From a virus, in IMG/VR virus record IMGVR_UViG_3300032797_000032, positions 1 to 64,000 of that record: a stretch of 64,000 bases of DNA; one strand, given 5' to 3'. The notes under the pieces are model-generated. The model was not told where the DNA came from. It did not search any database and saw only the letters and a list, made by a program, of their open reading frames with translations. Below, in pieces: positions 1 to 64,000 of the stretch. Numbering within the stretch: position 1 is the stretch's first letter; the number at the start of each line of letters is the position of its first letter. The position numbers were made by a program, and so were the translations under genes.

Positions 1-750
1 CCACATTCAACCGCTTACTTTAAGGGAGAGGTTGATGATTTCGTATACCCGTTTTTGATTCACTATGGTATTGGTAGCGAAAACAAGACCGTGGTATGCC
101 CTAAGACTTTAGGAGAGGGGCATAAGTGTCCTATCTGTGAGGACTCTTCGGTATTGTTTAAGTCTAATGATGAGTCTGATAAAGAGAAAGCCTCTGATAT
201 CTACCGCAAAAAGAGGTTTCTTATCAACGTGCTAGACCTTAAAGATGTTCAGAAGGGTATCCAGATATTTGAGTTTGGTCCAAAGATTTACAACAAGCTA
301 ATGCGGTATGTAGCCTCTGGGTTGTTTGGCGATATTCTAGACCTAGAGAAAGGGCGTAATATTGTGTTAGTAAAGGACGTTAGGGAAGGTAAGGCTCAGC
401 TAACTGACTATGATGTTTTGGTTAGCCCTGATGCCTCTAGCGTAATTAAGTATCTACCACAAGAGTATATGCAGAAGATTGATGACCTTGTTAAAGCTAT
501 ACCCCAGCCTAAGACGTATAATGAGATTAAGTCTATTCTTGGTGAGGGTATTGAGGATACGGCTCAACCAGCTCAACAACCTCCGCAAACTATGCACCAA
601 GAGCCTGTGCACCAAGAACAGCAACCGCCCAAGACTGAGACTCCTGTTTGTTATGGTAAAGAGTTCAGTTTGAAGTCAGCTAAGTGCCGACCTTGCGTTG
701 TGTTTGAGACCTGTAAGAAGGAGTTCATAAGATTGATAGATGAGGGATAA
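1..750 (+). CDS. gp32-like single-stranded DNA-binding protein (5' end outside window)
   Basis: Probably coats single-stranded DNA during replication and recombination. The frame is open from base 1, so the true N-terminus lies upstream. Visible codons C33, H41, C43 and C46 (the GHKCPIC cluster) match the zinc subdomain inside the OB fold of T4 gp32. Unlike gp32, which ends in an acidic tail, this protein has a Gln/Pro-rich linker (about codons 190-220) followed by a second Cys cluster (CYGKE..CRPCVVFETC). That C-terminal knuckle could bind a partner or DNA; its role is unknown. The recombinase UvsX follows 3 nt downstream, the usual functional partner. Family assignment rests on the zinc motif and context. 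Confidence 0.8.
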   Translation, partial: PHSTAYFKGEVDDFVYPFLIHYGIGSENKTVVCPKTLGEGHKCPICEDSSVLFKSNDESDKEKASDIYRKKRFLINVLDLKDVQKGIQIFEFGPKIYNKLMRYVASGLFGDILDLEKGRNIVLVKDVREGKAQLTDYDVLVSPDASSVIKYLPQEYMQKIDDLVKAIPQPKTYNEIKSILGEGIEDTAQPAQQPPQTMHQEPVHQEQQPPKTETPVCYGKEFSLKSAKCRPCVVFETCKKEFIRLIDEG

Positions 751-753
751 CCT

Positions 754-1746
754 ATGGACAATAAGAAGTTTATTGAAGACCTAGTAGAAGATGTAGAGGG
801 TGCTTCTATAGGAACAGAAGAGGTTGTTACAGAGTTCATTGACTCTGGAAACTATGCCCTCAACTATGTTATGACAGGAGACTTTCACAAGGGCTATCCT
901 AAAGGGCGAGTAATAGAGCTATTCGGAGACCCTTCAACTGGTAAGTCTCTGTGTATCTATACGGCTATAGCCGAGTTTCAGCGACAAGGGGGCATAGTTG
1001 TATTAGATGACACAGAATATGCCTTCTCTGAGCCCTTTGGTAAGATGCTAGGGGTAAACTGTGATGAGTTGATAGTCTTGCACTCTAATACAGTTGAGGA
1101 GCATTTTGAGGTTCTATTCCTTGGCTACACGATTGACAAGAAGCATAAAGACCCTATGCTACCAAAGCTAGTAGACCGCTTTGGAGATGGTAAGGTTATG
1201 GTATGTTTGGACTCTGTAGCCCAGCTCTCTACAAGACACGAATTAGAAGTAGGGCTTGCTAAGTCTGATATGACTAAAGCCAAACAGTTGAGGTCAGGAA
1301 TACGTCAAAGTGTGAAGTTTTTAAGCAGCAATAATGTTACTTACTTGATTAGTAACCATACTATTGCTGCAATTGGAGATATGTGGAACCCGAAAACTAC
1401 ACCAGGTGGCAAGGCTATTCCTTTCCAGTGTGCTGTTAGGTTAGAACTAGACTTAGGCAAGAAACTTTTTGACGATAATGACCAGCCTGAAGGTGTGATT
1501 AGCCGTGTTTATTGTAAGAAAAATAAGGTGTCTATACCATTCAGAAATTGCACCCTTCAAATAGACTTCAAACGTGGGCTCACACGCACGTCAGGTCTTT
1601 TAGATATGTTAGAGAAGTTTGGACTAGTGGAGTTAAAGGGTGCGTGGTATAACTATAAAGACATCAAGTTTCAGAGGGGAGACTTCGATAAGCACTATGA
1701 AAAGATTTTGGGCGATATTAAGGGCGAAGTTGCCCCCAAAAAATAG
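754..1746 (+). CDS. uvsX: UvsX/RecA-like strand-exchange recombinase
   Basis: ATP-dependent recombinase that pairs homologous DNA and drives recombination-dependent replication and repair. Walker A is GDPSTGKS at residues 58-65; a Walker B-like VMVCLDSVAQLS and a SNHT motif typical of the RecA core follow. At 330 residues it is slightly shorter than T4 UvsX (about 390). It starts with ATG 3 nt after the SSB gene and is presumably co-transcribed with it. The gp32-UvsX-gp47/46 neighbourhood forms a compact recombination module. Confidence 0.9.
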   Translation: MDNKKFIEDLVEDVEGASIGTEEVVTEFIDSGNYALNYVMTGDFHKGYPKGRVIELFGDPSTGKSLCIYTAIAEFQRQGGIVVLDDTEYAFSEPFGKMLGVNCDELIVLHSNTVEEHFEVLFLGYTIDKKHKDPMLPKLVDRFGDGKVMVCLDSVAQLSTRHELEVGLAKSDMTKAKQLRSGIRQSVKFLSSNNVTYLISNHTIAAIGDMWNPKTTPGGKAIPFQCAVRLELDLGKKLFDDNDQPEGVISRVYCKKNKVSIPFRNCTLQIDFKRGLTRTSGLLDMLEKFGLVELKGAWYNYKDIKFQRGDFDKHYEKILGDIKGEVAPKK

Positions 1747-1791
1747 TTATAGACGAAACCTAAAAAAGCGTTATAATAAGCCGTGTCTGAC

Positions 1792-1822
1792 AACCCAGTG
1801 TTTTTCCTAACAGTTTTGGGTT
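1792..1822 (+). terminator. weak inverted repeat after uvsX
   Basis: AACCCA (1792-1797) can pair with TGGGTT (1817-1822) across a 19-nt T-rich loop, followed by ATTTTCTG. It lies in the only sizeable gap (1747-1882) of this part of the window and could be a weak terminator between uvsX and the next operon. The stem is short and the loop long, so this is tentative. The rest of the gap is AT-rich; I recognise no promoter in it. Confidence 0.2.
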
Positions 1823-1882
1823 ATTTTCTGTAGTAAATTTTCTATACACTTTATAGAGAGCATTACCTGTTTTTATAGGGTT

Positions 1883-2401
1883 TTGACGGCTCTAGTTAGG
1901 AGTGCCGTGGAGTTTGAACTCGTAACTAAATACCGAAATAAATTATACTCTTACGCACGTAGGTATAATGTTCCGCCAGAAGATGTATTCCAAGAAGCTC
2001 GTATAGTTGAATGGCGGATGTCCAAATACTCCCCAGCACACAAAGTCTCCTACTTCCTCAAATCCTGTAAAATCAATACGTTGAAAATCGCTAACTTCGG
2101 TGTAGTTGAATTAGATGAAAAGGCTCAAGAATGTTTGATAAGCTCTGGAGACTTTGACCGCTGGTTCGAGATATATGTGGAAGAACTAGCGGATATTTTG
2201 TATAAGATAGATGAAGTGGTTGGCGATATGTTTTTAGTTAAGGTCAACAACGAACTATCTTGGGCGTCAATAAGGCGTTCCTTCTTTAATGAAGTTCCAA
2301 AGAATAGATATTGGCATAATGTTCAAGCGATTAAAGAGAAAGCCTACGATTATATTAAGGGCGAGGATAAGCCTTTTCTACAACTATTAGAGGCTGTATG
2401 A
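1883..2401 (+). CDS. sigma-70 region 2-like protein, possible gp55-type late sigma factor
   Basis: Likely directs RNA polymerase to phage promoters. The stretch PPEDVFQEARIVEWRMSKYS followed by VSYFLKSCKIN resembles the core-binding helices of sigma region 2 (DLxQEgfi...F.tyl...i). No recognisable region 4 helix-turn-helix is present, as in the divergent T4 late factor gp55, which is of similar length (185 residues) and encoded near genes 46/47. The longest frame opens with TTG at 1883, but GTG at 1907 has an AGGAG 4 nt upstream and may be the real start. Its stop overlaps the next gene by ATGA. Function is inferred from a short motif. Confidence 0.45.
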   Translation: MTALVRSAVEFELVTKYRNKLYSYARRYNVPPEDVFQEARIVEWRMSKYSPAHKVSYFLKSCKINTLKIANFGVVELDEKAQECLISSGDFDRWFEIYVEELADILYKIDEVVGDMFLVKVNNELSWASIRRSFFNEVPKNRYWHNVQAIKEKAYDYIKGEDKPFLQLLEAV

Positions 2402-5319
2402 AGATATTGATTGTAGCTGACCCACATTTGCATACCTGGTCTTCCTTTAACCTAAACAAAGCTTCAGAGTTGTCGAGGCGTTTGCAAGAACAGGACGATA
2501 TTCTATCCCAAATATGTAACCTAGCAGAAGATAGAAAGGTTGACTCTGTAGAGATATTGGGAGACATATTCCATAAGGTTGGAGAGATACCTGTATTGTG
2601 CTTGAATATCTTTGATACTTTTCTAACTACTTTAGATGATTTGGAGATACCTTATCATATTACTACAGGAAACCACGATTTAGTAGTTAGAGATAATCCT
2701 GAATGGTATCACTCTGCAACTCAACTTTTTGATAAATGCGATGACGAGGTATACGGTCAGCTCAAAATTAAGCGTGTAGGGTATTCGGAGCACTTAGATT
2801 ACGACCAAGTTAAGGGTTATGACCTAGTGTTTTTACACAAGACCCCGTATGGGTCGAAGTATGGAAACTATACCTTTGATGAGGGTGTAGATTGGAAGAC
2901 GCTGTCTGAAAACAACCGCTTGGTATTCTTTGGACATATACACGAAAGACAAGAGCTTTCAAAGAACTGTATTGTAGTAGGCTCTCCTATGCACTTAACC
3001 TTTGGCGATGTGGGAGAGAGGGGTGTATATATTGTAGATACCGATACTTGGTCTATTGAATTCATCAAACTCAAATATCCTGAGTTTAGAAATGTTGAAA
3101 GCCTGTCAGAAGTTCAGGATTCATACAACTACTATAAGGTCAAAAATGTTAGAGGACAAGTTTCTACTGTTAGTAATGTTATTAGTGTTTCTGTGCCTGA
3201 TTTCTTCGATGAACGATTGAAGTCTGATTCGTTTGATGGTATTCTCAAAGAGTGGCTTCAGTTAAATCAAAAAGATGAAACTTACTTAGAGCTTATCAAA
3301 GATTTGGCGGTTGAGAAGTTTAAGCTAGCAAAACAGGTATTTCAGGGCGTTCTAGCTTCAGTTAAGGTAAAAGACTTTATGAGCATAGATAAGGCTACCT
3401 ACCAAGTGAGGAAAGGCTTTATCCTTGTTAAGGGACGCAATGAGAGCTTCTCTTCCAATGGGGCGGGTAAGACCTCTTTGTTTGAGGCAATCTTTTGGGG
3501 ACTCTTTGGAGAAACTACTAAGGGGCTAACTGGAGATGATGTAATACGTAGAGGTCAAAAAGATTGCGTTGTAGAGCTAACTCTCATAAACGACAAGGGA
3601 ATGTATTTAGTAAGGCGTAGCCGTAAGGCAGGGCTTAGCATAGTTATACCTGCAGATGCGGACGATGACGTAGTATTAGGGCTTAGAAAGACTGACCAGC
3701 AGACTTTGCTAGAAGAGAAGATTTTGGGCTTTGATAAAAATGTCTTTTTGGCAAGTTGCTATTTTAGTCAAGAGAACCTAGTAATGTTGACGGGTATGTC
3801 AGATACCGAGAAGACTAATACTATTACTAGCTTACTAGGTTTTGAAGTCTATGACGACTTATATGACGGAGTCTTTGATAGAATGAAAGACTTCGAGAAA
3901 GATATAGTAGACCGCAAAGTAGATGTAGAATTCCAAGAGAAGCTAGTAATTCAGCATAAGACTGAACTTGAAGGCTTAGAACGTATGGTGCAAGAGAAGC
4001 AAGATGAGATTAAGTATTATCAAAATCGTATCATAGAGGTTCAAAACAATATTGTAACCTATAAACAAGCTCTCCAAAAGGTTGAAACGATTGAAACGAT
4101 TGACTACGATGCTATCTTGAAAGAGCTATACGATATGGAGCAAATTTTCAATAATCAAAAAGATAGTATTGATGAGTTTATTTCTAATCTAGACCAGAAA
4201 GACTTTCAAACTAAGACCAGACAAAGAGAGCTTCAAGCTATTCGGGGTCAATACAAGATTAACATAGTATCCTTACAAAGAGAGATTACAGCTTTGGAGG
4301 AGTTGAAGTTTGGTGAGCGTTGCGATAAGTGCGGGGCTATTATATCCGAAGCCAATGCCGAGATTTTCAAACACGACAAGGCTAAGGAGATTGAAGATAT
4401 TATTGAGGTAAAGATTAAGGATATGGACTCCGAGTTCAGCGGTCTTGAGGTTACTAAGATGTCCATTGACAGGGCTAGAGTTGACCTTGACGAGAAGAGA
4501 AAGTCTGTCTTTGAGAAGCTTAACAAGGTTAGAAACGATACTAGAGAGTCCTTGACCGAGAAGTTAGTATACCAAGCTAAGGTTCAAGATATTTCTAGCC
4601 GAAGGGGAGACTTAGAGTATAAGCTACGAGATTGTGACAAGTCTATCAGTGATTACTCTGGTCGTATAGAAGAGATTGATGAGAAGATTAAGAAGCTTTG
4701 GGATGAAAAAGATATTAAACAAAAGGCTTTAGGAGATGTAGAGAAACGAATAACAGAGCTTAATTGGATGATAGACAAAACCCAAAAGGGTATAGAGGCT
4801 CTAGACTTTTGGAAAGTTGCCTTCTCTCCAAAGGGTATACGGGTTTTGTTATTAGATAGGTTCTGTAATGAGATAAACTCAATTGTTAATAACTACCTAG
4901 CTTCAATTAGCAACGGTTCTATGTCATTGGTAATCAAACCTACCTCTATATTAAAGTCTGGCGAAGAACGCAATAAGTTAGGACTAGATATACTTCTAGG
5001 TGGGGTAGTTGTTAAATATGAATCGTTGTCTGGTGGAGAGAAGAGGCGGGTAGATGTAGCTCTTTGCTTAGGGCTTAACGAATATATAAGTAAGCGGTTT
5101 AACCTAAAGAACGGCTTGCTAGGTTTCTTAATACTAGATGAAATCTTCAGCTATTTGGATTCAAGCGGTGAGGAAAGTATAGGGTCTTTACTATATCAAG
5201 AGGGCTTAAAGAAAGCAATCTTTGTTATATCCCATACCGATGAATTGACAAACTATGCGGCAGATACTTGGACTGTTTCTAAAGTTAATGGAGTCTCAAC
5301 ATTGGAGTTGACACATTGA
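2398..5319 (+). CDS. single-chain Mre11-Rad50 (SbcD-SbcC, gp47-gp46) nuclease fusion
   Basis: One 973-residue chain carries both halves of the DNA end-processing nuclease that resects breaks for recombination. Residues 1-330 form a calcineurin-type phosphoesterase: DPH (8-10), GDI (55-57), GNHD (91-94) and GHIH (179-182) supply the metal ligands. Residues 320-973 form an SMC-like ATPase: Walker A SNGAGKTS (353-360), coiled-coil arms broken by a zinc hook CDKC (642-645), signature LSGGEKRR (877-884) and Walker B LGFLILDE (908-915). In T4 and bacteria these are two separate genes. There is no stop or internal ribosome site between the halves in the sequence. It overlaps its neighbours by 4 nt and 4 nt. 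Confidence 0.93.
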   Translation: MKILIVADPHLHTWSSFNLNKASELSRRLQEQDDILSQICNLAEDRKVDSVEILGDIFHKVGEIPVLCLNIFDTFLTTLDDLEIPYHITTGNHDLVVRDNPEWYHSATQLFDKCDDEVYGQLKIKRVGYSEHLDYDQVKGYDLVFLHKTPYGSKYGNYTFDEGVDWKTLSENNRLVFFGHIHERQELSKNCIVVGSPMHLTFGDVGERGVYIVDTDTWSIEFIKLKYPEFRNVESLSEVQDSYNYYKVKNVRGQVSTVSNVISVSVPDFFDERLKSDSFDGILKEWLQLNQKDETYLELIKDLAVEKFKLAKQVFQGVLASVKVKDFMSIDKATYQVRKGFILVKGRNESFSSNGAGKTSLFEAIFWGLFGETTKGLTGDDVIRRGQKDCVVELTLINDKGMYLVRRSRKAGLSIVIPADADDDVVLGLRKTDQQTLLEEKILGFDKNVFLASCYFSQENLVMLTGMSDTEKTNTITSLLGFEVYDDLYDGVFDRMKDFEKDIVDRKVDVEFQEKLVIQHKTELEGLERMVQEKQDEIKYYQNRIIEVQNNIVTYKQALQKVETIETIDYDAILKELYDMEQIFNNQKDSIDEFISNLDQKDFQTKTRQRELQAIRGQYKINIVSLQREITALEELKFGERCDKCGAIISEANAEIFKHDKAKEIEDIIEVKIKDMDSEFSGLEVTKMSIDRARVDLDEKRKSVFEKLNKVRNDTRESLTEKLVYQAKVQDISSRRGDLEYKLRDCDKSISDYSGRIEEIDEKIKKLWDEKDIKQKALGDVEKRITELNWMIDKTQKGIEALDFWKVAFSPKGIRVLLLDRFCNEINSIVNNYLASISNGSMSLVIKPTSILKSGEERNKLGLDILLGGVVVKYESLSGGEKRRVDVALCLGLNEYISKRFNLKNGLLGFLILDEIFSYLDSSGEESIGSLLYQEGLKKAIFVISHTDELTNYAADTWTVSKVNGVSTLELTH

Positions 5320-6092
5320 GTTTCTGTATAGCTATACCTTCAAAGGGTCATCTTGACGCTAAGGTTTTCAAGCTCTTGGATAAATACTACCAAGACTTAA
5401 AGCCTCAGACCTTTGTCTTTACTTTGCCTTCAGACTACGAGGCTTACAAACAGACTTTGGACTTTAACATAGTAAAGCTACCTCAAGATGGTAAGGGTAT
5501 AGGGTTTGCTAGGCATCATATTGTAGATTACTGCAAGAGCCATAACTTTGATTATGTTTGGATGCTTGATGATGCAATTACCAATGTGTTGGCTAAGGTC
5601 AACCCTAAGAGGTATCGGGTATCTAAGGTTAGAACTAGGGTCTTTGAAGAAGGAGTTAAGCTAGCACAGAAGCTAGACATATCATTACTAGGTGTAGCCT
5701 TCTCCTTTATGGGGCGGTTTCACGATGCCGAGTTGTTTGATGTTGGAGATGTTGATGCCTTTGCTCTCTATAAGATAGATGACGTTCTAGAGGTAGGCAA
5801 CTTTGATAACAACTTGAGGTTTCTACCAGAGTCCGATATCAACTTCAAGCTAAGGCTTGCTAAGAAAAAAGTCAACTGTTGGTTTGAATATGCCTTCAAC
5901 CAAAAGGTTGTAGTAGACCGAACACCTGAGTATATTGCAACTAGGCAAAAGTATATTGAGATAATGCTAAAGAGGTATCCTGGTATTATCAAGTTGTGGG
6001 ATAAACACGATGGCTTTCCCCGCATAAAGACTAATTGGAGATACCTACGAAATGCCGCAAAATTTGACGGCAAGTTTCCAAAGGAGGTGTAG
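5316..6092 (+). CDS. GT-A-like glycosyltransferase, possibly TET-associated (TAGT) family
   Basis: Probably transfers a sugar, possibly onto modified DNA bases. The opening FCIAIPSKGH and the YVWMLDDAITN segment (a GT-A-type Asp-Asp metal/nucleotide-sugar motif) match the phage glycosyltransferases that Iyer and colleagues linked to TET/JBP base-modification systems. It starts with TTG inside the stop of the nuclease gene, with GGAG 8 nt upstream. No TET-type dioxygenase or hydroxymethylase is visible here, so a DNA substrate is inference; a protein or glycan substrate is equally open. Confidence 0.5.
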   Translation: MSFCIAIPSKGHLDAKVFKLLDKYYQDLKPQTFVFTLPSDYEAYKQTLDFNIVKLPQDGKGIGFARHHIVDYCKSHNFDYVWMLDDAITNVLAKVNPKRYRVSKVRTRVFEEGVKLAQKLDISLLGVAFSFMGRFHDAELFDVGDVDAFALYKIDDVLEVGNFDNNLRFLPESDINFKLRLAKKKVNCWFEYAFNQKVVVDRTPEYIATRQKYIEIMLKRYPGIIKLWDKHDGFPRIKTNWRYLRNAAKFDGKFPKEV

Positions 6093-6093
6093 T

Positions 6094-7062
6094 ATGATTA
6101 GGTTTCACGAATTGAAGACTGAAGAGGTAACTACTAGGCTAGCATCTGTGGAAGTGAAGGGAACAGAGATTCTGTCGCACGTCAACCTTAGCAACAACTA
6201 TGATATTCGCTTTGCTCCTAGCTCTGCACCAGATACCACATTGGGGTATAATTTGAAAGACTTCTTGCGACCGCTTGGCAGGGCAGGAAGAGTTATGTAT
6301 GAAGAGAAAAACTACGAGAGTTTGAAAAACTTTTTAACAACCTATTGGGCTTACAAGGGTGAGCCGAAGGTTGCCTTCGATGTTATTAAAGGTGTAGAGG
6401 ACGAAGGATTTGACTGCCTAACACTTAGGAACAGGCTAGTTAGGGATGGGGACGAGCACATAGCCCTTCAAGACTTCTTAAGCAGGGTGCCTATTGATAA
6501 GATAAAGGATAAGCTCAACCGCTTAGTAGTCTCTGGAGATGGAGACCATATAGAGCTTCAGTTCTTAGCTCAAGGTAGTCGAAAGGAGGTCAAGGCTGGA
6601 GATTTTCTAGACCCAGGAGTATTTGTTAGGCTTAATGGGTCAGTTGAAGTATCTCCTGGGGTCAACCGCTTGGTATGCACTAATGGGTTAGTTGATAGGA
6701 TGAACCTCTGGGAAGCAACCGAGTTCGACTTCTTGACTGATAGGGATATGTTTCAGAGGGCTTTAAGCCTAGCCGATTGGCTTATTAGCAAGGCTGGACA
6801 TAGGGTCAACTCTGTTAGGGAAATTTCCGCTGCGTTTGGTGATGCCTATAGAAAGTCTCTGTTGAACAAGTTTTGGAAGTCTTGGAGCGAAAAGATTGAG
6901 CTCAAAGAGTTGATGTGGTATGATGTAATTGCGGACTTAACAAGCTATGCTAACAAGACCCTTAGCAACGAACGGTATAAGTTGTTAGAGATACCGCAAT
7001 TGGTAACGCACTTTGAAAAGGAATCGTGCTGCCCTACGTGCAGTGCGGCAATTAAAGGCTAA
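6094..7062 (+). CDS. DUF932-like phage protein, function unknown
   Basis: A 322-residue protein starting at ATG 6094 behind a strong AAGGAGGTG; the frame is open further upstream but that part overlaps the preceding gene. The segment VNRLVCTNGLVDRMNLW resembles the conserved VC(S/T)N(G/T)L motif of DUF932/TIGR03299 phage and plasmid proteins, whose biochemical role is unclear. It ends with CCPTCSAAI, a possible half zinc knuckle. It lies directly after the glycosyltransferase and before a homing endonuclease. Confidence 0.5.
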   Translation: MIRFHELKTEEVTTRLASVEVKGTEILSHVNLSNNYDIRFAPSSAPDTTLGYNLKDFLRPLGRAGRVMYEEKNYESLKNFLTTYWAYKGEPKVAFDVIKGVEDEGFDCLTLRNRLVRDGDEHIALQDFLSRVPIDKIKDKLNRLVVSGDGDHIELQFLAQGSRKEVKAGDFLDPGVFVRLNGSVEVSPGVNRLVCTNGLVDRMNLWEATEFDFLTDRDMFQRALSLADWLISKAGHRVNSVREISAAFGDAYRKSLLNKFWKSWSEKIELKELMWYDVIADLTSYANKTLSNERYKLLEIPQLVTHFEKESCCPTCSAAIKG

Positions 7063-7064
7063 AG

Positions 7065-7655
7065 ATGCCTACTGGTATTTACGAAAGAACAGTTTCTCAT
7101 AAAAAAGCAATATCTCGAAGCCTTAAAAATAAGGTTGGGTTTGGAAAACATATGATTGGAAAGAAATTTACATTAGTTACAAGGTTACGTATGTCTCAAT
7201 CGCAGATGGGACACAAAGGTTTTTGGCTAGGTAAAAAGAGAAATCAAGAATATTGTGACAGATTGTCTGCGATTATGAAAGAAGTTGTCAAAAAACGTAA
7301 ACCTGAGCATATTCAAAAGTTTCTATCTAAAATGTGTGCAAGACCTAATTGCAACGAGCTTCGAGGGTTACAATATCTTGAATCAATCTATCCTGGTAAG
7401 TTTAAGTATTGTGGGGATGGCTCAGTTCTTATCAATGGAAAGTCTCCTGATGCAATTTCTGAAGAACTACATACAGTAGTTTTGTTTCACGGAACTTACT
7501 TCCATCTAAAAGGAGAGGAGGTGAATGACTTTAATAAGTATTTGACTGAGCAAGTAGACCAACTTCCTTTTAGGGAAGCAGGTTGGAATGTAATTGTTTT
7601 GTGGGAAGATGAGTTAAGATTAAAGACTAAAGGAGGATATTATGTTAATAATTGA
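7065..7655 (+). CDS. free-standing homing endonuclease, NUMOD3-like N-terminus and Vsr-like nuclease domain
   Basis: Selfish DNA endonuclease that spreads its own gene by cutting alleles lacking it. MPTGIYERTVSHKKAISRSL and SQMGHKGFWLGKKRN are NUMOD3-type DNA-binding repeats. Residues about 100-190 (LQYLESIYPGKFKYCGDGS, NGKSPDAI, FHGTYFHLK, VIVLWEDEL) look like the Vsr-fold nuclease of EDxHD endonucleases. The C-terminal half is closely related to the endonuclease at 60128-60799. It sits in the 2-nt boundary after the DUF932-like gene, and its 3' end carries the AGGAGG of the following gene, so insertion did not disrupt downstream translation. Confidence 0.8.
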   Translation: MPTGIYERTVSHKKAISRSLKNKVGFGKHMIGKKFTLVTRLRMSQSQMGHKGFWLGKKRNQEYCDRLSAIMKEVVKKRKPEHIQKFLSKMCARPNCNELRGLQYLESIYPGKFKYCGDGSVLINGKSPDAISEELHTVVLFHGTYFHLKGEEVNDFNKYLTEQVDQLPFREAGWNVIVLWEDELRLKTKGGYYVNN

Positions 7656-8151
7656 AGGGCTTAAAGACATAAAAGCAGTGTTGCGTAAGATGGAAGACCT
7701 GCGCAACAAGATACAGAAATATTGTGCAGACCTTGACATCCAGAGTCTTGCTTATCCTGACCAGAAGAAACAGATTTCTGAATGGTTGCAGGCTCACCAC
7801 GACTTGGCACTAAAAATGACCGAGTTGAAGGCAAGTATACAAGCGACCAACCTAGCTACACAGATTACTATCAAGGTTGGGGAAAATGATGTAACAAGGT
7901 CAATCGCTGAGTGGGTTATACGTAGGCGTGAGATTATTGACCTTGAGGTTCAGGCTTGGAGTAGGCTCTCCGAGAGAGGACTTCAAGACAATCAGATTAG
8001 AACTCAAGCTGGAGATACCCAAGTTGTGAAAGTTAGGCGTTACTATGACTCTGCTGAAAGAGATAAGCAGATGGAGATTTTGACTCAAGAGAAAACGAAT
8101 ATTGACAAGGCTCTTGAGATTGCTAACGCTACTACTAAGCTAGTAGCCTAA
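7642..8151 (+). CDS. helical protein, possibly DIP1984/septicolysin-like
   Basis: A 169-residue mostly alpha-helical protein. The LRKMEDLRNKI start, the middle TNLATQITI and a SIAEWVIRRREII helix faintly resemble the DIP1984 family (repeated LxxRxxL helices with T..g.....A.aRRd.l), but I cannot confirm it. ATG 7642 has AGGAGG 6 nt upstream and overlaps the end of the endonuclease by 14 nt. A long structured non-coding stretch follows. Confidence 0.7.
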   Translation: MLIIEGLKDIKAVLRKMEDLRNKIQKYCADLDIQSLAYPDQKKQISEWLQAHHDLALKMTELKASIQATNLATQITIKVGENDVTRSIAEWVIRRREIIDLEVQAWSRLSERGLQDNQIRTQAGDTQVVKVRRYYDSAERDKQMEILTQEKTNIDKALEIANATTKLVA

Positions 8152-8171
8152 GTAAAACAGCTCTTTGAAAA

Positions 8172-8510
8172 CCTGACGGGTAAGAGATAAAAACTGTAAT
8201 CCAATGAAGCGAAGACTATGCGAAAGTTAGTCAATTGGATATTAACCAATGACAGGATGATATTCCTGAAGAATATCAAACTATCGGAAGTGCACGCTGG
8301 ACAACCCAGCAGACCTAAGACTCAAGGCTCAGGACTCAAGAATTAAGCTACGCAAGACTTAGGGATGAGGGTTTAAGGCTAAAGGCGAGATGGTCACACC
8401 CCTGCCAAAAGCAATGGGTGATGTTTAACATCGTTGACGCCCAATGTCCTGGAGTAAGTTAGGTTCTTCATTGCCGCACAGAACTTTCTAGGCTTCCTTA
8501 TTCGGTCAGG
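8172..8510 (+). ncRNA. candidate 340-nt structured non-coding RNA
   Basis: The 381-nt gap 8152-8532 has no convincing frame but many perfect helices: CCTGAC 8172-8177 with GTCAGG 8505-8510 (closing); ATCCAAT 8199-8205 with ATTGGAT 8234-8240 enclosing GACTA/TAGTC (8214-8218/8228-8232); GATATTC 8259-8265 with GAATATC 8271-8277; GCTGG 8296-8300 with CCAGC 8306-8310; CCTAAG 8314-8319 with CTTAGG 8358-8363; TGGG 8415-8418 with CCCA 8440-8443 around GATG/CATC. Strand is assumed from the operon. I do not recognise the family. Group I intron core sequences and tRNA arms were looked for and not found. Confidence 0.5.
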
Positions 8511-8532
8511 CTTTTCTAATTATGAGGTTCTA

Positions 8533-9042
8533 ATGATTTCTATAGGTATAGATAATGGAGTTTCTGGGTCAATTGGAATCATAAATTCTGATGGTATAGC
8601 TTGGTATTACGAAACCCCTGTTAAGAAGGAGTTGAGCTACACTAAGTCAAAGAAATGGATTCATAGAATTAATGGTATAGCTTTGCTAGAACTATTGTCC
8701 AACTATGCAGGTCAGAAAGTGTTTGCCTATATTGAAAGACCGCTAGTCAATCCTGGTATGTTTAAGGCTACTATGAGTGCTATAAGGGCACTCGAAGCTA
8801 CCTTAATAGTTATTGAACAGTTGAAGATACCTTATGCTTATATAGATTCAAAAGAATGGCAAAAGGAGCTTTTGCCTCACGGCTTAGAGGGTTCTAGTGA
8901 GTTGAAAAAGGCATCGCTACAGATAGGGCAGAGGCTCTTTCCTCAAATAGATTTCAAAGGGTTTCACGATGCTGACGGTTTGTTGATAGCGGAATGGGGG
9001 CGTAGAAATGCAAATAGACTTAATCCAGAGCCGAATAAATGA
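8533..9042 (+). CDS. RuvC-like Holliday-junction resolvase
   Basis: RNase H-fold endonuclease expected to resolve branched DNA before packaging. Acidic catalytic residues fit the RuvC pattern: D7 in ISIGIDNGVSGS, E68 in AYIERP, and H145/D146/D148 in FHDADG. Its 169 residues match RuvC length. It starts at ATG 8533 with GAGG upstream, just after the structured RNA. T4 uses the unrelated gp49 for this step; RuvC-type enzymes are common in other phages. Confidence 0.88.
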   Translation: MISIGIDNGVSGSIGIINSDGIAWYYETPVKKELSYTKSKKWIHRINGIALLELLSNYAGQKVFAYIERPLVNPGMFKATMSAIRALEATLIVIEQLKIPYAYIDSKEWQKELLPHGLEGSSELKKASLQIGQRLFPQIDFKGFHDADGLLIAEWGRRNANRLNPEPNK

Positions 9043-9187
9043 CGGCATTTGTCCAATATGTTGTAGGGAGATAGATACTAAGAAAGAGGAGACTTACAAA
9101 CTTGTTTCAGACCCTAAGTATGGGGTTGTAACTATTTGTTCAAATCATACAGCAGGAGGTCAAGATGTATTGGGAAAAGATAGTTGA
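9008..9187 (+). CDS. 59-residue zinc-knuckle protein
   Basis: Small protein of unknown role with a CPICC cluster near residue 15 and an ICSNH pair near residue 43, a plausible zinc site. It starts inside the 3' end of the resolvase gene (35-nt overlap) and its end overlaps the next small gene, as is typical of this compact region. Confidence 0.6.
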   Translation: MQIDLIQSRINDGICPICCREIDTKKEETYKLVSDPKYGVVTICSNHTAGGQDVLGKDS

Positions 9188-9344
9188 TGGGTTCTTTTTG
9201 GGAATTGGATTTGTATATGGTAGCATAGCAGGAACGATTATCCTAATCGCTGCGTTGTTAGTATTAGGGTTAATTGGTCTTGTAATTGCAGGTGGATTGT
9301 CTCGTAAAAGTTACAAGTGGACTGAAAAGGAGGGTGTAAAATGA
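9165..9344 (+). CDS. 59-residue single-span membrane protein
   Basis: Preceded by AGGAGGT 4 nt upstream. Residues about 10-45 are strongly hydrophobic (ending LLVLGLIGLVIAGG), followed by a basic tail SRKSYKWTEK, so probably one or two spans with a cytoplasmic C-terminus. Stop and next start overlap as ATGA. Role unknown; early small membrane proteins of phages often act on the host envelope. Confidence 0.65.
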   Translation: MYWEKIVDGFFLGIGFVYGSIAGTIILIAALLVLGLIGLVIAGGLSRKSYKWTEKEGVK

Positions 9345-9685
9345 ACAAGTTGAGCACAGTAGTTGATATGACTGGTGTAAATGAAGGAAGACCTGAAACT
9401 GACAAGCCTATGACATCATTTGATGTTACGGCTAATGTTTGCAAGAATATTATGTTTGCTTATGCTCAGGGCACGAGAGGTTTGACGGGTGAAGAGAGAA
9501 AGCAGTATAACCGTATCTGCAAGGCTTTGGACGAAGCTATAAAAGGGAGTCTGGAAGTTGTAGAGCTAGATGACCAAGATGCTGGGTTTCTTAAGAAATG
9601 CCGTAGAGAAGCTCGTATGATGCCTTCTGATGTTCTCGAACGGGTTGAAAACAACATTGACGCAATGGTTAGAATTAAGGAGTAG
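9341..9685 (+). CDS. hypothetical protein, 114 residues
   Basis: Not recognised. Soluble and charged, predicted helical in its C-terminal half (FLKKCRREARMMPSDVLERV). It is translationally coupled to the upstream membrane peptide, and a GGAG lies 11 nt upstream. Confidence 0.75.
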   Translation: MNKLSTVVDMTGVNEGRPETDKPMTSFDVTANVCKNIMFAYAQGTRGLTGEERKQYNRICKALDEAIKGSLEVVELDDQDAGFLKKCRREARMMPSDVLERVENNIDAMVRIKE

Positions 9686-9689
9686 TTGT

Positions 9690-9863
9690 ATGGTATTCGC
9701 TCATATCTGTTGTCTTTGTAACAAGACTATCAAACTGCCATACCGTCAAGATGGAATGTTTATATGCAATTGGTGTGTGGATAAACTACGTAAACTTCTG
9801 GGCATAAAGGTCGAAATGCCAGATAGAAAGGCAGTTAAAGCTAGTCATACACTCTGTGATTAG
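9690..9863 (+). CDS. 57-residue zinc-ribbon protein
   Basis: Start chosen at ATG 9690, 7 nt after AGGAG; an upstream extension in frame would overlap the preceding gene. CCLCNKTI and CNWCVDKL form two CxxC knuckles about 20 residues apart, a typical zinc ribbon. Role unknown. Confidence 0.7.
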   Translation: MVFAHICCLCNKTIKLPYRQDGMFICNWCVDKLRKLLGIKVEMPDRKAVKASHTLCD

Positions 9864-9872
9864 GGAGGAGTA

Positions 9873-10103
9873 ATGAGTAATGAGCAAGTTATAACCTTAG
9901 CAATTCATAAGATAAGGGAGGGGCTTACGCTTTTAGCTGACGCTTGCCACATAGAAGAAAATGTTGGCAGTGAGGTCAGCTGTTTTTTTAAGCGTAATGG
10001 AGATGGAATGAACTTTGATAGTATAGTTATTAGACAGACCGACAAACTCTGTCGCAGAAAATTGCCTAGACTTGAAATCAATGGTAAGGAGAGAAAGAAA
10101 TGA
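9873..10103 (+). CDS. hypothetical protein, 76 residues
   Basis: Not recognised. ATG 9873 lies just after GGGAGGAG. Starts with an amphipathic helix (VITLAIHKIREGLTLLADAC). Overlaps the next gene by 4 nt. Confidence 0.7.
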   Translation: MSNEQVITLAIHKIREGLTLLADACHIEENVGSEVSCFFKRNGDGMNFDSIVIRQTDKLCRRKLPRLEINGKERKK

Positions 10104-10291
10104 TTGAGGAAGGTTCTTTAGTTGAGGTTTCAATAGGCTTTCCTGGTCGTCCTTATACGGGTGAAATGTTTTCAGGAAAGTATATAGATTACACAGACCA
10201 ATTTCTTAGGTTAGAAGACCCTAAAACTAATCTTGAAGCTTGGATACCTTGGGATAAGGTATTGAAAATTGTGGAGGTGGAGAAAAAATGA
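10100..10291 (+). CDS. hypothetical small beta-rich protein, 63 residues
   Basis: Not recognised. Short hydrophobic strands separated by turns (GSLVEVSIGFPGRPYTGEMF, KYIDYTDQFLRLEDP) suggest a small SH3/Sm-like barrel. Coupled by overlap to both neighbours. Confidence 0.7.
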   Translation: MIEEGSLVEVSIGFPGRPYTGEMFSGKYIDYTDQFLRLEDPKTNLEAWIPWDKVLKIVEVEKK

Positions 10292-10746
10292 ACTGCCCAG
10301 AGTGTGGAATAGAAGTAGTTGTAGGTGGGGACGATAGAGAAGGAACTCACTATTACGAGCCTGTCAATAAAGCTCTAGCCCTAGTAGTGCACGATTATAA
10401 GATACCATTTTACTGCACTATGTGCAATGCTTTGAAGTTTCCTATGAAAGCTCATAACAACTATGTAGTAGTTTGGGAACCGCTCCCAGATGTTATTAAT
10501 GGTATCATTATACCTGATGATGCAAAGAAGGGCTTTAGAAAAGGGCTAGGTGTAATACTATCTTCAGGCTCTGGGGTATATAATAAGGAACTCAAGAGAT
10601 ACGTTCCTAATGTTACAAAGCCAGGAGATGTAGTATACTACGACCGTTCTGTGCCTTGGGTTGTTGAAGCTTATGGAGTTGATGGAAAATTGTATGAGGT
10701 TCCCATAATGCCAGAACAAGACATAAAGGCTTGGGTAAGTGAATAG
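10288..10746 (+). CDS. GroES-like co-chaperonin with an N-terminal zinc ribbon
   Basis: Probably caps the host GroEL to help fold phage proteins, as gp31 does in T4 for the capsid protein. Residues about 56-152 follow the GroES pattern: YVVVWEPLPDVINGIIIPDD, then GLGVILSSGSG, KPGDVVYYD and a C-terminal strand ending DIKAWVSE. The GIII tripeptide (72-75) lines up with the IVL anchor of the GroES mobile loop. The first 50 residues are an added zinc ribbon (C3, C6, C43, C46), not part of normal GroES. Confidence 0.75.
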   Translation: MNCPECGIEVVVGGDDREGTHYYEPVNKALALVVHDYKIPFYCTMCNALKFPMKAHNNYVVVWEPLPDVINGIIIPDDAKKGFRKGLGVILSSGSGVYNKELKRYVPNVTKPGDVVYYDRSVPWVVEAYGVDGKLYEVPIMPEQDIKAWVSE

Positions 10747-10757
10747 GAGGTGAATAT

Positions 10758-11117
10758 ATGAAATTGAAGCGTGGATTTACTTTGGTTGAGGTTCTGATAG
10801 TTGTAGCGATTATTAGTTTGTTGGCTGCGATTGCTATACCGAATATGCAAGCATCGAGAGCTAAAGCAGGGCTACCGCCTTTGGGCTCTCATATACATAG
10901 AGAGGTAGCTCGCAATGCGGGAGGGGGTGATATTATGTTTAGGTTTGCTGAGTTACTTGTGATAATTGCGTTGTTGTATTTGATAGTAAACTTGTTGAGA
11001 TATGCATTCTTTAGAACCAGCTCTGATGGTCATTGGCTATTTGGGCTCTCAGATGTTTGGGTAAAGAAAGATGAAACTAAGAAAAATGAAAGTGAATCTG
11101 AAAGGAGACGAAGATGA
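10758..11117 (+). CDS. type IV prepilin-like protein with a second membrane span
   Basis: Begins with a class III signal peptide: basic leader MKLKRG, then FTLVEVLIVVAIISLLAAIA, with cleavage expected after G6 and the conserved Glu at +5 (E11). This is the prepilin peptidase and N-methylation motif of type IV pilins and type II secretion pseudopilins. The globular head of a pilin is missing; a second hydrophobic span (residues about 62-80) and a Lys/Glu tail follow. A GGGAGGGGG precedes an in-frame ATG at 10935, so the second half may also be made alone. ATG 10758 has AGGAGG upstream. Possibly interferes with host pili or secretion. Confidence 0.8.
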   Translation: MKLKRGFTLVEVLIVVAIISLLAAIAIPNMQASRAKAGLPPLGSHIHREVARNAGGGDIMFRFAELLVIIALLYLIVNLLRYAFFRTSSDGHWLFGLSDVWVKKDETKKNESESERRRR

Positions 11118-12124
11118 ACAGGAGAGGTCAAGCACTCGGAATTGGGGCGGCAGTTATAGTTGTTATGGCTTTAGTAATCTTCATTATGACCTTTGGCTGG
11201 GTCAATGTGCACCCAACAGAGGTTGCAGTAGAGATTAACAAAGCTGCGGGCAAAATCTATGATGCTCCGAAAGGGGTAGGCTATCATTTCTTCAATCGTT
11301 GGATTACGGATATGGTAGTCTATAAGGTTGCGGCAAGAGCATTTCCTGCAGAGCAGCTAGGCGAAGCTGATAGGAAGCTCTATCAATTAGATGTAAAAAC
11401 AAAAGATGGACAAAATGTAGTCTTGGATTTAACAGTATTGTATATGTTGAAGTCCAATGAGGTTCCCGCTTTACATCAACAGGTAGGTCAAAACTATGAA
11501 GACCAGATTATATTACCTCAAATAAGGTCAGAGGCTAGACTAGCAATTGGTGCTTATGCAGCAGAGGAAATATATCAGGGTAAGGTTAGGGATGAGATAC
11601 AAACTGAAGTTAGACGGAAGTTGTCTCTTGCTCTATCTAAGTATCCTGCTATTCAAATAAATGATACTTTGATTAGAAACTTCACCTTTAGTCCAGAGTT
11701 TGAGAAGGCTATTGAACGAAAGAAGTTAGCTGCTCAAGAGGTAGAAATCAATAAGAACCTTGCCTTAGCAGCTGAAGAGAATGCTAAGAAAGTTGAGGCA
11801 GATGCTCGTGGCGGTAAATTGCAAGCTATACAGGTTGCTGAAGGTGCTGCCCAAGCAGTTAAGATAAATGCTGAGGCAGAAAGGTATAAACTTGAACAAG
11901 AAGCCATTGGTAAACTTGCTGGGTATAAGGCTGATGCAGAGGGCAAAAGACTTCAGGCTGAGGCTTTAGGTGGGGGTAAGAACGTTGTAGCTTTGAAGTT
12001 TGCTGAGATGTTATCACCTACCTTAAAGATAGTTGGAGTGCCTGTAGGGGCGAACTCGACTTCTATAATGGATTTGAATGGAGTTTTCAAAGGGTTGTTC
12101 AGCAACTTGGATGAATCAAAATGA
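11114..12124 (+). CDS. SPFH/prohibitin (Band 7) membrane-scaffold protein
   Basis: Expected to assemble into rings or lattices on the inner membrane. Residues about 9-27 are a membrane anchor. The SPFH domain follows (about 30-210: VHPTEVAVEINKAAG, YQLDVKTKDGQNVVLDLTVL, IILPQIRSEARLAIG). Then comes an Ala/Glu-rich coiled coil (about 205-285) as in prohibitins, which usually oligomerise and modulate FtsH-type proteases. Overlaps the prepilin-like gene by 4 nt. Prohibitin-like genes occur sporadically in large phages; their role is not settled. Confidence 0.9.
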   Translation: MNRRGQALGIGAAVIVVMALVIFIMTFGWVNVHPTEVAVEINKAAGKIYDAPKGVGYHFFNRWITDMVVYKVAARAFPAEQLGEADRKLYQLDVKTKDGQNVVLDLTVLYMLKSNEVPALHQQVGQNYEDQIILPQIRSEARLAIGAYAAEEIYQGKVRDEIQTEVRRKLSLALSKYPAIQINDTLIRNFTFSPEFEKAIERKKLAAQEVEINKNLALAAEENAKKVEADARGGKLQAIQVAEGAAQAVKINAEAERYKLEQEAIGKLAGYKADAEGKRLQAEALGGGKNVVALKFAEMLSPTLKIVGVPVGANSTSIMDLNGVFKGLFSNLDESK

Positions 12125-12357
12125 AAGATAGGGGCATCAGACGTCAAACAACTGAAAAGGTAATTTACAAGCGGTTGAAGTTAGTGAAGTCTTTTGACCC
12201 TAAGCATTACGAGAAGATGAAGGCAGAGCCTCACAGGGTTGCTAAGCAACATCCATTTGATTGCGGTAATCCAAAGTGTGGGCTCTGCCATTCAGATAAG
12301 CTAAGCAAGAAACCTAAGAAACCTGTAGTAATTGGAGAGTTAGAGGGCGATTACTAA
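12121..12357 (+). CDS. small basic protein with CGNPKCGLCH motif
   Basis: A 78-residue basic protein; HPFDCGNPKCGLCHSDK is a compact four-ligand zinc-type knuckle seen in small phage and bacterial proteins of unknown function. Start overlaps the SPFH stop (ATGA). Confidence 0.7.
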   Translation: MKDRGIRRQTTEKVIYKRLKLVKSFDPKHYEKMKAEPHRVAKQHPFDCGNPKCGLCHSDKLSKKPKKPVVIGELEGDY

Positions 12358-12578
12358 TGGCTAAGTATTACCTTGAGATTATGGTAAAGGATGAACTTGG
12401 AAACAAAGTAGATTCGGTAGTCTCTGAAGTAGTTTGGTTAAGACCCGATGATGCCCGTGGGTGGATGAAAGCTCTGTATCTTATGATGAACAATATGATT
12501 ACAGGTAAGATGACTAGGGCAGAAAAGCCTGTTAAAGCAAAACCCAATTTGTTGAGGCGTTGGTTTGGAAGACCCTGA
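12357..12578 (+). CDS. hypothetical protein, 73 residues
   Basis: Not recognised. An N-terminal strand pair (YYLEIMVKDELGNK) followed by a helix (DARGWMKALYLMMNNM) and a basic tail. The start overlaps the previous stop by 1 nt (TAATG). Confidence 0.65.
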   Translation: MAKYYLEIMVKDELGNKVDSVVSEVVWLRPDDARGWMKALYLMMNNMITGKMTRAEKPVKAKPNLLRRWFGRP

Positions 12579-12723
12579 AAGGTTTGAAATAGACTACGAA
12601 GAATACAAGAAAATGCTCTCTTTGAATGACCATCAAGAGCAGGTAATCATAGTAATGTCTCTTGAGCAAGTTGAGAAGATATTGGAATGGTATTGTGAGA
12701 AGTTCGGCAAGATAGTTATTTAG
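12565..12723 (+). CDS. hypothetical small protein, 52 residues, TTG start
   Basis: A short frame filling the space before the next gene: TTG 12565 with GAGG 7 nt upstream, overlapping the previous gene by 14 nt and ending 9 nt before the next ATG. The product is acidic and predicted helical. Supported by position, ribosome site and lack of an alternative. Confidence 0.5.
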   Translation: MEDPERFEIDYEEYKKMLSLNDHQEQVIIVMSLEQVEKILEWYCEKFGKIVI

Positions 12724-12732
12724 GAGGCTCTT

Positions 12733-13068
12733 ATGACGTATGAAGACTTTGACAAGCTGTATGCTAAGATGGTAGAGGAAGAAGTGGGCATAGGACATTC
12801 TAAGGGGCGGGAATACACAATGGGTGATAGGTTAGATAACTTCAAACGTATAGGGTCTGAGATGGGTATCAGCCCTAAGCAAGCCCTATGGGTCTACCTA
12901 AAGAAGCACCTTGACAGTATTGCTAACTACATATGCAATGAGGTAAAGTGTGATGCAGGTAGCAAGCCTAAGTTATCAGAGCCGATTGAGGGACGTATAC
13001 TAGATGCTAGGGTCTACCTAGCTTTGTTGAGAGGCTTAATTGAAGAAGATAAGCAAGCAAGACAATGA
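12733..13068 (+). CDS. Nmad1/DUF1599-like, nucleotide-associated all-alpha protein
   Basis: The core KGREYTMGDRLDNFKRI and a later helix with EGRILDARVYLALL fit the phage family with K.xxY....F.NFK.....GI...q......K...r..n.........di.D...Y. That family is related to MazG-like NTP pyrophosphohydrolases and is named for its association with nucleotide-modification loci. Catalytic activity is not established. AGGAGG lies 6 nt before ATG 12733. Confidence 0.5.
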   Translation: MTYEDFDKLYAKMVEEEVGIGHSKGREYTMGDRLDNFKRIGSEMGISPKQALWVYLKKHLDSIANYICNEVKCDAGSKPKLSEPIEGRILDARVYLALLRGLIEEDKQARQ

Positions 13069-13378
13069 GTGGTTGCTGAAGGCTCTTGCTGACCTTAGAA
13101 ACAAAGACCAGAAGTTCGACAAGTTAATCAAACTTGTAAGCAAAGCCTTCAAAACTCAAAACCTTAAACTTCTCAAGCGGTTGGTTAGCTTTGTAACTAA
13201 GGATAACGACAAGACTTGGGAAGGGGTAATGAGTGCAGTAGCTGCTACTAGGGATACGAAGTTAGAGAGGGGTTTGCTTCAGATGGCAGAAGATATGACT
13301 TTGTTGAGAAATAGACTACAAAGGCTAGTAGAAGATGTGGAGAGTAATGGATGGGGAGAGACAAAGTCATATGGTTGA
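13040..13378 (+). CDS. hypothetical helical protein, 112 residues, TTG start
   Basis: Not recognised. All-helical and basic. TTG 13040 has GAGAGG just upstream and overlaps the preceding gene by 29 nt; no ATG is available in this frame near the start. Confidence 0.65.
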   Translation: MKKISKQDNEWLLKALADLRNKDQKFDKLIKLVSKAFKTQNLKLLKRLVSFVTKDNDKTWEGVMSAVAATRDTKLERGLLQMAEDMTLLRNRLQRLVEDVESNGWGETKSYG

Positions 13379-13440
13379 TTTTAGCTTTGTTGATGACTCT
13401 TTGGATGATACAAAAAGGAGTCTTTAGGGAGGGTTTCTAG
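13351..13440 (+). CDS. possible 29-residue membrane peptide
   Basis: ATG 13351 lies 8 nt after GGAG and encodes a peptide with one hydrophobic span (VIWLILALLMTLWMI) and short charged ends. It bridges the otherwise empty space to the next gene. Single-span peptides this small are hard to tell from chance, so confidence is low. Confidence 0.35.
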   Translation: MGRDKVIWLILALLMTLWMIQKGVFREGF

Positions 13441-13445
13441 CTAAG

Positions 13446-14030
13446 ATGAGCACGCTGGATACTTGGAAGTTTCTACAAGAGAATCAATACTTTGAAAACC
13501 ATAGGCTTTATGTATGGGAACCTGATGCACCTAAATGGGTAAAGCTAGAAGATATTAGGGGCAAAGCTATAGTAGAGATTGGTGGGGGCTTTGGCAGGCA
13601 GACCGCTTACTTTGGCAAGATTGCTCGCAAAGTTTATATGATAGAGGTATCAAAGACTATTATAGAGAAAGCTAAGAAGTTTCTTGATAAGCATAATGTT
13701 CATAATGTTGAGTTGTTACTAGTTGACGATTACTATGAGAAGATACCTTTTAATATAGATTATGCCTATTCTTATTTAGTCTTTCAACATATTACTCCTA
13801 TGCAAACTCAAGAGTATATCGATGCTATGTATCGTAAGCTTGCTCCTTGTGGTAAGATAAACTTTCAATTTAGATTAGGCGAAGGGGCTATGTATTTACC
13901 AAAGCTAGAGCCTACAGTATTATATACTGTCAAAGATGTAAGGCGTATGGTAAATAGATTTCATATACTACAAGAAACTGTAAAGGATGAACACATTTTT
14001 ATTTACGCTAGTAAACCGCCTCAAAGTTAG
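13446..14030 (+). CDS. class I SAM-dependent methyltransferase
   Basis: Transfers a methyl group from S-adenosylmethionine to an unknown substrate. Motif I is VEIGGGFG at residues 43-50, followed by an acidic residue ending strand 2 (VYMIEVSK) and YSYLVFQHI in the motif IV position. There is no NPPY or Cys motif typical of DNA methylases, so a small molecule, glycan or protein substrate is more likely. The GGGAGGG ribosome site is 12 nt from ATG, rather far. Confidence 0.8.
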   Translation: MSTLDTWKFLQENQYFENHRLYVWEPDAPKWVKLEDIRGKAIVEIGGGFGRQTAYFGKIARKVYMIEVSKTIIEKAKKFLDKHNVHNVELLLVDDYYEKIPFNIDYAYSYLVFQHITPMQTQEYIDAMYRKLAPCGKINFQFRLGEGAMYLPKLEPTVLYTVKDVRRMVNRFHILQETVKDEHIFIYASKPPQS

Positions 14031-14038
14031 GAGATAAG

Positions 14039-14227
14039 ATGCCGACAGAAACTGTAGATTGTGTAGGTTGTGGTAGAAAGGTAAAGTTGAATAAATATAA
14101 CTCGAAAAGCCCGTATACTTGTGCAAAGTGCAGAGGTATTGAGATACCTAAAAGACCTTCTAAGCGAAGAGAACCTGAAGAATTTAAGGACAAAGTCCAT
14201 TATTCGGCAATGCGATATGGAGGATAA
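14039..14227 (+). CDS. zinc-ribbon protein, 62 residues
   Basis: CVGCGRKV and CAKCRG form two CxxC pairs, followed by a basic tail (PKRPSKRREP). Possible nucleic-acid-binding or partner-binding ribbon; role unknown. Confidence 0.7.
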   Translation: MPTETVDCVGCGRKVKLNKYNSKSPYTCAKCRGIEIPKRPSKRREPEEFKDKVHYSAMRYGG

Positions 14228-14228
14228 T

Positions 14229-14453
14229 ATGATAGTAGAAAAGCAGTCAACAAAGTATAAGATACAGGCAGAGGGCGGTAGACATATCGTAGTAGAGATT
14301 TTAGGTGATACGGCAGATACTGCAAAGATTACTATATGTAACCATAAGGGTGACTCTAAGTTTGGCTTTGTTGGTAGCAAACCCGAAGCTGTGCGAGAGA
14401 TTGCTGAGTTGATGTTAAAAGCTGTAGAGCTAGCAACTGTAAGGAGACCTTGA
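14229..14453 (+). CDS. hypothetical protein, 74 residues
   Basis: Start taken at ATG 14229 behind GGAGG; the frame extends upstream but into the previous gene. Pattern of beta strands then a helix (EAVREIAELMLKAVELA). Not recognised. Confidence 0.7.
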   Translation: MIVEKQSTKYKIQAEGGRHIVVEILGDTADTAKITICNHKGDSKFGFVGSKPEAVREIAELMLKAVELATVRRP

Positions 14454-14635
14454 TGCCAATATGTCCTTTGTTGCAAAAGAATTGTTTGAAAGATGAATGT
14501 GCAATGTGGGTTCTGTATGACAAAGCAACTGATGATAAAGATGGGCTATGTGGTTTGATTTCTCAACCTTGCAGAAAGAGAGAAGAAAATGACAATCAAG
14601 GAGTTGATAAAGGAATGCCACAACACAGCGATTGA
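14453..14635 (+). CDS. Cys-rich small protein, 60 residues
   Basis: CPLLQKNCLKDECAMW followed by CGLISQPC resembles small phage and bacterial proteins with four spaced Cys that may hold a metal. ATG 14453 overlaps the previous stop and has AGGAG 6 nt upstream. The 3' end overlaps the MazG-like gene by 47 nt. Confidence 0.65.
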   Translation: MPICPLLQKNCLKDECAMWVLYDKATDDKDGLCGLISQPCRKREENDNQGVDKGMPQHSD

Positions 14636-14879
14636 GAAAGGCTTTTGGGACAAAGAGAGAAATGATGGTGAAGCTGTAGCATTGATGCACTCCGAGCTTT
14701 CAGAGGCATTGGAGGGTATGCGTCATAATAACCAAGAGAATGTAGCAGAGGAGCTTGCCGATTGTCTTATTCGTATATTTGACTACTGTGGCGGCAAAGA
14801 GATAGACCTTGAGGCTGCGTTAGTCAAGAAGATGGAATATAACAAGACAAGACCTTACAAACACGGCAAGACTTTCTAA
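14589..14879 (+). CDS. MazG-like nucleotide pyrophosphohydrolase
   Basis: Predicted to hydrolyse NTPs or alarmones to NMPs. The metal-binding signature is visible: E36-L-S-E39 in HSELSEALEGMR and E54-E55-x-x-D58 in EELADCLIRI, with the typical ending NKTRPYKHGK. At 96 residues it is a single MazG core. Phage MazG proteins are thought to alter nucleotide pools or ppGpp. Confidence 0.85.
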   Translation: MTIKELIKECHNTAIEKGFWDKERNDGEAVALMHSELSEALEGMRHNNQENVAEELADCLIRIFDYCGGKEIDLEAALVKKMEYNKTRPYKHGKTF

Positions 14880-15022
14880 TGAAAGAGATACTAAGAGTTG
14901 CAAAACAAATAGGCAAGGTATTGTTTTTTGCCTCACTACCTTTCTTTCCACTTATGTGTATTACGTTGCCTGTAGCTTTTTTGTTAGGCTTAACAGAAAG
15001 AAGTGTAACTCTTGATAACTAA
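14879..15022 (+). CDS. 47-residue membrane protein
   Basis: ATG overlaps the MazG stop. One or two hydrophobic spans (VLFFASLPFFPLM, LPVAFLLGL). It ends 11 nt inside the next gene. Role unknown. Confidence 0.5.
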   Translation: MKEILRVAKQIGKVLFFASLPFFPLMCITLPVAFLLGLTERSVTLDN

Positions 15023-15206
15023 AAGCGAAGATAACAATAATTTGTATTTTGTTGAATGCAACAACTGTGGAGAAACTGAAGACTTTGAAGCCCCCAGTTG
15101 GAAGGACTTAATCAAAGATATGAAAGACTTAGGTTGGGTAATATTCAAAGTTGGGGAAGAATGGCAACACCTATGTGTAAATTGTAGTAGAAAGGCGGCA
15201 GAATGA
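15012..15206 (+). CDS. zinc-ribbon protein, 64 residues, TTG start
   Basis: CNNCGETEDF and CVNCSRKA form a two-knuckle ribbon around a short helix. TTG start inside the previous gene. Overlaps the small-terminase candidate by 4 nt. Confidence 0.65.
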   Translation: MITKSEDNNNLYFVECNNCGETEDFEAPSWKDLIKDMKDLGWVIFKVGEEWQHLCVNCSRKAAE

Positions 15207-15922
15207 ACTTAGAAAGGTTCAAAGTTGAAGAAAAGATACGAGAGAGCCTTAGAAAAAACAGAGGCGATGTCTTACAGGTAGCAGAAGAGACAGGGTTCTC
15301 ACTTCTTGTCATTATGAGGGTTGAAGACAAGATGGAGAAAAAGGAAGACCGTCAACCCTTTCATATAGAGGTAGGCAAGAATCTCACTAAAGAGATACTA
15401 CTTGGCAGGCACCAGAGAATACATCATCTGGTGCGAATGTTAAATAAGCTAGAAGACCGAGAACAAAAGGAAGTTTCAACTTGTTGTAGTTTTCCTTTTA
15501 TCTTTACGATTAAGGAACAAAAGAAGGTAACTGTCTGTAAGAAATGCGGTGAGGTTTGCCGCACCCTGCTTGTTGATAGCCTTGAGACCTATGATAAGAA
15601 GATGGAGATTATCAGAGAGCTAAGAGCTGAAGAAGATAAGTTAGTTGATTGGCTTGCTAAGATGGGCTATACTAATGCACCTATGCAACCTCAAATGCCT
15701 ACTGCTGTCATAAAGAATACACAATTGATATTTGGAAACCCCTCTAAGCTAAGTAGCGAAGAGCGTCAAGCTATCACAGATTTGAAAGATATGCCTCAAC
15801 AAGATGTAGAGAAAGTTATCAAAGAGATGGAGAAAGTGCTTATGACTGCTAAATATAGAGATGCTGAAGGAAACTTTATAGACCCTTCACTCAAAGAAAT
15901 CGATGGACCAAAACAGCAATAA
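15203..15922 (+). CDS. terS: candidate small terminase subunit
   Basis: Likely recognises phage DNA for packaging. Called mainly from position: it overlaps the large subunit by 20 nt. The N-terminus contains a helix-turn-helix-like stretch (GDVLQVAEETGFSLLVIMRV), a central helical hairpin and a CKKCGEVC zinc knuckle near residue 112-118, followed by a Gln/Pro linker. Sequence similarity to known TerS is not evident, which is usual for this family. Confidence 0.6.
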   Translation: MNLERFKVEEKIRESLRKNRGDVLQVAEETGFSLLVIMRVEDKMEKKEDRQPFHIEVGKNLTKEILLGRHQRIHHLVRMLNKLEDREQKEVSTCCSFPFIFTIKEQKKVTVCKKCGEVCRTLLVDSLETYDKKMEIIRELRAEEDKLVDWLAKMGYTNAPMQPQMPTAVIKNTQLIFGNPSKLSSEERQAITDLKDMPQQDVEKVIKEMEKVLMTAKYRDAEGNFIDPSLKEIDGPKQQ

Positions 15923-17843
15923 GTATGAGAAATTAGATACACTCAACGCCAATACTAATGCTATTATCTATAAAGAACAACCAGCAGATATTATTCATTT
16001 TGTTTGTGACTCCTACTATTTAGGGGAGTCAACAGATAATGGTAGAGCAATCTACCCTGCTTGGAAAGAAAAGTTGATGGAGATGTTTTTCGACAACTCC
16101 AGATACTTAGTTGTTCTAACAGGTGCTATAGGTATAGGCAAGACCAATACTGCTATCTTAGGTATGCTATATGTCTTGCACCGCATTCTCTGCCTCAAAG
16201 ACCCTTTCGCTTTCTTCAATGCCGTTGACGTAGGCAAGTTTACCGTTTCTTTCTTTAACCTTACCAAAACCCTCAGTCAGTCAAAAGGTTTCAATACAAT
16301 GCAAGACTACTTGATGAAGTCTAAGTGGTTTTGGGCACACGGAGGTGTTTTGAGAGGGGCTAAGGACAAGTATATGGAGTTGCCTATCTTTGATTGGAAC
16401 TTAGCCTCTCCATATGCTAAGGGTTATGGTAGTATTGGGGCGCACGTTATTACGTCCTTGATGGATGAGATTGATAGTCCATCAGAGTCAGAGAACCAGA
16501 AGCTTAGGGTATTGAACGCATACGAGGCTACTGTTAGACGGTTCGACTCCCGCTTTGTCCGCAAAGGTTCAACTATGGGTAGATTCTTCTTAGTATCTTC
16601 AAAACAGGATGAGTTGTCTTTTTTGAATACCTTTGTGGAAGAGATGAAGTCATCAGGCAGAGTATTCATCGTAGATTTACCGCTTTGGAAAGCTAAAGCT
16701 CACTTACCTAAACAATACTCTGGAGATATGTTCCCTGTTATGGTAGGCGATACCTATACGGAGCCTAAGATACTGAGCTCTGAAGATGAAGTCAACCAAT
16801 CAAAACTCCAAGGCTTTGAAGTTATTGATGTGCCTGTAGAATATAAGAACGACTTTGAAAGGGATATCATAGGAGCTCTTAGGGATATAGCAGGGGTATC
16901 GGTCAAAGGCGTAAGAGCTTCAAAGTTCTTTCCATCCGAAAGATTTCTTACGGCTTGTTATGACGAGAACAAGCCTGACCCTGTTAGTAAGACTACTATT
17001 GAGATAGGTTTACAAGATAAGCAAGAGTTGATAGAATACATAGATTTGAGTTTGATACGAGTGCCTTACGGAATTCCAAGATGTATCTCTTGCGATATTG
17101 CCTTCACTAATGACGCACTAGGTATAGCTATGTCAGGTATTGTAGGTTGGACTGAAGTGCAGTCTGAGAAGAGTGATGGGACTTTCGCAAGCGTTAAGGC
17201 TCCTGTAGTAGAGACCGACATTGTGATACGGTTGAAGGCTAGAGAAGGTGACCGTATACCTATGCACAAGGTTAGAAAGCTAGTGCTAGACTTGAGAGCT
17301 AAGGGCTTTAACATAATCAAGTTTACCTCAGACCTTATGCTTGCATCTGAAGATACCTTCCAAATACTCCAAAGAGTTGGAATTGAGTGCCAATACTTCT
17401 CTGTTGACAAGACAATGCAACCATATCTAGACTTTAGGAATATGGTATACGAGAACCGTTGGCTCTGTCACAGACACGAGTATCTTCACTTCGAGCTCAA
17501 GAACTTGGAAGTTGACAGCGTAAAGGGTAAGATTGAACATCCTGACAAAGTCAAAGACGTTCTGCTTTTGAAGGATGGGAGCGTCAAAGATGTAGTCCTC
17601 ACAGGCTCTAAAGACTTGTCTGACTGCGTTGTTGCTTCAGTTATCAATGCTGCTCTTAGTCAAAAGACTCCTGTTGATGTTGCTAAGATGAAAGAGATTA
17701 TGCGTAAGTCTATGGCTTCTTCAGAGGCAGAGGCAGAGAAACACAAGTATTGGTGGGCTTTTGACGAGAGGACGGGCAAGCCAGTGGTTGGCACAAGTGA
17801 TGATATGAATAAGTTTAAGAACTTGTTGAAGAAACAATTGTAG
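15903..17843 (+). CDS. terL: terminase large subunit (packaging ATPase and nuclease)
   Basis: Motor that pumps DNA into the prohead and cuts concatemers. Walker A GAIGIGKT at 74-81; Walker B VITSLMDEID with D188/E189; a coupling-type VSSKQDE near 231-237. The C-terminal RNase H-like nuclease starts at CDIAFTNDALGIAM (D398). The 646 residues are close to T4 gp17 (610). A sigma factor gene follows and then the portal. Confidence 0.9.
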   Translation: MDQNSNKYEKLDTLNANTNAIIYKEQPADIIHFVCDSYYLGESTDNGRAIYPAWKEKLMEMFFDNSRYLVVLTGAIGIGKTNTAILGMLYVLHRILCLKDPFAFFNAVDVGKFTVSFFNLTKTLSQSKGFNTMQDYLMKSKWFWAHGGVLRGAKDKYMELPIFDWNLASPYAKGYGSIGAHVITSLMDEIDSPSESENQKLRVLNAYEATVRRFDSRFVRKGSTMGRFFLVSSKQDELSFLNTFVEEMKSSGRVFIVDLPLWKAKAHLPKQYSGDMFPVMVGDTYTEPKILSSEDEVNQSKLQGFEVIDVPVEYKNDFERDIIGALRDIAGVSVKGVRASKFFPSERFLTACYDENKPDPVSKTTIEIGLQDKQELIEYIDLSLIRVPYGIPRCISCDIAFTNDALGIAMSGIVGWTEVQSEKSDGTFASVKAPVVETDIVIRLKAREGDRIPMHKVRKLVLDLRAKGFNIIKFTSDLMLASEDTFQILQRVGIECQYFSVDKTMQPYLDFRNMVYENRWLCHRHEYLHFELKNLEVDSVKGKIEHPDKVKDVLLLKDGSVKDVVLTGSKDLSDCVVASVINAALSQKTPVDVAKMKEIMRKSMASSEAEAEKHKYWWAFDERTGKPVVGTSDDMNKFKNLLKKQL

Positions 17844-17863
17844 AATGAAAGGCTTTATATCTA

Positions 17864-18505
17864 ATGTGGGAACAGCATTTGGAAAGTGTGCTAACCCTAG
17901 CACAACAATATCAACTATCAAAAGACAGAGAGGTATTGGGAGAAATCTTCAAACGAATTGAGGGTTTGATTGTCAATGCTATAGTAGACTTGAAGAAACA
18001 TATTCCCTATCTACAATACCTTGAACTCAATGACTTGTATCAAGATTCAATCCTCTGTTTGACGTCCTTCTTCTTAACAGTCCCTTCAGACTTTCCAATC
18101 AACCAAATGCCTACCCGTATCAAGAGCAACATACTAGACTATGTAAAAGCCAAATACCGTTCCAGCAGAAGAGAAATACCTGCTATAGATTGCACAGTCA
18201 ATGTAGAAGACAACGATGGTTCCTTTGTTGAACTACTACCCTGCGTTTCTGAGACATTGTATGAAAACAATGACCCGATACACAAAGAAGCCATTGAATT
18301 CTACGAAGAGTTCTTTCTAGTAAAATGCAAAAGACATCTAACAAAACGTGAGTTCGATTGCCTGCACTACTACTACTTCGAAGACTATTCTTATGATGAC
18401 ATTGGAAGACTTTACAACATAAAGAAGTCAAGAGTAAGCCAGATAATGAACAAAGCCCTCCGTAAAGTTCGCATAGTTTGCGAAGACTACTCCCTAAAAA
18501 TCTAA
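17864..18505 (+). CDS. RNA polymerase sigma factor (sigma-70 family)
   Basis: Should redirect host RNA polymerase to phage promoters. The N-terminal half has a region 2-like segment (YLELNDLYQDSILCLTSFFL). The C-terminal helix-turn-helix of region 4 is clear: LTKREFDCLHYYY, then YSYDDIGRLYNIKKSRVSQI and a basic recognition helix with KALRKVR. It sits between packaging ATPase and portal, so it may time late transcription. Together with the gene at 1883 the phage would have two sigma-like factors. Confidence 0.85.
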   Translation: MWEQHLESVLTLAQQYQLSKDREVLGEIFKRIEGLIVNAIVDLKKHIPYLQYLELNDLYQDSILCLTSFFLTVPSDFPINQMPTRIKSNILDYVKAKYRSSRREIPAIDCTVNVEDNDGSFVELLPCVSETLYENNDPIHKEAIEFYEEFFLVKCKRHLTKREFDCLHYYYFEDYSYDDIGRLYNIKKSRVSQIMNKALRKVRIVCEDYSLKI

Positions 18506-18610
18506 CCTGTTGCTATCCTTTAGCTATAAACTTTCCAAGTATGCTACCCTTTATTTATAGTGATACAATGAGACTAGGTATTATATCATATTTTACTTAA
18601 ACTTGATAAC

Positions 18611-18631
18611 TACCGAGTTACTACTTCGGTA
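18611..18631 (+). promoter_or_regulatory. hairpin in the leader of the portal gene
   Basis: TACCGA (18611-18616) pairs with TCGGTA (18626-18631) in the 161-nt AT-rich gap before the portal. A TAGGAG follows but is 14 nt from the ATG, longer than usual. The gap probably holds a promoter or processing site; no consensus box is convincing. Confidence 0.3.
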
Positions 18632-18666
18632 TAACCTACCACAAAATAGGAGCTACACTTTAGCTT

Positions 18667-20358
18667 ATGAATCCTTTCGAAATAGTCAGCAAATACTTCC
18701 GTAAACCTACTACAGTTCCTGCCCAAGCTGTCACAGACAAAATCCATCTTTCTGATAAAGAGAAAGAAATCCTCAAGCGTCTTGGAGTCTACGTAAATGA
18801 CCTTCAAACTCTGATAAATCAGAATACGATGATAAATTGGGAACGCAATCATTTATACCGTGAAATTGAGCGTTCCTTAGTTCATCCCTTAATAGGAGCA
18901 GCTGTAGAACTTTATGCTGATTATGCTACAAGTTACGATAGAATAAACAATGCTACGATTTGGGTAGCTTCTGAGTCAGATACCTACAAGAACAAACTTG
19001 AAGATTTACTAGACTCCATAAATATTGAAGAAAGGATATTCGATTGGGCTTATCAACTTACTGCCTTTGGTGACCTGTTTGTCAAGATAAATGCAATTCC
19101 TGGAGTAGGTATAGTTTCGGTATCGGACGATGACCATCCTTTGAATGTAAGTAGAGTTGACAAAGATGGAGCATTGATTGGATTCTACCGCACTCCCTAT
19201 GGATTGTCTGCACAAGAGGCAAGAGAGCTTCTACCCCCTTGGGAATACATACATTTCAGATTATTGGGGGCTAAGAAGAAACGTCCGCTATACAATGACC
19301 CAAGCTTCGCTGAATATAAATCCATTACCTTGTTAAGTCCTGACGTTCGTAGACTTACCAGCAAATATGGAACTTCCTTAATCCTAAACGCTATACCGAT
19401 TTACAAGAGAATGAGATTGGCTGAAGACAGCTTACTGTTAGCTAGGTTGAGCAAAGGTATAATGCGGTATATCTTCAAGGTCGGAGTAGACTCCACAAAC
19501 ATTGAAGCTGTATCAGAGATTATGGAAGACTACAAGGTATTGTTAAAGAGAACCAGAGCTATAGATACCTCAAGTCAATCCCCCAACCTGATTGACAATT
19601 TCGATATGATGGACGTTCTAACCGATTTAGTAATACCTGTTTGGGGAGACGTCAACAACTTGACAGTAGAGAAGCTAGGCGGTGAGCCTGACATCAGATG
19701 GATTGTAGATATTGAGGAGATGCGCAACCAATTGGCTTCAGCTTTAAGAGTTCCTCTCCAATTGCTTGGAGGATACCAGAGTGAGATGCCTAGTGGTCTA
19801 GGACGCTCTGCTATTGAGAGAATAGACATAAGGTTCGCTAGAAGTGCTAGGAGGCTTCAAAGAGGGCTCATTGAGGGTATTAAGCGGTTGTGTCAGATAC
19901 ACTTAGCCTATCAGGGAATGTCAGCAGACTTGAGTATGTTCGATGTGCATATGTCTGAGACCTCTACAGCTGAAGAGGAAGAGCTGAAGGATGCTTTAGA
20001 CAAGGGCGTAGATGTAGTAGACAAGCTCTTTGACTTGTTTGACAAGGCTGTAGGAACGGATTTGGACAAGTTGACTTTGTTGGACTACTTGAACGCTAAG
20101 GTGTTGAAGCTTACTGATATAGAGTTGCACAATATGTTGAAGTCTAAGGACTCCGAGGTTGCTAAGGCTCTAGAGAGTAGGCTCAACGAACGCAAGGCTG
20201 TAGTTGAGAAGAAACGTAAGGTTGTGTTGATTACCAATTCAGATTTGAGGAGCTTTACTCCTCTAGTTGAAAGTCAAGCTAAGTGGAAAGAAACCTACGG
20301 GGCTTGCAAGGTTACAGAAGAGGAAGTTGAGACCGAAAACGGAAAACAGAAGTCATAG
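18667..20358 (+). CDS. portal protein (gp20-like)
   Basis: Forms the dodecameric ring at the capsid vertex through which DNA passes and on which the head is built. The length (563) is close to T4 gp20 (524). Features include ERSLVHPLIGAAVELYADYA near the N-terminus, a central WDVNNL-type wing segment (VWGDVNNLTVEKLGGEPDIR) and ASALRVPLQLLGG followed by a long helix, typical of myovirus portals. It lies downstream of terminase, as in most phages. Confidence 0.85.
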   Translation: MNPFEIVSKYFRKPTTVPAQAVTDKIHLSDKEKEILKRLGVYVNDLQTLINQNTMINWERNHLYREIERSLVHPLIGAAVELYADYATSYDRINNATIWVASESDTYKNKLEDLLDSINIEERIFDWAYQLTAFGDLFVKINAIPGVGIVSVSDDDHPLNVSRVDKDGALIGFYRTPYGLSAQEARELLPPWEYIHFRLLGAKKKRPLYNDPSFAEYKSITLLSPDVRRLTSKYGTSLILNAIPIYKRMRLAEDSLLLARLSKGIMRYIFKVGVDSTNIEAVSEIMEDYKVLLKRTRAIDTSSQSPNLIDNFDMMDVLTDLVIPVWGDVNNLTVEKLGGEPDIRWIVDIEEMRNQLASALRVPLQLLGGYQSEMPSGLGRSAIERIDIRFARSARRLQRGLIEGIKRLCQIHLAYQGMSADLSMFDVHMSETSTAEEEELKDALDKGVDVVDKLFDLFDKAVGTDLDKLTLLDYLNAKVLKLTDIELHNMLKSKDSEVAKALESRLNERKAVVEKKRKVVLITNSDLRSFTPLVESQAKWKETYGACKVTEEEVETENGKQKS

Positions 20359-20376
20359 TAAGTTATTGGGAGACAA

Positions 20377-20402
20377 CGACCCCATTTGGTGTAGAGGGGT
20401 CG
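20377..20402 (+). other. GC-rich hairpin after the portal gene
   Basis: CGACCCC (20377-20383) pairs perfectly with GGGGTCG (20396-20402) around a 12-nt loop. It lies between the portal stop and the next small frame. There is no U-run, so it is more likely a processing or translation-control hairpin than an intrinsic terminator. Confidence 0.5.
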
Positions 20403-20409
20403 GAACAAA

Positions 20410-20574
20410 GTGATTTGCTTACACAGATATGAACTTATCATAGAAACAGGAAAGAAGCAGATAACAACAGACGAAGAGATTGAGCTTGCAAACGCAGTAA
20501 ACGCTTTAGTAGTTTCCTTAAATTTCGAGGTTGTATCTTTTAAGGCTATGGTAGAAAGACAAGATGGACGCTAA
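20410..20574 (+). CDS. hypothetical 54-residue protein, GTG start
   Basis: GTG 20410 opens a frame of 54 codons immediately after the hairpin and overlaps the next gene by 11 nt. The product has a strand-helix pattern (RYELIIETGKKQI, EEIELANAVNALVV). No strong ribosome site is visible, unless the hairpin itself controls it. Confidence 0.45.
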   Translation: MICLHRYELIIETGKKQITTDEEIELANAVNALVVSLNFEVVSFKAMVERQDGR

Positions 20575-20794
20575 CGATTTACTAAGACAACAGATAATTG
20601 AAAAGACTCTGCCCGCATCTGCCTCCAAAGAAGAGAAAGTTGAGGGGTCTTCTGCCGCCTCAGGAGACCTCCTCAGCCAATCTCTCAAGCTAAGAGAAGA
20701 TATTGAAAAGCGAGAAGAGGCGGATAAGAACAAGCTGCGGGAGAATTTCATAAAGAATGTTAACATAGATTTGATAAAGGGGATTATGAGATGA
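20564..20794 (+). CDS. hypothetical charged helical protein, 76 residues
   Basis: Mostly charged helix (LKLREDIEKREEADKNKLRE). In T4 the small genes 67/68 between portal and protease encode prohead-core proteins; this could be a counterpart by position only. Confidence 0.65.
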   Translation: MDANDLLRQQIIEKTLPASASKEEKVEGSSAASGDLLSQSLKLREDIEKREEADKNKLRENFIKNVNIDLIKGIMR

Positions 20795-21780
20795 AAGAAC
20801 TAGTCAAAGATTTGGTAAAGTTGTATGAGGGTCAAGAGCTTGAAGAGTCAAAGAAAGTTCTCCAAGCTGTTGCTCTACTCAAAGCCAAAGCTGGAGGAAC
20901 TGCCGAAGAAAAGGTCAGCTTCTTGAAATCCAAAGGCTACTCAGACAATGAGATTATGGATGCCTTGAAGATGATTAAGGAGTCTTTGGATGATATGGAA
21001 GAGGCAGCCAAGAAGAAAAGCAAAGACCCAAAAGAGGACATTGAGAAGCAGTTGCACTCTATGGGCTTCAAGAAGTCTGTTGCCAAAGGGCTAGCTCCTT
21101 CAGTCAAGAATATTGAAAAGATGAAGGTTGGAAAGGTCTATACAATTGGAGAAGCTCAACAGATTACTAGGGAAGAGCTTAAGAAGTTGAAAGATAAGTA
21201 TGGGGCAAACGATTGGAACGACCAGGAGTTTGTTGAATGGTATCGAAGAAATCACGGCACAGGCTACGAGATTGAGATTGTTGAAGCTATAGATTGGAAG
21301 AAGATACTTGCATCAGCTGCTATTATAGGGGCTTTGGCTACCGTGCCTGTTAAGGGATATGCTGAAGATGCGAACGTTGCTGACCTCTTCAACTTCCTTG
21401 GTAGGGTTGTAAATACTGTCCAAACTGCAAGAGGGGGCAACGCTGGGATGACTGACATTCTTGGAGCTATGACAGGTCAACAGACTTCTACAACAGGTGG
21501 ATACTACGGAGGCTATGGAACACACCAAGCTACCCAAGGCTATGCAGTTTGGGGAGGCACAAGCGACCAAATGGTCTGCACTAGAGCAAATCAAGCAGAT
21601 GTTGGAAAATACTTCAAGGTAATCAACCAGTCCGACAACTCCGAGGTTGTAGTAAAGTGCACAAACGCAGATTCTACTCTGGGTAGGAATGTTGTAGTAT
21701 CTCTAAGCCGAGGAGCCTTCGCACAGATTTCAGACTTGAACCAGAGTTCCGTATACGTAACAATACAAGAGGTTGACTAA
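20791..21780 (+). CDS. candidate internal head protein with RlpA-like double-psi beta-barrel
   Basis: N-terminus MKELVKDLVKLYEGQ resembles the shared tag of this region. A hydrophobic stretch (ILASAAIIGALATVPVKGYA) lies near residue 170. A Gly/Tyr/Gln linker leads to a C-terminal domain (about 255-329). There VGKYFKVINQSDNSEVVVKC and GRNVVVSLSRGAFAQI follow the RlpA pattern (VxVTN..ng.sV.V...D.....R.iDLS..A). RlpA domains cleave or bind peptidoglycan. The usual DRGP Asp is not conserved (CTNADS), so activity is uncertain. Confidence 0.65.
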   Translation: MKELVKDLVKLYEGQELEESKKVLQAVALLKAKAGGTAEEKVSFLKSKGYSDNEIMDALKMIKESLDDMEEAAKKKSKDPKEDIEKQLHSMGFKKSVAKGLAPSVKNIEKMKVGKVYTIGEAQQITREELKKLKDKYGANDWNDQEFVEWYRRNHGTGYEIEIVEAIDWKKILASAAIIGALATVPVKGYAEDANVADLFNFLGRVVNTVQTARGGNAGMTDILGAMTGQQTSTTGGYYGGYGTHQATQGYAVWGGTSDQMVCTRANQADVGKYFKVINQSDNSEVVVKCTNADSTLGRNVVVSLSRGAFAQISDLNQSSVYVTIQEVD

Positions 21781-21965
21781 TGAGAAAACTCTTAGAAAAA
21801 GTCCAAGATGCTGTAGTAGTAACTGAAGCTCGTCATTTCAAGACTAAAGAAGATTTCATTAACTTCTTAAAGAATACATTGATTCCAGATTTAAGAAGGT
21901 CTGGAACTAACGAAACTGCGGACGATTTTGAGGAAGCTATATACTGGATGACGAAGGGTGCTTAA
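21780..21965 (+). CDS. small protein with capsid-targeting-like N-terminus, 61 residues
   Basis: Begins MRKLLEKVQDAVVVTEARHF. The hydrophobic-x-Glu at VTE followed by Ala resembles a gp21 cleavage site, leaving a mature product of 45 residues. Start overlaps the previous stop by one base (TAATG). Function of the mature part unknown. Confidence 0.7.
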   Translation: MRKLLEKVQDAVVVTEARHFKTKEDFINFLKNTLIPDLRRSGTNETADDFEEAIYWMTKGA

Positions 21966-21966
21966 T

Positions 21967-22233
21967 ATGAGACAGCTGTTTGAGATATTACTAGAGGTTG
22001 CTAAATACAACTACTCAAGTCTTGCTGATGAAGTAGGGCTTAGTGATGAAGTAAAAGACAGGTTCATCAGGTTTATGAAAGTCCGCTTTCCTAACAAGGA
22101 AGGCACCGATTGGGGCTATCACGAAACTTGGGCTCAAAGGTTCAAGAGGGGCGAGGAGTGGGAGTTCTCAGACTCCGAAAGCCGTGTAGCCTTACAGGTT
22201 GTAGATGCGAATTATTACGCAAACAAGAAATAA
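21967..22233 (+). CDS. small protein with capsid-targeting-like N-terminus, 88 residues
   Basis: Starts at ATG 21967 (a GTG 9 nt upstream is in frame) with MRQLFEILLEVAKYN; Glu10 is preceded by Leu at P3, as in T4 internal proteins. The rest is a soluble alpha/beta domain (LADEVGLSDEVKDRFIRFMK, GYHETWAQRFKRGEEWEF). Not recognised. Confidence 0.75.
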   Translation: MRQLFEILLEVAKYNYSSLADEVGLSDEVKDRFIRFMKVRFPNKEGTDWGYHETWAQRFKRGEEWEFSDSESRVALQVVDANYYANKK

Positions 22234-22234
22234 T

Positions 22235-22294
22235 ATGTTCAAACAACTGTTTGAAAGATTACAGGAAGTCCAAAAAGAGGAAGAAACGAAATAG
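22235..22294 (+). CDS. 19-residue peptide consisting of the N-terminal tag alone
   Basis: ATG 22235, 1 nt after the previous stop, encodes MFKQLFERLQEVQKEEETK then stops. It matches the tag found on neighbouring larger proteins, with nothing attached. It could be a core or scaffold peptide, or the remnant of a deleted internal protein. Its stop overlaps the next possible start. Confidence 0.5.
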   Translation: MFKQLFERLQEVQKEEETK

Positions 22295-22539
22295 TGCTGA
22301 TATTCTGCAAGATTACATTTTTGATTGCAGTTTGCCTGCTTTTGTATATTGTCATAGAGCTGTTAGTTGAAAAATGGAAGGAGGGTGATATGAGTGTAAA
22401 GGAGTTTATCAAGGAGGTGACTTTGCAAGAGGGCAAAAAGGTAAGCCTCTCGATTGCACAAGTTGCTGAGGTTTTGAAGATTGCAAATGAGTTGTTGGAC
22501 GGTGAGCTATACAAGCTCATCAAGAGGGTCAAGGGTTGA
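22294..22539 (+). CDS. membrane protein, 81 residues, with possible internal start
   Basis: GTG 22294 gives a single N-terminal span (FLIAVCLLLYIVIELLV). An in-frame ATG at 22390 has a better GGAGG 5 nt upstream and would produce a soluble 49-residue protein (MSVKEFIKEVTLQEGKK...). Either a single protein or two nested products. Not recognised. Confidence 0.6.
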   Translation: MLIFCKITFLIAVCLLLYIVIELLVEKWKEGDMSVKEFIKEVTLQEGKKVSLSIAQVAEVLKIANELLDGELYKLIKRVKG

Positions 22540-22754
22540 AGGCTCGCATAGTTCTTTGTATTCTAATACTAGTGGGCATAGCGTATCTACTAGGATTAGC
22601 TTATGTCGTCAGATATAGGCGACCCAAGGTTGAAGAGGTAAAGACCTACTACCCTGATTTTGAGGTTGCTTATATGGAGGACGTAACTATCGAGATTTGG
22701 AAGGATGGCAAAAAGGAAACCATCAAGTTGCCGCATTTGAAAATCAGTAAGTAG
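22536..22754 (+). CDS. membrane-anchored small protein, 72 residues, TTG start
   Basis: N-terminal span (IVLCILILVGIAYLLGLAYV) followed by RYRRP, so N-out or C-in by the positive-inside rule, and a short soluble tail. TTG start overlaps the previous stop. Role unknown. Confidence 0.6.
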   Translation: MKARIVLCILILVGIAYLLGLAYVVRYRRPKVEEVKTYYPDFEVAYMEDVTIEIWKDGKKETIKLPHLKISK

Positions 22755-22772
22755 AGAAAAAGGAGAATTAGT

Positions 22773-22970
22773 ATGAAGGGTAAAGTGAAGTGGTTCAGCA
22801 ATCAGAAAGGGTATGGGTTCATCAGCACAGAAGAAGGCAAAGATGTGTTCGTGCACCATACCTCAATCTTAGGCGAAGGCTACAAGACATTGGCAGAAGG
22901 GCAAGAAGTTACGTTCGAGGTTGAATCTACAGCAAAGGGCGAGCAAGCAGTAAAAGTCAGCAAGTTGTAA
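22773..22970 (+). CDS. cold-shock protein (CspA family)
   Basis: Single-stranded RNA/DNA-binding beta-barrel. Nearly canonical throughout 65 residues: [18 protein letters not shown] contains RNP1 (KGYGFI), and DVFVHHTSI is RNP2. Probably an RNA chaperone that keeps phage mRNA open; captured from a bacterium. AGGAG precedes the ATG. Confidence 0.95.
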
Positions 22971-22990
22971 ATAACCAAGGAGGAGAAGAG

Positions 22991-23854
22991 ATGAAGAAGT
23001 TAATGGTAATACTGCTAGCGATGCTTCTGATGACTTCAGGTATTGCACTAGCAGAGGTTACAAAGTTTGACAAGAAGAATCTGGAGTTTGGATTAGAGTA
23101 TAACTACGCAGACAAGGATATCCAAGATGTTGAGCTTTTGTCTGTCAACATCCCTGATGTGTTGAATGGCAATCTGGTTTTGGTAAACCAGAAACTCCAT
23201 CTCAACCAAGAGTTGGCTACAGTAGGCTACAAACTTGGGGACTTGTTGACCCCGTATGCTATACTAGGTATTTCACAATTGAATGGAAATACAAGATTGA
23301 ATGGCGACATAGCTACCGAATGTTGGAGTGCTGGAGCGACCTTACTTGAAATACCTTACAACAAGGGCGGTTCTGCATTCACTTATGGCTTGGGAGCAAA
23401 AGGCAACCTATTGGAACTTCCTGCTCAAGTAATCCTTGGCTATGATGTAAGAATGACGACATTCAAAGGTGACTCAAATAACAATATAGTGCTTTTGCCT
23501 GGCGATTGTGGATTTGAGCTAGGTGCAAAGAAAGAAATCAAATACTTGGAATTGAACACATTGCTCTCTGCAAGTAGAGAGTTCAAACTTACAAACAAGG
23601 ACGGTTCTGACCGTAAGTATCTTCAGTCTATTACCCCGATGTTGGGTTTCAAATATAGCAGGGTTGACATCAATGGCAAGACTACAGTCAATATAGAGGA
23701 CGCAACTGTTGCATCTGAACAGAATGTAAAGGGTGACCTGTATTCTGCAGTTGTGGGAGTAAGCTGTAAAGTTACAAGCAACATAGATGTAAAGGCAACT
23801 GGTTCGTTTGGCGGTGACAAAGGGTTTGGAGTAGCAGCAACTTACAGATTCTAA
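22991..23854 (+). CDS. phage-encoded outer-membrane beta-barrel protein
   Basis: A Sec signal peptide (MKKLMVILLAMLLMTSGIALA, cleavage expected after A21) precedes alternating strands, and the chain ends in aromatic-x-Phe (ATYRF), the C-terminal signature of BAM-inserted barrels. About eight to ten strands are suggested (LEFGLEYNYADKDI, SAFTYGLGAKGNLL, YSAVVGVSCKVT). AGGAGG lies upstream. Likely placed in the host outer membrane during infection, where it could block receptors. Confidence 0.8.
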   Translation: MKKLMVILLAMLLMTSGIALAEVTKFDKKNLEFGLEYNYADKDIQDVELLSVNIPDVLNGNLVLVNQKLHLNQELATVGYKLGDLLTPYAILGISQLNGNTRLNGDIATECWSAGATLLEIPYNKGGSAFTYGLGAKGNLLELPAQVILGYDVRMTTFKGDSNNNIVLLPGDCGFELGAKKEIKYLELNTLLSASREFKLTNKDGSDRKYLQSITPMLGFKYSRVDINGKTTVNIEDATVASEQNVKGDLYSAVVGVSCKVTSNIDVKATGSFGGDKGFGVAATYRF

Positions 23855-23864
23855 GGTTCAAGGG

Positions 23865-23951
23865 ACGGGAGTTTTAGCAAGAGCAAGCCAAAGTTCAGTT
23901 GGTAACACAGTTACCGTTGTAAAAATGCCCTAGCTCCTAGGCTTCTCCCGT
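23865..23951 (+). promoter_or_regulatory. structured intergenic element after the outer-membrane protein gene
   Basis: ACGGGAG (23865-23871) pairs with CTCCCGT (23945-23951) and encloses GGTAAC/GTTACC (23901-23906/23910-23915) and CCTAG/CTAGG (23929-23933/23937-23941). AAGCC (23885-23889) could alternatively pair with GGCTT (23940-23944), competing with the CCTAG hairpin. The element lies 21 nt before the next ATG, so it may control that gene or stabilise the upstream mRNA end. Confidence 0.5.
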
Positions 23952-23972
23952 TCTACCAAAAAAGGGCTTTAT

Positions 23973-24308
23973 ATGTTTAGACAACTATTTGGATTACTAG
24001 AACATACAATCGAAGAGGTTGAAGAAGATTTGACTGACCTCATAGAAATACAATCTAGCGAACCTTCGGTCAAAACGGATGAGTATATGCGGGGTCTTGC
24101 CAATGGGTTGATATGTGCAAGAAATTGTGTCAATCAGCTAGACCCTGTTTACATAGAGAACAAGGTAGAGGAATATACGATGTCTAAGAAAGACTTGATT
24201 GATATGCTAGTCAGTCAAGGTAAGTCTTGGGATGCTATTATAGCTAGAATACCTGCCTTCAAAGGCGACAAAGAGGCAAAAGAGATTTATCAAGGACTTG
24301 TAAAATGA
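23973..24308 (+). CDS. candidate internal head protein, 111 residues
   Basis: Starts MFRQLFGLLEHTIEEVEED, the shared tag with L-L-E at residues 8-10. The remainder is helical (TDEYMRGLANGLICARNCVN) and ends in a small lysine-rich domain. Not otherwise recognised. Confidence 0.75.
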   Translation: MFRQLFGLLEHTIEEVEEDLTDLIEIQSSEPSVKTDEYMRGLANGLICARNCVNQLDPVYIENKVEEYTMSKKDLIDMLVSQGKSWDAIIARIPAFKGDKEAKEIYQGLVK

Positions 24309-24763
24309 GAGAGCTTATAGAAAAACTTCAAGGTATACCTGACTTAACAGAAAACTATGGCGAGATAGTAGTTCCAAAAGCAGGTATGAAAGCCCACTAT
24401 GGAGAAGTCCTTGGGGTCTTTTGGTATGATACTAAGTCCAATAAGTTGGACTATTCTTCAGGCTCTGCAGGTCACGATACCTTCAAGGACTATAAGGAAT
24501 ACTTCAAGACTCCTGGTATGGTTCGGGGACGTTTAGGAAGAGATGAAGATGGCACAATCTACATATTGATATACGTTGGAGATTTTGAAGGTAGACCTCT
24601 GGCTGGCGATACTATACTAGATTTGTATAAACAAGTATCAGAAGTCTCCAAGGTTCATATAAACTTTGTGGTAGATGAATTAGGTAGGGATTTGATAGAA
24701 GGCAACTTAAAAGAACAGGGCTTCGTTGGGGGAGTTGGAGCTCCTGGGATTGGCGGACTATGA
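24305..24763 (+). CDS. candidate internal head protein, 152 residues
   Basis: Tag MRELIEKLQGIPDLTE; the mature domain contains strands and a Gly-rich C-terminus (GFVGGVGAPGIGGL). ATGA overlap on both sides. Not recognised. Confidence 0.75.
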   Translation: MRELIEKLQGIPDLTENYGEIVVPKAGMKAHYGEVLGVFWYDTKSNKLDYSSGSAGHDTFKDYKEYFKTPGMVRGRLGRDEDGTIYILIYVGDFEGRPLAGDTILDLYKQVSEVSKVHINFVVDELGRDLIEGNLKEQGFVGGVGAPGIGGL

Positions 24764-25035
24764 GAAAACTACTAGAGAAGACTTTGAAGATTCAATTGGT
24801 TGAGAAGACTTCTATACCTCCAGATATGCAGAGAGAGCTAGAAGACTATGAGTTACACGTAGCTTCTGATATTGGAGAAGTGCCAGTAAACGCTAAGGGC
24901 GATACGGTTGATAAACTTGTGGCTTGGTGGAGAGCTAACGGCAAGCAGATTCTAGAGCTTGAAGACCAACTTGCCAATGACGTAATCAAACCCTCAGAAT
25001 ATGACGTAAAGCTAAAGGCTTTGTTAAAGAAATGA
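24760..25035 (+). CDS. candidate internal head protein, 91 residues
   Basis: Tag MRKLLEKTLKIQLVEKTSIP; possible cleavage after LVE (residue 15). The remainder is helical and acidic (DKLVAWWRANGKQILELEDQ). Not recognised. Confidence 0.75.
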   Translation: MRKLLEKTLKIQLVEKTSIPPDMQRELEDYELHVASDIGEVPVNAKGDTVDKLVAWWRANGKQILELEDQLANDVIKPSEYDVKLKALLKK

Positions 25036-25286
25036 CAAAGATTAGAAAGCTATACGAGTTTCTCAAAGAGTCATTGGATTGGAAAGATGTAGAGCCGTAT
25101 TGGTTCAAGGTCAACGACAAGCTCGAAGGCAAGAAAGATTGGGAAGACGAGAAGTCCGCAGCTTACGAAGGCGGTGACGTAGACAACATCTTTGACCTGT
25201 TCCATACTAATAGAAGTGTAGCAATAGACCTTATCAATATGGGGCTCAAGATGCTTGGCTCGAAAGAGCAATTGCCTTATGGATAG
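25032..25286 (+). CDS. candidate internal head protein, 84 residues
   Basis: Begins MTKIRKLYEFLKESLDW, a slightly longer version of the tag with L-K-E at residues 11-13. Acidic, aromatic-rich remainder. Not recognised. Confidence 0.7.
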   Translation: MTKIRKLYEFLKESLDWKDVEPYWFKVNDKLEGKKDWEDEKSAAYEGGDVDNIFDLFHTNRSVAIDLINMGLKMLGSKEQLPYG

Positions 25287-25506
25287 AGAGCCTTTACACA
25301 TAGATAAGAAAGAGTTGTTTTGCAATCGTTGCAATAAGTATATAGACAAGTTTACAGGAACTCTAGTAATTAACAATGAAACGCATTGTTTGTATTGTGG
25401 TAATTGGCTTTGTGGTTGCTATGATGCCTTTGGTTGTGAGATGTTGTTAGAAGACCCGACCATAGTTCATTGTAAACTAGAGTCAACTATACTAGGAGCC
25501 ATATAA
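25279..25506 (+). CDS. zinc-finger protein, 75 residues
   Basis: Start placed at ATG 25279, overlapping the previous gene by 8 nt. CNRCNKYI, CLYCGNWLCGC and further Cys residues suggest one or two zinc sites. Role unknown. Confidence 0.65.
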   Translation: MDREPLHIDKKELFCNRCNKYIDKFTGTLVINNETHCLYCGNWLCGCYDAFGCEMLLEDPTIVHCKLESTILGAI

Positions 25507-25658
25507 TGAAAAAATACATCTACAATACGTTGACAGTTTCTGCTTCAAAGATTCCTTTGACGAACAAGTATCTCGTCAAAGGCGAAACCTTTACTGCCCT
25601 TATACACAAGAAGGACTTCGAAAGAGGGGCTAGGGAGATTCCTAAGGAGAAGAAATGA
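25506..25658 (+). CDS. hypothetical basic protein, 50 residues
   Basis: ATG overlaps the previous TAA. Sequence MKKYIYNTLTVSASKIPLTN then a strand-rich basic stretch. Ends 4 nt inside the next gene. Not recognised. Confidence 0.55.
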   Translation: MKKYIYNTLTVSASKIPLTNKYLVKGETFTALIHKKDFERGAREIPKEKK

Positions 25659-26887
25659 AGATAGGATTTAAGCTACCTACGTTATGGGCACCAAAGTATA
25701 CACCAGGCATTGCCCCTGATTATCACGTGTGGCAAAAGATAGTAGACTACAAGGTGACGGGTAGCCCTGCGACTTCTCTGACGTTCAATCTACTAGACCC
25801 GGAAGTAGTTCTGTTGATGCACTTGTATGATACGAAGGATAGGGCTAATCACGTCATAACAAACAACGCTGTGACGTTTGATACAACTCCTGGGCGTCCA
25901 AGACTAGGCGCATCTGCAGTAGCTTCGTTCAATGGGTCAAGTGGGTATTTAAGTGCTCCAGATTCAGCAGATTTCTATTTTGCTAGCGGTGACTTTACTA
26001 TTGACTTCTGGGTTTACTTTAATGCCCTTTCTGGCACTACTAACATTATAGGACAGAACGACGGCACTACAAACAACTACTGGTATATCTATATTAATAG
26101 TGCAGGCACACTTGCCTATCAAGCTAAGTCTGGCGGAACAATTGTAGCGGATGGTGGTGTAAGTCCTGCTGTTCTCACTACTGGACAGTGGTATCATATA
26201 GCGTTTGTAAAGGTTAGTGGGACAATCTATATATACTACAACGGCATATCCCAAGTAACGTATGTAGGTAGTGCTGGAGCTTTCCCAGACATCTCTGCCC
26301 CTTTGACGATAGGTCAAGTCAATGGAGCTAATTATCTAAATGGGTATATGCAGGAGATACGCATCGTCAAAGAACTAGCCAAATGGACTGCCAGCTTTAC
26401 TCCTCCAAATGCTCCTTACTATGGAGGTGGAGATGAGGATGAGGAGTATAAGATAGTTACTAGGTTTGTAAGTGCTGCGAATAGCAATTACATAGTTATG
26501 CGACCTAACAATGATAGTGGGGCTAACTATGGGGAACAAGTATTAACAGGTAATGGCGCTTCAATTTCAGCAGCAAGAGATACTGCAAGAACATATATTG
26601 GTTTACTGACTTCAGGGGCTTTTGTCATAGGAGAATCTGGACATAGTGAATTGGTGCTTTATGCTAAATCAGGATATGTCAGAACTTCATTGTTGTCAGC
26701 CACCGAAAGGATTTCTGGAACTACTGTAACTTATATAACGCTTGCAGGTGCTGATTGGAACAACACCATTGACAACATTCGTTCTCTAACAGTCTTTGGG
26801 GCTTCAGGAGGCTTAGGTGTTGGCTCTTCAATAGAAATTTACCGTAAGAAGAATGCAGTCCCTTGGTGGGGCGGGGTGGGAGCATAA
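25655..26887 (+). CDS. virion adhesin with LamG/concanavalin-like domain and one repeat domain
   Basis: Likely a head- or tail-attached carbohydrate-binding fibre. Residues about 60-245 are a LamG-type jelly roll (VASFNGSSGYLSAPDSADFY, FTIDFWVYFNA, WYHIAFVKVSGTIYIYYNG, YMQEIRIVK). Residues about 262-402 are a separate beta domain marked by NNDSGANYG, YAKSGYVRT, ISGTTV and WNNTIDNI. The latter recurs twice in the next gene. No signal peptide. Confidence 0.8.
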   Translation: MKIGFKLPTLWAPKYTPGIAPDYHVWQKIVDYKVTGSPATSLTFNLLDPEVVLLMHLYDTKDRANHVITNNAVTFDTTPGRPRLGASAVASFNGSSGYLSAPDSADFYFASGDFTIDFWVYFNALSGTTNIIGQNDGTTNNYWYIYINSAGTLAYQAKSGGTIVADGGVSPAVLTTGQWYHIAFVKVSGTIYIYYNGISQVTYVGSAGAFPDISAPLTIGQVNGANYLNGYMQEIRIVKELAKWTASFTPPNAPYYGGGDEDEEYKIVTRFVSAANSNYIVMRPNNDSGANYGEQVLTGNGASISAARDTARTYIGLLTSGAFVIGESGHSELVLYAKSGYVRTSLLSATERISGTTVTYITLAGADWNNTIDNIRSLTVFGASGGLGVGSSIEIYRKKNAVPWWGGVGA

Positions 26888-26888
26888 T

Positions 26889-27977
26889 ATGAAAACAGGA
26901 CTTGTTCAAGGTGGAATAGATGGCATTTGGGTAGTGGCTCACGATTCAGGAGAGCTTACTGCGCCTTTGAGTAGATATGACATTGGCGGACTCAATGGCG
27001 ATGTTGACGAAGAGTATCGCTTAATTATTCGTATTGTGGCAACTGATGTTGGTCCAGACTACTTGCAACTACGGTTCAACAATGACTCTGGTTCCAACTA
27101 TGGCAATCAACGTATGTGGGGTCTGAATGCAGGAACAGGTGCAAGTAGATATGCTGATTCTGGTATGCGTATTGCAGAGCCTCAATCCACTTTGGCATAC
27201 GGCATAAACTTCTCTGATACCTTAATCTATGCCAAGTCTGGGTTTGTCAGAACTGCTATTACGAGAGATGTAAGAGGCATTACCGGAACTACCGTAGATT
27301 CGATTTGGCTTAGAGGCACTAACTGGAGCAATACTACAGACAACATAACTTTGATGACCTTAATGCCGTATAATGCTAACAGTTTAGGCATAGGCTCCCG
27401 CTTTATTCTGCTCAAGAAAGTCAACACTTCCAAGATGCGGACAGGGCTGCTTAACGCCAAAGGCAAGATTGTGGGAGCTTGGCAGAAGATTGCGGAGACT
27501 ACTCTTACAGCAGCTGCTACTAGTTTGACCTTTAGCGGTCTTGACGGAGATGCGGATGTGCTGTATAATGTGCTTGTGAGGTCAGTAAATGGTTCAGGAC
27601 TTCTTTGTGGATTTACGTTCAATCTAAATGGAGATAGTGCGGTTAATTATGGTTCTCAACATTTGGTCGGAATAAACGCTTCGGTATCAGCATCAAGGAC
27701 TGTAGGTGGGTCTTCTTTAGATATTGAATGGGCAGGAATAAGTGCGGGTGCTTTACATCATTTTAGTATTTTGCTTTATGCTAAATCGGGATATGTGAGA
27801 ACAGCAATAGTAAACACGGCTGAAAATATCTCAGGCACTACTGTAGATAAAACTAATTTGATTGGTTGTTCTTGGAATAATACAGCAAATGCTATTCAGT
27901 CCCTTGTCCTTAATGCTTCACAAGCTAATGGTATTGGTATAGGCACGCATATTGAACTTTGGAGATTAAACCTATGA
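26889..27977 (+). CDS. virion adhesin with two repeat domains
   Basis: Starts at ATG 26889 with GGGAG upstream. Two copies of the about 140-residue beta domain (about 27-165 and 195-362) carry NNDSGSNYG/NGDSAVNYG, YAKSGFVRT/YAKSGYVRT, ITGTTVD/ISGTTVD and WSNTTDNI/WNNTANAI. It arose by tandem duplication with the domain of the preceding gene. Likely surface-exposed and host- or glycan-binding. Confidence 0.8.
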   Translation: MKTGLVQGGIDGIWVVAHDSGELTAPLSRYDIGGLNGDVDEEYRLIIRIVATDVGPDYLQLRFNNDSGSNYGNQRMWGLNAGTGASRYADSGMRIAEPQSTLAYGINFSDTLIYAKSGFVRTAITRDVRGITGTTVDSIWLRGTNWSNTTDNITLMTLMPYNANSLGIGSRFILLKKVNTSKMRTGLLNAKGKIVGAWQKIAETTLTAAATSLTFSGLDGDADVLYNVLVRSVNGSGLLCGFTFNLNGDSAVNYGSQHLVGINASVSASRTVGGSSLDIEWAGISAGALHHFSILLYAKSGYVRTAIVNTAENISGTTVDKTNLIGCSWNNTANAIQSLVLNASQANGIGIGTHIELWRLNL

Positions 27978-28297
27978 GCAATTGCAAATGTGAATATGTA
28001 GAAGAAGTAAACCCGATTCAAAGCGGTGTCAGAATACATAAGCTAGTCAAGAGATGCGAAGAGTGCGAAGAGGCAAATACTAAGGCTAGAGCTGATATGA
28101 AAGTCCAAGCGATTGAAAACCTCAAGCAACACATCAAGTTACTTGAGGTTGATATTCTTTCAGCTAGAACACTAGGACATTTGGACATAGTTGAATCTAA
28201 AGAGGCTACTCTCAAAGCTGCTAAGGAAGAGCTCAACAAACTAGAAGAGCCTGTGAAAATTGAAGAAGAACCCAAGCCAAAGAGGAAAAAGAAATGA
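27974..28297 (+). CDS. coiled-coil protein with N-terminal Cys motif, 107 residues
   Basis: ATG 27974 overlaps the adhesin stop. CKCEYVEE and CEECEE form a possible zinc site; the rest is a long coiled coil with a lysine-rich end. Might assist the preceding adhesins, by position only. Confidence 0.65.
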   Translation: MSNCKCEYVEEVNPIQSGVRIHKLVKRCEECEEANTKARADMKVQAIENLKQHIKLLEVDILSARTLGHLDIVESKEATLKAAKEELNKLEEPVKIEEEPKPKRKKK

Positions 28298-28530
28298 GAG
28301 ACATAAGAAAAGAAGTCATTGAAGTATTAGCAGAACATAGTGGCTTATCCGTAGATGAGATTAAGGACAATTCTCATATTACGGATGATTTGGGTATGGA
28401 CTCCTTAGACAATGTCGAAGCGGTTATGGCGTTAGAGGAGCGTTTTGATATAGAGATACCTGACGAGGATGCAGAGAAGCTCTTCGAAGTTCAGGATATC
28501 GTAAAATATATAGAAGGTAGGTTGAAATAA
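28294..28530 (+). CDS. acpP: acyl carrier protein
   Basis: Carries acyl groups on a phosphopantetheine arm in fatty acid or related synthesis. Close to canonical: DDLGMDSLDNVEAVMALEER with the modified Ser at residue 37, then FDIEIPDEDAEKLFEVQDIV. 78 residues, the standard length, and strongly acidic. It would need the host's phosphopantetheinyl transferase. No fatty-acid enzyme is encoded nearby, so it may interact with host acyl-ACP enzymes or host regulators that bind ACP. Confidence 0.95.
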   Translation: MRDIRKEVIEVLAEHSGLSVDEIKDNSHITDDLGMDSLDNVEAVMALEERFDIEIPDEDAEKLFEVQDIVKYIEGRLK

Positions 28531-28575
28531 TGGCTGTATATGGATACGGCATAGTATACAAAAGAGGTAAGTAAA

Positions 28576-28971
28576 ATGGCTATGATGGATTTTACTAAAG
28601 TTTCTATACTTGAACGAATAGCCCAGATAGAGAAAAACTTCAGGGGCACCAAGTTTGATGCCTTGGTTGACCAGCTCTTGGAGTTCTATCAGAAGAATAG
28701 CTACAAGGCGATGGAAGAAACAATCAAACAATTCCCAACCGAAGAGAAGATGTTGGCTCAGCTGGTTGAGAAGTTGAAGAACAAGTCTGTCTATGTTACT
28801 CTGAAGAAAATCATAGAGAACAAAGAGATGACTGATGAGCAGAGACTCAAAGGCGTTTCTTCCTTGATTACGCACGTAGCAATCGAAATCGAACAAGGCA
28901 ACAAGGAATACAAGATGTTGTTGCCTATGCTATATGAGAAGGTAGGAACTTTAGTATACAAGTTGAGATAA
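28576..28971 (+). CDS. hypothetical helical protein, 131 residues
   Basis: Not recognised. All-helical (VSILERIAQIEKNF, VDQLLEFYQKNSYKAMEETI). Preceded by a 14-codon mini-frame (28530-28574) that may be meaningless. Confidence 0.7.
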   Translation: MAMMDFTKVSILERIAQIEKNFRGTKFDALVDQLLEFYQKNSYKAMEETIKQFPTEEKMLAQLVEKLKNKSVYVTLKKIIENKEMTDEQRLKGVSSLITHVAIEIEQGNKEYKMLLPMLYEKVGTLVYKLR

Positions 28972-29489
28972 TGAAGAATCTTCTAAATATAACTTTGGGT
29001 GTTGCGGCAGTTGTGTCAGCAATACCACAAACACAGCCTCCTATTACCCTAGCTGAGAGAGGTATCAACACACAAAAACTGCTTGATGCCGTAAAGCTGG
29101 TAGAGTCAAATGGAGGAAAAGATACCGAGCCTAGATTCGAATATTCGGTATACCGCAAGCTACGCAGAGACTACAACATATTGAGACCGCATATACAAGA
29201 AGCTATACAGAAATACGGCTTCAAGAAGTTGGCGACCTCGTATGGACCATATCAAGTCCTTGGTTCGACTGCGGTATTCCTAGGCTTCGAGGGTGACCCT
29301 AGAGAGCTAATGCAAGAGTCCGTCTGTAAAGAGTGGGCATCCCGATACGTTAGGTATCTGATTTCCTCGGATAAGACTCATAGCCTAACCGATGTCGTAT
29401 CGGCATACAATGCAGGGCTAGGTGGCATAGGTAAAAATCCAGACTATACAAATAGAATTCTAGAATGCTATAAGGGAGGCGATAAATGA
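28971..29489 (+). CDS. lytic transglycosylase (SLT-like)
   Basis: Cleaves peptidoglycan. Catalytic Glu is E45 in LVESNGG; TSYGPYQVLGSTAVFLGF, YVRYLISS and DVVSAYNAGLGGIGKNPDYT match the GxxQ, AYNAG and Y motifs of the SLT fold. A hydrophobic N-terminus (MKNLLNITLGVAAVVSAIP) could be a signal or anchor; it may equally be a virion-borne enzyme used at DNA entry. It overlaps the large acidic protein gene by 4 nt. Confidence 0.88.
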   Translation: MKNLLNITLGVAAVVSAIPQTQPPITLAERGINTQKLLDAVKLVESNGGKDTEPRFEYSVYRKLRRDYNILRPHIQEAIQKYGFKKLATSYGPYQVLGSTAVFLGFEGDPRELMQESVCKEWASRYVRYLISSDKTHSLTDVVSAYNAGLGGIGKNPDYTNRILECYKGGDK

Positions 29490-32400
29490 AAGGGCTTTAT
29501 GATTTCCTAAAAGAAGGAGATAACATATTTGAAAAGACATATACTTGGGGCTATGAGGTCTTGAAAGCTCCAGAAGGTGGACCAGGGACTGCCACATTGA
29601 AGAGCACTATAAAGGGCATTCCTGGCGTAAGACTTGTAACCTTCCCTTCTGCTTATATGGGTCATACATCTGTTAGAATCACTGCCAATTCTAGAGAAGC
29701 CCTTTCTAAAGCCCTTACTATATTACAAGATTATGGCTACATTGACAGTGTTGCCGATGGAATGAGAAGCGTAACATCAGAAGCAGAATATGATGCCCAT
29801 CAACCTGCTGACGTTGCTGCGGGCAAGGAAGTTGCTAGTCAATCTGCTGAGTTTCACAAAGCCCACGAACAGGTCTTTGGAAGTTCCTCTGGTGGAGCCC
29901 AAGATGTGCAAGAAACTGGAGAGATGGGTCACGGTGATATTACACAAGGTGGGGAAGATTATGAGTGGGCAAAGGCTATTGAGGAGGACGTCAAGGAGAT
30001 AGAAAAGATTACAAAGGGTAAGTTGAAATTTGAGGGTATGAAGCCCTTCGACAAATACCGTGGTCCATATGCTGCTACTAGCTTAGGTAGGATTTGGGAT
30101 GCAGGAGTTGAAGGTGAGAAATACTTGTTTATGGAAAACTCCAACTGGGTTGGCACAGCCCAAGAGCTAGCACAAGCAATCAATGGAGATGCGACCGCTA
30201 GGGCTTTAGTAGTCAACCAAGCCAAGACCGCTGCTGGAGAGCCTACCGAACCTGACTTTAACCCTGCCCAAATGAAGTTCCCCTTCGCTGAGTCCTGTGT
30301 CAAGAGTATTAAAGAAGCAGACATAGACAAATATACCAAGCACGAGGAATATACTCCTGAAGAGTTTGACAAAAGGGGATTCTATCTTTCAGATGACCAG
30401 AAGAAAACCGTAGAGACTGCTAAAGCGGAGGGCAAGAAACTGTTAGCTTCTATCTCTTACCTACCTTTTGGAAACTATCTTATGCATCTGTCTATAATAG
30501 AGGGCAAGGTTCCTAACCCTAAAGATACCGAAGACAAGCAAAGGCAAGATATGACTGAAGCCCTTGACCCTAGAATACCCGACCAAGCAATTGACTTTCG
30601 GTATATCTCTGGAACCAAGACCTTCAAGAACGGCACGAAAGAGTATAACTTGTTAAATGCTCTAGAAGATAAGGCTTGGGAAGACTACTTAGATGTTATG
30701 GCAGGGTCAGGCACTACGGTTGAATACGACCTCGTCAGAGATGTCTTTACTGCTAGTAATGTAGTAGGGGAATCTACTAAGCGGTCAAAGTCTGCTAAGG
30801 TATTGAGAGAACAGAAGATAAACGAACAAGAACCCCCGCCAGAACCAGCTCCAGAGACAGGTGCAGAGATACCAGAAGAGCCAACCCTAGAAGAGCCTCC
30901 TGCAGAGCCTCCTAAAGAAGAGAAACCTAAAGAAGAGGAAGAGCCTAAGAAAGAGGAGCCTGTCAAGGAGAAACCCTCATACACTAAGGAATACTTCGGG
31001 TCAAAAGGAACTGATAAGCACTATTACTTTATCCACAAGATGACCGAAGATGGTATGACGGTTGACGATTTACAAGTCCTTGATATTGAGGATAACATAG
31101 TCTTCTCCGCCAAAGAAAAACAAATGGATGTATTAGGTGAGAGGGCTTTCTTGAAAGCAGCAGCTGAAGCTACAGGCATAGATATGATAGCCTATGATGT
31201 GGTAATGCGGTATAAAATGCTTGAAGAGGAGCCTCCTTTGGAAGAGAAACCCGAAGACGAAGTGCCTGAGTTAAAACCCAAAGAGGAGGAAAAACCCGAA
31301 CAGAAGTCTGAGCCAGAAGTTGGACCAAAGAGTGAAGAGGAGGCTCCTCCCAAAGAAAGCTTTAAGCGACCCGCCAAACAAAAGATTGAGGAAGGTTACG
31401 AGCAGATTGGTTCAGGTAAGTTACCTAACAAGTATTACGTAACAGGCTCTGGCGATTACTATATGATGGTAAAGAGAGGCACGCTTGACTGGGCTTCTGA
31501 GCAACTTAAAGACTTCAAGCCTAAGTCTAAGAAGTATGGGGTATTCAATACCTATAAAGAGGCGACTGCTGCAGTAGATACCGCATCAGCCTCAGAGTTT
31601 GGTAGTGAACCTAATCCTGCAGGTATCAATACTATAACTGTTGAAGACCATTTGACAGGAGAGCTTCTACACTATGGGTTTGTTGCCTATAAGCAAGCTG
31701 GGTATCGCTATGAGATTGAGCAGTTTGGCGATACTAAGTTTACAGCAGAGAAGATGAAACAAGCTGGGCAGACCTTTGAGACTGGAGACAGTCCTGGTCC
31801 AGAGAAGTGCGTAAAGTGCGGAGTTCATATTGGCACTAAGGTAGCACAGAACTTCGGTGGCAAGTGTCCTGAGTGTTGGGAAGAGGACGAGAAGGCTGCT
31901 GGAAAAATGGACGAAGCCAAGCTTCCTAAGGTAGTCCTTGCAGACTTGAAGAAGCTTATGTCTGAGCCGTATGACGAGATTGCTCACAAGCTAGATGTAT
32001 CTCACGAAACCGTCAAGGCTCTGCTTCAGGCTCTTATGGTGCACGCTGAGGGAGAGAAAGAATCAATCTATGACAAGAAGCTTAAAGAGGGCACTTGGGC
32101 TACTCCAAATACTCAAGCTAAGAAACAAGCTCTGTTAGCATTCCTTGATGGGTTAGACGAAGGTGAGCTTGAGCCCTTGGAAGACTTCTTGTATTCTAAG
32201 CTCGGAGATGATGAGCTCTTTGATGAACTTGAAGATATTGTTAAGCCCGTATGCAAGCCTATTGCTAAGGCTATTAGAAAGAAATTGAAAGACCTCAACA
32301 TAGTAATAGAGTCCTCGATGGACGAAACTGTAAAGCTTCGCAAGATGACCGATGATGACCGTATGGGCTTTGCAGGTGCAGAGGGTGAGGCAATGATTGG

Positions 32401-33535
32401 AGATATACATACCTCGGAGGGTGCAGGTATTGTTATCGTAGACCAAGCGGGCATTGCGATTATAATTGGAGATGAGAAGCCGATAGAGTTTCACAAGGAG
32501 ATGGTATTTGATGATGGTATAAGGCTTGTGCAAGCATTCAAAGAGCCCATCAGTATAGACTCCTTGAAGGCTATGGGATTCGTTAACATAACGGAGTCTA
32601 AAAAGGAGTCCAAGAAAATGAAAAACTTAAAAGAAGCTGATGCAGTTCCTGAAAAGGGAGATAATCCTGAAACTACAATACCTGTCTCTGGCACAAAGAC
32701 CCCAGAGAAAGAACCGAAGAAAGAGGAACAACCTACAACTCAAGAGAAACCAGTAGAAGTTGGCGAACCTCAAAATCAAGTAACCGAATTGAAGGACAAA
32801 GAGGAGGTGAAGGACAAAGTGAAAGAGGCTAAAGAGAAGGATATAAAGGATAAGATTACAGAGATATTCAAGTTCCTGGATGAGGAATGGTCGAAGTTTC
32901 CAACAAAGGCTGAAGCAATCGCAAAGTTGACTACAAAGTTCGGTATTGGTGAGGATATGGCAAGGGCAACGCTAGGGGTTGCTGAATACTACAACGGCAA
33001 GCTAGACGATGGCACACCCGTAGCAGAGCCTGTGGCACCTGCCCCTGCACTAACCCCTGAGCCTCCTCCTGTTGCTCCAGCACCTGTAGCAATGGAAGCA
33101 AAGCTACCAGATTTGTCAAAACAGGAAGATGATATCAAGAAAGCATTGCTTGAAAAGCATCTAGGCAAAAAGGTAGATGAGGATAAAGACAAAGAGGCAA
33201 AAGAGAAAGAAGAGAAGGAAAAGAAAGAAAAAGAGGAAAAGGAAAAGAAAGAGAAGGAAGCTAAGGAAAAGAAGAAAGTCAAAGAAGATGTGCAGGAAGA
33301 TGTAAATATCAATGTCACAACCGATAAGCAAGATATCCAAGTTACTGCGGTTGAGGACGGTGGAGTTCATACTACGGTAGTAGACAAGGCAACTGGTGCA
33401 GAGACCGCTGCTGTGGCACCTGCTCCTGAAGTGCCAGCTGTTGAAGCTCCAGCACCTGTGGAAGAGGAACCTGTTGCGATTGAATGTGAAGAGAGTATTC
33501 ACAAGTTTATGAAGTCTTTCGGTAATAGAGGATAA
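29486..33535 (+). CDS. 1349-residue acidic modular protein, candidate internal head polyprotein
   Basis: Starts with the tag MKGLYDFLKEGDN (L-K-E at 8-10). Alternating compact domains and Pro/Glu/Lys linkers (about 445-500, 590-640, 1100-1150, 1180-1290), so possibly processed by the prohead protease. Includes a zinc ribbon (CVKCGV...CPECWE, about 775-805), an HTH-like helix set (PYDEIAHKLDVSHETVKALL) and a repeated KEK-rich helix. A module at residue 1205 (AKLPDLSKQEDDIKKALLEK) recurs in the gene at 46797. Extreme length and composition fit an internal core protein. Confidence 0.8.
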   Translation: MKGLYDFLKEGDNIFEKTYTWGYEVLKAPEGGPGTATLKSTIKGIPGVRLVTFPSAYMGHTSVRITANSREALSKALTILQDYGYIDSVADGMRSVTSEAEYDAHQPADVAAGKEVASQSAEFHKAHEQVFGSSSGGAQDVQETGEMGHGDITQGGEDYEWAKAIEEDVKEIEKITKGKLKFEGMKPFDKYRGPYAATSLGRIWDAGVEGEKYLFMENSNWVGTAQELAQAINGDATARALVVNQAKTAAGEPTEPDFNPAQMKFPFAESCVKSIKEADIDKYTKHEEYTPEEFDKRGFYLSDDQKKTVETAKAEGKKLLASISYLPFGNYLMHLSIIEGKVPNPKDTEDKQRQDMTEALDPRIPDQAIDFRYISGTKTFKNGTKEYNLLNALEDKAWEDYLDVMAGSGTTVEYDLVRDVFTASNVVGESTKRSKSAKVLREQKINEQEPPPEPAPETGAEIPEEPTLEEPPAEPPKEEKPKEEEEPKKEEPVKEKPSYTKEYFGSKGTDKHYYFIHKMTEDGMTVDDLQVLDIEDNIVFSAKEKQMDVLGERAFLKAAAEATGIDMIAYDVVMRYKMLEEEPPLEEKPEDEVPELKPKEEEKPEQKSEPEVGPKSEEEAPPKESFKRPAKQKIEEGYEQIGSGKLPNKYYVTGSGDYYMMVKRGTLDWASEQLKDFKPKSKKYGVFNTYKEATAAVDTASASEFGSEPNPAGINTITVEDHLTGELLHYGFVAYKQAGYRYEIEQFGDTKFTAEKMKQAGQTFETGDSPGPEKCVKCGVHIGTKVAQNFGGKCPECWEEDEKAAGKMDEAKLPKVVLADLKKLMSEPYDEIAHKLDVSHETVKALLQALMVHAEGEKESIYDKKLKEGTWATPNTQAKKQALLAFLDGLDEGELEPLEDFLYSKLGDDELFDELEDIVKPVCKPIAKAIRKKLKDLNIVIESSMDETVKLRKMTDDDRMGFAGAEGEAMIGDIHTSEGAGIVIVDQAGIAIIIGDEKPIEFHKEMVFDDGIRLVQAFKEPISIDSLKAMGFVNITESKKESKKMKNLKEADAVPEKGDNPETTIPVSGTKTPEKEPKKEEQPTTQEKPVEVGEPQNQVTELKDKEEVKDKVKEAKEKDIKDKITEIFKFLDEEWSKFPTKAEAIAKLTTKFGIGEDMARATLGVAEYYNGKLDDGTPVAEPVAPAPALTPEPPPVAPAPVAMEAKLPDLSKQEDDIKKALLEKHLGKKVDEDKDKEAKEKEEKEKKEKEEKEKKEKEAKEKKKVKEDVQEDVNINVTTDKQDIQVTAVEDGGVHTTVVDKATGAETAAVAPAPEVPAVEAPAPVEEEPVAIECEESIHKFMKSFGNRG

Positions 33536-33540
33536 TAGAC

Positions 33541-33655
33541 GTGGCGGAGATTGCTAAATGATGCGACACTATTGCTCATTGCAGCAATATCGCCAAACCT
33601 GATGAGCATAGAGCTGTAGTTCGGTAGAGATACCGACAGGCTCTACTCCGCCCAC
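33541..33655 (+). ncRNA. structured RNA element with pseudoknot, upstream of the gene at 33669
   Basis: GTGGCGGAG (33541-33549) closes with CTCCGCCCAC (33646-33655). Inside lies GAGCTGT/ACAGGCTC (33611-33617/33636-33643) capped by CGGTA-GAGA-TACCG. A pseudoknot is possible: GCGA 33563-33566 with TCGC 33590-33593, and TGCTCAT 33573-33579 with ATGAGCA 33602-33608, which competes with hairpin ATTGCT/AGCAAT (33571-33576/33583-33588). It ends 13 nt before an ATG that has no visible ribosome site. Could be a riboswitch-like regulator or a stable RNA. Confidence 0.6.
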
Positions 33656-33668
33656 GAAAATCAAAGCT

Positions 33669-33905
33669 ATGGGATACAACCAGCTTCTAGATAGATTAAC
33701 GGAACAGATTCAAGGCAATACTGTTAGGTTTAAGTTGAGAGGCGAAGAGGACGAAAGAGTAGGAACAGTAGTTTACTCTGACTACTCAAGAGAGGAAGAT
33801 ACTCTCAACATAGCAGTAAAGTGCTCTTGTGGAGGGTTGTTTGAGCTTCGAAGAATTGATGGAGATTGGGTAAATGCGGAATATGTTAAAGTTGATAAAG
33901 GATGA
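33669..33905 (+). CDS. hypothetical protein, 78 residues
   Basis: Not recognised. Beta-rich core (NTVRFKLRGEEDERVGTVVY, CSCGGLFELRRI) with one CSC motif. The start follows the structured RNA without a ribosome site. Confidence 0.7.
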   Translation: MGYNQLLDRLTEQIQGNTVRFKLRGEEDERVGTVVYSDYSREEDTLNIAVKCSCGGLFELRRIDGDWVNAEYVKVDKG

Positions 33906-34146
33906 GGGTTTATATTTACATTACTTTATCTCCTTAGTAATTGTCATAGCATTGTCGTTTATGCTAAGTTTGTTTTGGAGTTGTTTGATAACCTTAGCAA
34001 TAGGAATAATCAAAGAGATGATTGATAAGTATATAAGAAAAGCAAAGTTCAGTCTATTGGATTTAGTTGCCGATGTGGCAGGTATTCTTACGGGGCTTTT
34101 GCTAGTCTCAATGTTTTACAGTTGGATTGATAAGATTGAGGGGTAA
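33874..34146 (+). CDS. membrane protein with VanZ/DUF2279-like pattern, possible holin
   Basis: Three hydrophobic spans (FISLVIVIALSFMLSLFWSC, ITLAIGII, GILTGLLLVSMFYSW) and the motif KEMIDKYI...SLLDLVADVAGI, typical of YfiM/VanZ-type small membrane proteins. A transglycosylase gene lies 4 kb upstream. Holin function is a guess. A second in-frame ATG at 33883 is possible. Confidence 0.65.
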   Translation: MRNMLKLIKDEGLYLHYFISLVIVIALSFMLSLFWSCLITLAIGIIKEMIDKYIRKAKFSLLDLVADVAGILTGLLLVSMFYSWIDKIEG

Positions 34147-34147
34147 A

Positions 34148-34732
34148 ATGGATAGAGCTAAAAGAATAATTACGGAAGCTAGTAAGGTTGTTCCAGCGTT
34201 GATGCCTTTGTTGGAAGACAAGGACTTCTTGGAGTTATTGAATGAGGAGATTAAGGAGGCTAGTAAAGAAGAAGGCGACCTCTTGGTGCACTTTGGTAGC
34301 TCCTCCTTTCTAGGCATACGTCCTACGTGCGAGGTTGTGAACGATAGTGTAGTTGCTATCTCACTCCTTAGCGAAGCGGAGGTATTCTCTAGCCTTAAAT
34401 CTGCCACAAAGAAATTAGGCAAGACTACGGAAGATTTGGAGAAGGTTTTCAAAGACGTCAAAGAGTCCTACTTATCCGAGAAGAATGTCAAGATTGAGGA
34501 GCTTACAAAAAGTCAATGGCGTGAAATAGCTGAATCAGTTTGTGCAAAGCTCATAAACGCTGAAACCGATACCGAGAATGCTATACTGACTGAGGCAGAC
34601 CTCAATAAAATCATAGAGAGCATAACTACGAGCCGTAAGAAGGAAGCTCTCAGGACTTTGGAGCAGTTGTTGAAGCTAGATGTGGAGTCTAAGAAAAGAG
34701 CCTTACTTGACAAACTCTTGGGCAATGGGTAG
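34148..34732 (+). CDS. candidate internal head protein, 194 residues
   Basis: Start at ATG 34148 with GAGGGG upstream. Begins MDRAKRIITEASKVVP; I-T-E followed by Ala at residues 8-11 is an exact gp21-type site at the T4 position. The remainder is acidic and helical. Not otherwise recognised. Confidence 0.7.
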   Translation: MDRAKRIITEASKVVPALMPLLEDKDFLELLNEEIKEASKEEGDLLVHFGSSSFLGIRPTCEVVNDSVVAISLLSEAEVFSSLKSATKKLGKTTEDLEKVFKDVKESYLSEKNVKIEELTKSQWREIAESVCAKLINAETDTENAILTEADLNKIIESITTSRKKEALRTLEQLLKLDVESKKRALLDKLLGNG

Positions 34733-34734
34733 GT

Positions 34735-35028
34735 ATGAAAATCTTCAGAGATGCAGGTTTACAGGACGAGGTAAAGCTACTAGACCTTGGAATTGTTCCA
34801 GCAGGAGATTCCAAAGAGTTCTCTTTTTATCTATTGAATGACTCCAAGGCAGACCTACGCTCTTTGAGGTTTAAGGTAGAACATCCTGAAGTTAGAATAA
34901 AGATGGCGCCAGAGCACTTGGATTCAGGGCAGAGTGCTGAATTTAGGCTCTCTTGGGCTCCTGCCGTTACGTTAAAGGAAGGACTGAAAGCCAAGGTTTT
35001 GATAGATGGGGACGAGCTTTGGAAGTAG
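34735..35028 (+). CDS. small Ig-like (ASH/DUF1573-like) beta domain protein, 97 residues
   Basis: VKLLDLGIVPAGDSKEFSFY, LRSLRFKVEHPEV and SGQSAEFRLSWAPA follow the pattern of immunoglobulin-like ASH domains. Possibly a capsid decoration or fibre base. Position before a set of beta-rich virion proteins supports a virion role. Confidence 0.6.
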   Translation: MKIFRDAGLQDEVKLLDLGIVPAGDSKEFSFYLLNDSKADLRSLRFKVEHPEVRIKMAPEHLDSGQSAEFRLSWAPAVTLKEGLKAKVLIDGDELWK

Positions 35029-35043
35029 AGAGAGTAAAATTCA

Positions 35044-35487
35044 ATGGCAGAGATTAACAAAATCAATGTATTCTCAGATGTTGCGAACAATACTAAGAAA
35101 GCCCTTGTTGATAGTAATCGTAGGGTTGTCGTTGTTATTGATTCACCAATTACTATCTCTCAAGCACCTGCGGGGTTTATCTCTAACAGTTCTGGAGCAA
35201 TCCCAAAAGATGCCGAGTTTACTATTGTAAGTTACGTTGTTCCAGCATTAAAGAAGTTTAGGCTTACAGGGTTTACAGGTTCTGGTAGTGCAGATGGGCT
35301 TTATAAACTATACATCAATTTGGTGCAAAAGATGGAATTGAGAAGTTCGGCAGCTAGTCCTAATGTAGGTAAGACCTTTTCAGCACCGATGGAATTCAAT
35401 GATGGGGATATTATAGCATTGAAAGTAATACATAGACACGGTAGTGTGCAAACGTTCTTTGGGGACTTTGAAGGTTACTTAGCGTAG
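35044..35487 (+). CDS. beta-rich virion protein, 147 residues
   Basis: Predicted beta sandwich (FTIVSYVVPALKKFRLTGFT, LYKLYINLVQKMEL, GDIIALKVIHRHG). First of a run of seven beta-rich genes that look like fibre or decoration components. No family recognised. Confidence 0.6.
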   Translation: MAEINKINVFSDVANNTKKALVDSNRRVVVVIDSPITISQAPAGFISNSSGAIPKDAEFTIVSYVVPALKKFRLTGFTGSGSADGLYKLYINLVQKMELRSSAASPNVGKTFSAPMEFNDGDIIALKVIHRHGSVQTFFGDFEGYLA

Positions 35488-35496
35488 GAGTGAACT

Positions 35497-35712
35497 ATGA
35501 GTGATTTACCTATTCCTGGTTTAGTATTGAGTCCTGACGCATTAAAGATGAAGATTGAGATTGAGAGGTCAGAAGCTATTCTAAGGGTTCAAAAGCTTCA
35601 TTTGAGTAAACTGGAGCTTGAAAACCAGGTAAAGAAAGTAGATTATGAGATTCAAATATATTCTGATAAACTAAAGGAATATGATAAGTCCAAGGAGGTA
35701 AAGAATGTCTGA
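35497..35712 (+). CDS. short coiled-coil protein, 71 residues
   Basis: After a short N-terminus, one continuous heptad helix (KIEIERSEAILRVQKLHLSK). Similar in plan to the small protein at 36638; both precede a larger beta protein, suggesting a stalk or chaperone partner. Confidence 0.65.
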   Translation: MSDLPIPGLVLSPDALKMKIEIERSEAILRVQKLHLSKLELENQVKKVDYEIQIYSDKLKEYDKSKEVKNV

Positions 35713-36562
35713 TTATTATAGTAGTATGCCTGTAAGAACAAGTAGAGAAAGTGGAGATATACAGAATGTATTGGTTGCTGGTTGGGAGTCTTCTACGTCA
35801 GCAATTATTGCTATAAAGGTTGATACTAGTGGTAAGGTCTATGTAGTTGGCTCCGACTTTGATATTCGCAACCTTGATTCATCTCAAGATAGTGTATTGA
35901 TTTGTGGTAACGATGGCTCGTCCACAAATCCTCCAATCTCTGTTGATGCAAGTGGTAATGTCAATGTCAACATAGTTAGTGGTGCTGGTGGGTATCAATA
36001 CCAAGATAACGTAGCGAGCACAGGTGCTTATGGAACTGTAGCTCTTGGTCTTGATGCTGCTAATTCAAAACTTCAGATGATTGCCGTTGACAGCACAGGT
36101 AGACCACAAGTTGACATAGCTGCTCAGACTTTGACGGCTGTTAAGATTTCAAAGGATGTTAACGCTAATACAGAGACCAACCCAATCTTTGTGAAGCTCA
36201 CAGATATTGCACAGGGTGGAGAAGTTCACGAATATGATACTTCTGCTGGGATTGGTAAAGGCTTGACAGCTAATCACGAGTATATTCTAACTCCAGCTGG
36301 TGGCAAGACCCTTATGTTGAAACAGGTTCTGTTTTCTGCCTCTGGAGCAATGAAGGCTGAGGTGCAGGTTGGTCCATTGTTAGGTTTAGTTACGAAGGCT
36401 GTTGGGTTTAACTCTTCTGCTAACCTTATGAATACGATAGTCTTTGACCCGCCAATTGAGCTAACAGAAGCTGGTGCTGGGCAGAGAGTGCGTGTTATAG
36501 TTACAAATAGGGATAATCAAGCTCAAGACCTGTATACTACGATAATGGGCGTTGAACGATAA
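35705..36562 (+). CDS. beta-rich virion/fibre protein, 285 residues
   Basis: Repeats of the kind VDTSGKVYVVG, VDASGNVNVNIVSG and VDSTGRPQVDIAAQ point to a stacked beta structure, then a globular C-terminus (KTLMLKQVLFSASGAMKAEV). Typical of head- or tail-fibre proteins; exact role unknown. Confidence 0.65.
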   Translation: MSDYYSSMPVRTSRESGDIQNVLVAGWESSTSAIIAIKVDTSGKVYVVGSDFDIRNLDSSQDSVLICGNDGSSTNPPISVDASGNVNVNIVSGAGGYQYQDNVASTGAYGTVALGLDAANSKLQMIAVDSTGRPQVDIAAQTLTAVKISKDVNANTETNPIFVKLTDIAQGGEVHEYDTSAGIGKGLTANHEYILTPAGGKTLMLKQVLFSASGAMKAEVQVGPLLGLVTKAVGFNSSANLMNTIVFDPPIELTEAGAGQRVRVIVTNRDNQAQDLYTTIMGVER

Positions 36563-36573
36563 ACGTAACAAAG

Positions 36574-36619
36574 TGATGCGGCACTAATCAATCCAGCGAC
36601 TCCGCATAAGTGAGCTGGA
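36574..36619 (+). ncRNA. H-type pseudoknot in the leader of the gene at 36638
   Basis: Stem 1 ATGCGG (36576-36581) with CCGCAT (36602-36607) interleaves with stem 2 TCCAGC (36592-36597) and GCTGGA (36614-36619), both perfect 6-bp helices. The 5' part TGATGCGGCACTA is 12/13 identical to 33559-33571 in the other RNA element. AAAGGAG follows within 10 nt, then ATG 36638, so ligand- or protein-controlled translation is plausible. I do not recognise it as a described riboswitch class. Confidence 0.6.
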
Positions 36620-36637
36620 TGCGCAAAGGAGAGAGAA

Positions 36638-36847
36638 ATGGCTGATATTGAATTGAAACCTGAGGAGCAAAAGAAAGAACCGTTGAAATCTGAAGGAACG
36701 CCTTTGAATCTGGGTAATGTGGAGATTATAAAAGTCAAGTTGTTAGAGAGTATTCAGAATCTTCTCTTAGAGAACAACAAAATACTAAGAGCAATAGCGA
36801 TTAAACAAGGTGCAATAGAGGTAGAGAAACCAAAGACTGATGTCTGA
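36638..36847 (+). CDS. coiled-coil protein, 69 residues
   Basis: Acidic N-terminus, then an amphipathic helix (IIKVKLLESIQNLLLENNKI). Likely a partner or stalk of the next protein; overlaps it by 8 nt. Confidence 0.6.
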   Translation: MADIELKPEEQKKEPLKSEGTPLNLGNVEIIKVKLLESIQNLLLENNKILRAIAIKQGAIEVEKPKTDV

Positions 36848-37895
36848 CATACCCCTTGAGGCAGTAGAGACTATAGTATACGTCAAAGACCCTTCTGGCG
36901 TAGCCAAGGAAGTAGGCTACGTCACGGGGTCTGAGGCATCTATGCCTTGCGTGATTGTTGACTATACCAATACTACTTATCGAGCAGGAGTAACTAGTGC
37001 TGGTAAGTTAAAAGTAGAGGCGTCCCTAGATTCAACAGTAGGCAATCTAGTAATTATAAGGGATGCTGTTAATGGTGCAGTTCAGACTTCAGTTAATATC
37101 CATACTACTTCTGCAATAGGGGTTAATGTTTTGCCTTTAGGATTGTATAAAACTGTTGCACCTACCTTAACTGATGACCAAGTTTACCCGTTGTTGGTTG
37201 ACTCACAAGGGCGTTTGTTAATATCGCAGTCCCCAACAACTAGAAGGGTAATTGAACTATCTTATATCACTTCAAGTTTGGGGGTTTTGGTAGCGAATAT
37301 GTGGTTCAATGTTCTTTGGTATACCGTTCCCGCTTCTTACCAATTAGAAATAACTCAATTCAATTGTAGTGCTGGGAATCAATTAGGTAGTGCTAGGGCT
37401 AATAGGGCAAGAAGTTTAGGCACATATAATATTGGAACGTCAACTTTCGCAGATGGCGGTGCATATGTTGCTCCAGGATTTTGCTCTTCGGTTGAGGCAG
37501 AGGTTACAACTGCTTTAACAGGCACAGCAGTTACTTTGACGGTAACTTATATAAATGAGTCTGGTGTTGCAGGAAGAACAGGAACCATTGTTTGTCTAGC
37601 AGCAGCACCGCTCAAAGAAAGATTCTTAATGACGTTACAAGCTGGTGATTTTGGGGTTCGAGATATTACAGCCATTTCAAAATCTGGTGGCACGGCAGGT
37701 GTATTGACTTTGTATGGGCTTACTACTTTATTTTATGAGATTATACCAACTCAAGGTGTGACATATCCATTATTGACAGCAAGAGAAAGTGTTATAATTG
37801 AGGCAGGAGACTTAATTTCACTGGAGATAGTATCCTCATCTGTTGCGGCAGCTAATAGAATGGTAAAGGTAGTTGGTATTCTATCTCCAGTATAA
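36840..37895 (+). CDS. beta-rich virion/fibre protein, 351 residues
   Basis: N-terminal strand repeats (YRAGVTSAGKLKVEASLDS, YPLLVDSQGRLLISQS) similar in style to the protein at 35705, then a jelly-roll-like C-terminus (LEITQFNCSAGN, LISLEIVSSSVAAAN). Probably capsid- or tail-attached. Confidence 0.65.
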   Translation: MSDIPLEAVETIVYVKDPSGVAKEVGYVTGSEASMPCVIVDYTNTTYRAGVTSAGKLKVEASLDSTVGNLVIIRDAVNGAVQTSVNIHTTSAIGVNVLPLGLYKTVAPTLTDDQVYPLLVDSQGRLLISQSPTTRRVIELSYITSSLGVLVANMWFNVLWYTVPASYQLEITQFNCSAGNQLGSARANRARSLGTYNIGTSTFADGGAYVAPGFCSSVEAEVTTALTGTAVTLTVTYINESGVAGRTGTIVCLAAAPLKERFLMTLQAGDFGVRDITAISKSGGTAGVLTLYGLTTLFYEIIPTQGVTYPLLTARESVIIEAGDLISLEIVSSSVAAANRMVKVVGILSPV

Positions 37896-37907
37896 AGGAA
37901 TAAAACT

Positions 37908-38492
37908 ATGAGAACTATTGAATTGTCTTGGAGTGAGTTCAAGACTGATATTATAGATAAGGGTTTTCCCATTAACTATCGTAAAGAATCTTATGATATT
38001 GACCCTACCAAGTATGGCTATGAAGTCTTCGTAGTTGATAGGGGTTTAATATATTGGGTTTCGCATATTATTGAAGTAGCTGATGTGTTAGACTTTGAGA
38101 CTAATTATAAGGCTAATGCTAACAAGAATCTTGAGTATGACCTTGAAGGAAAAAGAATATCTGGACCAAAGTATTCAGAGGCACAGGTTCTTACTGCACT
38201 AGCTATCAGAGATACGAGTCCTCATAATTCTAATAATTCCGTTAATTTTGGGTATAAGGTTAAAACGATTATCATAAACAATCAATTAGACCAAGCCGTA
38301 ACCTGCCAATGTCAAGGGTCAAGAGATGGAACTAATTGGTTCAACGTAGGTGCTACTTGGTCTGTTTCTGCTACTACTTTGACTTTCGAGACTTGTGAAA
38401 GTTACTTTCCATATTTTAGAACAGTAGTAACTTGCGCTATTGCACCTACTACAGGAGCTATAGATATGTGGTATGAAAGGATGGGGTTGTAA
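37908..38492 (+). CDS. beta-rich virion protein, 194 residues
   Basis: N-terminal alpha/beta part, then a discoidin-like beta sandwich (VKTIIINNQLDQAVTCQCQG, SRDGTNWFNVG, YFPYFRTVVTC). Not assigned to a family. Confidence 0.6.
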   Translation: MRTIELSWSEFKTDIIDKGFPINYRKESYDIDPTKYGYEVFVVDRGLIYWVSHIIEVADVLDFETNYKANANKNLEYDLEGKRISGPKYSEAQVLTALAIRDTSPHNSNNSVNFGYKVKTIIINNQLDQAVTCQCQGSRDGTNWFNVGATWSVSATTLTFETCESYFPYFRTVVTCAIAPTTGAIDMWYERMGL

Positions 38493-38867
38493 ATGGGTGG
38501 AACTCTAGATACTAAATTCTATGTTGACCCTAGTATTCAGTCCAAGGCGATAACCTATACTCCTACAACTGTTGGCGACCAAGCTACTCCTATAGTTCCT
38601 GCTCTTGCTGGTAAGAAAATAAGGGTATATGCTTGGGGTGTAAGCCTTAGCATAAATGGCTCTAATTGCTATATGAAGGACTCTACAGGAGTCCAAAAGA
38701 CTGAATTACTTCTAAGAACAACAGGGGGCAACGCTCCAAACTATTATACTAGGAGTGCCTATCCTGGAATTATGATGTTTGAGACAGCAGTAGGGGCTTC
38801 GCTTCAGCTTAATTGCACAACGGCAGGGGCAACTAATAGCGTTCAGGTAATTTACTCTTATGTGTAA
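38493..38867 (+). CDS. beta-rich virion protein, 124 residues
   Basis: Starts immediately after the previous stop. Alternating strands (KKIRVYAWGVSLSINGSNCY, SLQLNCTTAGATNSVQVIYS) resemble small trimeric fibre-tip or decoration domains. Role inferred from context. Confidence 0.6.
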   Translation: MGGTLDTKFYVDPSIQSKAITYTPTTVGDQATPIVPALAGKKIRVYAWGVSLSINGSNCYMKDSTGVQKTELLLRTTGGNAPNYYTRSAYPGIMMFETAVGASLQLNCTTAGATNSVQVIYSYV

Positions 38868-38875
38868 AGGATAGA

Positions 38876-39358
38876 ATGAGCCAAGTTATGAATTGCCCTG
38901 TTGGGCAACCTACTAAGTTGCAGTTGTTATACAAAGAGGATAGTCTAGGAGTTCCTGGACTAGCAGCAAGGGTTGCTCTTAGGGATGCCATAACTAACAA
39001 GTATTTGGACTTCTCAGATAACCTTTGGAAGTCAAGCGGTTGGGTTCAAAAGTTTCTTTCTCTCGGAGATTTTGGTAATGGTATCTATCATTACTCTTGG
39101 AATTCTTGGGCGTCAATTAAAGAGCCTCGTATTGTAATAGGTGAGTATGAAATTACTACTGTAGGTTACGAGGCATTTGATGCCGACATAATGGTATTTG
39201 GGTTAACGGATATGGTAGAGTCAGGGCGTTGGAAGATTATGAACAATCAAATGATTTTCTATGGACCAGATGGTCTGACTCCTATATTAACCTTTGACCT
39301 CTTTGACTTAAATGGAGTGCCTACTATGGATGCTGTTATGGAAAGGAAGAAAGCTTAA
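38876..39358 (+). CDS. virion protein, 160 residues
   Basis: Contains a strand-rich N-terminal half (PTKLQLLYKEDSLGVPG, YHYSWNSWASIKEPRIVIGE) and a C-terminal segment (WKIMNNQMIFYGPDGLTPIL) seen in phage fibre-associated proteins that end with a short conserved loop. TAATG overlap with the next gene. Confidence 0.55.
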   Translation: MSQVMNCPVGQPTKLQLLYKEDSLGVPGLAARVALRDAITNKYLDFSDNLWKSSGWVQKFLSLGDFGNGIYHYSWNSWASIKEPRIVIGEYEITTVGYEAFDADIMVFGLTDMVESGRWKIMNNQMIFYGPDGLTPILTFDLFDLNGVPTMDAVMERKKA

Positions 39359-39798
39359 TGCCTGGACCAAGCGGTTTCGAAAGGCAAAATCTAATTTGTA
39401 GGGGTATGTCAAAGTGGATGCAAACCCTAGCTGTTCGTGGGTTTGCTATGGCTAAGGTTCTAGCTAGCACAGTAGCAGGATGGTATCGTGGTCCAGCAGT
39501 AAGGCGTAAGTATAGTGCAACGATTGAATTGAAGGGCACTAAGCTCTTTGGCTTTGTAGATTACTATCCCTTATTTGGGGATAGGCTTGTTCCTTTCTAT
39601 CAGGATTACAAGGTTTTAGGAACAAAGCAACGCAGATTTAAGAAAGATATACCTTACGAGATTGCAGGTATACGGTCTTTTAGATTGGTAGAAGAAATTG
39701 AGTTTAGTGGCACAAAAAGTATACCACTAACCGAATCTGTAGATGTTGAAGGTAAAAAGGATTTAACCCCAATTTTGGTAGCTCTAGACTTATTGTGA
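39358..39798 (+). CDS. hypothetical virion protein, 146 residues
   Basis: Basic N-terminal helix, then short strand repeats with LKGTKLFGF, VLGTKQRRF, FSGTKSIPL. Last gene before the prohead protease. Not recognised. Confidence 0.6.
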   Translation: MPGPSGFERQNLICRGMSKWMQTLAVRGFAMAKVLASTVAGWYRGPAVRRKYSATIELKGTKLFGFVDYYPLFGDRLVPFYQDYKVLGTKQRRFKKDIPYEIAGIRSFRLVEEIEFSGTKSIPLTESVDVEGKKDLTPILVALDLL

Positions 39799-39811
39799 GA
39801 AGGAGTATAAT

Positions 39812-42502
39812 ATGATTGCTCTAAAATCAAGAGTGGTATACGAGGGAAAGGAGGGCACGGTAACCCAGCTTTTCCCAAAGATACAGAAATGTATCTTGAG
39901 GTTCGATGACGGGAGTCAACGAACCTTGAGGCTTCAGGACTTTAAGCCCTTTGCATTAAAGGAGAGGATAGTGTCGGTAGCGGAGCTTTTCGAAACCGAC
40001 CAAACTAAGCTCCCAAAAGGAACGCTTTGTAGAGTCCGCTATCCTATTGCTAATCTAGGTGTTAAGAACAAAAACAATAGGATGTATGACCGTGCAGTAT
40101 TTGAAAAGGTTTTATCAGATAAAGAAATAGTAGAGAAGATTAAGAGCCGATGTCTCTTTGGGGACTTAGAGCACCCAGAAGAGTCAGCTATCAAATTAAA
40201 CAAAGATACTACCTCTCACATAGTATCGGGCATAGTTATTGAAGGCGATGTAGTAAAAGCCGATTTCGATATCCTGCCTACTCCTGCAGGTCAATTCATT
40301 GACACTTTACTTAGAGCTGGTTGCCAAGTTGGGACTTCTACAAGAGCCGAAGGTGAGCTAGAGGAAATCAATGACGAGAAAGACGGCAAGTATTACCGAG
40401 TAGTGCCTGAGAGCTATCAGTTTGTTACGATAGACTTTACAGGAGACCCGTCAACATTTGGCTCAGAGCCAGAGAAGATTATGCGTGCGGTTCAAGGTGA
40501 ATATGAATCCCATAGAGTTAATAAGGAGGTAGCCCTTGCAATTCTTGAGAGCTTACATACCGAAGAGGCTACTAAGCTCAGAGATAACATATCAATTGAC
40601 AAACAACATAAGGGTTGCAAAAATCACGTTGGTGAGAAGAAGTGCACAGAGTGTAAATGTAAAGAGATTAAAGATGGTGAGGTTATAGATGAGTCAATGA
40701 AATGGAATCCTGCTATTGTTATTGATGGAAAGACCTACCAGATTGACCGTATAGCTTATACTCTCACTAATGTAGGAGACCCTGCAGATGTTAAGAAGTT
40801 TGATGACCTAGACTTAGTAACTAAACAAGCTGTCCTAAAGCGTATATCTGAGGAAGAGGTTATAGAGCCTGATAAGGATAAGCCTTCTACAGAGCCTATT
40901 ATAGATAAGAAAAAGGATATTCCACCTCCTAAATGCCCACTCTGCGGTGAAGATTTAGAGGATGTAGGTAACTATAAGTGGGATTGCCCTTTAGGTTGCT
41001 TACCACAAGCTATGGAACTTGGACAAATAGAAGACTTTGCTAAGCCCTTCAACGAAGCAAAAGGCGACATAGATTACTCCAAACTCTACTATGATAAGGA
41101 GATTAAGGTATCTCACCCAGAGGTTGCAGATGGGCGTGATTTAGAGCTTAGTGTGCAGATTAAAGGAAATGATGGAAGACCTGATGCACAGGTAGGGCAC
41201 TTTGGTTACAACTTCTGGTTGAGACCGCCCAAGGCGATTAAGGGAGAGCCTTATGCTTCTAGGATGGCGTTAGAGAAGGCTATTGAGACAATGCTTAAGC
41301 ACAAGGGCTTTACGATTAAGGGATGGGTTGAAAAGTCTGTTGAAGCTAAGGAGATGAAGGAAGCTACCTTATCTCCATCAGAAATCTCCTCAATCTTGTT
41401 TACTTATTCTGTAGATGGCTATTGGGCAAAAGATAAGAAAGGTGAAACTTTATTTATAGGAACTTACGACAAACTCAAGAAAGAGGGTTATCCTGAAGAT
41501 ATGCTTTCCAATGCTATGAAAAATCCAGGACAATGGCAAGTTGTGGAGAGCAAACTAAAGGAAATGAAGCTTAATCACGAAGGCAAGGAATACTCTGTAT
41601 ATTTACTTGATGATGGAACTATGGATACTGTCATACAAGTAAATGGAAAAGAAGCTAGATTTGATGGAGAGTATACTGCTCAATATAGGGATAAGGATGG
41701 AGCTATGACAGAACAAGGGTTGATAACCTTAGCAAAAGAAGCTATTGATAGTGGTATGATAGATGAAAGCCAAGTCAAGAAAGCTCTAGCTTGTATCAAA
41801 GAATTGAAGATTGAACTTGCTACAGCTATAGCTGAGCGTGATACGGCTATTTCTAGAGCTAAGGAACGCTTGACTGTCTTGACAGAAAACTATCAAAAAG
41901 ATGTTGCATCTCTTACAGAAACTCTCAACAAGCAATCTTCAGAGATTGAACTTATAAATAGCCTAGCAAAGAGTCAAAATGGAATGCTTGTTGAGGCTAC
42001 TGTTAAGTTTAAGGCATTAGAAGAGAGCTTACAAAAACAAAGAGCCGAATTCGAAGCCGAGCTTACAAAAATAAAGGAGGCTAATAATGAAACTATTCGG
42101 CAAATTAAAGGAAATCTTGAAAAAGCTATTTCAGAAAAAACCGAAGCAAACCATAAAGAAATAAATCAATTGAATGAAAAATCGAAACAACTTGTTGATG
42201 CCCACACTTTGGAACTCGACAAGACTAAATCTGAGCATCAAAAACAAATGCTAAGAAAGTATTACGAGACAGTCCTCAAAGTCTCAGGTCTCAAGCTTAC
42301 CGAGAAGGCTCTAGCACTTCTAGAAACCTGCCAGAGTGAGCAAGAGATTGACAGCACTATTGAGGATATAAGGAAAACGCTGAGGGAAAGTTTCTTACAC
42401 TCTGAGAAATTGACCGATGTGAAAGTTCCTGTGTCTACTCTTACGCCTGGTGAGAGTCAAATAAAGAACCAGGTGGGAAAAGCATTTAGTGGAATGAAGT
42501 AA
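39812..42502 (+). CDS. prohead protease (gp21-like) fused to scaffold-like coiled coil
   Basis: Residues 1-50 look like a small KOW/SH3 barrel. Residues about 70-225 are a gp21-type serine protease: H121 in FGDLEHPEE, S176 in VGTSTRAEGEL, and a conserved core ending VTIDFTGDPSTFGSEP. The middle holds zinc knuckles (CPLCGEDL...CPLGC) and a domain of unknown role. Residues about 665-830 are a long coiled coil like scaffold gp22. In T4 protease and scaffold are separate genes (21 and 22) directly before the capsid gene. The fusion would tether protease to core and probably self-cleave. Confidence 0.88.
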   Translation: MIALKSRVVYEGKEGTVTQLFPKIQKCILRFDDGSQRTLRLQDFKPFALKERIVSVAELFETDQTKLPKGTLCRVRYPIANLGVKNKNNRMYDRAVFEKVLSDKEIVEKIKSRCLFGDLEHPEESAIKLNKDTTSHIVSGIVIEGDVVKADFDILPTPAGQFIDTLLRAGCQVGTSTRAEGELEEINDEKDGKYYRVVPESYQFVTIDFTGDPSTFGSEPEKIMRAVQGEYESHRVNKEVALAILESLHTEEATKLRDNISIDKQHKGCKNHVGEKKCTECKCKEIKDGEVIDESMKWNPAIVIDGKTYQIDRIAYTLTNVGDPADVKKFDDLDLVTKQAVLKRISEEEVIEPDKDKPSTEPIIDKKKDIPPPKCPLCGEDLEDVGNYKWDCPLGCLPQAMELGQIEDFAKPFNEAKGDIDYSKLYYDKEIKVSHPEVADGRDLELSVQIKGNDGRPDAQVGHFGYNFWLRPPKAIKGEPYASRMALEKAIETMLKHKGFTIKGWVEKSVEAKEMKEATLSPSEISSILFTYSVDGYWAKDKKGETLFIGTYDKLKKEGYPEDMLSNAMKNPGQWQVVESKLKEMKLNHEGKEYSVYLLDDGTMDTVIQVNGKEARFDGEYTAQYRDKDGAMTEQGLITLAKEAIDSGMIDESQVKKALACIKELKIELATAIAERDTAISRAKERLTVLTENYQKDVASLTETLNKQSSEIELINSLAKSQNGMLVEATVKFKALEESLQKQRAEFEAELTKIKEANNETIRQIKGNLEKAISEKTEANHKEINQLNEKSKQLVDAHTLELDKTKSEHQKQMLRKYYETVLKVSGLKLTEKALALLETCQSEQEIDSTIEDIRKTLRESFLHSEKLTDVKVPVSTLTPGESQIKNQVGKAFSGMK
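42087..42164 (+). CDS. possible nested 25-residue basic peptide in another frame
   Basis: Inside the coiled-coil part of the protease-scaffold gene, AAAGGAGG lies 6 nt before ATG 42087. It opens a +1-frame peptide MKLFGKLKEILKKLFQKKPK...; strongly cationic and amphipathic, like a membrane-active peptide. The ribosome site could be an accident of Ile-Lys-Glu-Ala codons, so this is only a candidate. Confidence 0.25.
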   Translation: MKLFGKLKEILKKLFQKKPKQTIKK

Positions 42503-42525
42503 TCTAACCTCTAAGGAGAAATACA

Positions 42526-43947
42526 ATGTCAACGCAAAAGTTAGTAGAGGCTAGGATGCAGGCAATGCAAGACTCCCGCAGGAAATTGGTTGAGGCTTGG
42601 AATCCCTACATCAAAGCCGTGGATACCTATCTCAAGGAAAAAGAGAATAGGACGATGAATGACATCGAAAAGCAGAACGTGGCAACCTGCTTAGAGAACG
42701 CTATGTTGGAATCTGCGGGTAAATCGAAATTGTTCGAAACTACCTATGCAGAGAATATCTCCTTCTTAGGCGTTCAGCTGCCCGTGATTGCGGCATTGTT
42801 ACCGAGCCTCGTGCTCAACAAAATCGCAATCGTTCAGGCATTAGACCGCAGAACAGGTGCTGTCTTTTATCTGGATGTGAAATACGGACAGAGCAAAGGT
42901 GCAGTAGGTATCGGGCAGTCAATGATGGCTGCTAAGACTGGTCACAATGCTACACTGGCTGGGCGTAGGTATGCCTCAGTGATTGTGGAAGCGGAAGTTG
43001 TGACTGGTGGTTCGTTCACCTTAGCTTACAAACCTATCGTTCCTGGAACTTTAATCATCACGGCTAACGCTGGTGGTGAAATCCTGACCGATGACGGAGC
43101 TGGTAACCTCGTGTCTAACGTGTCGGGTGGTTCTGGTGCGATTACCTCCTACACCAACGGCACAGTAACTGTGACCTACGGTGGCGGTGGAACAGGTGGT
43201 GCAGCAAGCTATCGTTACAACTATGAAAAAGCAACCGATGGAGTTCCTTCTGTTGACATCACGTTAACCAATGAGCCGATTTCAGCAATTGACTTCCCGC
43301 TTCGTGCTAACTACACGTTGGGGGCTGCGATTGACCTCGAAAAAGCTCACGGGATGAATCTTGAAGATGAGTTGGTGAAATATCTTGGTGGCGAGATTAA
43401 GTTTGAAATTGACCACCTTGGTATTGACTATATTAAGGATGCCGCAGAGTCAGCCCTTGCTGCAGACCCGATTGGAACTTGGAGTGCTTCAATCGCTGGT
43501 ACGCAGGAATGGGTGTGGAAAAAGTATCACTTCATTGACTACATAGAGAAAGGTAGCAACAACATCTTCTCTAAGACGCTGCGTGCAATGGCTAACTTTA
43601 TCATCTGTGGTAACACAGCTGCTAGAGTTATCCGCCAGTTAGAGCCTCATTTCAAGCCGATTGCTGGTCTTGAAAATATCTCTCCGACTGGTCCAATCGA
43701 GTTAGGAACCCTCGATGGTCGTATTGTAATCCAAGACCCGTTCCTTGACCCGAACAAGTATTATCTTGGATATAAAGGCGACAGCTTCTTGATGGCAGGG
43801 TTTATCTATGCACCCTACATCCCGCTGTTTGCTACTACAACCTTAATTACTGCAGACCTCAAAGCCCAAAAGGGTTTCTTGAGTGCCGCAGGGTTTAAGG
43901 TAATCAATCCTGGTATGTATACATACGGTGTAATTAGCGGTATATAA
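42526..43947 (+). CDS. major capsid protein (gp23-like)
   Basis: Forms the HK97-fold capsid lattice. Position after protease-scaffold, 473 residues, and segments such as NISFLGVQLPVIAALLPSLV and RRTGAVFYLDVKYGQSKG match myovirus capsid proteins. An N-terminal propeptide is likely: L69-F70-E71 followed by Thr fits the gp21 site. A beta-rich insert (about 155-240, GSFTLAYKPIV...TVTYGGGGTGG) may be a surface-exposed domain. Codon choice is distinctly richer in ATC, GTG, AAC and CTC than neighbours, as expected for the most highly expressed gene. Confidence 0.9.
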   Translation: MSTQKLVEARMQAMQDSRRKLVEAWNPYIKAVDTYLKEKENRTMNDIEKQNVATCLENAMLESAGKSKLFETTYAENISFLGVQLPVIAALLPSLVLNKIAIVQALDRRTGAVFYLDVKYGQSKGAVGIGQSMMAAKTGHNATLAGRRYASVIVEAEVVTGGSFTLAYKPIVPGTLIITANAGGEILTDDGAGNLVSNVSGGSGAITSYTNGTVTVTYGGGGTGGAASYRYNYEKATDGVPSVDITLTNEPISAIDFPLRANYTLGAAIDLEKAHGMNLEDELVKYLGGEIKFEIDHLGIDYIKDAAESALAADPIGTWSASIAGTQEWVWKKYHFIDYIEKGSNNIFSKTLRAMANFIICGNTAARVIRQLEPHFKPIAGLENISPTGPIELGTLDGRIVIQDPFLDPNKYYLGYKGDSFLMAGFIYAPYIPLFATTTLITADLKAQKGFLSAAGFKVINPGMYTYGVISGI

Positions 43948-43972
43948 ACCGTAGTAACAAACTAGGAGATGA

Positions 43973-44008
43973 CTACCTAGCTAGAGCTGAAAGGCTCTAG
44001 CTAGGTAG
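43973..44008 (+). terminator. 15-bp perfect hairpin after the capsid gene
   Basis: CTACCTAGCTAGAGC (43973-43987), loop TGAAAG, GCTCTAGCTAGGTAG (43994-44008). The run after it is CCCTTAAAAG, not U-rich, so it may act as an mRNA 3'-end stabiliser or factor-dependent terminator as much as an intrinsic terminator. It would separate abundant capsid mRNA from downstream genes. Confidence 0.7.
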
Positions 44009-44039
44009 CCCTTAAAAGATAAGTAGTAGGGGGATATAA

Positions 44040-44723
44040 ATGACAAAAACAGATATCATAGAGTGGCTACAGCGAGAGTTCAAACCTTTGCAGTTAGCAA
44101 CGCCTGATGAGACATTATCCCAAGTTGTTGACAATGCGATAAGGTATTGGAATACTCATTCTGGTTATAAGATTGGGCAGATGTATAATGCTACAGGAGC
44201 TCGTATTCAAATAGACCCTCAATTCAAAATGGTAGTGCAGGTCTTTCCTAATACGGCAGTTGCTCCCTTAATAGTAAATTTCCCTACTACATTGTTGTTA
44301 GGTATGACTATTTTGGATAATGTAACTACAGATATGATATTGATGTCTGAGGCTTACAAGACCTACAAAAACTATATAGGTGGAGATTTCAGATGGTGGT
44401 ATAATAAGTCTGATGACCCTGCAGTTGGTGGTTACTTATATATGTCTGGTCTTCCTCAAGGTGTGGATAGGCTCTTTGTAGTAGGCACTAAGCGAGTTAT
44501 GCCTAATGAAAATATCAAGCCTGAGTATGTTTTGGATTGGGTTTTGAATTACTCCAAGGCTTTGTTAAAGATGATAGAAGGCAATACGTTGCGTAAGGCA
44601 GATATTATAGGGGTTCGCAATGATGGAGACAGGCTTGTAGATGAGGGATTAGAAGCTCAAAAGACTTTGCAAGACAATCTTGCTAGAGATGGGCGTTGGG
44701 TAGTATTAGCCAGAAGGGCGTAA
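44040..44723 (+). CDS. head completion/neck protein candidate
   Basis: 227 residues, directly after the capsid gene where T4 has gp24 then neck genes 13/14. The C-terminal pattern (LNYSKALLKMIEGNTLRKAD, RLVDEGLEAQKTLQDNL) resembles phage neck proteins that join portal and tail. An N-terminal helix starts MTKTDIIEWLQREF. Assignment is by position and loose pattern. Confidence 0.5.
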   Translation: MTKTDIIEWLQREFKPLQLATPDETLSQVVDNAIRYWNTHSGYKIGQMYNATGARIQIDPQFKMVVQVFPNTAVAPLIVNFPTTLLLGMTILDNVTTDMILMSEAYKTYKNYIGGDFRWWYNKSDDPAVGGYLYMSGLPQGVDRLFVVGTKRVMPNENIKPEYVLDWVLNYSKALLKMIEGNTLRKADIIGVRNDGDRLVDEGLEAQKTLQDNLARDGRWVVLARRA

Positions 44724-45520
44724 TGGGATATAACACATTACTAGAATATACGTTTAGCGATACCCTAAGGAAACAGAAAACAATATCTCAACAGTTTCCA
44801 ACTTTTGACGATAGGGTAGATGCTGTGAAAGCTGCGGGTGGTGTAAGGCTTCAGAAGATAGAGCCTGACCGCTTAACCTTTAAGGTAGCTTCTGTATCTA
44901 ATCCAGGAGGCTGGTATACCGTAAAGCTAGGTTTTCTTAATCCCATATTTACTTTACAAGATTTGATTGAACGTGATAGAGAGGTTTGGGCATCTGAGGA
45001 AAATGAGGATGCTCTTGACTACAATATACTAGCTCAAAAGTTTCTAGCTAGGGTAGACTTGCTTTGGGATTGCACTTGTCCAGCAGACTTGTATTGGGGC
45101 TACGAGTATATACGAACTGACAAGGGTGCCCAAGCCGACCACGAAGAGAATAGACCTCCTAAGATTAGAAACCCAAGACAATACGGGTTTGGTTGCAAGC
45201 ACTTAGACTTAGTATGGAGAGAACTAGCTGGAACTTACTTAGATGATGTTGAGAGGTTCATCAGAAAATACTACGCTAGGTGGATTGATGGTTCAATAGA
45301 GAAGATGCAGAAAGACCGCAAAGCTATGAAAGCAGGAGCCGAAGAGCTTCGCAAAAAGGAAGATGAACAGGCTATGAAAAAGCAGGCAGAACAAGCTCAA
45401 TCTAAGCGTGCAGAAGAGCTTAGGAAAGAGTTTGCTAAGGAAAAGGGCAAAGCTGAAGAGCCTAAGAAAGAGGCAAAGCCTGAAAAGGAAGAGAAGCCTA
45501 AAGAGAAAGAGAAGAAATGA
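44723..45520 (+). CDS. SWIM-like zinc protein with charged coiled-coil tail
   Basis: Start at ATG 44723 (TAATG overlap). DCTCPADLYWGY ... YGFGCKHLDLVWREL is a split SWIM-type zinc finger (CxC then CxH), a pattern present in a family of phage virion proteins. The last 75 residues are Lys/Glu-rich helix (EEPKKEAKPEKEEKPKEKEK), like other candidate internal proteins in this phage. Function unknown. Confidence 0.65.
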   Translation: MGYNTLLEYTFSDTLRKQKTISQQFPTFDDRVDAVKAAGGVRLQKIEPDRLTFKVASVSNPGGWYTVKLGFLNPIFTLQDLIERDREVWASEENEDALDYNILAQKFLARVDLLWDCTCPADLYWGYEYIRTDKGAQADHEENRPPKIRNPRQYGFGCKHLDLVWRELAGTYLDDVERFIRKYYARWIDGSIEKMQKDRKAMKAGAEELRKKEDEQAMKKQAEQAQSKRAEELRKEFAKEKGKAEEPKKEAKPEKEEKPKEKEKK

Positions 45521-46362
45521 ACGAATTCATAAATAGCATAATACGGGAAACTACAACCTCTTCAGACATATCCTATTTGCCTGGTGGGTTTACAACTATG
45601 GCAGGATATATGCAAACTCTGTCTAGAATGAAGCCTAGATGGAACGTCAAGGTCTTGGAAGAAACGGATAACTATAGAGTAATGTTTGAAGAGCATATGA
45701 ACGTAATCGTTCCTAAGACCTCTTGGGATGAGTTTACAGACAAAGTCTTGAAGCTAAAGAGTCCTGCTAAGGCAGACCTTACAGTAGACTTAGGTAGCTA
45801 TTTGAAAGAGGCAAAAGCTCAAGACCTAGGCAAGACCGTCAAAGAGCTAGACCACGCCTTGATGAAGGTTGTAGCTGAACCTCCTATATTAGAATCCGAC
45901 ATCAATATGGCTAGGTGGTCTGAGATATTTGGAGTTGAAAAGTATATTACTGCAGATGTCTTATTAAGGTATGAACAGCTTGAGAACGATATACAGAAGC
46001 TAACCCTCAAGCTCAAAGAGGAATATGCGGTAGCTGTAGGACACTTGCAGATGATAGTTGATGCCTTAGAGGATAAGACTCCTTTGAGCTCTTACGATGT
46101 CTTTAGCTCTTATGATTACCTTACAGGCTCAATAGCTAGAAGTAACTTTGGGGGAGTTATACTAGTCTTTCAGACCTTTGTAGATTTGAACTTTGACCGT
46201 TCAGAGAAGATACAGATACTTAATGCCCCAGAGGTTATGGACGAATTATCAACTTTGAAAAATGTTAAGGTAGTAAAAAATGAGGTATACCCTATTGGGG
46301 AAGGTTTTCAGACAAGTTTGTTTTCCAAGCTTGAAGATATTATCAAAGGAGTGAAACTATGA
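45517..46362 (+). CDS. candidate internal or structural protein, 281 residues
   Basis: Begins MNEFINSIIRETTTSSD (I-R-E near residue 11, a weaker tag match). The rest is alpha/beta with a long central helix (LENDIQKLTLKLKEEYAVAV). Not recognised. Confidence 0.65.
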   Translation: MNEFINSIIRETTTSSDISYLPGGFTTMAGYMQTLSRMKPRWNVKVLEETDNYRVMFEEHMNVIVPKTSWDEFTDKVLKLKSPAKADLTVDLGSYLKEAKAQDLGKTVKELDHALMKVVAEPPILESDINMARWSEIFGVEKYITADVLLRYEQLENDIQKLTLKLKEEYAVAVGHLQMIVDALEDKTPLSSYDVFSSYDYLTGSIARSNFGGVILVFQTFVDLNFDRSEKIQILNAPEVMDELSTLKNVKVVKNEVYPIGEGFQTSLFSKLEDIIKGVKL

Positions 46363-46796
46363 TTGATTTATTAGAGGCTAAGGATTTGTCTTGTTACAAG
46401 AAGTTGCTAAATGTATTTGGCTCTTATACTGATGCCTTTCCTGCAACTGGGGTTGATAGGCTTTTGAATAAAGCTATTGAGAATGGTATGCGGATAATGC
46501 CGAAAGACAAAAGGGCGGTTGAAATCTTGAACTATATTTTGTCTATGTCTAAGTCCGCACCTGCGAGAGTTCAAGAGCTTCTTAATGTTAGGTTCTCTGA
46601 TTTGCCTATCAATTTCAAGCCGATATTTAAGGTAGGCAATAGGAGAGAGGTTGCCTTCTGGAACGCTGATGATAGGTTAAGCGACAAGGTTGTATCGTTA
46701 CTTGACTTTGAAGGAGCAGGCAAGGGAGGCTTTTGGGCGAGTGTAGATAGAAAAAAAGTGGACTTAGTTGATGGCTTTAATGACAAGGAGGAATAA
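46359..46796 (+). CDS. hypothetical protein, 145 residues
   Basis: Begins MIDLLEAKDLSCYKK; a short tag-like L-L-E then Ala. Helical N-terminus and beta C-terminus (FKPIFKVGNRREVAFW). Not recognised. Confidence 0.65.
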   Translation: MIDLLEAKDLSCYKKLLNVFGSYTDAFPATGVDRLLNKAIENGMRIMPKDKRAVEILNYILSMSKSAPARVQELLNVRFSDLPINFKPIFKVGNRREVAFWNADDRLSDKVVSLLDFEGAGKGGFWASVDRKKVDLVDGFNDKEE

Positions 46797-48131
46797 ATGA
46801 GAGAGTTAGTCACGTTTCTAAGAGAGAATACCGCTGAAACTAGCAAAGGTATTAAGGAAGAGGTAAAAGGGTTGTATCCTGGGATTGGTATGCAGGAAGA
46901 GTTTGTTAAGAGTCACGATATACCTGTTCCAGAGGAAGTCAAAGAGGCAGAGAAAGTTGAGAAGGTTAAGGTAGTAGGAGATGCTAAGTCAGGAACAGAG
47001 CCTATCAAGGAAGATGAAGTAAAGGACGCAGCTAAGGATGCTAAGAAAGAGGGTAGGTTTGAGGTTACTGACGAATTGGTTGATGAGGTTGCAAAAGACC
47101 TAGAGATTGACTTTGCAGTAGTCAATCGTGACCAGTTGAAGAGGGGTATGGAAGTTGAACAGGAACATATCTCGCACTTTGAAGACCCGAAGGATATGGC
47201 AAACATAGCTCTTGACCATTTGAAAGAAATAGCCGATTACTATACGAGGCTAGATGCTATGGAAGCACAGGCTAAACAAGAGCCTCAAGTTCCTCCAGCA
47301 GGAGAGCCTGCACCTGCAGAGCCTTCAGCTGAACCGCCAGTTGCAGAAGAAAGCAAAAAGAAAGACGAAAAAGAGAAGAAAGAGGAAATTAAGGATGCTA
47401 AGGTTCCTGATTTGTCTAAGTCTGAAGAAGATATTAAGATGGCGTTGTTAGAGGCTACTGACGATGCAATCTTGAATGAGTTTGCTTTGATGATGAAGGA
47501 CGATGCCTTTATGAAAGACCACGTGAATGAGGTTGCTCCTGAAGGTTGGGAACCAACAGTCAAGGCTATGAAGAAACACAAGGATATTACTAATCCTTGG
47601 GCTCTTGCGTATTGGATGAAGAATAAAGGATATAAGAGCCACGAAGCTATGAATGAGCAGGAATATACCGTTTTAGGAACCTTCTCAGATGAACCTACAG
47701 CTAAGGACTTTTCTGCTAAGAATCCTGGAACGAACGTTTTGACAAACAAGGATGGGAAGTTTGAAGTTGTGAAGATGAAAGAGGCAGTAGCTGAGGCTAA
47801 GAAAGACGAGAAGAATGTCAAAGAGATGGAGAAAGCAGCTAAGTTAGCCAAGGAGAAAGAGGAAAAAGAGGAGAAAGAGAAAAAGGAGAAGAAGGAGAAA
47901 GCTAAAGCCAAGGAATCGAAGCTTACACCCGAACAATTACTCGATATGGCTGAGAGGTATATTGTAGTTGGGCACCTGCTAAGCAAGGTGGTATCGGAGA
48001 AGGCAAAACTCTCTGAAGCCGAGCAGAGCTTCGTTGATACGTTTGATAAGGATAAGAAGGCTCTAGCCACGGAGGATAGTGAGTTGATAATCTCCGAAGC
48101 TAAGAAGATTTTGGTAGGAGAGAAGAAATGA
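46797..48131 (+). CDS. 444-residue acidic candidate internal head protein
   Basis: Begins MRELVTFLRENTAETSK with L-R-E at residues 8-10. Contains Pro/Ala/Glu linkers and KEK-rich helices. At residue 201 lies AKVPDLSKSEEDIKMALLEA, nearly the same module as residue 1205 of the 1349-residue protein. KAMKKHKDITNPWALAYWMK is a compact helical motif seen in phage head proteins. A C-terminal helical domain with AERYIVVGHLLSKVV follows. Proteolytic processing is likely if the tag is used. Confidence 0.75.
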   Translation: MRELVTFLRENTAETSKGIKEEVKGLYPGIGMQEEFVKSHDIPVPEEVKEAEKVEKVKVVGDAKSGTEPIKEDEVKDAAKDAKKEGRFEVTDELVDEVAKDLEIDFAVVNRDQLKRGMEVEQEHISHFEDPKDMANIALDHLKEIADYYTRLDAMEAQAKQEPQVPPAGEPAPAEPSAEPPVAEESKKKDEKEKKEEIKDAKVPDLSKSEEDIKMALLEATDDAILNEFALMMKDDAFMKDHVNEVAPEGWEPTVKAMKKHKDITNPWALAYWMKNKGYKSHEAMNEQEYTVLGTFSDEPTAKDFSAKNPGTNVLTNKDGKFEVVKMKEAVAEAKKDEKNVKEMEKAAKLAKEKEEKEEKEKKEKKEKAKAKESKLTPEQLLDMAERYIVVGHLLSKVVSEKAKLSEAEQSFVDTFDKDKKALATEDSELIISEAKKILVGEKK

Positions 48132-48655
48132 GACAACTTCTTGAAAGACTGCTAGAAAAAGAGGTATATGCTGAGCTTGAAGATATGCCGTTGAAAAAAC
48201 AGGCTCTTGTAACTCTTCTAGTTGAAATTCAGAAGAAGATGGAAGATTTGAAGGCTCGTATTGAAGAGTATAAAGGAAGGCGTGGTAAGATAGAGCCTGA
48301 TATTCTTAAAGCTCTACACAAACTAGAAGCTAATGGAGTAAGATTAGGAAAGGTTCTAGTTTTCATAACACAGGGGCGAGGCTTCGCATCTTTCAAGGAA
48401 GTTATGGAAGTTGTGCAAAAGGAGATAAGCCCTAAAGTTGCGAAGCTTTTGAAAGCTACTTATGATGAGCTCTCCAAAGAGAAAACTAGGGGAGAAGAGC
48501 TTCGTGTAAAGCTAGGACGTGAAAGTCTGTTAGATGAGGATTGGAAAGATGTATGGCAGAACATTGTTAATTTCTTTGCCAAAGTTTTCAATCCGTTGTT
48601 AGATAGCATATCTGGTTCAATTGAAGATGTTGAAAAACTGCTTGGGATAAAATGA
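48128..48655 (+). CDS. candidate internal head protein, 175 residues, helical
   Basis: Tag MRQLLERLLEKEVYAELEDM (L-L-E at 8-10). Long helices (VTLLVEIQKKMEDLKARIEE) and an amphipathic C-terminus (DVWQNIVNFFAKVFNPLLDS) that could touch membrane. Not recognised. Confidence 0.75.
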   Translation: MRQLLERLLEKEVYAELEDMPLKKQALVTLLVEIQKKMEDLKARIEEYKGRRGKIEPDILKALHKLEANGVRLGKVLVFITQGRGFASFKEVMEVVQKEISPKVAKLLKATYDELSKEKTRGEELRVKLGRESLLDEDWKDVWQNIVNFFAKVFNPLLDSISGSIEDVEKLLGIK

Positions 48656-49065
48656 CGCCATTAACTATTGCTGTTGATTTTGACAATACGTTGTTCTATA
48701 TGAACCCCGATAAGGAGATTGTTGGAGAGCCTATAACTCATCACATCAAAGCTCTCCAACAACTCTACGGTATGGGTCACACAATTTACATATTCTCAGG
48801 CAGACCAGCGGAACAGATTTTACCTGTGCTTCAGCAATATAATATACCTGTGCATAGGGTTAATGACGTAGTGCTTGATGCTAGTAAAGAGTTCTATGAG
48901 TTACCTAATAGCAAAAAGCCTCACTACGACATACTACTTGATGACAAGGCGTTAAACCCTTGGTGGTTTGATACCACAGATGAATTAGTTCAAAACGTTC
49001 TTAATATGGGTGATATTGTAAAACGCACTAATGGGATTATGGGAGCTTTGAAATGCGGGAGCTAG
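48652..49065 (+). CDS. HAD-superfamily phosphatase
   Basis: Motif I AVDFDNTLF (D9, D11), motif II YIFSGRP (S49), and LLDDKALNP with paired Asp near 97-98 match the HAD hydrolase fold, in the short cap-less form often found in phages. Substrate unknown; possible roles include 5'-nucleotide or polynucleotide 3'-phosphate removal. It lacks the N-terminal tag, unlike its neighbours, and overlaps both. Confidence 0.85.
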   Translation: MTPLTIAVDFDNTLFYMNPDKEIVGEPITHHIKALQQLYGMGHTIYIFSGRPAEQILPVLQQYNIPVHRVNDVVLDASKEFYELPNSKKPHYDILLDDKALNPWWFDTTDELVQNVLNMGDIVKRTNGIMGALKCGS

Positions 49066-50024
49066 TAACTAGATTATGTGAGATGGAGGAATCTTCTATA
49101 GACTTTCCTCAGCCAGAGCTTTGTCCTGCAGTTTGGGATAAACAGGATGGGACATATACTCTGAAGCGTGAGGTTGAAAATAAGATTTACTCTATCTTGA
49201 GGGAATATCCTCATATCAAACTATTAGATTTGGCTGATGAAGTTCATTTGATAGGGTCTATTGGAACGAACCAATATGACGAAGACTCCGACATAGATGT
49301 GCATCTAGTTATACCTGATAGCAAGATACCTCCTGCAAAGTCTAGAGAAGACTGGCAGAAGGATATCAAAAAGTGGTATAAGGATAATCTTGAGAGCCTA
49401 GATGCTTTTATAGGAAAACATCCTATTGAGGTTTACTATCAGTTGACGCCAGCCCAAGAGATGCTAGCTGATGCCCTTTATGACGTCAAGAATAAGAAAT
49501 GGTTGAAAGGACCAAAGATTGTTGAGGTTGACTTCAACCCTTATTCTGTTTACAAGAACATAATTGGAGAGGTAGGTAAGATTGTAGGAGAAACTGACGA
49601 CCTTATAGGAGAGCTTAAAAGAGATGTTATTGACTATGATGTTATCAAAGGCGGTATAGAGAAGGCTCCTTTAGAGGTCAAAGAGAAATTGAAGGCTATT
49701 CTACAATCTAAGCTAGATGAAGTTGAAAAGGATATAGCAGAGCTTATGGCTAATAAGAAAGAGTGGGTAGATATGAGAAAGTATGCCTCTACCCCTGCTA
49801 GTCCAGAACAAGCTCTTGATGATATAGAGTTAATCAAGCGTTGGGAAAATACCAATGCTCTGTTTAAGTTTATCTCAAGGTATCAGTATATCAAGCTAAT
49901 CACAGAGCTAGAGAATATGATGGGTAAGGAAATGCAAATAGATGACGATGATGTTAGGCGTATAAAGAAGCTTTTGGGGGTCTTGGCTACTGACGCAGAG
50001 TATACGCCAAAAGAACAACTATGA
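49053..50024 (+). CDS. nucleotidyltransferase (Pol beta fold) with capsid-targeting-like N-terminus
   Basis: Motif GSIGTNQYDEDSDIDVH (G68-S69, D80, D82) is the hG[GS]...DhDh signature of Pol beta-type nucleotidyltransferases, here followed by a helical C-terminal domain (residues about 150-320). The N-terminus MRELVTRLCEMEESSID carries the tag with L-C-E at 8-10. This suggests an enzyme packaged in the head and injected with DNA, comparable in concept to the packaged ADP-ribosyltransferase Alt of T4. Target (tRNA, protein or antibiotic-like small molecule) unknown. Confidence 0.8.
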   Translation: MRELVTRLCEMEESSIDFPQPELCPAVWDKQDGTYTLKREVENKIYSILREYPHIKLLDLADEVHLIGSIGTNQYDEDSDIDVHLVIPDSKIPPAKSREDWQKDIKKWYKDNLESLDAFIGKHPIEVYYQLTPAQEMLADALYDVKNKKWLKGPKIVEVDFNPYSVYKNIIGEVGKIVGETDDLIGELKRDVIDYDVIKGGIEKAPLEVKEKLKAILQSKLDEVEKDIAELMANKKEWVDMRKYASTPASPEQALDDIELIKRWENTNALFKFISRYQYIKLITELENMMGKEMQIDDDDVRRIKKLLGVLATDAEYTPKEQL

Positions 50025-50149
50025 CACTTGCATTTACTAGTCAAATAACTCAAAACTTAACTTTTACTTCTGAGCTGACGGTAGTCTTTAACTTTGACAG
50101 TCAGATTATAACTAGAGCCGATTTTACTTCAGATATAGGGGAGAGGTAG
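50021..50149 (+). CDS. small beta-strand protein, 42 residues
   Basis: ATG overlaps the previous stop (ATGA) and GAGAGG before the next gene lies at its end. The peptide is made of alternating strands with Phe-Thr repeats (LAFTSQITQNLTFTSELTVV). Possibly a virion beta-strand addition peptide; role unknown. Confidence 0.55.
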   Translation: MTLAFTSQITQNLTFTSELTVVFNFDSQIITRADFTSDIGER

Positions 50150-50150
50150 T

Positions 50151-50690
50151 ATGCCAGAAAGTCCTATTTTCAAACAGAAGATATATGTAAATGATGTAGG
50201 AACAGAGTTTCGTGTTGATTGTAAAGTAGATGTTATTTCTGCTATTGAGAAGCATATTAGGGTATTGAAGCCTAGCGGTGCAGAAGCCTCTTGGGCATCT
50301 ACCTTGTTAGGAGCAGTAGGCTCTGTTACAGTCAATTTTGGTGGAACAGGTTATGCAGTTGATGATATATTGACTGTTGTGCAAGTAGGGGCTTCAGGTT
50401 GCCGAGTTAAAGTAACTTCTGTTAATAGCGGAGTTGTTACAGGACTTCAAGTAATTGATAGTGGAATAACTTATGAACCTGCAACTGGGCTCTCTACTAC
50501 GGGTGGCTCTGGGTCAGGCTGTCTTGTTAACATATTTAGTTTAGCAAGCGCAACGATTTTGAAATATGTTACTATGACAGGTGATTTAAGCGAAGCAGGG
50601 ATATATACTCTGCAGGCTAGTATACGGCTACCTAACTGGGTTGGGTTAGGGGAATCCGCATACTTTGAGGTCTTTGATAGATTTATGTAA
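50151..50690 (+). CDS. virion protein with inserted Gly-rich beta domain, 179 residues
   Basis: Outer part (VDVISAIEKHIRVLKPSGAE ... YVTMTGDLSEAGIYTLQASI) matches a common phage protein of tail or neck regions (l.Y....gDl...G.y.lQ). A domain of about 65 residues (FGGTGYAVDDILTVVQVGAS, GLQVIDSGITYEPATGLSTT, GGSGSG) is inserted in a loop; the same domain type decorates many tail fibres. Insertion suggests a surface loop. Confidence 0.65.
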   Translation: MPESPIFKQKIYVNDVGTEFRVDCKVDVISAIEKHIRVLKPSGAEASWASTLLGAVGSVTVNFGGTGYAVDDILTVVQVGASGCRVKVTSVNSGVVTGLQVIDSGITYEPATGLSTTGGSGSGCLVNIFSLASATILKYVTMTGDLSEAGIYTLQASIRLPNWVGLGESAYFEVFDRFM

Positions 50691-50699
50691 GGAGGGTAT

Positions 50700-51098
50700 A
50701 TGGAGCCATCAGTATTTGGAAAGACAGTAGCAGAGTTTGGAGTAGCGATAGCATTGATTGGTGTAGTAGTGTCATTAATGATATTGTTTATTAAGCATAT
50801 ATTGTCGCAGTCCACAAAGTTATCAGATATGATAGCAAAAGCAAATGAAGGTTGGACTAAGGTTATTGGCGACCATACAAATGTAATGACGCAGCATAAT
50901 ACAGCTGCGCAACAATTTCACGAACAGGTAACCCAAGCTCATAACTACCAAAGAGATGAGCACAAATGTTTAGGGGATAACCATAAAGATATGACCAATA
51001 TTTTAGTCAATGTAGCTAAGACACAAGAAGAGACACTAAAGGTTGCAAGAGAGATTTCTATTACTTTGATAAGTCTAAATGGGAAGAAGAAAAAATGA
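50700..51098 (+). CDS. membrane-anchored coiled-coil protein, 132 residues
   Basis: One N-terminal span (FGVAIALIGVVVSLMILFIK) followed by His/Gln-rich helices and a lysine tail. Could be a holin or inner-membrane spanin, since no other lysis gene is evident in the tail region, but its place among neck/tail genes leaves this open. GGAGG upstream. Confidence 0.6.
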   Translation: MEPSVFGKTVAEFGVAIALIGVVVSLMILFIKHILSQSTKLSDMIAKANEGWTKVIGDHTNVMTQHNTAAQQFHEQVTQAHNYQRDEHKCLGDNHKDMTNILVNVAKTQEETLKVAREISITLISLNGKKKK

Positions 51099-51538
51099 GT
51101 AGGATGATACCACAAGAGTCAATTGATGTATTTCGTCAGTTCAATGACGTTTCCTTAGACAACTACGGTATAGATTGCACTTTACGTATACCTATCAATT
51201 TGACTCAAATGGAAACTAAGGATGCCTACGGACAGCCTTCTGACATTCAATTTAAGGAATACAAGAATCAGAAAGTCTTCATAGAGTGGAAGGCATCAGA
51301 GAACGTTTTAAGAAAACTAGGAGTCTTTACGGAGGGTGTAGTTCCTATCATAGCTTGGTTTAAGAATTCTCCTATGGTAACTCTACATAGCTACATAATT
51401 GTGCCTATACAGTATATACCTAAAGAATTGTCTGACACTGATGAATTTGAAATTGTTGATAGGGTTCAAAGAGGTATGCACGATGCTATTCTAATCAATA
51501 GTTTTAAGATAGCACCGAGAAGAGTGAGGAGGGTATAA
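51095..51538 (+). CDS. structural protein candidate, 147 residues
   Basis: Mixed alpha/beta with GIDCTLRIPINLTQM and SYIIVPIQYIPK; sits in the neck-to-tail interval. Resembles small connector proteins only by position. Confidence 0.6.
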   Translation: MSRMIPQESIDVFRQFNDVSLDNYGIDCTLRIPINLTQMETKDAYGQPSDIQFKEYKNQKVFIEWKASENVLRKLGVFTEGVVPIIAWFKNSPMVTLHSYIIVPIQYIPKELSDTDEFEIVDRVQRGMHDAILINSFKIAPRRVRRV

Positions 51539-51744
51539 TGAAGTGTAGAAAGATTACAAATATTTCTAATGTTCTACTACCTATTAAGCTGAAGGGCGGT
51601 CTTTCGGTATACGTGCCTCCTGGACAGAGCCTAGAGAGTGTTGAGGTAGAGGATTTTGAACAGGTTAAGCCCTTTGTATCAGCTGAAGTAGACTTAGCGG
51701 AGGTAGTGCCTCCTAAAAAAGGAAAACAGAAAATCTATGGATAG
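51538..51744 (+). CDS. small beta protein, 68 residues
   Basis: IKLKGGLSVYVPPGQSLESV and a proline/lysine end. Start overlaps previous stop by 1 nt. Short proteins of this plan are common near phage neck genes. Not recognised. Confidence 0.6.
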   Translation: MKCRKITNISNVLLPIKLKGGLSVYVPPGQSLESVEVEDFEQVKPFVSAEVDLAEVVPPKKGKQKIYG

Positions 51745-51946
51745 TAGCCAAGGGGCAGTTATACTAGCTAAGCAAAAGGTTTACTCTGACTTTCTAAAGT
51801 TGAGAGAAAGAGGAATAAATCCAGAGCCTGAACAATATTTCGAGCTTTGGTGTAGGGATTATCTACATAATGTGGGAGCAGCTTTTAGGTCAGAGGTTTG
51901 GCGGGGTTTCTTAGATAGTTTATACGAGAATAGGAGAAAAGGGTAA
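51737..51946 (+). CDS. small helical protein, 69 residues
   Basis: KQKVYSDFLKLRERGINPEP then EVWRGFLDSLYENRRKG. Overlaps both neighbours. Not recognised. Confidence 0.6.
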   Translation: MDSSQGAVILAKQKVYSDFLKLRERGINPEPEQYFELWCRDYLHNVGAAFRSEVWRGFLDSLYENRRKG

Positions 51947-52626
51947 TGCCTCCAGTTGTTACTACGAGCTTTATTCAGATTGTTGACTTAGGTATGAAGG
52001 CTTTGGTATTCAACAGATTTAAGGATATTATGAACCTTGTTGAAGAAAGCCAAGATTGTGTATTGTATCCTAAGGAGATAGCTCAAAGAAAGATAGCAGA
52101 GAAGAGGGGTGAGGGCACAGTAGAGTTTATCAGTCTTTGGAGAGATGGGACAAAGTTTGCTTGGGAGAGGCAGAGGTCTCCAGTTTCAAGGCACGGTATG
52201 TATATGGAGTTTGAAACTGAGGACAAACACGACATAATTCAAGTTACTGCCGTTCCAGCAGATTTGGAATACAATATTTGGTTCTGGAGTAAGAGCCTTG
52301 AAGTTTTACAACAAGTTGCCGAGAAGTATATGTTTTGGCAACATCGTGACCCAAACCTAGCTTTACTATTTGCCGATAGGTATAATTTGGAGCTTGACCT
52401 TCACTTTGGTGCTTTGATAGATGAGTCTTCGTTACCTGAGGCATTTGAAAAAGGCGAATACTTTGTATTGAAAGCTCCTATTAAGGTAGATGGTTGGGTC
52501 TTTGAAGCACCTTTTGATGTCAAGACTATTCTAAAGATACACGTAGCGATATTCGACAGCTTAGGACAGGTTCCTGTCTTACTAGCCGAGTGGTGGGTAA
52601 ACGAGCACGGGAGAATATATGTTTAG
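51946..52626 (+). CDS. tail completion/terminator protein candidate
   Basis: Central segment VTAVPADLEYNIWFWSKSLE followed by VAEKYMFWQHRDPNLALLF resembles phage tail-terminator or sheath-completion proteins, in which such a strand-helix pair follows a hydrophilic N-terminus. Position shortly before the sheath gene agrees (T4 genes 3/15 act here). Confidence 0.55.
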   Translation: MPPVVTTSFIQIVDLGMKALVFNRFKDIMNLVEESQDCVLYPKEIAQRKIAEKRGEGTVEFISLWRDGTKFAWERQRSPVSRHGMYMEFETEDKHDIIQVTAVPADLEYNIWFWSKSLEVLQQVAEKYMFWQHRDPNLALLFADRYNLELDLHFGALIDESSLPEAFEKGEYFVLKAPIKVDGWVFEAPFDVKTILKIHVAIFDSLGQVPVLLAEWWVNEHGRIYV

Positions 52627-53038
52627 AGAAATAGTAGATAAAACTTCAAAAATTGCAAATGGAATAAGGTTAGACGAAAGGCTAACTCCTGAAGAATTAG
52701 CAAGAGCTAGGGACGAGTTAGCTGTGCCAGACGTTCGACCTTGTGATTTTGATGTCACCTTTGAAGCGTGGTTAGACAGACTAAGCATCTGGGGTAAGAT
52801 TAGGATTAAACATACTGACCCTGAGTTTAGGTTCAGAGGCGAAGTTACACAAAAGAAGTTTCTTGATAAGATGGCTAATGACAGCTATATGGTCAAGGCA
52901 TTTGGAAAATGGGAATTGGAGAGGACTGCATTGAACAAATGCAGGCTTTGGCGTGATTATGTTGGATTGGATGGGAAGAAATACACAGAAGAGTTTCTTG
53001 TCGAAGTTGAACTGAAACCAGACTGGAAAAAGGGATAA
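52619..53038 (+). CDS. hypothetical tail-region protein, 139 residues
   Basis: Not recognised. Basic alpha/beta protein with WGKIRIKHTDPEFRFRGEV and a C-terminal strand (YTEEFLVEVELKPDW). Overlaps the previous gene by 8 nt; the sheath gene follows after a shared leader sequence. Confidence 0.6.
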   Translation: MFREIVDKTSKIANGIRLDERLTPEELARARDELAVPDVRPCDFDVTFEAWLDRLSIWGKIRIKHTDPEFRFRGEVTQKKFLDKMANDSYMVKAFGKWELERTALNKCRLWRDYVGLDGKKYTEEFLVEVELKPDWKKG

Positions 53039-53054
53039 AAACAAAAAGGAGGAT
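53035..53054 (+). promoter_or_regulatory. shared leader before the sheath gene
   Basis: ATAAAAACAAAAAGGAGGAT, nearly identical to leaders at 54707 (tube) and 55761 (gp26-like). It includes the ribosome site; the A-rich part may enhance translation or contain a late promoter-like TAAAAA box. Confidence 0.5.
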
Positions 53055-53057
53055 GCT

Positions 53058-54650
53058 ATGGGATTTTATGTTTCCCCAGGTGTATATGTTAGAGAGAAAG
53101 ACTTAAGTAATCTTATCCCTAATATATCCACAACGAGTGCAGCACTAGTAGGTTATTCAACAAAGGGTAGCACTGCTCAAATGATGCTGATTACTAACTC
53201 TCAACAGCTCATTCAGGAGTATGGATACCCTGTGCCAGGCACATTCTTGCATTATACGGGCTTGGCATATCTTGAGAACGGTAATAAGCTCTATTGCTTG
53301 AGAGTTCATAATGGAGCGTTGTTCGGAGGTCTCAAGATAATGAAGTCAGGCTCTGGTCCAAACCTGACTATGGTTACAGGTAAGGCTGCTAATACCTTCC
53401 AATTGGTATCTGGAGAGGATATCTTGTTCTATATCTTTGGTCGTGACCAAGGAACTTGGAACAACAGCACAGGTATTAGAATTACCAACGTGGATGCGGT
53501 AGCCTATACTTTCGATATTGAAGTATATGCTCTAGATGCCGATGGTAATTACCAGAAAGTTGAAACTTGGACAGTTTCCCGTAAACATCAAATAGATGGT
53601 TATGGAAAACAGCAAAACCTTACTGATGTCATCAATGGCTACTCTGCATACATAACTGTTACAGATAACCTAATCGAAGCCGATACAGTATTACCTGAAG
53701 CCCAGCCTACTACCCTAGCTCTTGGTGGCGGGTCTAATGGTGGTGCTGTTGGGGACTCGGAACTCGTTCTGGGTTGGGATAAGTTCTCAAACCCTGACGA
53801 TGTTGATATCAGGATTCTGTTGAATGGTGGCTATACTACAGTTCCTGTTCAGCAGAAGATTAAAACAATTGCAGAGAGCCGTAAGGACTGTATTGGTATT
53901 TTGGATATGCCTTATGCTCAAGCGATTGGAACGGTTCTTGATATGACAAACTGGAGAACTATAACTCAAAACTTCAATACGAGCTATGTAGCCCTCTACT
54001 CTCCTTGGGTTAAGATGTATGACCCGTATAATGACAAGGTTTTGGATATACCGCCTTCTGGGTATATAGGCTCTCAAATAGCCTACAACGATTTCGTTGC
54101 CGAACCTTGGTATGCCCCTGCAGGTTTCAACAGAGGTATGTTGAACGTGCTAGGTATGGCGGGTAAAATCTTTACACAAGGTGAGAGAGATGTTCTGTGT
54201 GAGAAACAGATTAACCCACTCCAGACCTTTAGGGGTGAGGGTAATGTTATCTGGGGTCAAAAGACAGAACAGGTCAAGGCTTCAGCTCTTGACCGTGTAA
54301 ACGTGAGAAGGCTCTTGATTGTTATTGAAAAGGCAATCTCTGCGAGTTTGAAATACTTTGTGTTTGAGCCTAACAGTGACATTACAAGATACCGCATTAC
54401 GAATATGATTGAAGAGTATTTAACCCTCTTAGCAGCACGTGGTGCGTTCCAAACTGAGGGTGGGGACAAAGGCTTTAAGGTGCTTTGCGACCGCACAAAT
54501 AATACTCCTGCGATTATAGACCGTAATGAGCTTCACGTTGATATCTTCTTGAAGCCTTCGAGAGCAGCAGAATTTATCCAGTTGCAGGCTATAATTACCC
54601 AGACTGGTGCAAGCTTCGAAGAGTTAATTGCAAGAGGAGTAATGTTTTAA
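53058..54650 (+). CDS. contractile tail sheath protein (gp18-like)
   Basis: Forms the contractile sheath. N-terminus GFYVSPGVYVREKDLSNLIP is the standard sheath opening, and the C-terminus has IRYRI-type (TRYRITNMIEEYLTLLAARG) and VDIFLKPSRAAEFIQL motifs that form the sheath beta-strand mesh. 530 residues, shorter than T4 gp18 (659). Ends at a strong hairpin. Confidence 0.93.
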   Translation: MGFYVSPGVYVREKDLSNLIPNISTTSAALVGYSTKGSTAQMMLITNSQQLIQEYGYPVPGTFLHYTGLAYLENGNKLYCLRVHNGALFGGLKIMKSGSGPNLTMVTGKAANTFQLVSGEDILFYIFGRDQGTWNNSTGIRITNVDAVAYTFDIEVYALDADGNYQKVETWTVSRKHQIDGYGKQQNLTDVINGYSAYITVTDNLIEADTVLPEAQPTTLALGGGSNGGAVGDSELVLGWDKFSNPDDVDIRILLNGGYTTVPVQQKIKTIAESRKDCIGILDMPYAQAIGTVLDMTNWRTITQNFNTSYVALYSPWVKMYDPYNDKVLDIPPSGYIGSQIAYNDFVAEPWYAPAGFNRGMLNVLGMAGKIFTQGERDVLCEKQINPLQTFRGEGNVIWGQKTEQVKASALDRVNVRRLLIVIEKAISASLKYFVFEPNSDITRYRITNMIEEYLTLLAARGAFQTEGGDKGFKVLCDRTNNTPAIIDRNELHVDIFLKPSRAAEFIQLQAIITQTGASFEELIARGVMF

Positions 54651-54666
54651 GTAAGAGAGGAAATGG

Positions 54667-54696
54667 GGTAGCCCTTATTATATTATAAGGGCTACC
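54667..54696 (+). terminator. 12-bp perfect hairpin after the sheath gene
   Basis: GGTAGCCCTTAT (54667-54678), loop TATATT, ATAAGGGCTACC (54685-54696). No U-run follows. It shares GGTAGCCCTTA with the 3' side of the capsid hairpin (44004-44014). Probably a transcript-end or processing element for abundant sheath mRNA. Confidence 0.65.
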
Positions 54697-54706
54697 TCGA
54701 ACAAGG

Positions 54707-54724
54707 ATAAAAACAAAGGAGGAT
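54707..54724 (+). promoter_or_regulatory. shared leader before the tube gene
   Basis: ATAAAAACAAAGGAGGAT, matching the leaders of the sheath and gp26-like genes apart from A-run length. Ribosome site plus A-rich upstream element. Confidence 0.5.
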
Positions 54725-54728
54725 TGAG

Positions 54729-55250
54729 ATGGCTCAAATGGGAATTGATTCCTTAAAGGCAAACTTGAGCAACCCAGCAAGGACGTATCTGTGGGATGTG
54801 ATTATACCTACTCCTATAGGAATAGGTTCTGCAGATAATCTTATGCTTCGTTGCCAGTCTTCACAATTGCCTGGACGGTCAACCGAAAAGATTGACGTCA
54901 ACTATAAGCAAACAGGCGGTGTGAGGTTCCACGGCAGATTAAGATTCCCTGGCGATGGAACTTGGGCACTCACCTTTATTGAAGGTGAAGACAGAGCTAT
55001 GTTTGACGCTTTCTATAGCTGGTGCCAAAAGCAAGTTGATGCAAGAATTGGAACAGGAGAGGAAGACCCGAATACCAAGACCGATGTATTGTTAAGCCTT
55101 ATCACTACTAAGGGCGATGAATGGTTAAGGTTGAAGCTCTTAGGGGCTTGGGTTCAGGATATTGCTAACGTAGACCTAAGCTATGCTGATAGCCGTGTTA
55201 TAGAGTTTACGGTTACTATGGCTTATGACTATTGGGAGCAGGTAAGCTAA
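54729..55250 (+). CDS. tail tube protein (gp19-like)
   Basis: Forms the inner tube. TYLWDVIIPTPIGIGSADNL, RCQSSQLPGRSTEKIDVNYK and FHGRLRFPGDGTWALTFIEG follow the T4 gp19/gpFII tube fold. 173 residues, as expected (163 in T4). Directly downstream of the sheath. Confidence 0.92.
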   Translation: MAQMGIDSLKANLSNPARTYLWDVIIPTPIGIGSADNLMLRCQSSQLPGRSTEKIDVNYKQTGGVRFHGRLRFPGDGTWALTFIEGEDRAMFDAFYSWCQKQVDARIGTGEEDPNTKTDVLLSLITTKGDEWLRLKLLGAWVQDIANVDLSYADSRVIEFTVTMAYDYWEQVS

Positions 55251-55251
55251 T

Positions 55252-55752
55252 ATGCCTCAGATGGGTGTTGTGATAGATGATATGAGGAATTGGAAACTCC
55301 AAAGAAACTATCTTTGGGAGTTGAGGCTTCCCGAAGATATAGGAGGAGGGCTTGAAGTCTCCAAGTATTGTCAAGATATTGCGTTTGGGGATTACAATAT
55401 GGAGGAGGTTTCAACTATTCGGTATGGTGCGTTCAAAGCGCACTTTGCGGGCTTTTTGAGTGTAGGCACAATTACTGCTACATTTCTAAAGCCAATTCCT
55501 GATATTGTCACAACATATTTCTATAGTTGGAGAAGTAAGATTGTGGACGAGCAGGGATTTTACTATCCCAAAAACAGTTACGCAAGAACGATACGTGTTA
55601 CTATGATGGGACAAGATGGGAGTGAAACTTGTAACTTTAGATTTGAAAAAGCGTTCCCTACTAAGTTTCCAGCTTATGAGCTTAGTTACAGGGAAGGCAC
55701 TTTGACTATGTTGAAAGTTGAATTTTCTGTTGACAGGGTGTTTATTGAATAG
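55252..55752 (+). CDS. tail tube-like paralogue, possible tube initiator
   Basis: 166 residues with the same layout as the tube protein (NYLWELRLPEDIGGGLEVSK, FGDYNMEEVSTIRYGAFKAH, ITATFLKPIPDIVTTYFYSW). Starts 1 nt after it, so a tandem duplication. It may form the first tube ring on the baseplate (gp54-like role) or a mixed tube. Confidence 0.75.
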   Translation: MPQMGVVIDDMRNWKLQRNYLWELRLPEDIGGGLEVSKYCQDIAFGDYNMEEVSTIRYGAFKAHFAGFLSVGTITATFLKPIPDIVTTYFYSWRSKIVDEQGFYYPKNSYARTIRVTMMGQDGSETCNFRFEKAFPTKFPAYELSYREGTLTMLKVEFSVDRVFIE

Positions 55753-55760
55753 AACCTCGT

Positions 55761-55779
55761 ATAAAAACAAAAGGAGGAT
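55761..55779 (+). promoter_or_regulatory. shared leader before the gp26-like gene
   Basis: ATAAAAACAAAAGGAGGAT; third occurrence of the same leader in 2.7 kb. Confidence 0.5.
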
Positions 55780-55784
55780 GAAAA

Positions 55785-56510
55785 ATGGAAGAGAACTACA
55801 AACCAATCCAATTACCTTCGAAGTGTCTAGTCTATAAAGACGTAGACCCCACAAAAGTCCAAATCAGGACATTCAAAGGTAAAGATGAAAAACTGATAGC
55901 TGAAATTACCTACGACAACTTTGAGCGGAAGGCACTCGTAGTTATGCGTAATGTTCTTCAGGGTATTGAACCAGATAAACTTACGGTTGGGGATAGGCTC
56001 TATGTATTAGTATGGGAAGCAATCAACTCCTATACTAAGGATTACGATGTAGAGCATACCTGCAATGATTGCTTCGAGAGAATAACTTCAACTATTGACC
56101 TTTCAACCTTAGAAGTAGTTGAGCTACCTGAAGATTTCAAAGAGCCGTATCCTTTGAAGTTGAGCAATGGGGATATAGTAAACTTGAGGCTTTTCAGGGT
56201 TGAAGATGAAATCAAGATTGCAGATTACGAGAAAGCAGACAAAGCGTCTTGGCTGTATCGTTTTGCTACAGCTATTGTAGATGACTCTAAAGGAATATGG
56301 GACAGAGTTGCCTACCTTGAAAATATGGAGAGCAAGGACTTAGCCTCAATACGGGCATTTCATAACAAGTTCGTTCACGGACCAAAGATGGAATCTCCGT
56401 ATATCTGCCCTAAGTGCGGAGGTGCTGGGCGAACCCCAGTCCCCTTTCGACTTGAGATGCTTTTTCCGTATGGGAAGACGCTTGAAAGATATTTTGGAAA
56501 TGCAGTTTAA
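55785..56510 (+). CDS. gp26-like baseplate hub/tail assembly protein
   Basis: 241 residues: LPSKCLVYKDVDPTKVQIRT opening, a zinc pair made of CNDC (about 98-101) and CPKCGG (about 208-213), and the order tube, this gene, tape measure. This resembles T4 gp26 and related tail-assembly proteins. The last 89 nt overlap a second open frame that continues the family-like C-terminus (see 56500), suggesting a frameshifted longer form. Confidence 0.6.
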   Translation: MEENYKPIQLPSKCLVYKDVDPTKVQIRTFKGKDEKLIAEITYDNFERKALVVMRNVLQGIEPDKLTVGDRLYVLVWEAINSYTKDYDVEHTCNDCFERITSTIDLSTLEVVELPEDFKEPYPLKLSNGDIVNLRLFRVEDEIKIADYEKADKASWLYRFATAIVDDSKGIWDRVAYLENMESKDLASIRAFHNKFVHGPKMESPYICPKCGGAGRTPVPFRLEMLFPYGKTLERYFGNAV

Positions 56511-56643
56511 TTTGATGTATCATCTTCATATGTCGAAGTCCGACATAGAAGATGCAGATGTAAAAGAGCTTGATTGGATTTATGGGCGTTTAGTAGAACA
56601 GAAAAAGAAAGAACAACCTAAGACAGGACTAGAAAGAGAATAA
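56500..56643 (+). CDS. C-terminal extension of the gp26-like protein in another frame
   Basis: From ATG 56500, MQFNLMYHLHMSKSDIEDAD...ELDWIYGRLVEQKKKEQ: the pattern expected at the C-terminus of tail assembly chaperones (YHL...S..d.....WI..R..EQ). The frame is open from 56422, upstream of the preceding stop, so it can be reached by a +1 or -2 ribosomal shift; the run CTTTTTCC at 56460-56467 is a candidate. It may also be translated separately. Overlaps the tape measure start by 1 nt. Confidence 0.6.
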   Translation: MQFNLMYHLHMSKSDIEDADVKELDWIYGRLVEQKKKEQPKTGLERE

Positions 56644-58952
56644 TGACTGATTTTAGTAATGTCAATCTAGGTAAAGAGAAGAAACCTACTACTTCTAGTG
56701 AGTGGGCTAGGGAGAGGCTCGCAGCAGGAGAGTCTCCCTTTACTGACCAGCAGAAGATAAGGTTTGTCAGAATAAAGGACAAATACTCTAGGGAGTATTT
56801 GCCTTTGTTAACCAATTTGTCTAGAAGGTTGTTAACCAAGACTGGCAGAGCTAGAAAAGGTCAAGCTGAGATTATTGAAGGAATACAAAAGGTTGTTAAA
56901 GCTATTGGTCAAGTTTCACAAGATGCTGAAAATGCAGCAACGAATAAGGTAGCATTTACCTCTATAGAAGAGATAAAGAAATTTACTACTACGTTTGCTA
57001 ACAATTTGAAGTCTATTGAAATAAAGGTAATGCAGATTATCAAAGCTGCTAGAGAAAATACTGCCCTTGAAAGAGAGATTAAAAGGGCTCAAGCTGAGAC
57101 TGATGTAACTTTAGAAGAAGTTGAGAGAATGAGTCAACTTGCTACTGGGGTTATGCAAAGAACTGCTCCAGAGCTTAAGAAAGAGTTGACTCCCATAGAG
57201 GCTTTAGGTAAAGGCTTAGCAATAAAGACTGCAGGTGCATTTCTTGGACCATTTGCTGGTATGGCTCAAGCAGCAGTTCAAACTGTTACGGGTCTTGTTA
57301 AACGACAAAGAGAAGAGCATATAGCTAGACAAGAGGCTCAGTTTGCTGGGTTAGCTAGGTATGCTAGGGAAACTCCAGAGTCCTTTGTAGAGCGTAGAGA
57401 AGAGGTATCAAAAGTTGCAGGCACTCGTTTGCGTTCAGGGGTCGAAAAAGAGGGTATACAAAAGCGGACTCCAAAGAAGATATTTGCAGGTGGGCAAGAA
57501 ATCAATATGGGGGAACTTCCACCTCAAGTCCAAGAAACTCTTAGGGCTGGTATGGAGGAAGAGCCTGCAACTGCTAAAGAAAGACCTGTTATGCCTGAAG
57601 AGCCTATGGTAGAAGGGCAAGCTACAAGACCCGAAGAGGGCAAACGAGAAAAGGGTAAAGCTGGAGTTGGGGGTTTGTTAGGTAAAGCTACTGCAGGTTC
57701 CTTAGCTGCGGCATTTATAACTTTCTTCAATAAAGATGCTTATATGGCTAAGTGGACTAAGGAGGCTCTGAACTACCTTAGAATTATATCCCTGCAAAGA
57801 GGAGGCAAAGGTGGTGCTCTTGGATTTCTTGATAATCTTTTTGGGGGTGTAGGTGGTAAGCTAGGTAAGGTAGGGTCTGCTATAGGGTTTGGGGCAAAGA
57901 CCTTATTTGGGGGCTACGGGGCTTTAGGTGGTGCTGCGGGGCTAGGAGGTATCTTATCAGGACTAGGTAAAGGAGGTCTTTGGGGCGGTCTAGTTAAGGG
58001 CGGTGCTAACCTACTAGGTATGTCCAAGCTAGCTACTGCAATTCCTATGATAGGTAAGTTTGCAGGGGTTCTTGGTAAGTTTGCTGGTCCAATTGGTTGG
58101 GCTCTTACTGCAATACAAGCGGGTATGGGAGCTGTTAAAGGAGTTAAGGCAGCAGGTCAGATATTTGGAACAGAGAAAGCGACACTAGGTCAAAAGGCTG
58201 CGGCAGGGTTTGGTGGGGCTTTAGAGTCCTTAACTTTTGGATTGCTTAAGAAAGAGAACGTTGCTAAGTTTACTTACTCTTTAAGCAAAGCGATAGGGGA
58301 TAGCTTTAAGGCTCATCCCTTCAAAATGGCGTTTGCTTCTTTGCTTGGTCCACTTGGTCCAATTGGTATGGGTCTTGCAAAGATGTGGCAAGATAAGAAA
58401 AAGGGAGAGAGCTTAAAGAAAGCCTATGAACAAGAAGAGTTAGCCAAAGTTCAATTTATGAGAGCTGTTCCACAAGAGAAAAAGCTGAAGGCTTGGGAGA
58501 AAGCTGCGGGGCGTGAGTATAAAGCGGTTTCAGGGTTTGAGACCCCAGCAAGCCGTGAGTATAAAGCGGTTTCAGGGTTTGAGACCCCAGCAAGCCGTGA
58601 GTATAAAGCGGTTTCAGGGTTTGAGACCCCAGCAAGCCGTGAGTATAAAGCTATTACAGAAAACGCTCCTACAGCAAGAGCGGAAGACCAGCCTCTATCT
58701 CCTGTATTGAAAGAAAGTATACGACAAACAGTTCAAACTATACCTGCTACTAATGAGGTAGCAAAGATACCAGAGTCCTTAGGGTCTATGACTTCACAAC
58801 TGAACGGAACTATGAAAGAGTTAGCTTCTACCTTTAAGACCTCGCAAGCTAGGTCTCAATCAATCGTTACTAAGAGAACTGGGGATACCTATGGAATAAA
58901 AGACCCAATTCTTGATTTACTTAACTCTGGCAATTTAGGAGTAGCGACATAA
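56643..58952 (+). CDS. tape measure protein
   Basis: Sets tail length and is ejected through the tube. 769 residues: helical N-terminal third (LSRRLLTKTGRARKGQAEII, coiled coils), a Gly/Ala hydrophobic centre (about 345-560; GALGGAAGLGGILSGLGKGG) that could insert in membrane, and a helical C-terminus. Between residues 624 and 670 the 14-residue unit REYKAVSGFETPAS is repeated three times exactly plus a partial copy. Position after the chaperone-like pair supports the call. Confidence 0.85.
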   Translation: MTDFSNVNLGKEKKPTTSSEWARERLAAGESPFTDQQKIRFVRIKDKYSREYLPLLTNLSRRLLTKTGRARKGQAEIIEGIQKVVKAIGQVSQDAENAATNKVAFTSIEEIKKFTTTFANNLKSIEIKVMQIIKAARENTALEREIKRAQAETDVTLEEVERMSQLATGVMQRTAPELKKELTPIEALGKGLAIKTAGAFLGPFAGMAQAAVQTVTGLVKRQREEHIARQEAQFAGLARYARETPESFVERREEVSKVAGTRLRSGVEKEGIQKRTPKKIFAGGQEINMGELPPQVQETLRAGMEEEPATAKERPVMPEEPMVEGQATRPEEGKREKGKAGVGGLLGKATAGSLAAAFITFFNKDAYMAKWTKEALNYLRIISLQRGGKGGALGFLDNLFGGVGGKLGKVGSAIGFGAKTLFGGYGALGGAAGLGGILSGLGKGGLWGGLVKGGANLLGMSKLATAIPMIGKFAGVLGKFAGPIGWALTAIQAGMGAVKGVKAAGQIFGTEKATLGQKAAAGFGGALESLTFGLLKKENVAKFTYSLSKAIGDSFKAHPFKMAFASLLGPLGPIGMGLAKMWQDKKKGESLKKAYEQEELAKVQFMRAVPQEKKLKAWEKAAGREYKAVSGFETPASREYKAVSGFETPASREYKAVSGFETPASREYKAITENAPTARAEDQPLSPVLKESIRQTVQTIPATNEVAKIPESLGSMTSQLNGTMKELASTFKTSQARSQSIVTKRTGDTYGIKDPILDLLNSGNLGVAT
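58512..58651 (+). repeat. three perfect 42-bp tandem repeats in the tape measure gene
   Basis: Units start at 58512, 58554 and 58596 and are identical at DNA level; a fourth partial copy runs 58638-58651 before diverging. In-frame (14 codons), so copy number can change without breaking the gene. Confidence 0.97.
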
Positions 58953-59818
58953 TGGCTAAATTCAATCCTAATGACATAGACAAAGTTATACATACAGTAG
59001 ATAAGTATACTAGGGAAGCTTTGAAGATTATAGGCAAAGACCCTACTGTCCAACCAACTATTAGCCAAACTAGGGATGTTCGCCAAACAACTTCCTATAA
59101 TGTTCCCGCAAATGGTCCAGCAGGAGTTATGGAATCCTTAGGTAGGTTAGGAGGTATGGGTAGTATAGCAACACCAGTGCCCTCAAGCCTTAAGGATATT
59201 CCAGAAGCTCACTTAGTAACAATACTTGATACGATAGATGATAAAGTCCAAACTCCTATTTACGCAGCACTTCAAGATAAGGTAACCTTTCTAACTGAAT
59301 CAAAATGGGAGTCCTTTAATGAGCTAGATGCAGGTAGGGGAGTAGATACGCAGATTATCAATGCAGTAGCTCAAGTCTTTAGACAATCTCTCTCCACAAG
59401 ATTTGCTTCTAGAAGGATGTGGAAATCTACTTCTCCAGTATCAATTACCTTGCAACTTAAATTTGAGTCTGTAGAAAATTCTTGGAGAGATGTAGTAGAG
59501 CCTTGTTTAAGGTTGAATAAGTTAGCTCTACCTACGGATGGAACTTTAGGTATTGGTAGTGTCAAGATACTAAACCCTCCTGGTCCAAGCCCCTTTACAG
59601 TAGGTAACAATAAGTTTAGGGGAGAGTGGATAGATATACAGGTAGGTAAATATCTGCTTTTCAAAACCGTAGTAGTAGAAACGGTATCAGTTACCTTCAA
59701 TAAGAAGTTAGATACGGATGGGTTACCTATTAGTGCAGATGTAGCGATTACATTCCAGACTTACGAAGTTATAACTAAACAAACCCTTGAAGAATTTTAC
59801 AAGGTAAAGACTACCTAA
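58952..59818 (+). CDS. baseplate tail-tube junction protein (gp48/gp54-like)
   Basis: 288 residues with a disordered N-terminus (QPTISQTRDVRQTTSYNVPA) and a tube-fold C-terminal domain (ITLQLKFESVENSWRDVVEP, VETVSVTFNKKLDTDGLPIS). In T4 gp48 and gp54 cap the tube on the baseplate; the location between tape measure and gp53 fits. Confidence 0.6.
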   Translation: MAKFNPNDIDKVIHTVDKYTREALKIIGKDPTVQPTISQTRDVRQTTSYNVPANGPAGVMESLGRLGGMGSIATPVPSSLKDIPEAHLVTILDTIDDKVQTPIYAALQDKVTFLTESKWESFNELDAGRGVDTQIINAVAQVFRQSLSTRFASRRMWKSTSPVSITLQLKFESVENSWRDVVEPCLRLNKLALPTDGTLGIGSVKILNPPGPSPFTVGNNKFRGEWIDIQVGKYLLFKTVVVETVSVTFNKKLDTDGLPISADVAITFQTYEVITKQTLEEFYKVKTT

Positions 59819-59819
59819 T

Positions 59820-60125
59820 ATGGATAGGACGAAATTTTACGAGGAAGCTTTAGTTTTTGATAAGAAGGAATACGACTTCTTGGTTACTAATATAACGAAT
59901 TTTAAGATGACGTATCCTCCCTTATACTATAGGGTCAATACTACTGATTTGATGCGACCCGATATGATAAGTTTTAACGTATATGGCACAGTTAAGTATT
60001 GGTGGTTGTTAATGTTTGTAAATGGTATCTTTGACCCATTCAATGATTTGTCAGCAGGTCAAAGGTTGACTATTCCTAACATTTTGGATATTTACGATTT
60101 CTATAAGCGTTATGCAAAGAGGTAA
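59820..60125 (+). CDS. baseplate wedge protein (gp53/LysM-like)
   Basis: 101 residues; VNTTDLMRPDMISFNVYGTV then YWWLLMFVNGIFDPFN is the conserved core of gp53-type wedge proteins, with the LysM-like IYDFYKRY ending. T4 gp53 is longer (196). Confidence 0.85.
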   Translation: MDRTKFYEEALVFDKKEYDFLVTNITNFKMTYPPLYYRVNTTDLMRPDMISFNVYGTVKYWWLLMFVNGIFDPFNDLSAGQRLTIPNILDIYDFYKRYAKR

Positions 60126-60127
60126 TA

Positions 60128-60799
60128 ATGCCTAGTGGAGTTTATGTAAGAACAGAGAAATGGTACGAATCTATGAAAAATCTTGGTCCAATGCATTCTA
60201 AGAGCAAAACTGAATATTGGAAGATACACAAGAAAGAACGAGAAATTCGTACTTGCGGTTGCGGTTGCGGGTTTGCTAAGAGAGTATATAAAGATTCTGC
60301 TTGGAAGTATAAACAAGGGCATTGGTCAAGATTACCTGAATACAACTTTGTTTTTGAGAAACGAAGTAAATCTATGATTGGTAAGAATAAAGGGAAACGT
60401 AGCTGGGCAAAGGGTTTGACAGCCAATACTTCTAGTATTGTAGCCGTAGCTTCCCAGAAACGTAAAGCTAAGCAGAATGAAATTACGGCAAAGATTCTAA
60501 AGTCTAATTTAACAAAGCCGAATAAGTTTGAAATTCGAGCTTTGCAGTATTTAGAAAAAATCTATCCAGGGAAGTTTTCGTATTGTGGGGACGGTTCTCT
60601 AGTAATCAATGGGAGAAGTCCTGATGCTATTGATACAAAGACAAAAACTGTTGCGTTGCTTAATGGGTATTATTGGCATTTGAAGAAGCGGGGTTTAGAA
60701 GTAAACGATATTAACAAACGAATAGTAGAGAATATTGAATCAGAACCTTTCGTTTCAGCAGGTTACAAAGTAATCTTTGTTTGGGAAGACGAAATATGA
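60128..60799 (+). CDS. free-standing homing endonuclease, Vsr-like nuclease domain
   Basis: Paralogue of the enzyme at 7065-7655: MPSGVYVRTEKW start, and LQYLEKIYPGKFSYCGDGS, NGRSPDAI, NGYYWHLK and VIFVWEDEI in the C-terminal nuclease. The DNA-binding middle differs and has a CGCGCG cluster and lysine-rich repeats (SMIGKNKGKRSWAKGLTA). It is wedged between two baseplate genes, 2 nt after one and overlapping the next as ATGA. Confidence 0.8.
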   Translation: MPSGVYVRTEKWYESMKNLGPMHSKSKTEYWKIHKKEREIRTCGCGCGFAKRVYKDSAWKYKQGHWSRLPEYNFVFEKRSKSMIGKNKGKRSWAKGLTANTSSIVAVASQKRKAKQNEITAKILKSNLTKPNKFEIRALQYLEKIYPGKFSYCGDGSLVINGRSPDAIDTKTKTVALLNGYYWHLKKRGLEVNDINKRIVENIESEPFVSAGYKVIFVWEDEI

Positions 60800-61995
60800 G
60801 CATAGCCCTACGAGGTAATTATTTCTTGAAGTTGAAATTCGGGGAGACCTTAGTGCCTTTGAATCCTAGCACTATTGACGAGTTTACTATTGTTCAAGAA
60901 ATGACAAAGTTTCTTCCCTCATTTAGATTGAAGCTATCAGACCCTTCAGGTGTTTTCTCACATATATTGCCGTTTGATAGGGCTATGAGTAATGTTTCTA
61001 TAGAGATAGGAGTAGACGAAACTGAAGAGCCTAAGAACTCATTTGACTTTACAGTATTTAGAAGATTTCCTGTTAGCCAATTTACAACTTCGACAACTTA
61101 TGATATAGAAGGGCTACTTAATACGTCAAATATTCTATTAGCTACAGACCATTGCCGTAGTTGGTATGACAAAACAGTCAAACAAGTTTTAGAAGATATT
61201 GCTATAGAACTTGGTTGTGATACTAGGGATGTTAGCCCTTCCCTAAACTACAAGAAGTTGATAGTTCAACCGAGATGGTCAACTGCTCAACTTTTGAATG
61301 ACTTAGCTAGTAGGTTGATAGGCTCTAATGGCGAGAGCTGTTTCAAATGTTTCATAAGAAAGAAAAACCGTCAAACTGAGTTTATCTTTAGAAGCCTTGA
61401 TGAGCTTTGTAAGTATCAGAAACCTTCTGCTAAGTTTGTAATAAATGATGAGCCATTTCTCGATTTTACTCCTGTTTTTGATTATGATATATTTGAGAAT
61501 TACAGGATTTTTGGGATATTCGGTTCAAAGAAACAGAGATATCAATACTTTGATTATTACGGCAACTTTTACGCAACTGCACAAGAACAAGCTAGTGATA
61601 TGTTTTCGCTAGCTGACTATTTTCTAATTGATGGAAATGACTCTGAAGATAGTGATACTCTTGTTGAATTCGGCAGAAACAATGAATTTACTAGAGATTA
61701 CAAGGGCAATGTGCGGGCAACATACTACAATAGGTTGATAGGTTTAACAAAGATGTGGATGACTACTTGGGGATTATATGATGTCGTTCCTGGTCAACTT
61801 GTGCAGGTTCTATTTCCTCAAGGCATCTCTTCTGGCAATTTGTATTCTTATCAATATTCTGGATTTTGGTTAGTTGAGAAAGTTGTCCATATGTTTGGAG
61901 ATACCCATAGAATGAAGTTGCTTTTAACAAGAAATGGGCTAGATACTGACAATTCTACGACTTTAGTAAAAGCTACCACAAAGAAGACGGCATAG
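60796..61995 (+). CDS. baseplate hub protein (gp27/gpD-like)
   Basis: 400-residue hub that links tail tube to spike. MSIALRGNYFLKLKFGETLV with FTIVQEMTKFLPSFRLKLSD, a middle VKQVLEDIAIELGC and WSTAQLLNDLASRLIGSNGE, and a late GLYDVVPGQLVQVLFP match the gp27/VgrG hub domains. Start at ATG 60796 (an upstream TTG in frame lies inside the endonuclease). Confidence 0.85.
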   Translation: MSIALRGNYFLKLKFGETLVPLNPSTIDEFTIVQEMTKFLPSFRLKLSDPSGVFSHILPFDRAMSNVSIEIGVDETEEPKNSFDFTVFRRFPVSQFTTSTTYDIEGLLNTSNILLATDHCRSWYDKTVKQVLEDIAIELGCDTRDVSPSLNYKKLIVQPRWSTAQLLNDLASRLIGSNGESCFKCFIRKKNRQTEFIFRSLDELCKYQKPSAKFVINDEPFLDFTPVFDYDIFENYRIFGIFGSKKQRYQYFDYYGNFYATAQEQASDMFSLADYFLIDGNDSEDSDTLVEFGRNNEFTRDYKGNVRATYYNRLIGLTKMWMTTWGLYDVVPGQLVQVLFPQGISSGNLYSYQYSGFWLVEKVVHMFGDTHRMKLLLTRNGLDTDNSTTLVKATTKKTA

Positions 61996-62001
61996 GTGGT
62001 A

Positions 62002-62037
62002 GTCCTAGAAAGTCTGAGTCCCTAGGACGTTCTAGGA
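62002..62037 (+). other. alternative hairpins in the hub-spike gap
   Basis: GTCCTAG (62002-62008) can pair with CTAGGAC (62022-62028), or TCCTAGAA (62003-62010) with TTCTAGGA (62030-62037); the two are mutually exclusive. The rest of the 109-nt gap is purine-rich without a clear promoter. Confidence 0.4.
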
Positions 62038-62104
62038 GGTGTTATTAGATATACGGGGCTAGTTAGATATCAAGGTAGAGTGGGAGAAGGATAGAGAGGG
62101 ATAA

Positions 62105-62929
62105 ATGCCTAGGGAGACTTTAGAAAAGAAAGACGTCAAATACTTTGGAATTTACCGAGGCAAAGTCTTGGACAATGTTGACCCCGACAAGTTAGGTAGG
62201 GTAAAAGTCCAAATATATCCCGCTTTTGCCGAGATTATAGACCCTGCTGGTCTACCTTGGGCTGTTCCAGCAACTCCAATAAGTCAAGGGGCTGGACAAT
62301 TCGACCCTAATGACATAACAAAAGAAGGTATTGGAACTTTCATAGTTCCTAGAATAAATACGTATATCTTCTGTTTCTTCGAAGAGGGTGACCCCTATCA
62401 ACCTGTTTACTTCGCGGAGGCTACTACAGCCAAATGGGGTATACCTATTGATAGGAGAACAAATGTTCTAAAGACTATCAAAGATACAGTAGATGAGCCT
62501 TCTGTTCCAATAGCCTTAGATGGCACTTGGGTTGAGGGTTATGATACAGAAGAGCCTAACTATCCTCATAACAAAGTCATAAAGACAATAAGTGGTATAG
62601 TTGTTGAGGTTGAGGACAAAGTTGAAGACCCTCAAAAAATTAAAGTAAAGATATTCCATCCCTCAAAGAGTTGGTTGGAATGGCATACTGATGGAACTTT
62701 GAACTTACACTTAGCAGGTAATGAACAGATTGTAGTAAAAGGCGGTAAGAATGAATACGTAAAAGGGACGTTCAACCTTACCGTCAATGGCAACCTTAAT
62801 GCTAAGGTAGGTCAAAACTTGAATGTTGAAGTTGGTCAGATTATCAATGTGGTAACAGGTGGAGCTATAACTGTTACCGCTGGTGGAGTTGTTATTATAC
62901 AAGGACCACTTGTTCATATAAATCCGTGA
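62105..62929 (+). CDS. tail spike/hub protein (gp5/gpV-like)
   Basis: OB-fold N-terminus (YFGIYRGKVLDNVDPDKLGR followed by VKVQIYP), typical of gp5/gpV central spikes, then a C-terminal beta-helix made of short repeats (FNLTVNGNLNAKVGQNLNVE, VGQIINVV). No lysozyme domain, unlike T4 gp5. PAAR-type tip protein is encoded two genes on. Confidence 0.88.
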   Translation: MPRETLEKKDVKYFGIYRGKVLDNVDPDKLGRVKVQIYPAFAEIIDPAGLPWAVPATPISQGAGQFDPNDITKEGIGTFIVPRINTYIFCFFEEGDPYQPVYFAEATTAKWGIPIDRRTNVLKTIKDTVDEPSVPIALDGTWVEGYDTEEPNYPHNKVIKTISGIVVEVEDKVEDPQKIKVKIFHPSKSWLEWHTDGTLNLHLAGNEQIVVKGGKNEYVKGTFNLTVNGNLNAKVGQNLNVEVGQIINVVTGGAITVTAGGVVIIQGPLVHINP

Positions 62930-62936
62930 GGTTAAA

Positions 62937-63245
62937 ATGAAATTGCAGATTGCTAGAGAGATATTCTTGAATGATTTAAGTATAATGAAAGAGGTTTTGA
63001 GTTTAGCTGAATTCAAACTAGGTAAAGAAACGCAAGATTACATATACTTCAAAAAGAAGATTATGGATAACTTCTACAACGGATTGATACGATTATTCCA
63101 AAAGCTCGAATATGAGAAGATTGTCCAAAAGTGTGAATGTATGTCTAAGTTGAGACACGGGTATGCCCAATGCGATTCTTGTGGTGGGTCTGGGTATAAG
63201 AACTATGACCCAAAACCTGCAGAGGTAGCTCAAGCAAATGGCTAA
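62937..63245 (+). CDS. hypothetical protein with C-terminal zinc knuckle, 102 residues
   Basis: Helical N-terminus, then KCECMSK...CDSCGGSG, resembling a DnaJ-type CxxCxGxG half site. Between spike and PAAR genes; possibly a baseplate assembly factor. Confidence 0.65.
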   Translation: MKLQIAREIFLNDLSIMKEVLSLAEFKLGKETQDYIYFKKKIMDNFYNGLIRLFQKLEYEKIVQKCECMSKLRHGYAQCDSCGGSGYKNYDPKPAEVAQANG

Positions 63246-63510
63246 AATAACTGCTGTATTAGGAGACCCTAGTGACCACGGTGGAACTTTGATAACTACT
63301 AATCAAGATGGTAGGTATAAGCTAGCAGGTATAGTTGTTTGTGCCCACGGGTGTTTGCATAGTTGCCCGATACCTGGGCACGGGGTTACTGCGGTTTCAG
63401 CAGTTACAACACATTCTTACGTTAACCAGAAGTTAATCATTACCACTGGAGCGGTAGCGGGATGCGGGGCTAAGATGACCCCACCCTTCAGAGGTCATAT
63501 GGTAGAATAA
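63238..63510 (+). CDS. PAAR-repeat spike tip protein
   Basis: Sharpens the spike for membrane penetration. ITAVLGDPSDHGGTLITTNQ, then VVCAHGCLHSCPIPGHGVTA and GCGAKM follow the PAAR pattern (D.s.HGG, CP.hGH). 90 residues, standard length; His and Cys likely bind metal at the tip. Confidence 0.92.
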   Translation: MAKITAVLGDPSDHGGTLITTNQDGRYKLAGIVVCAHGCLHSCPIPGHGVTAVSAVTTHSYVNQKLIITTGAVAGCGAKMTPPFRGHMVE

Positions 63511-63511
63511 T

Positions 63512-63895
63512 ATGCCAGAAGCTAAATTAGAAGTTTGGTCGGACATTTTTCAAGATATATCAACAGATGGGCAAGGTCGTATTAAGAAGTCTGTTAACAT
63601 AGAGGCGGTCAAAACCTCTATTGACAATATTCTAAGAACCTACCCTGGTGAAAGAGTTATGTTGCCTGAATTTGCTAGTAGGTTGAAAGGGTTAGTATTT
63701 GAGCCGATTAGTGCGGCATTGGCTACAAGAATAAGTGACGAGGTAAAGAGGGTTATTGAGGCTTGGGATGATAGAGTAACGGTAGCCTCTGTAGATTATC
63801 AGGCTGACCCCGATAGAAATCAAGTATCAATTACTGTTAGGTTTATTATTCGAGGTTACTCTGAAACCTTTCAGCATACAGTAACGGTTCGATAG
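63512..63895 (+). CDS. baseplate wedge protein (gp25-like)
   Basis: SVNIEAVKTSIDNILRTYPG, ERVMLPEFASRLKGLVFEPI and AALATRISDEVKRVI are the core of the gp25/lysozyme-like wedge family. Starts 1 nt after PAAR gene stop. Confidence 0.92.
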   Translation: MPEAKLEVWSDIFQDISTDGQGRIKKSVNIEAVKTSIDNILRTYPGERVMLPEFASRLKGLVFEPISAALATRISDEVKRVIEAWDDRVTVASVDYQADPDRNQVSITVRFIIRGYSETFQHTVTVR

Positions 63896-63906
63896 GAGGA
63901 CGTTAA

Positions 63907-64000
63907 ATGGCTAATGAGAATCAGAACCTTCTAAATTATGTAGATTATGATTTTATATATTTGATTCAACAGCTCCAAGACAGGGTAAAATTAGCAGATA
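63907..64000 (+). CDS. baseplate wedge protein (gp6/gpJ-like), 3' end outside window
   Basis: Only 31 codons visible: MANENQNLLNYVDYDFIYLI then a helix. AGGAGG precedes the ATG. Position after gp25 and the DYDF..L opening suggest the gp6/gpJ wedge, as in other myoviruses. Confidence 0.55.
   Translation, partial: MANENQNLLNYVDYDFIYLIQQLQDRVKLAD

Follow-up and report, generated by a model that had tools for sequence, protein, structure and literature searches.

The window analyzed here comprises 64,000 nucleotides (positions 1 to 64,000) of the IMG/VR virus record IMGVR_UViG_3300032797_000032. Close to its start, a single long gene encodes homologs of the Mre11 (SbcD) nuclease and the Rad50 (SbcC) ATPase in one polypeptide, downstream of genes related to DNA recombination. 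The features of this region, with residue numbers referring to the fused protein, are as follows.

55..750, + strand: gp32-like single-strand DNA-binding protein (Pfam gp32, E 1e-12; phrog_1192)
754..1746, + strand: UvsX/RecA-like recombinase (phrog_97, E 2e-56; RecA, E 2e-33)
1883..2401, + strand: 172-aa open reading frame that overlaps the start of the fusion gene by 4 bases (ATGA) (from the list of open reading frames; sub-threshold match to Sigma70_r2)
2398..5319, + strand: fused Mre11(SbcD)-Rad50(SbcC) gene, 973 aa (list of open reading frames, Pfam, PHROG; one frame in all nine full-length relatives)
2398..3099, + strand: calcineurin-like phosphoesterase (Mre11 nuclease) domain, about residues 1-234 (Pfam, model, fold match, profile alignment)
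3124..3198, + strand: apparently reduced capping region, modeled as two strands, residues 243-267 (model, alignment)
3232..3321, + strand: predicted Rad50-binding helix-loop-helix of Mre11, residues 279-308 (model helices, profile alignment)
3322..3345, + strand: join or linker, residues 309-316 (the next strand of the model runs from 318; residue 317 aligns with Rad50/SbcC residue 1)
3346..5316, + strand: Rad50/SbcC ATPase with coiled coil, residues 317-973 (PHROG, fold match)
3457..3474, + strand: Walker A, NGAGKT, residues 354-359 (sequence, alignment)
4321..4332, + strand: zinc-hook CxxC, C642-C645 (sequence; both cysteines invariant in an 11-row alignment)
5026..5040, + strand: ABC signature LSGGE, residues 877-881 (sequence, alignment)
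5122..5160, + strand: Walker B and D-loop, GFLILDEIFSYLD, residues 909-921 (sequence, alignment)
5316..6092, + strand: TAGT-type glycosyltransferase open reading frame that overlaps the fusion stop by 4 bases (Pfam TAGT, E 1e-11; phrog_842)

The 973-codon frame contains no internal stop codons, and its two halves are recognized by independent profile libraries. Pfam places Metallophos at residues 1-183 (E 4e-9), SMC_N at 319-965 (4e-13) and AAA_23 at 321-550 (7e-10), and PHROG places the SbcD-like phrog_100 at 1-311 (8e-36) and the SbcC-like phrog_77 at 311-970 (3e-75); all NCBIfam matches fall below their curated cut-offs. Structural models were built with AlphaFold2 from the window and viral-contig sequences only, yielding a pLDDT of 80.8 and a pTM of 0.75 for residues 1-335 (14 rows), and a pLDDT of 79.1 and a pTM of 0.59 for the whole chain (11 rows). 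Residues 1-267 of the model match Mre11/SbcD folds (7dog, Z 23.1, rmsd 2.8, 245 residues aligned; 3dsd, Z 23.0), and residues 317-973 match Rad50 (3qku, Z 30.2, rmsd 4.4, 349 aligned). The original prediction of Mre11 and Rad50 homologs in one uninterrupted frame is thus confirmed, every phosphoesterase and Rad50 motif it named is present, and the corresponding proteins are indeed encoded by two separate genes in T4 and in E. coli. The protein is an Mre11/Rad50 fusion, with the nuclease at its N terminus and the ATPase at its C terminus.

In the 107,096-base record, which is itself possibly a fragment, there is no second match to phrog_77 or phrog_100, and therefore the fusion is the only recognizable copy there. 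These two profiles (967 and 989 positions, respectively) are long enough to accommodate fusions, and when the separate halves and six fused phage proteins were scanned against PHROG, no single match extended across the nuclease and the ATPase.

The C-terminal half has the features that define Rad50/SbcC proteins, namely Walker A (N354-G-A-G-K358-T), the ABC signature (L877-S-G-G-E881), Walker B with its D-loop (D914-E915), and a coiled coil bearing a CxxC hook (C642-x-x-C645). Likewise, the N-terminal half carries all five metal-binding motifs of an Mre11/SbcD phosphoesterase: D8-x-H10, G55-D56, G91-N92-H93-D94, H147, and G179-H180-I-H182.

Relatives were sought by scanning IMG/VR viral contigs with the window protein and with alignments of its relatives. 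The widest scan yielded 15 loci, comprising nine full-length relatives, two fragments that both come from data set 3300031746 (L003/L025 and L029), and four weak, distant matches (L030-L033). All nine full-length relatives, which lie on other contigs and are 36-44% identical to the window protein in their best segments, are uninterrupted single frames of 941-1062 aa. One of them (L002) is listed as 1001 aa, counted from an upstream GTG. The four distant matches encode the nuclease in a frame of its own (321-367 aa), which means that the scan was able to reveal unfused cases. In four trees, the window protein and its nine relatives form one clade (support 100, 100, 100, and 99).

A DNA-level search of the fusion gene against 50,697 phage records gave no match, and the best protein matches in the same records (tblastn) are only about 25% identical; thus, that collection contains no close cultured member of this clade. 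One alignment scan of bacterial genomes returned 51 pattern matches and no relative. Among plasmids, 909 of 72,556 records match, and 24 of the 25 matches listed cover more than two thirds of the query; the two plasmid records looked at carry the nuclease and the ATPase as separate genes.

Helices occupy residues 279-289, 295-298, and 301-308 of the full-chain model, and the profile aligns there with T. maritima Mre11 (3qg5) at its C-terminal end, reaching residue 377 of 379. On the basis of these predicted helices and this alignment, residues 279-308 correspond to the Rad50-binding helix-loop-helix at the C terminus of Mre11, which is retained. Residue 317 of the model falls on residue 1 of both P. 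furiosus Rad50 and E. coli SbcC. By these alignments, the join is end to end: neither the C terminus of Mre11 nor the N terminus of Rad50 is cut short, and about 8 residues (309-316) separate the end of Mre11 from the start of Rad50. Yoshida, Claverie and Ogata (2011; PMC3175470) describe the two ends as lying ~28 Å apart in the complex and give an estimate of 9-12 residues for bridging them in T. maritima. By that estimate, the observed join is at or just under the bridging length. Because the docking helices are kept and the join lies where the ends are already close by that description, the fusion probably restricts the normal cycle little. A fixed 1:1 stoichiometry and some constraint on how the complex opens, both proposed in the original prediction, may follow from the covalent linkage.

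A single frame need not mean a single working chain, because the precursor could be cut, or Rad50 could also be made from an internal start, leaving separate subunits as the functional complex. The sequence is compatible with such an arrangement, and candidate start codons lie near the join (TTG at residue 303 and ATG at residue 328). There is no start codon at the join itself, however, and both of these nearest codons are off the Rad50 start. Initiation at 328 would cost the first strand of Rad50 and the invariant F327, and initiation at 303 would fall within the Rad50-binding helices. We therefore regard separate subunits as improbable.

The region between the phosphoesterase domain and the Rad50-binding helices is where a capping domain would be expected. 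In the full-chain model this stretch holds only two strands (245-251 and 261-265), whereas in unfused relatives such as Pseudomonas phage hairong it is longer and, by our own reading, has a strand-helix-strand character. Thus, judging from the model, the capping domain has apparently been reduced to a beta-hairpin. The window protein has 135 residues after the last nuclease motif (motif V). The distance from motif V to the start of Rad50 is 132-149 residues in the ten members of the clade, window protein included, and 123-165 residues in nine other fused phage proteins, and in 11 of 11 unfused phage proteins the nuclease continues for 141-161 residues beyond motif V. The medians are 135 for fused (n=19) and 156 for unfused proteins (n=11), a difference with a rank-test p value of 3e-4, in a test that ignores kinship and for ranges that overlap. 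The suggestion that this protein lacks a recognizable separate cap, with only about 140 residues left for one, was therefore right about the count and about a reduction. Unfused proteins, however, have only slightly longer stretches, and the model retains a two-strand remnant.

A reduced cap in the model raises the question of whether the nuclease half cuts DNA at all, or instead serves Rad50 as a DNA-binding or docking domain. In two of the nine full-length relatives (L023 and L024), Gln replaces the His of motif I, so nuclease activity may not be clade-wide. The window protein, in contrast, has all eight motif residues (D8, H10, D56, N92, H93, H147, H180, and H182), whose roles we take to be those of their counterparts in P. 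furiosus Mre11. Part of the role of these residues is also given in PMC3175470. Seven of them (D8, D56, N92, H93, H147, H180, and H182) are invariant in an alignment of seven full-length rows. An inactive nuclease half is thus very unlikely in the window protein.

Finally, the single frame could be an assembly or sequencing artifact, which the original prediction recognized as a possible refutation, given that the two genes of unfused hairong overlap by 4 bases and one indel could join such genes; however, all 9 full-length relatives, which lie on separate contigs, have a single frame too, which excludes chance or a lone assembly error, annotated GenBank phages also carry single-CDS fusions, and this explanation can be set aside as having practically no chance of being correct.

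The gene shares 4 bases with each of its two neighbors, close packing of the sort seen in operons. Homologs of the upstream 172-aa frame sit between UvsX and the fusion in two relatives (L019 and L026). UvsX homologs occur near the fusion in L019, L024, L026, and L027, and gp32 homologs in L019, L020, L024, and L027; the remaining clade loci, several of which are incomplete, gave no match to either near the fusion. Matches to portal, tail sheath, and baseplate proteins elsewhere in the record indicate that the virus is a myovirus. T4 uses gp32, UvsX, and the gp46/gp47 pair as a set for recombination-dependent replication. The participation of gp46/47 and UvsX in this process is also described in PMC3175470. 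The window encodes gp46/47-like, UvsX-like, and gp32-like proteins together, and the last two, as neighbors of the fusion, point to recombination-dependent replication of the T4 type.

Very likely, then, the gene encodes the single-chain Mre11-Rad50 (SbcDC) complex of an uncultured myovirus, acting as a pair, gated by ATP, and feeding recombination-dependent replication. The sequence and the models show the parts and their arrangement; we infer activity, dimerization, ATP gating, tethering, and a role in replication from the literature on SbcCD, MR, and T4. By analogy with these systems, two chains would associate into the standard assembly of two nucleases and two ATPases, with each nuclease presumably docked on the ATPase as in SbcCD and Mre11-Rad50. 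ATP would close the Rad50 heads over DNA while the nuclease is held off, and ATP hydrolysis would then allow the nuclease to reach the DNA end and cut it. The coiled coils may meet at the zinc hook and thereby tether DNA. Once processed, the end would go to the gp32-like and UvsX-like proteins, and strand invasion and recombination-dependent replication would follow, a handover that gp46/gp47 carry out in T4.

A bolder reading, which we hold to be possible although rather unlikely, is that Mre11-Rad50 is obligatorily single-chain throughout the clade, that the cap has shrunk to a hairpin, and that the tether has taken over part of the DNA-presenting role of the cap. If so, loss of the cap should accompany fusion in phages generally.

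Whether the fusion arose once or several times was approached with trees of both halves. An independent fusion in the window clade had been expected, because the best tblastn matches of its protein are unfused, and the trees do not settle the matter. In the first tree (29 rows), the window clade and the other fused phages each stand apart and the deep forks are open. A concatenated tree without L033 and L014 places all 18 fused rows on one side of a branch (support 98), and a Rad50-only tree does the same for all 19 (support 91). The nuclease-only tree instead joins the window clade to unfused Herelleviridae (support 86), such that the nuclease and ATPase trees disagree on the grouping of fused phages. 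L033 was dropped after the first tree due to its very long branch, L014 was dropped from the support-98 tree only, and L012 was left out of the nuclease tree because its annotated start lies inside the nuclease. In AU tests, holding all fused proteins together gave p 0.08 for the nuclease, and for Rad50, placing the window clade with unfused phage and plasmid rows gave p 0.26 and placing it with Herelleviridae gave p 0.12. On these alignments, the tests reject neither arrangement clearly. A further AU test (p 0.04) has no bearing on origins because L014, which lies inside the fused group, was left out.

In hairong, the nuclease stop and the Rad50 start overlap as ATGA. A one-base shift would be enough to fuse genes arranged in this way, and the actual fusion may have occurred by such a shift at such an overlap.

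These findings make the fusion in phages a stable trait of a whole clade rather than a giant-virus rarity. A natural single-chain Mre11-Rad50 that has a short coiled coil, a small cap, and fewer than 1000 residues would also offer a convenient minimal system in which to study ATP gating of the nuclease by structural and single-molecule methods. Otherwise, the biology of the fusion is as expected.

The original prediction suggested that this architecture was not previously known, which is not supported. Yoshida, Claverie and Ogata (2011; PMC3175470) reported the fusion in Mimivirus R555 and in twelve further proteins, whose carriers include Bacillus phage 0305phi8-36, plasmids, bacteria, and eukaryotes, and they argued for viruses as its true niche. 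This was the only paper on phage fusions found in the literature within reach, which took in few subscription journals; SbcC and SbcD are treated as two proteins in PMC7824862. As in the window protein, the fusions described in 2011 have Mre11 at the N terminus and Rad50 at the C terminus in one frame, and are often borne by viruses or plasmids. According to the same description, Mimivirus R555 differs in being longer (1351 aa) and in carrying Asp instead of one of the motif V His residues, and the 0305phi8-36 protein lacks the cap, the helix-loop-helix region, and one ATPase segment. Compared with the latter as described, the window protein retains the helix-loop-helix and both ATPase halves.

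A search for the same architecture in other phages, as had been recommended, was productive. The fusion of Rhizobium phage RHph_TM30 (L004; 959 aa, annotated "recombination endonuclease protein") was used for a tblastn search of the phage collection, which matched 37 records, in 19 of which a single place covers at least 80% of the query. Among ten records examined, nine carry the fusion as a single CDS: Rhizobium RHph_TM30, Escherichia IME392 (L007), Acinetobacter 3098 (L008), Vibrio Va2 and 1.031.O (L009 and L010), Cobetia Carin-5 (L011), Yersinia GN1 (L012), Thermus phiLo (L013), and Xanthomonas phiXF1 (L014). In the tenth, YerA41 (L018), the gene is split inside Rad50. Thus, the concern that many phages might already be annotated with this fusion is largely justified as to the fusions in GenBank, but not as to their annotations, which read hypothetical, "coil containing," SbcC-like, SbcD-like, or endonuclease and never mention a fusion. 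The nine proteins share with the window protein a single frame (866-1082 aa), the same domain order, and a similar length after motif V. They differ in being only 17-22% identical to it, in having GDxH for GHxH in seven of nine cases, and in forming their own group in trees.

Unfused counterparts include the SPO1, Twort, and Enterococcus Herelleviridae, hairong (Nickievirus), and T4 gp46/gp47. A tblastn search with the window protein ranks Herelleviridae and hairong among its best matches. All of these have a nuclease and a short-coil Rad50 of the same kinds, but use two genes, with a longer cap region and 141-161 residues after motif V. E. coli SbcCD likewise matches both halves in fold, but is encoded by two genes overlapping by 4 bases and has a long coiled coil (1048-aa SbcC). 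Set against these systems, the window protein and its relatives represent a new clade from uncultured phages, with a small cap, within a kind of fusion known since 2011.

Several other open reading frames (ORFs) in the window accompany the fused Mre11-Rad50 gene:

5316-6092, TAGT-type glycosyltransferase, adjoining the fusion
7065-7655, NUMOD3-containing protein (homing-endonuclease-like)
11114-12124, SPFH/Band 7 protein
15903-17843, 646-aa ORF a short distance ahead of the portal gene
29486-33535, 1349-aa ORF
39812-42502, 896-aa ORF whose head maturation protease match is restricted to residues 69-255

The glycosyltransferase gene next to the fusion raises the possibility that bases in this phage's DNA are glycosylated. 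Neither the 646-aa nor the 1349-aa ORF found a match in Pfam or PHROG. The former is probably a divergent large terminase, and its relative at L003, an IMG/VR locus with a fragment of a related fusion, contains the P-loop-like sequence GAIGIGKT.

Among the full-length clade relatives of the fusion, those on IMG/VR contigs L023 and L024 begin with a nuclease motif I of the form D-x-Q rather than D-x-H, a substitution that may alter metal binding. Gene layout also differs between two Yersinia phages. In GN1 the fusion is one ORF (L012:1938-4736), whereas in YerA41 (L018:905-3942) one ORF encodes the nuclease together with the initial segment of Rad50, and the final ATPase segment lies in the next ORF, which overlaps the first. 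This arrangement may reflect a split gene or a frameshift.

Outside the window clade, GDxH replaces GHxH in nuclease motif V of seven of the nine fused phages (L004, L007, L008, L009, L010, L013 and L014). In this respect they resemble Mimivirus R555, for which Yoshida 2011 (PMC3175470) describes a comparable motif V change. The shared alteration may link these phages with fusions of the R555 kind.
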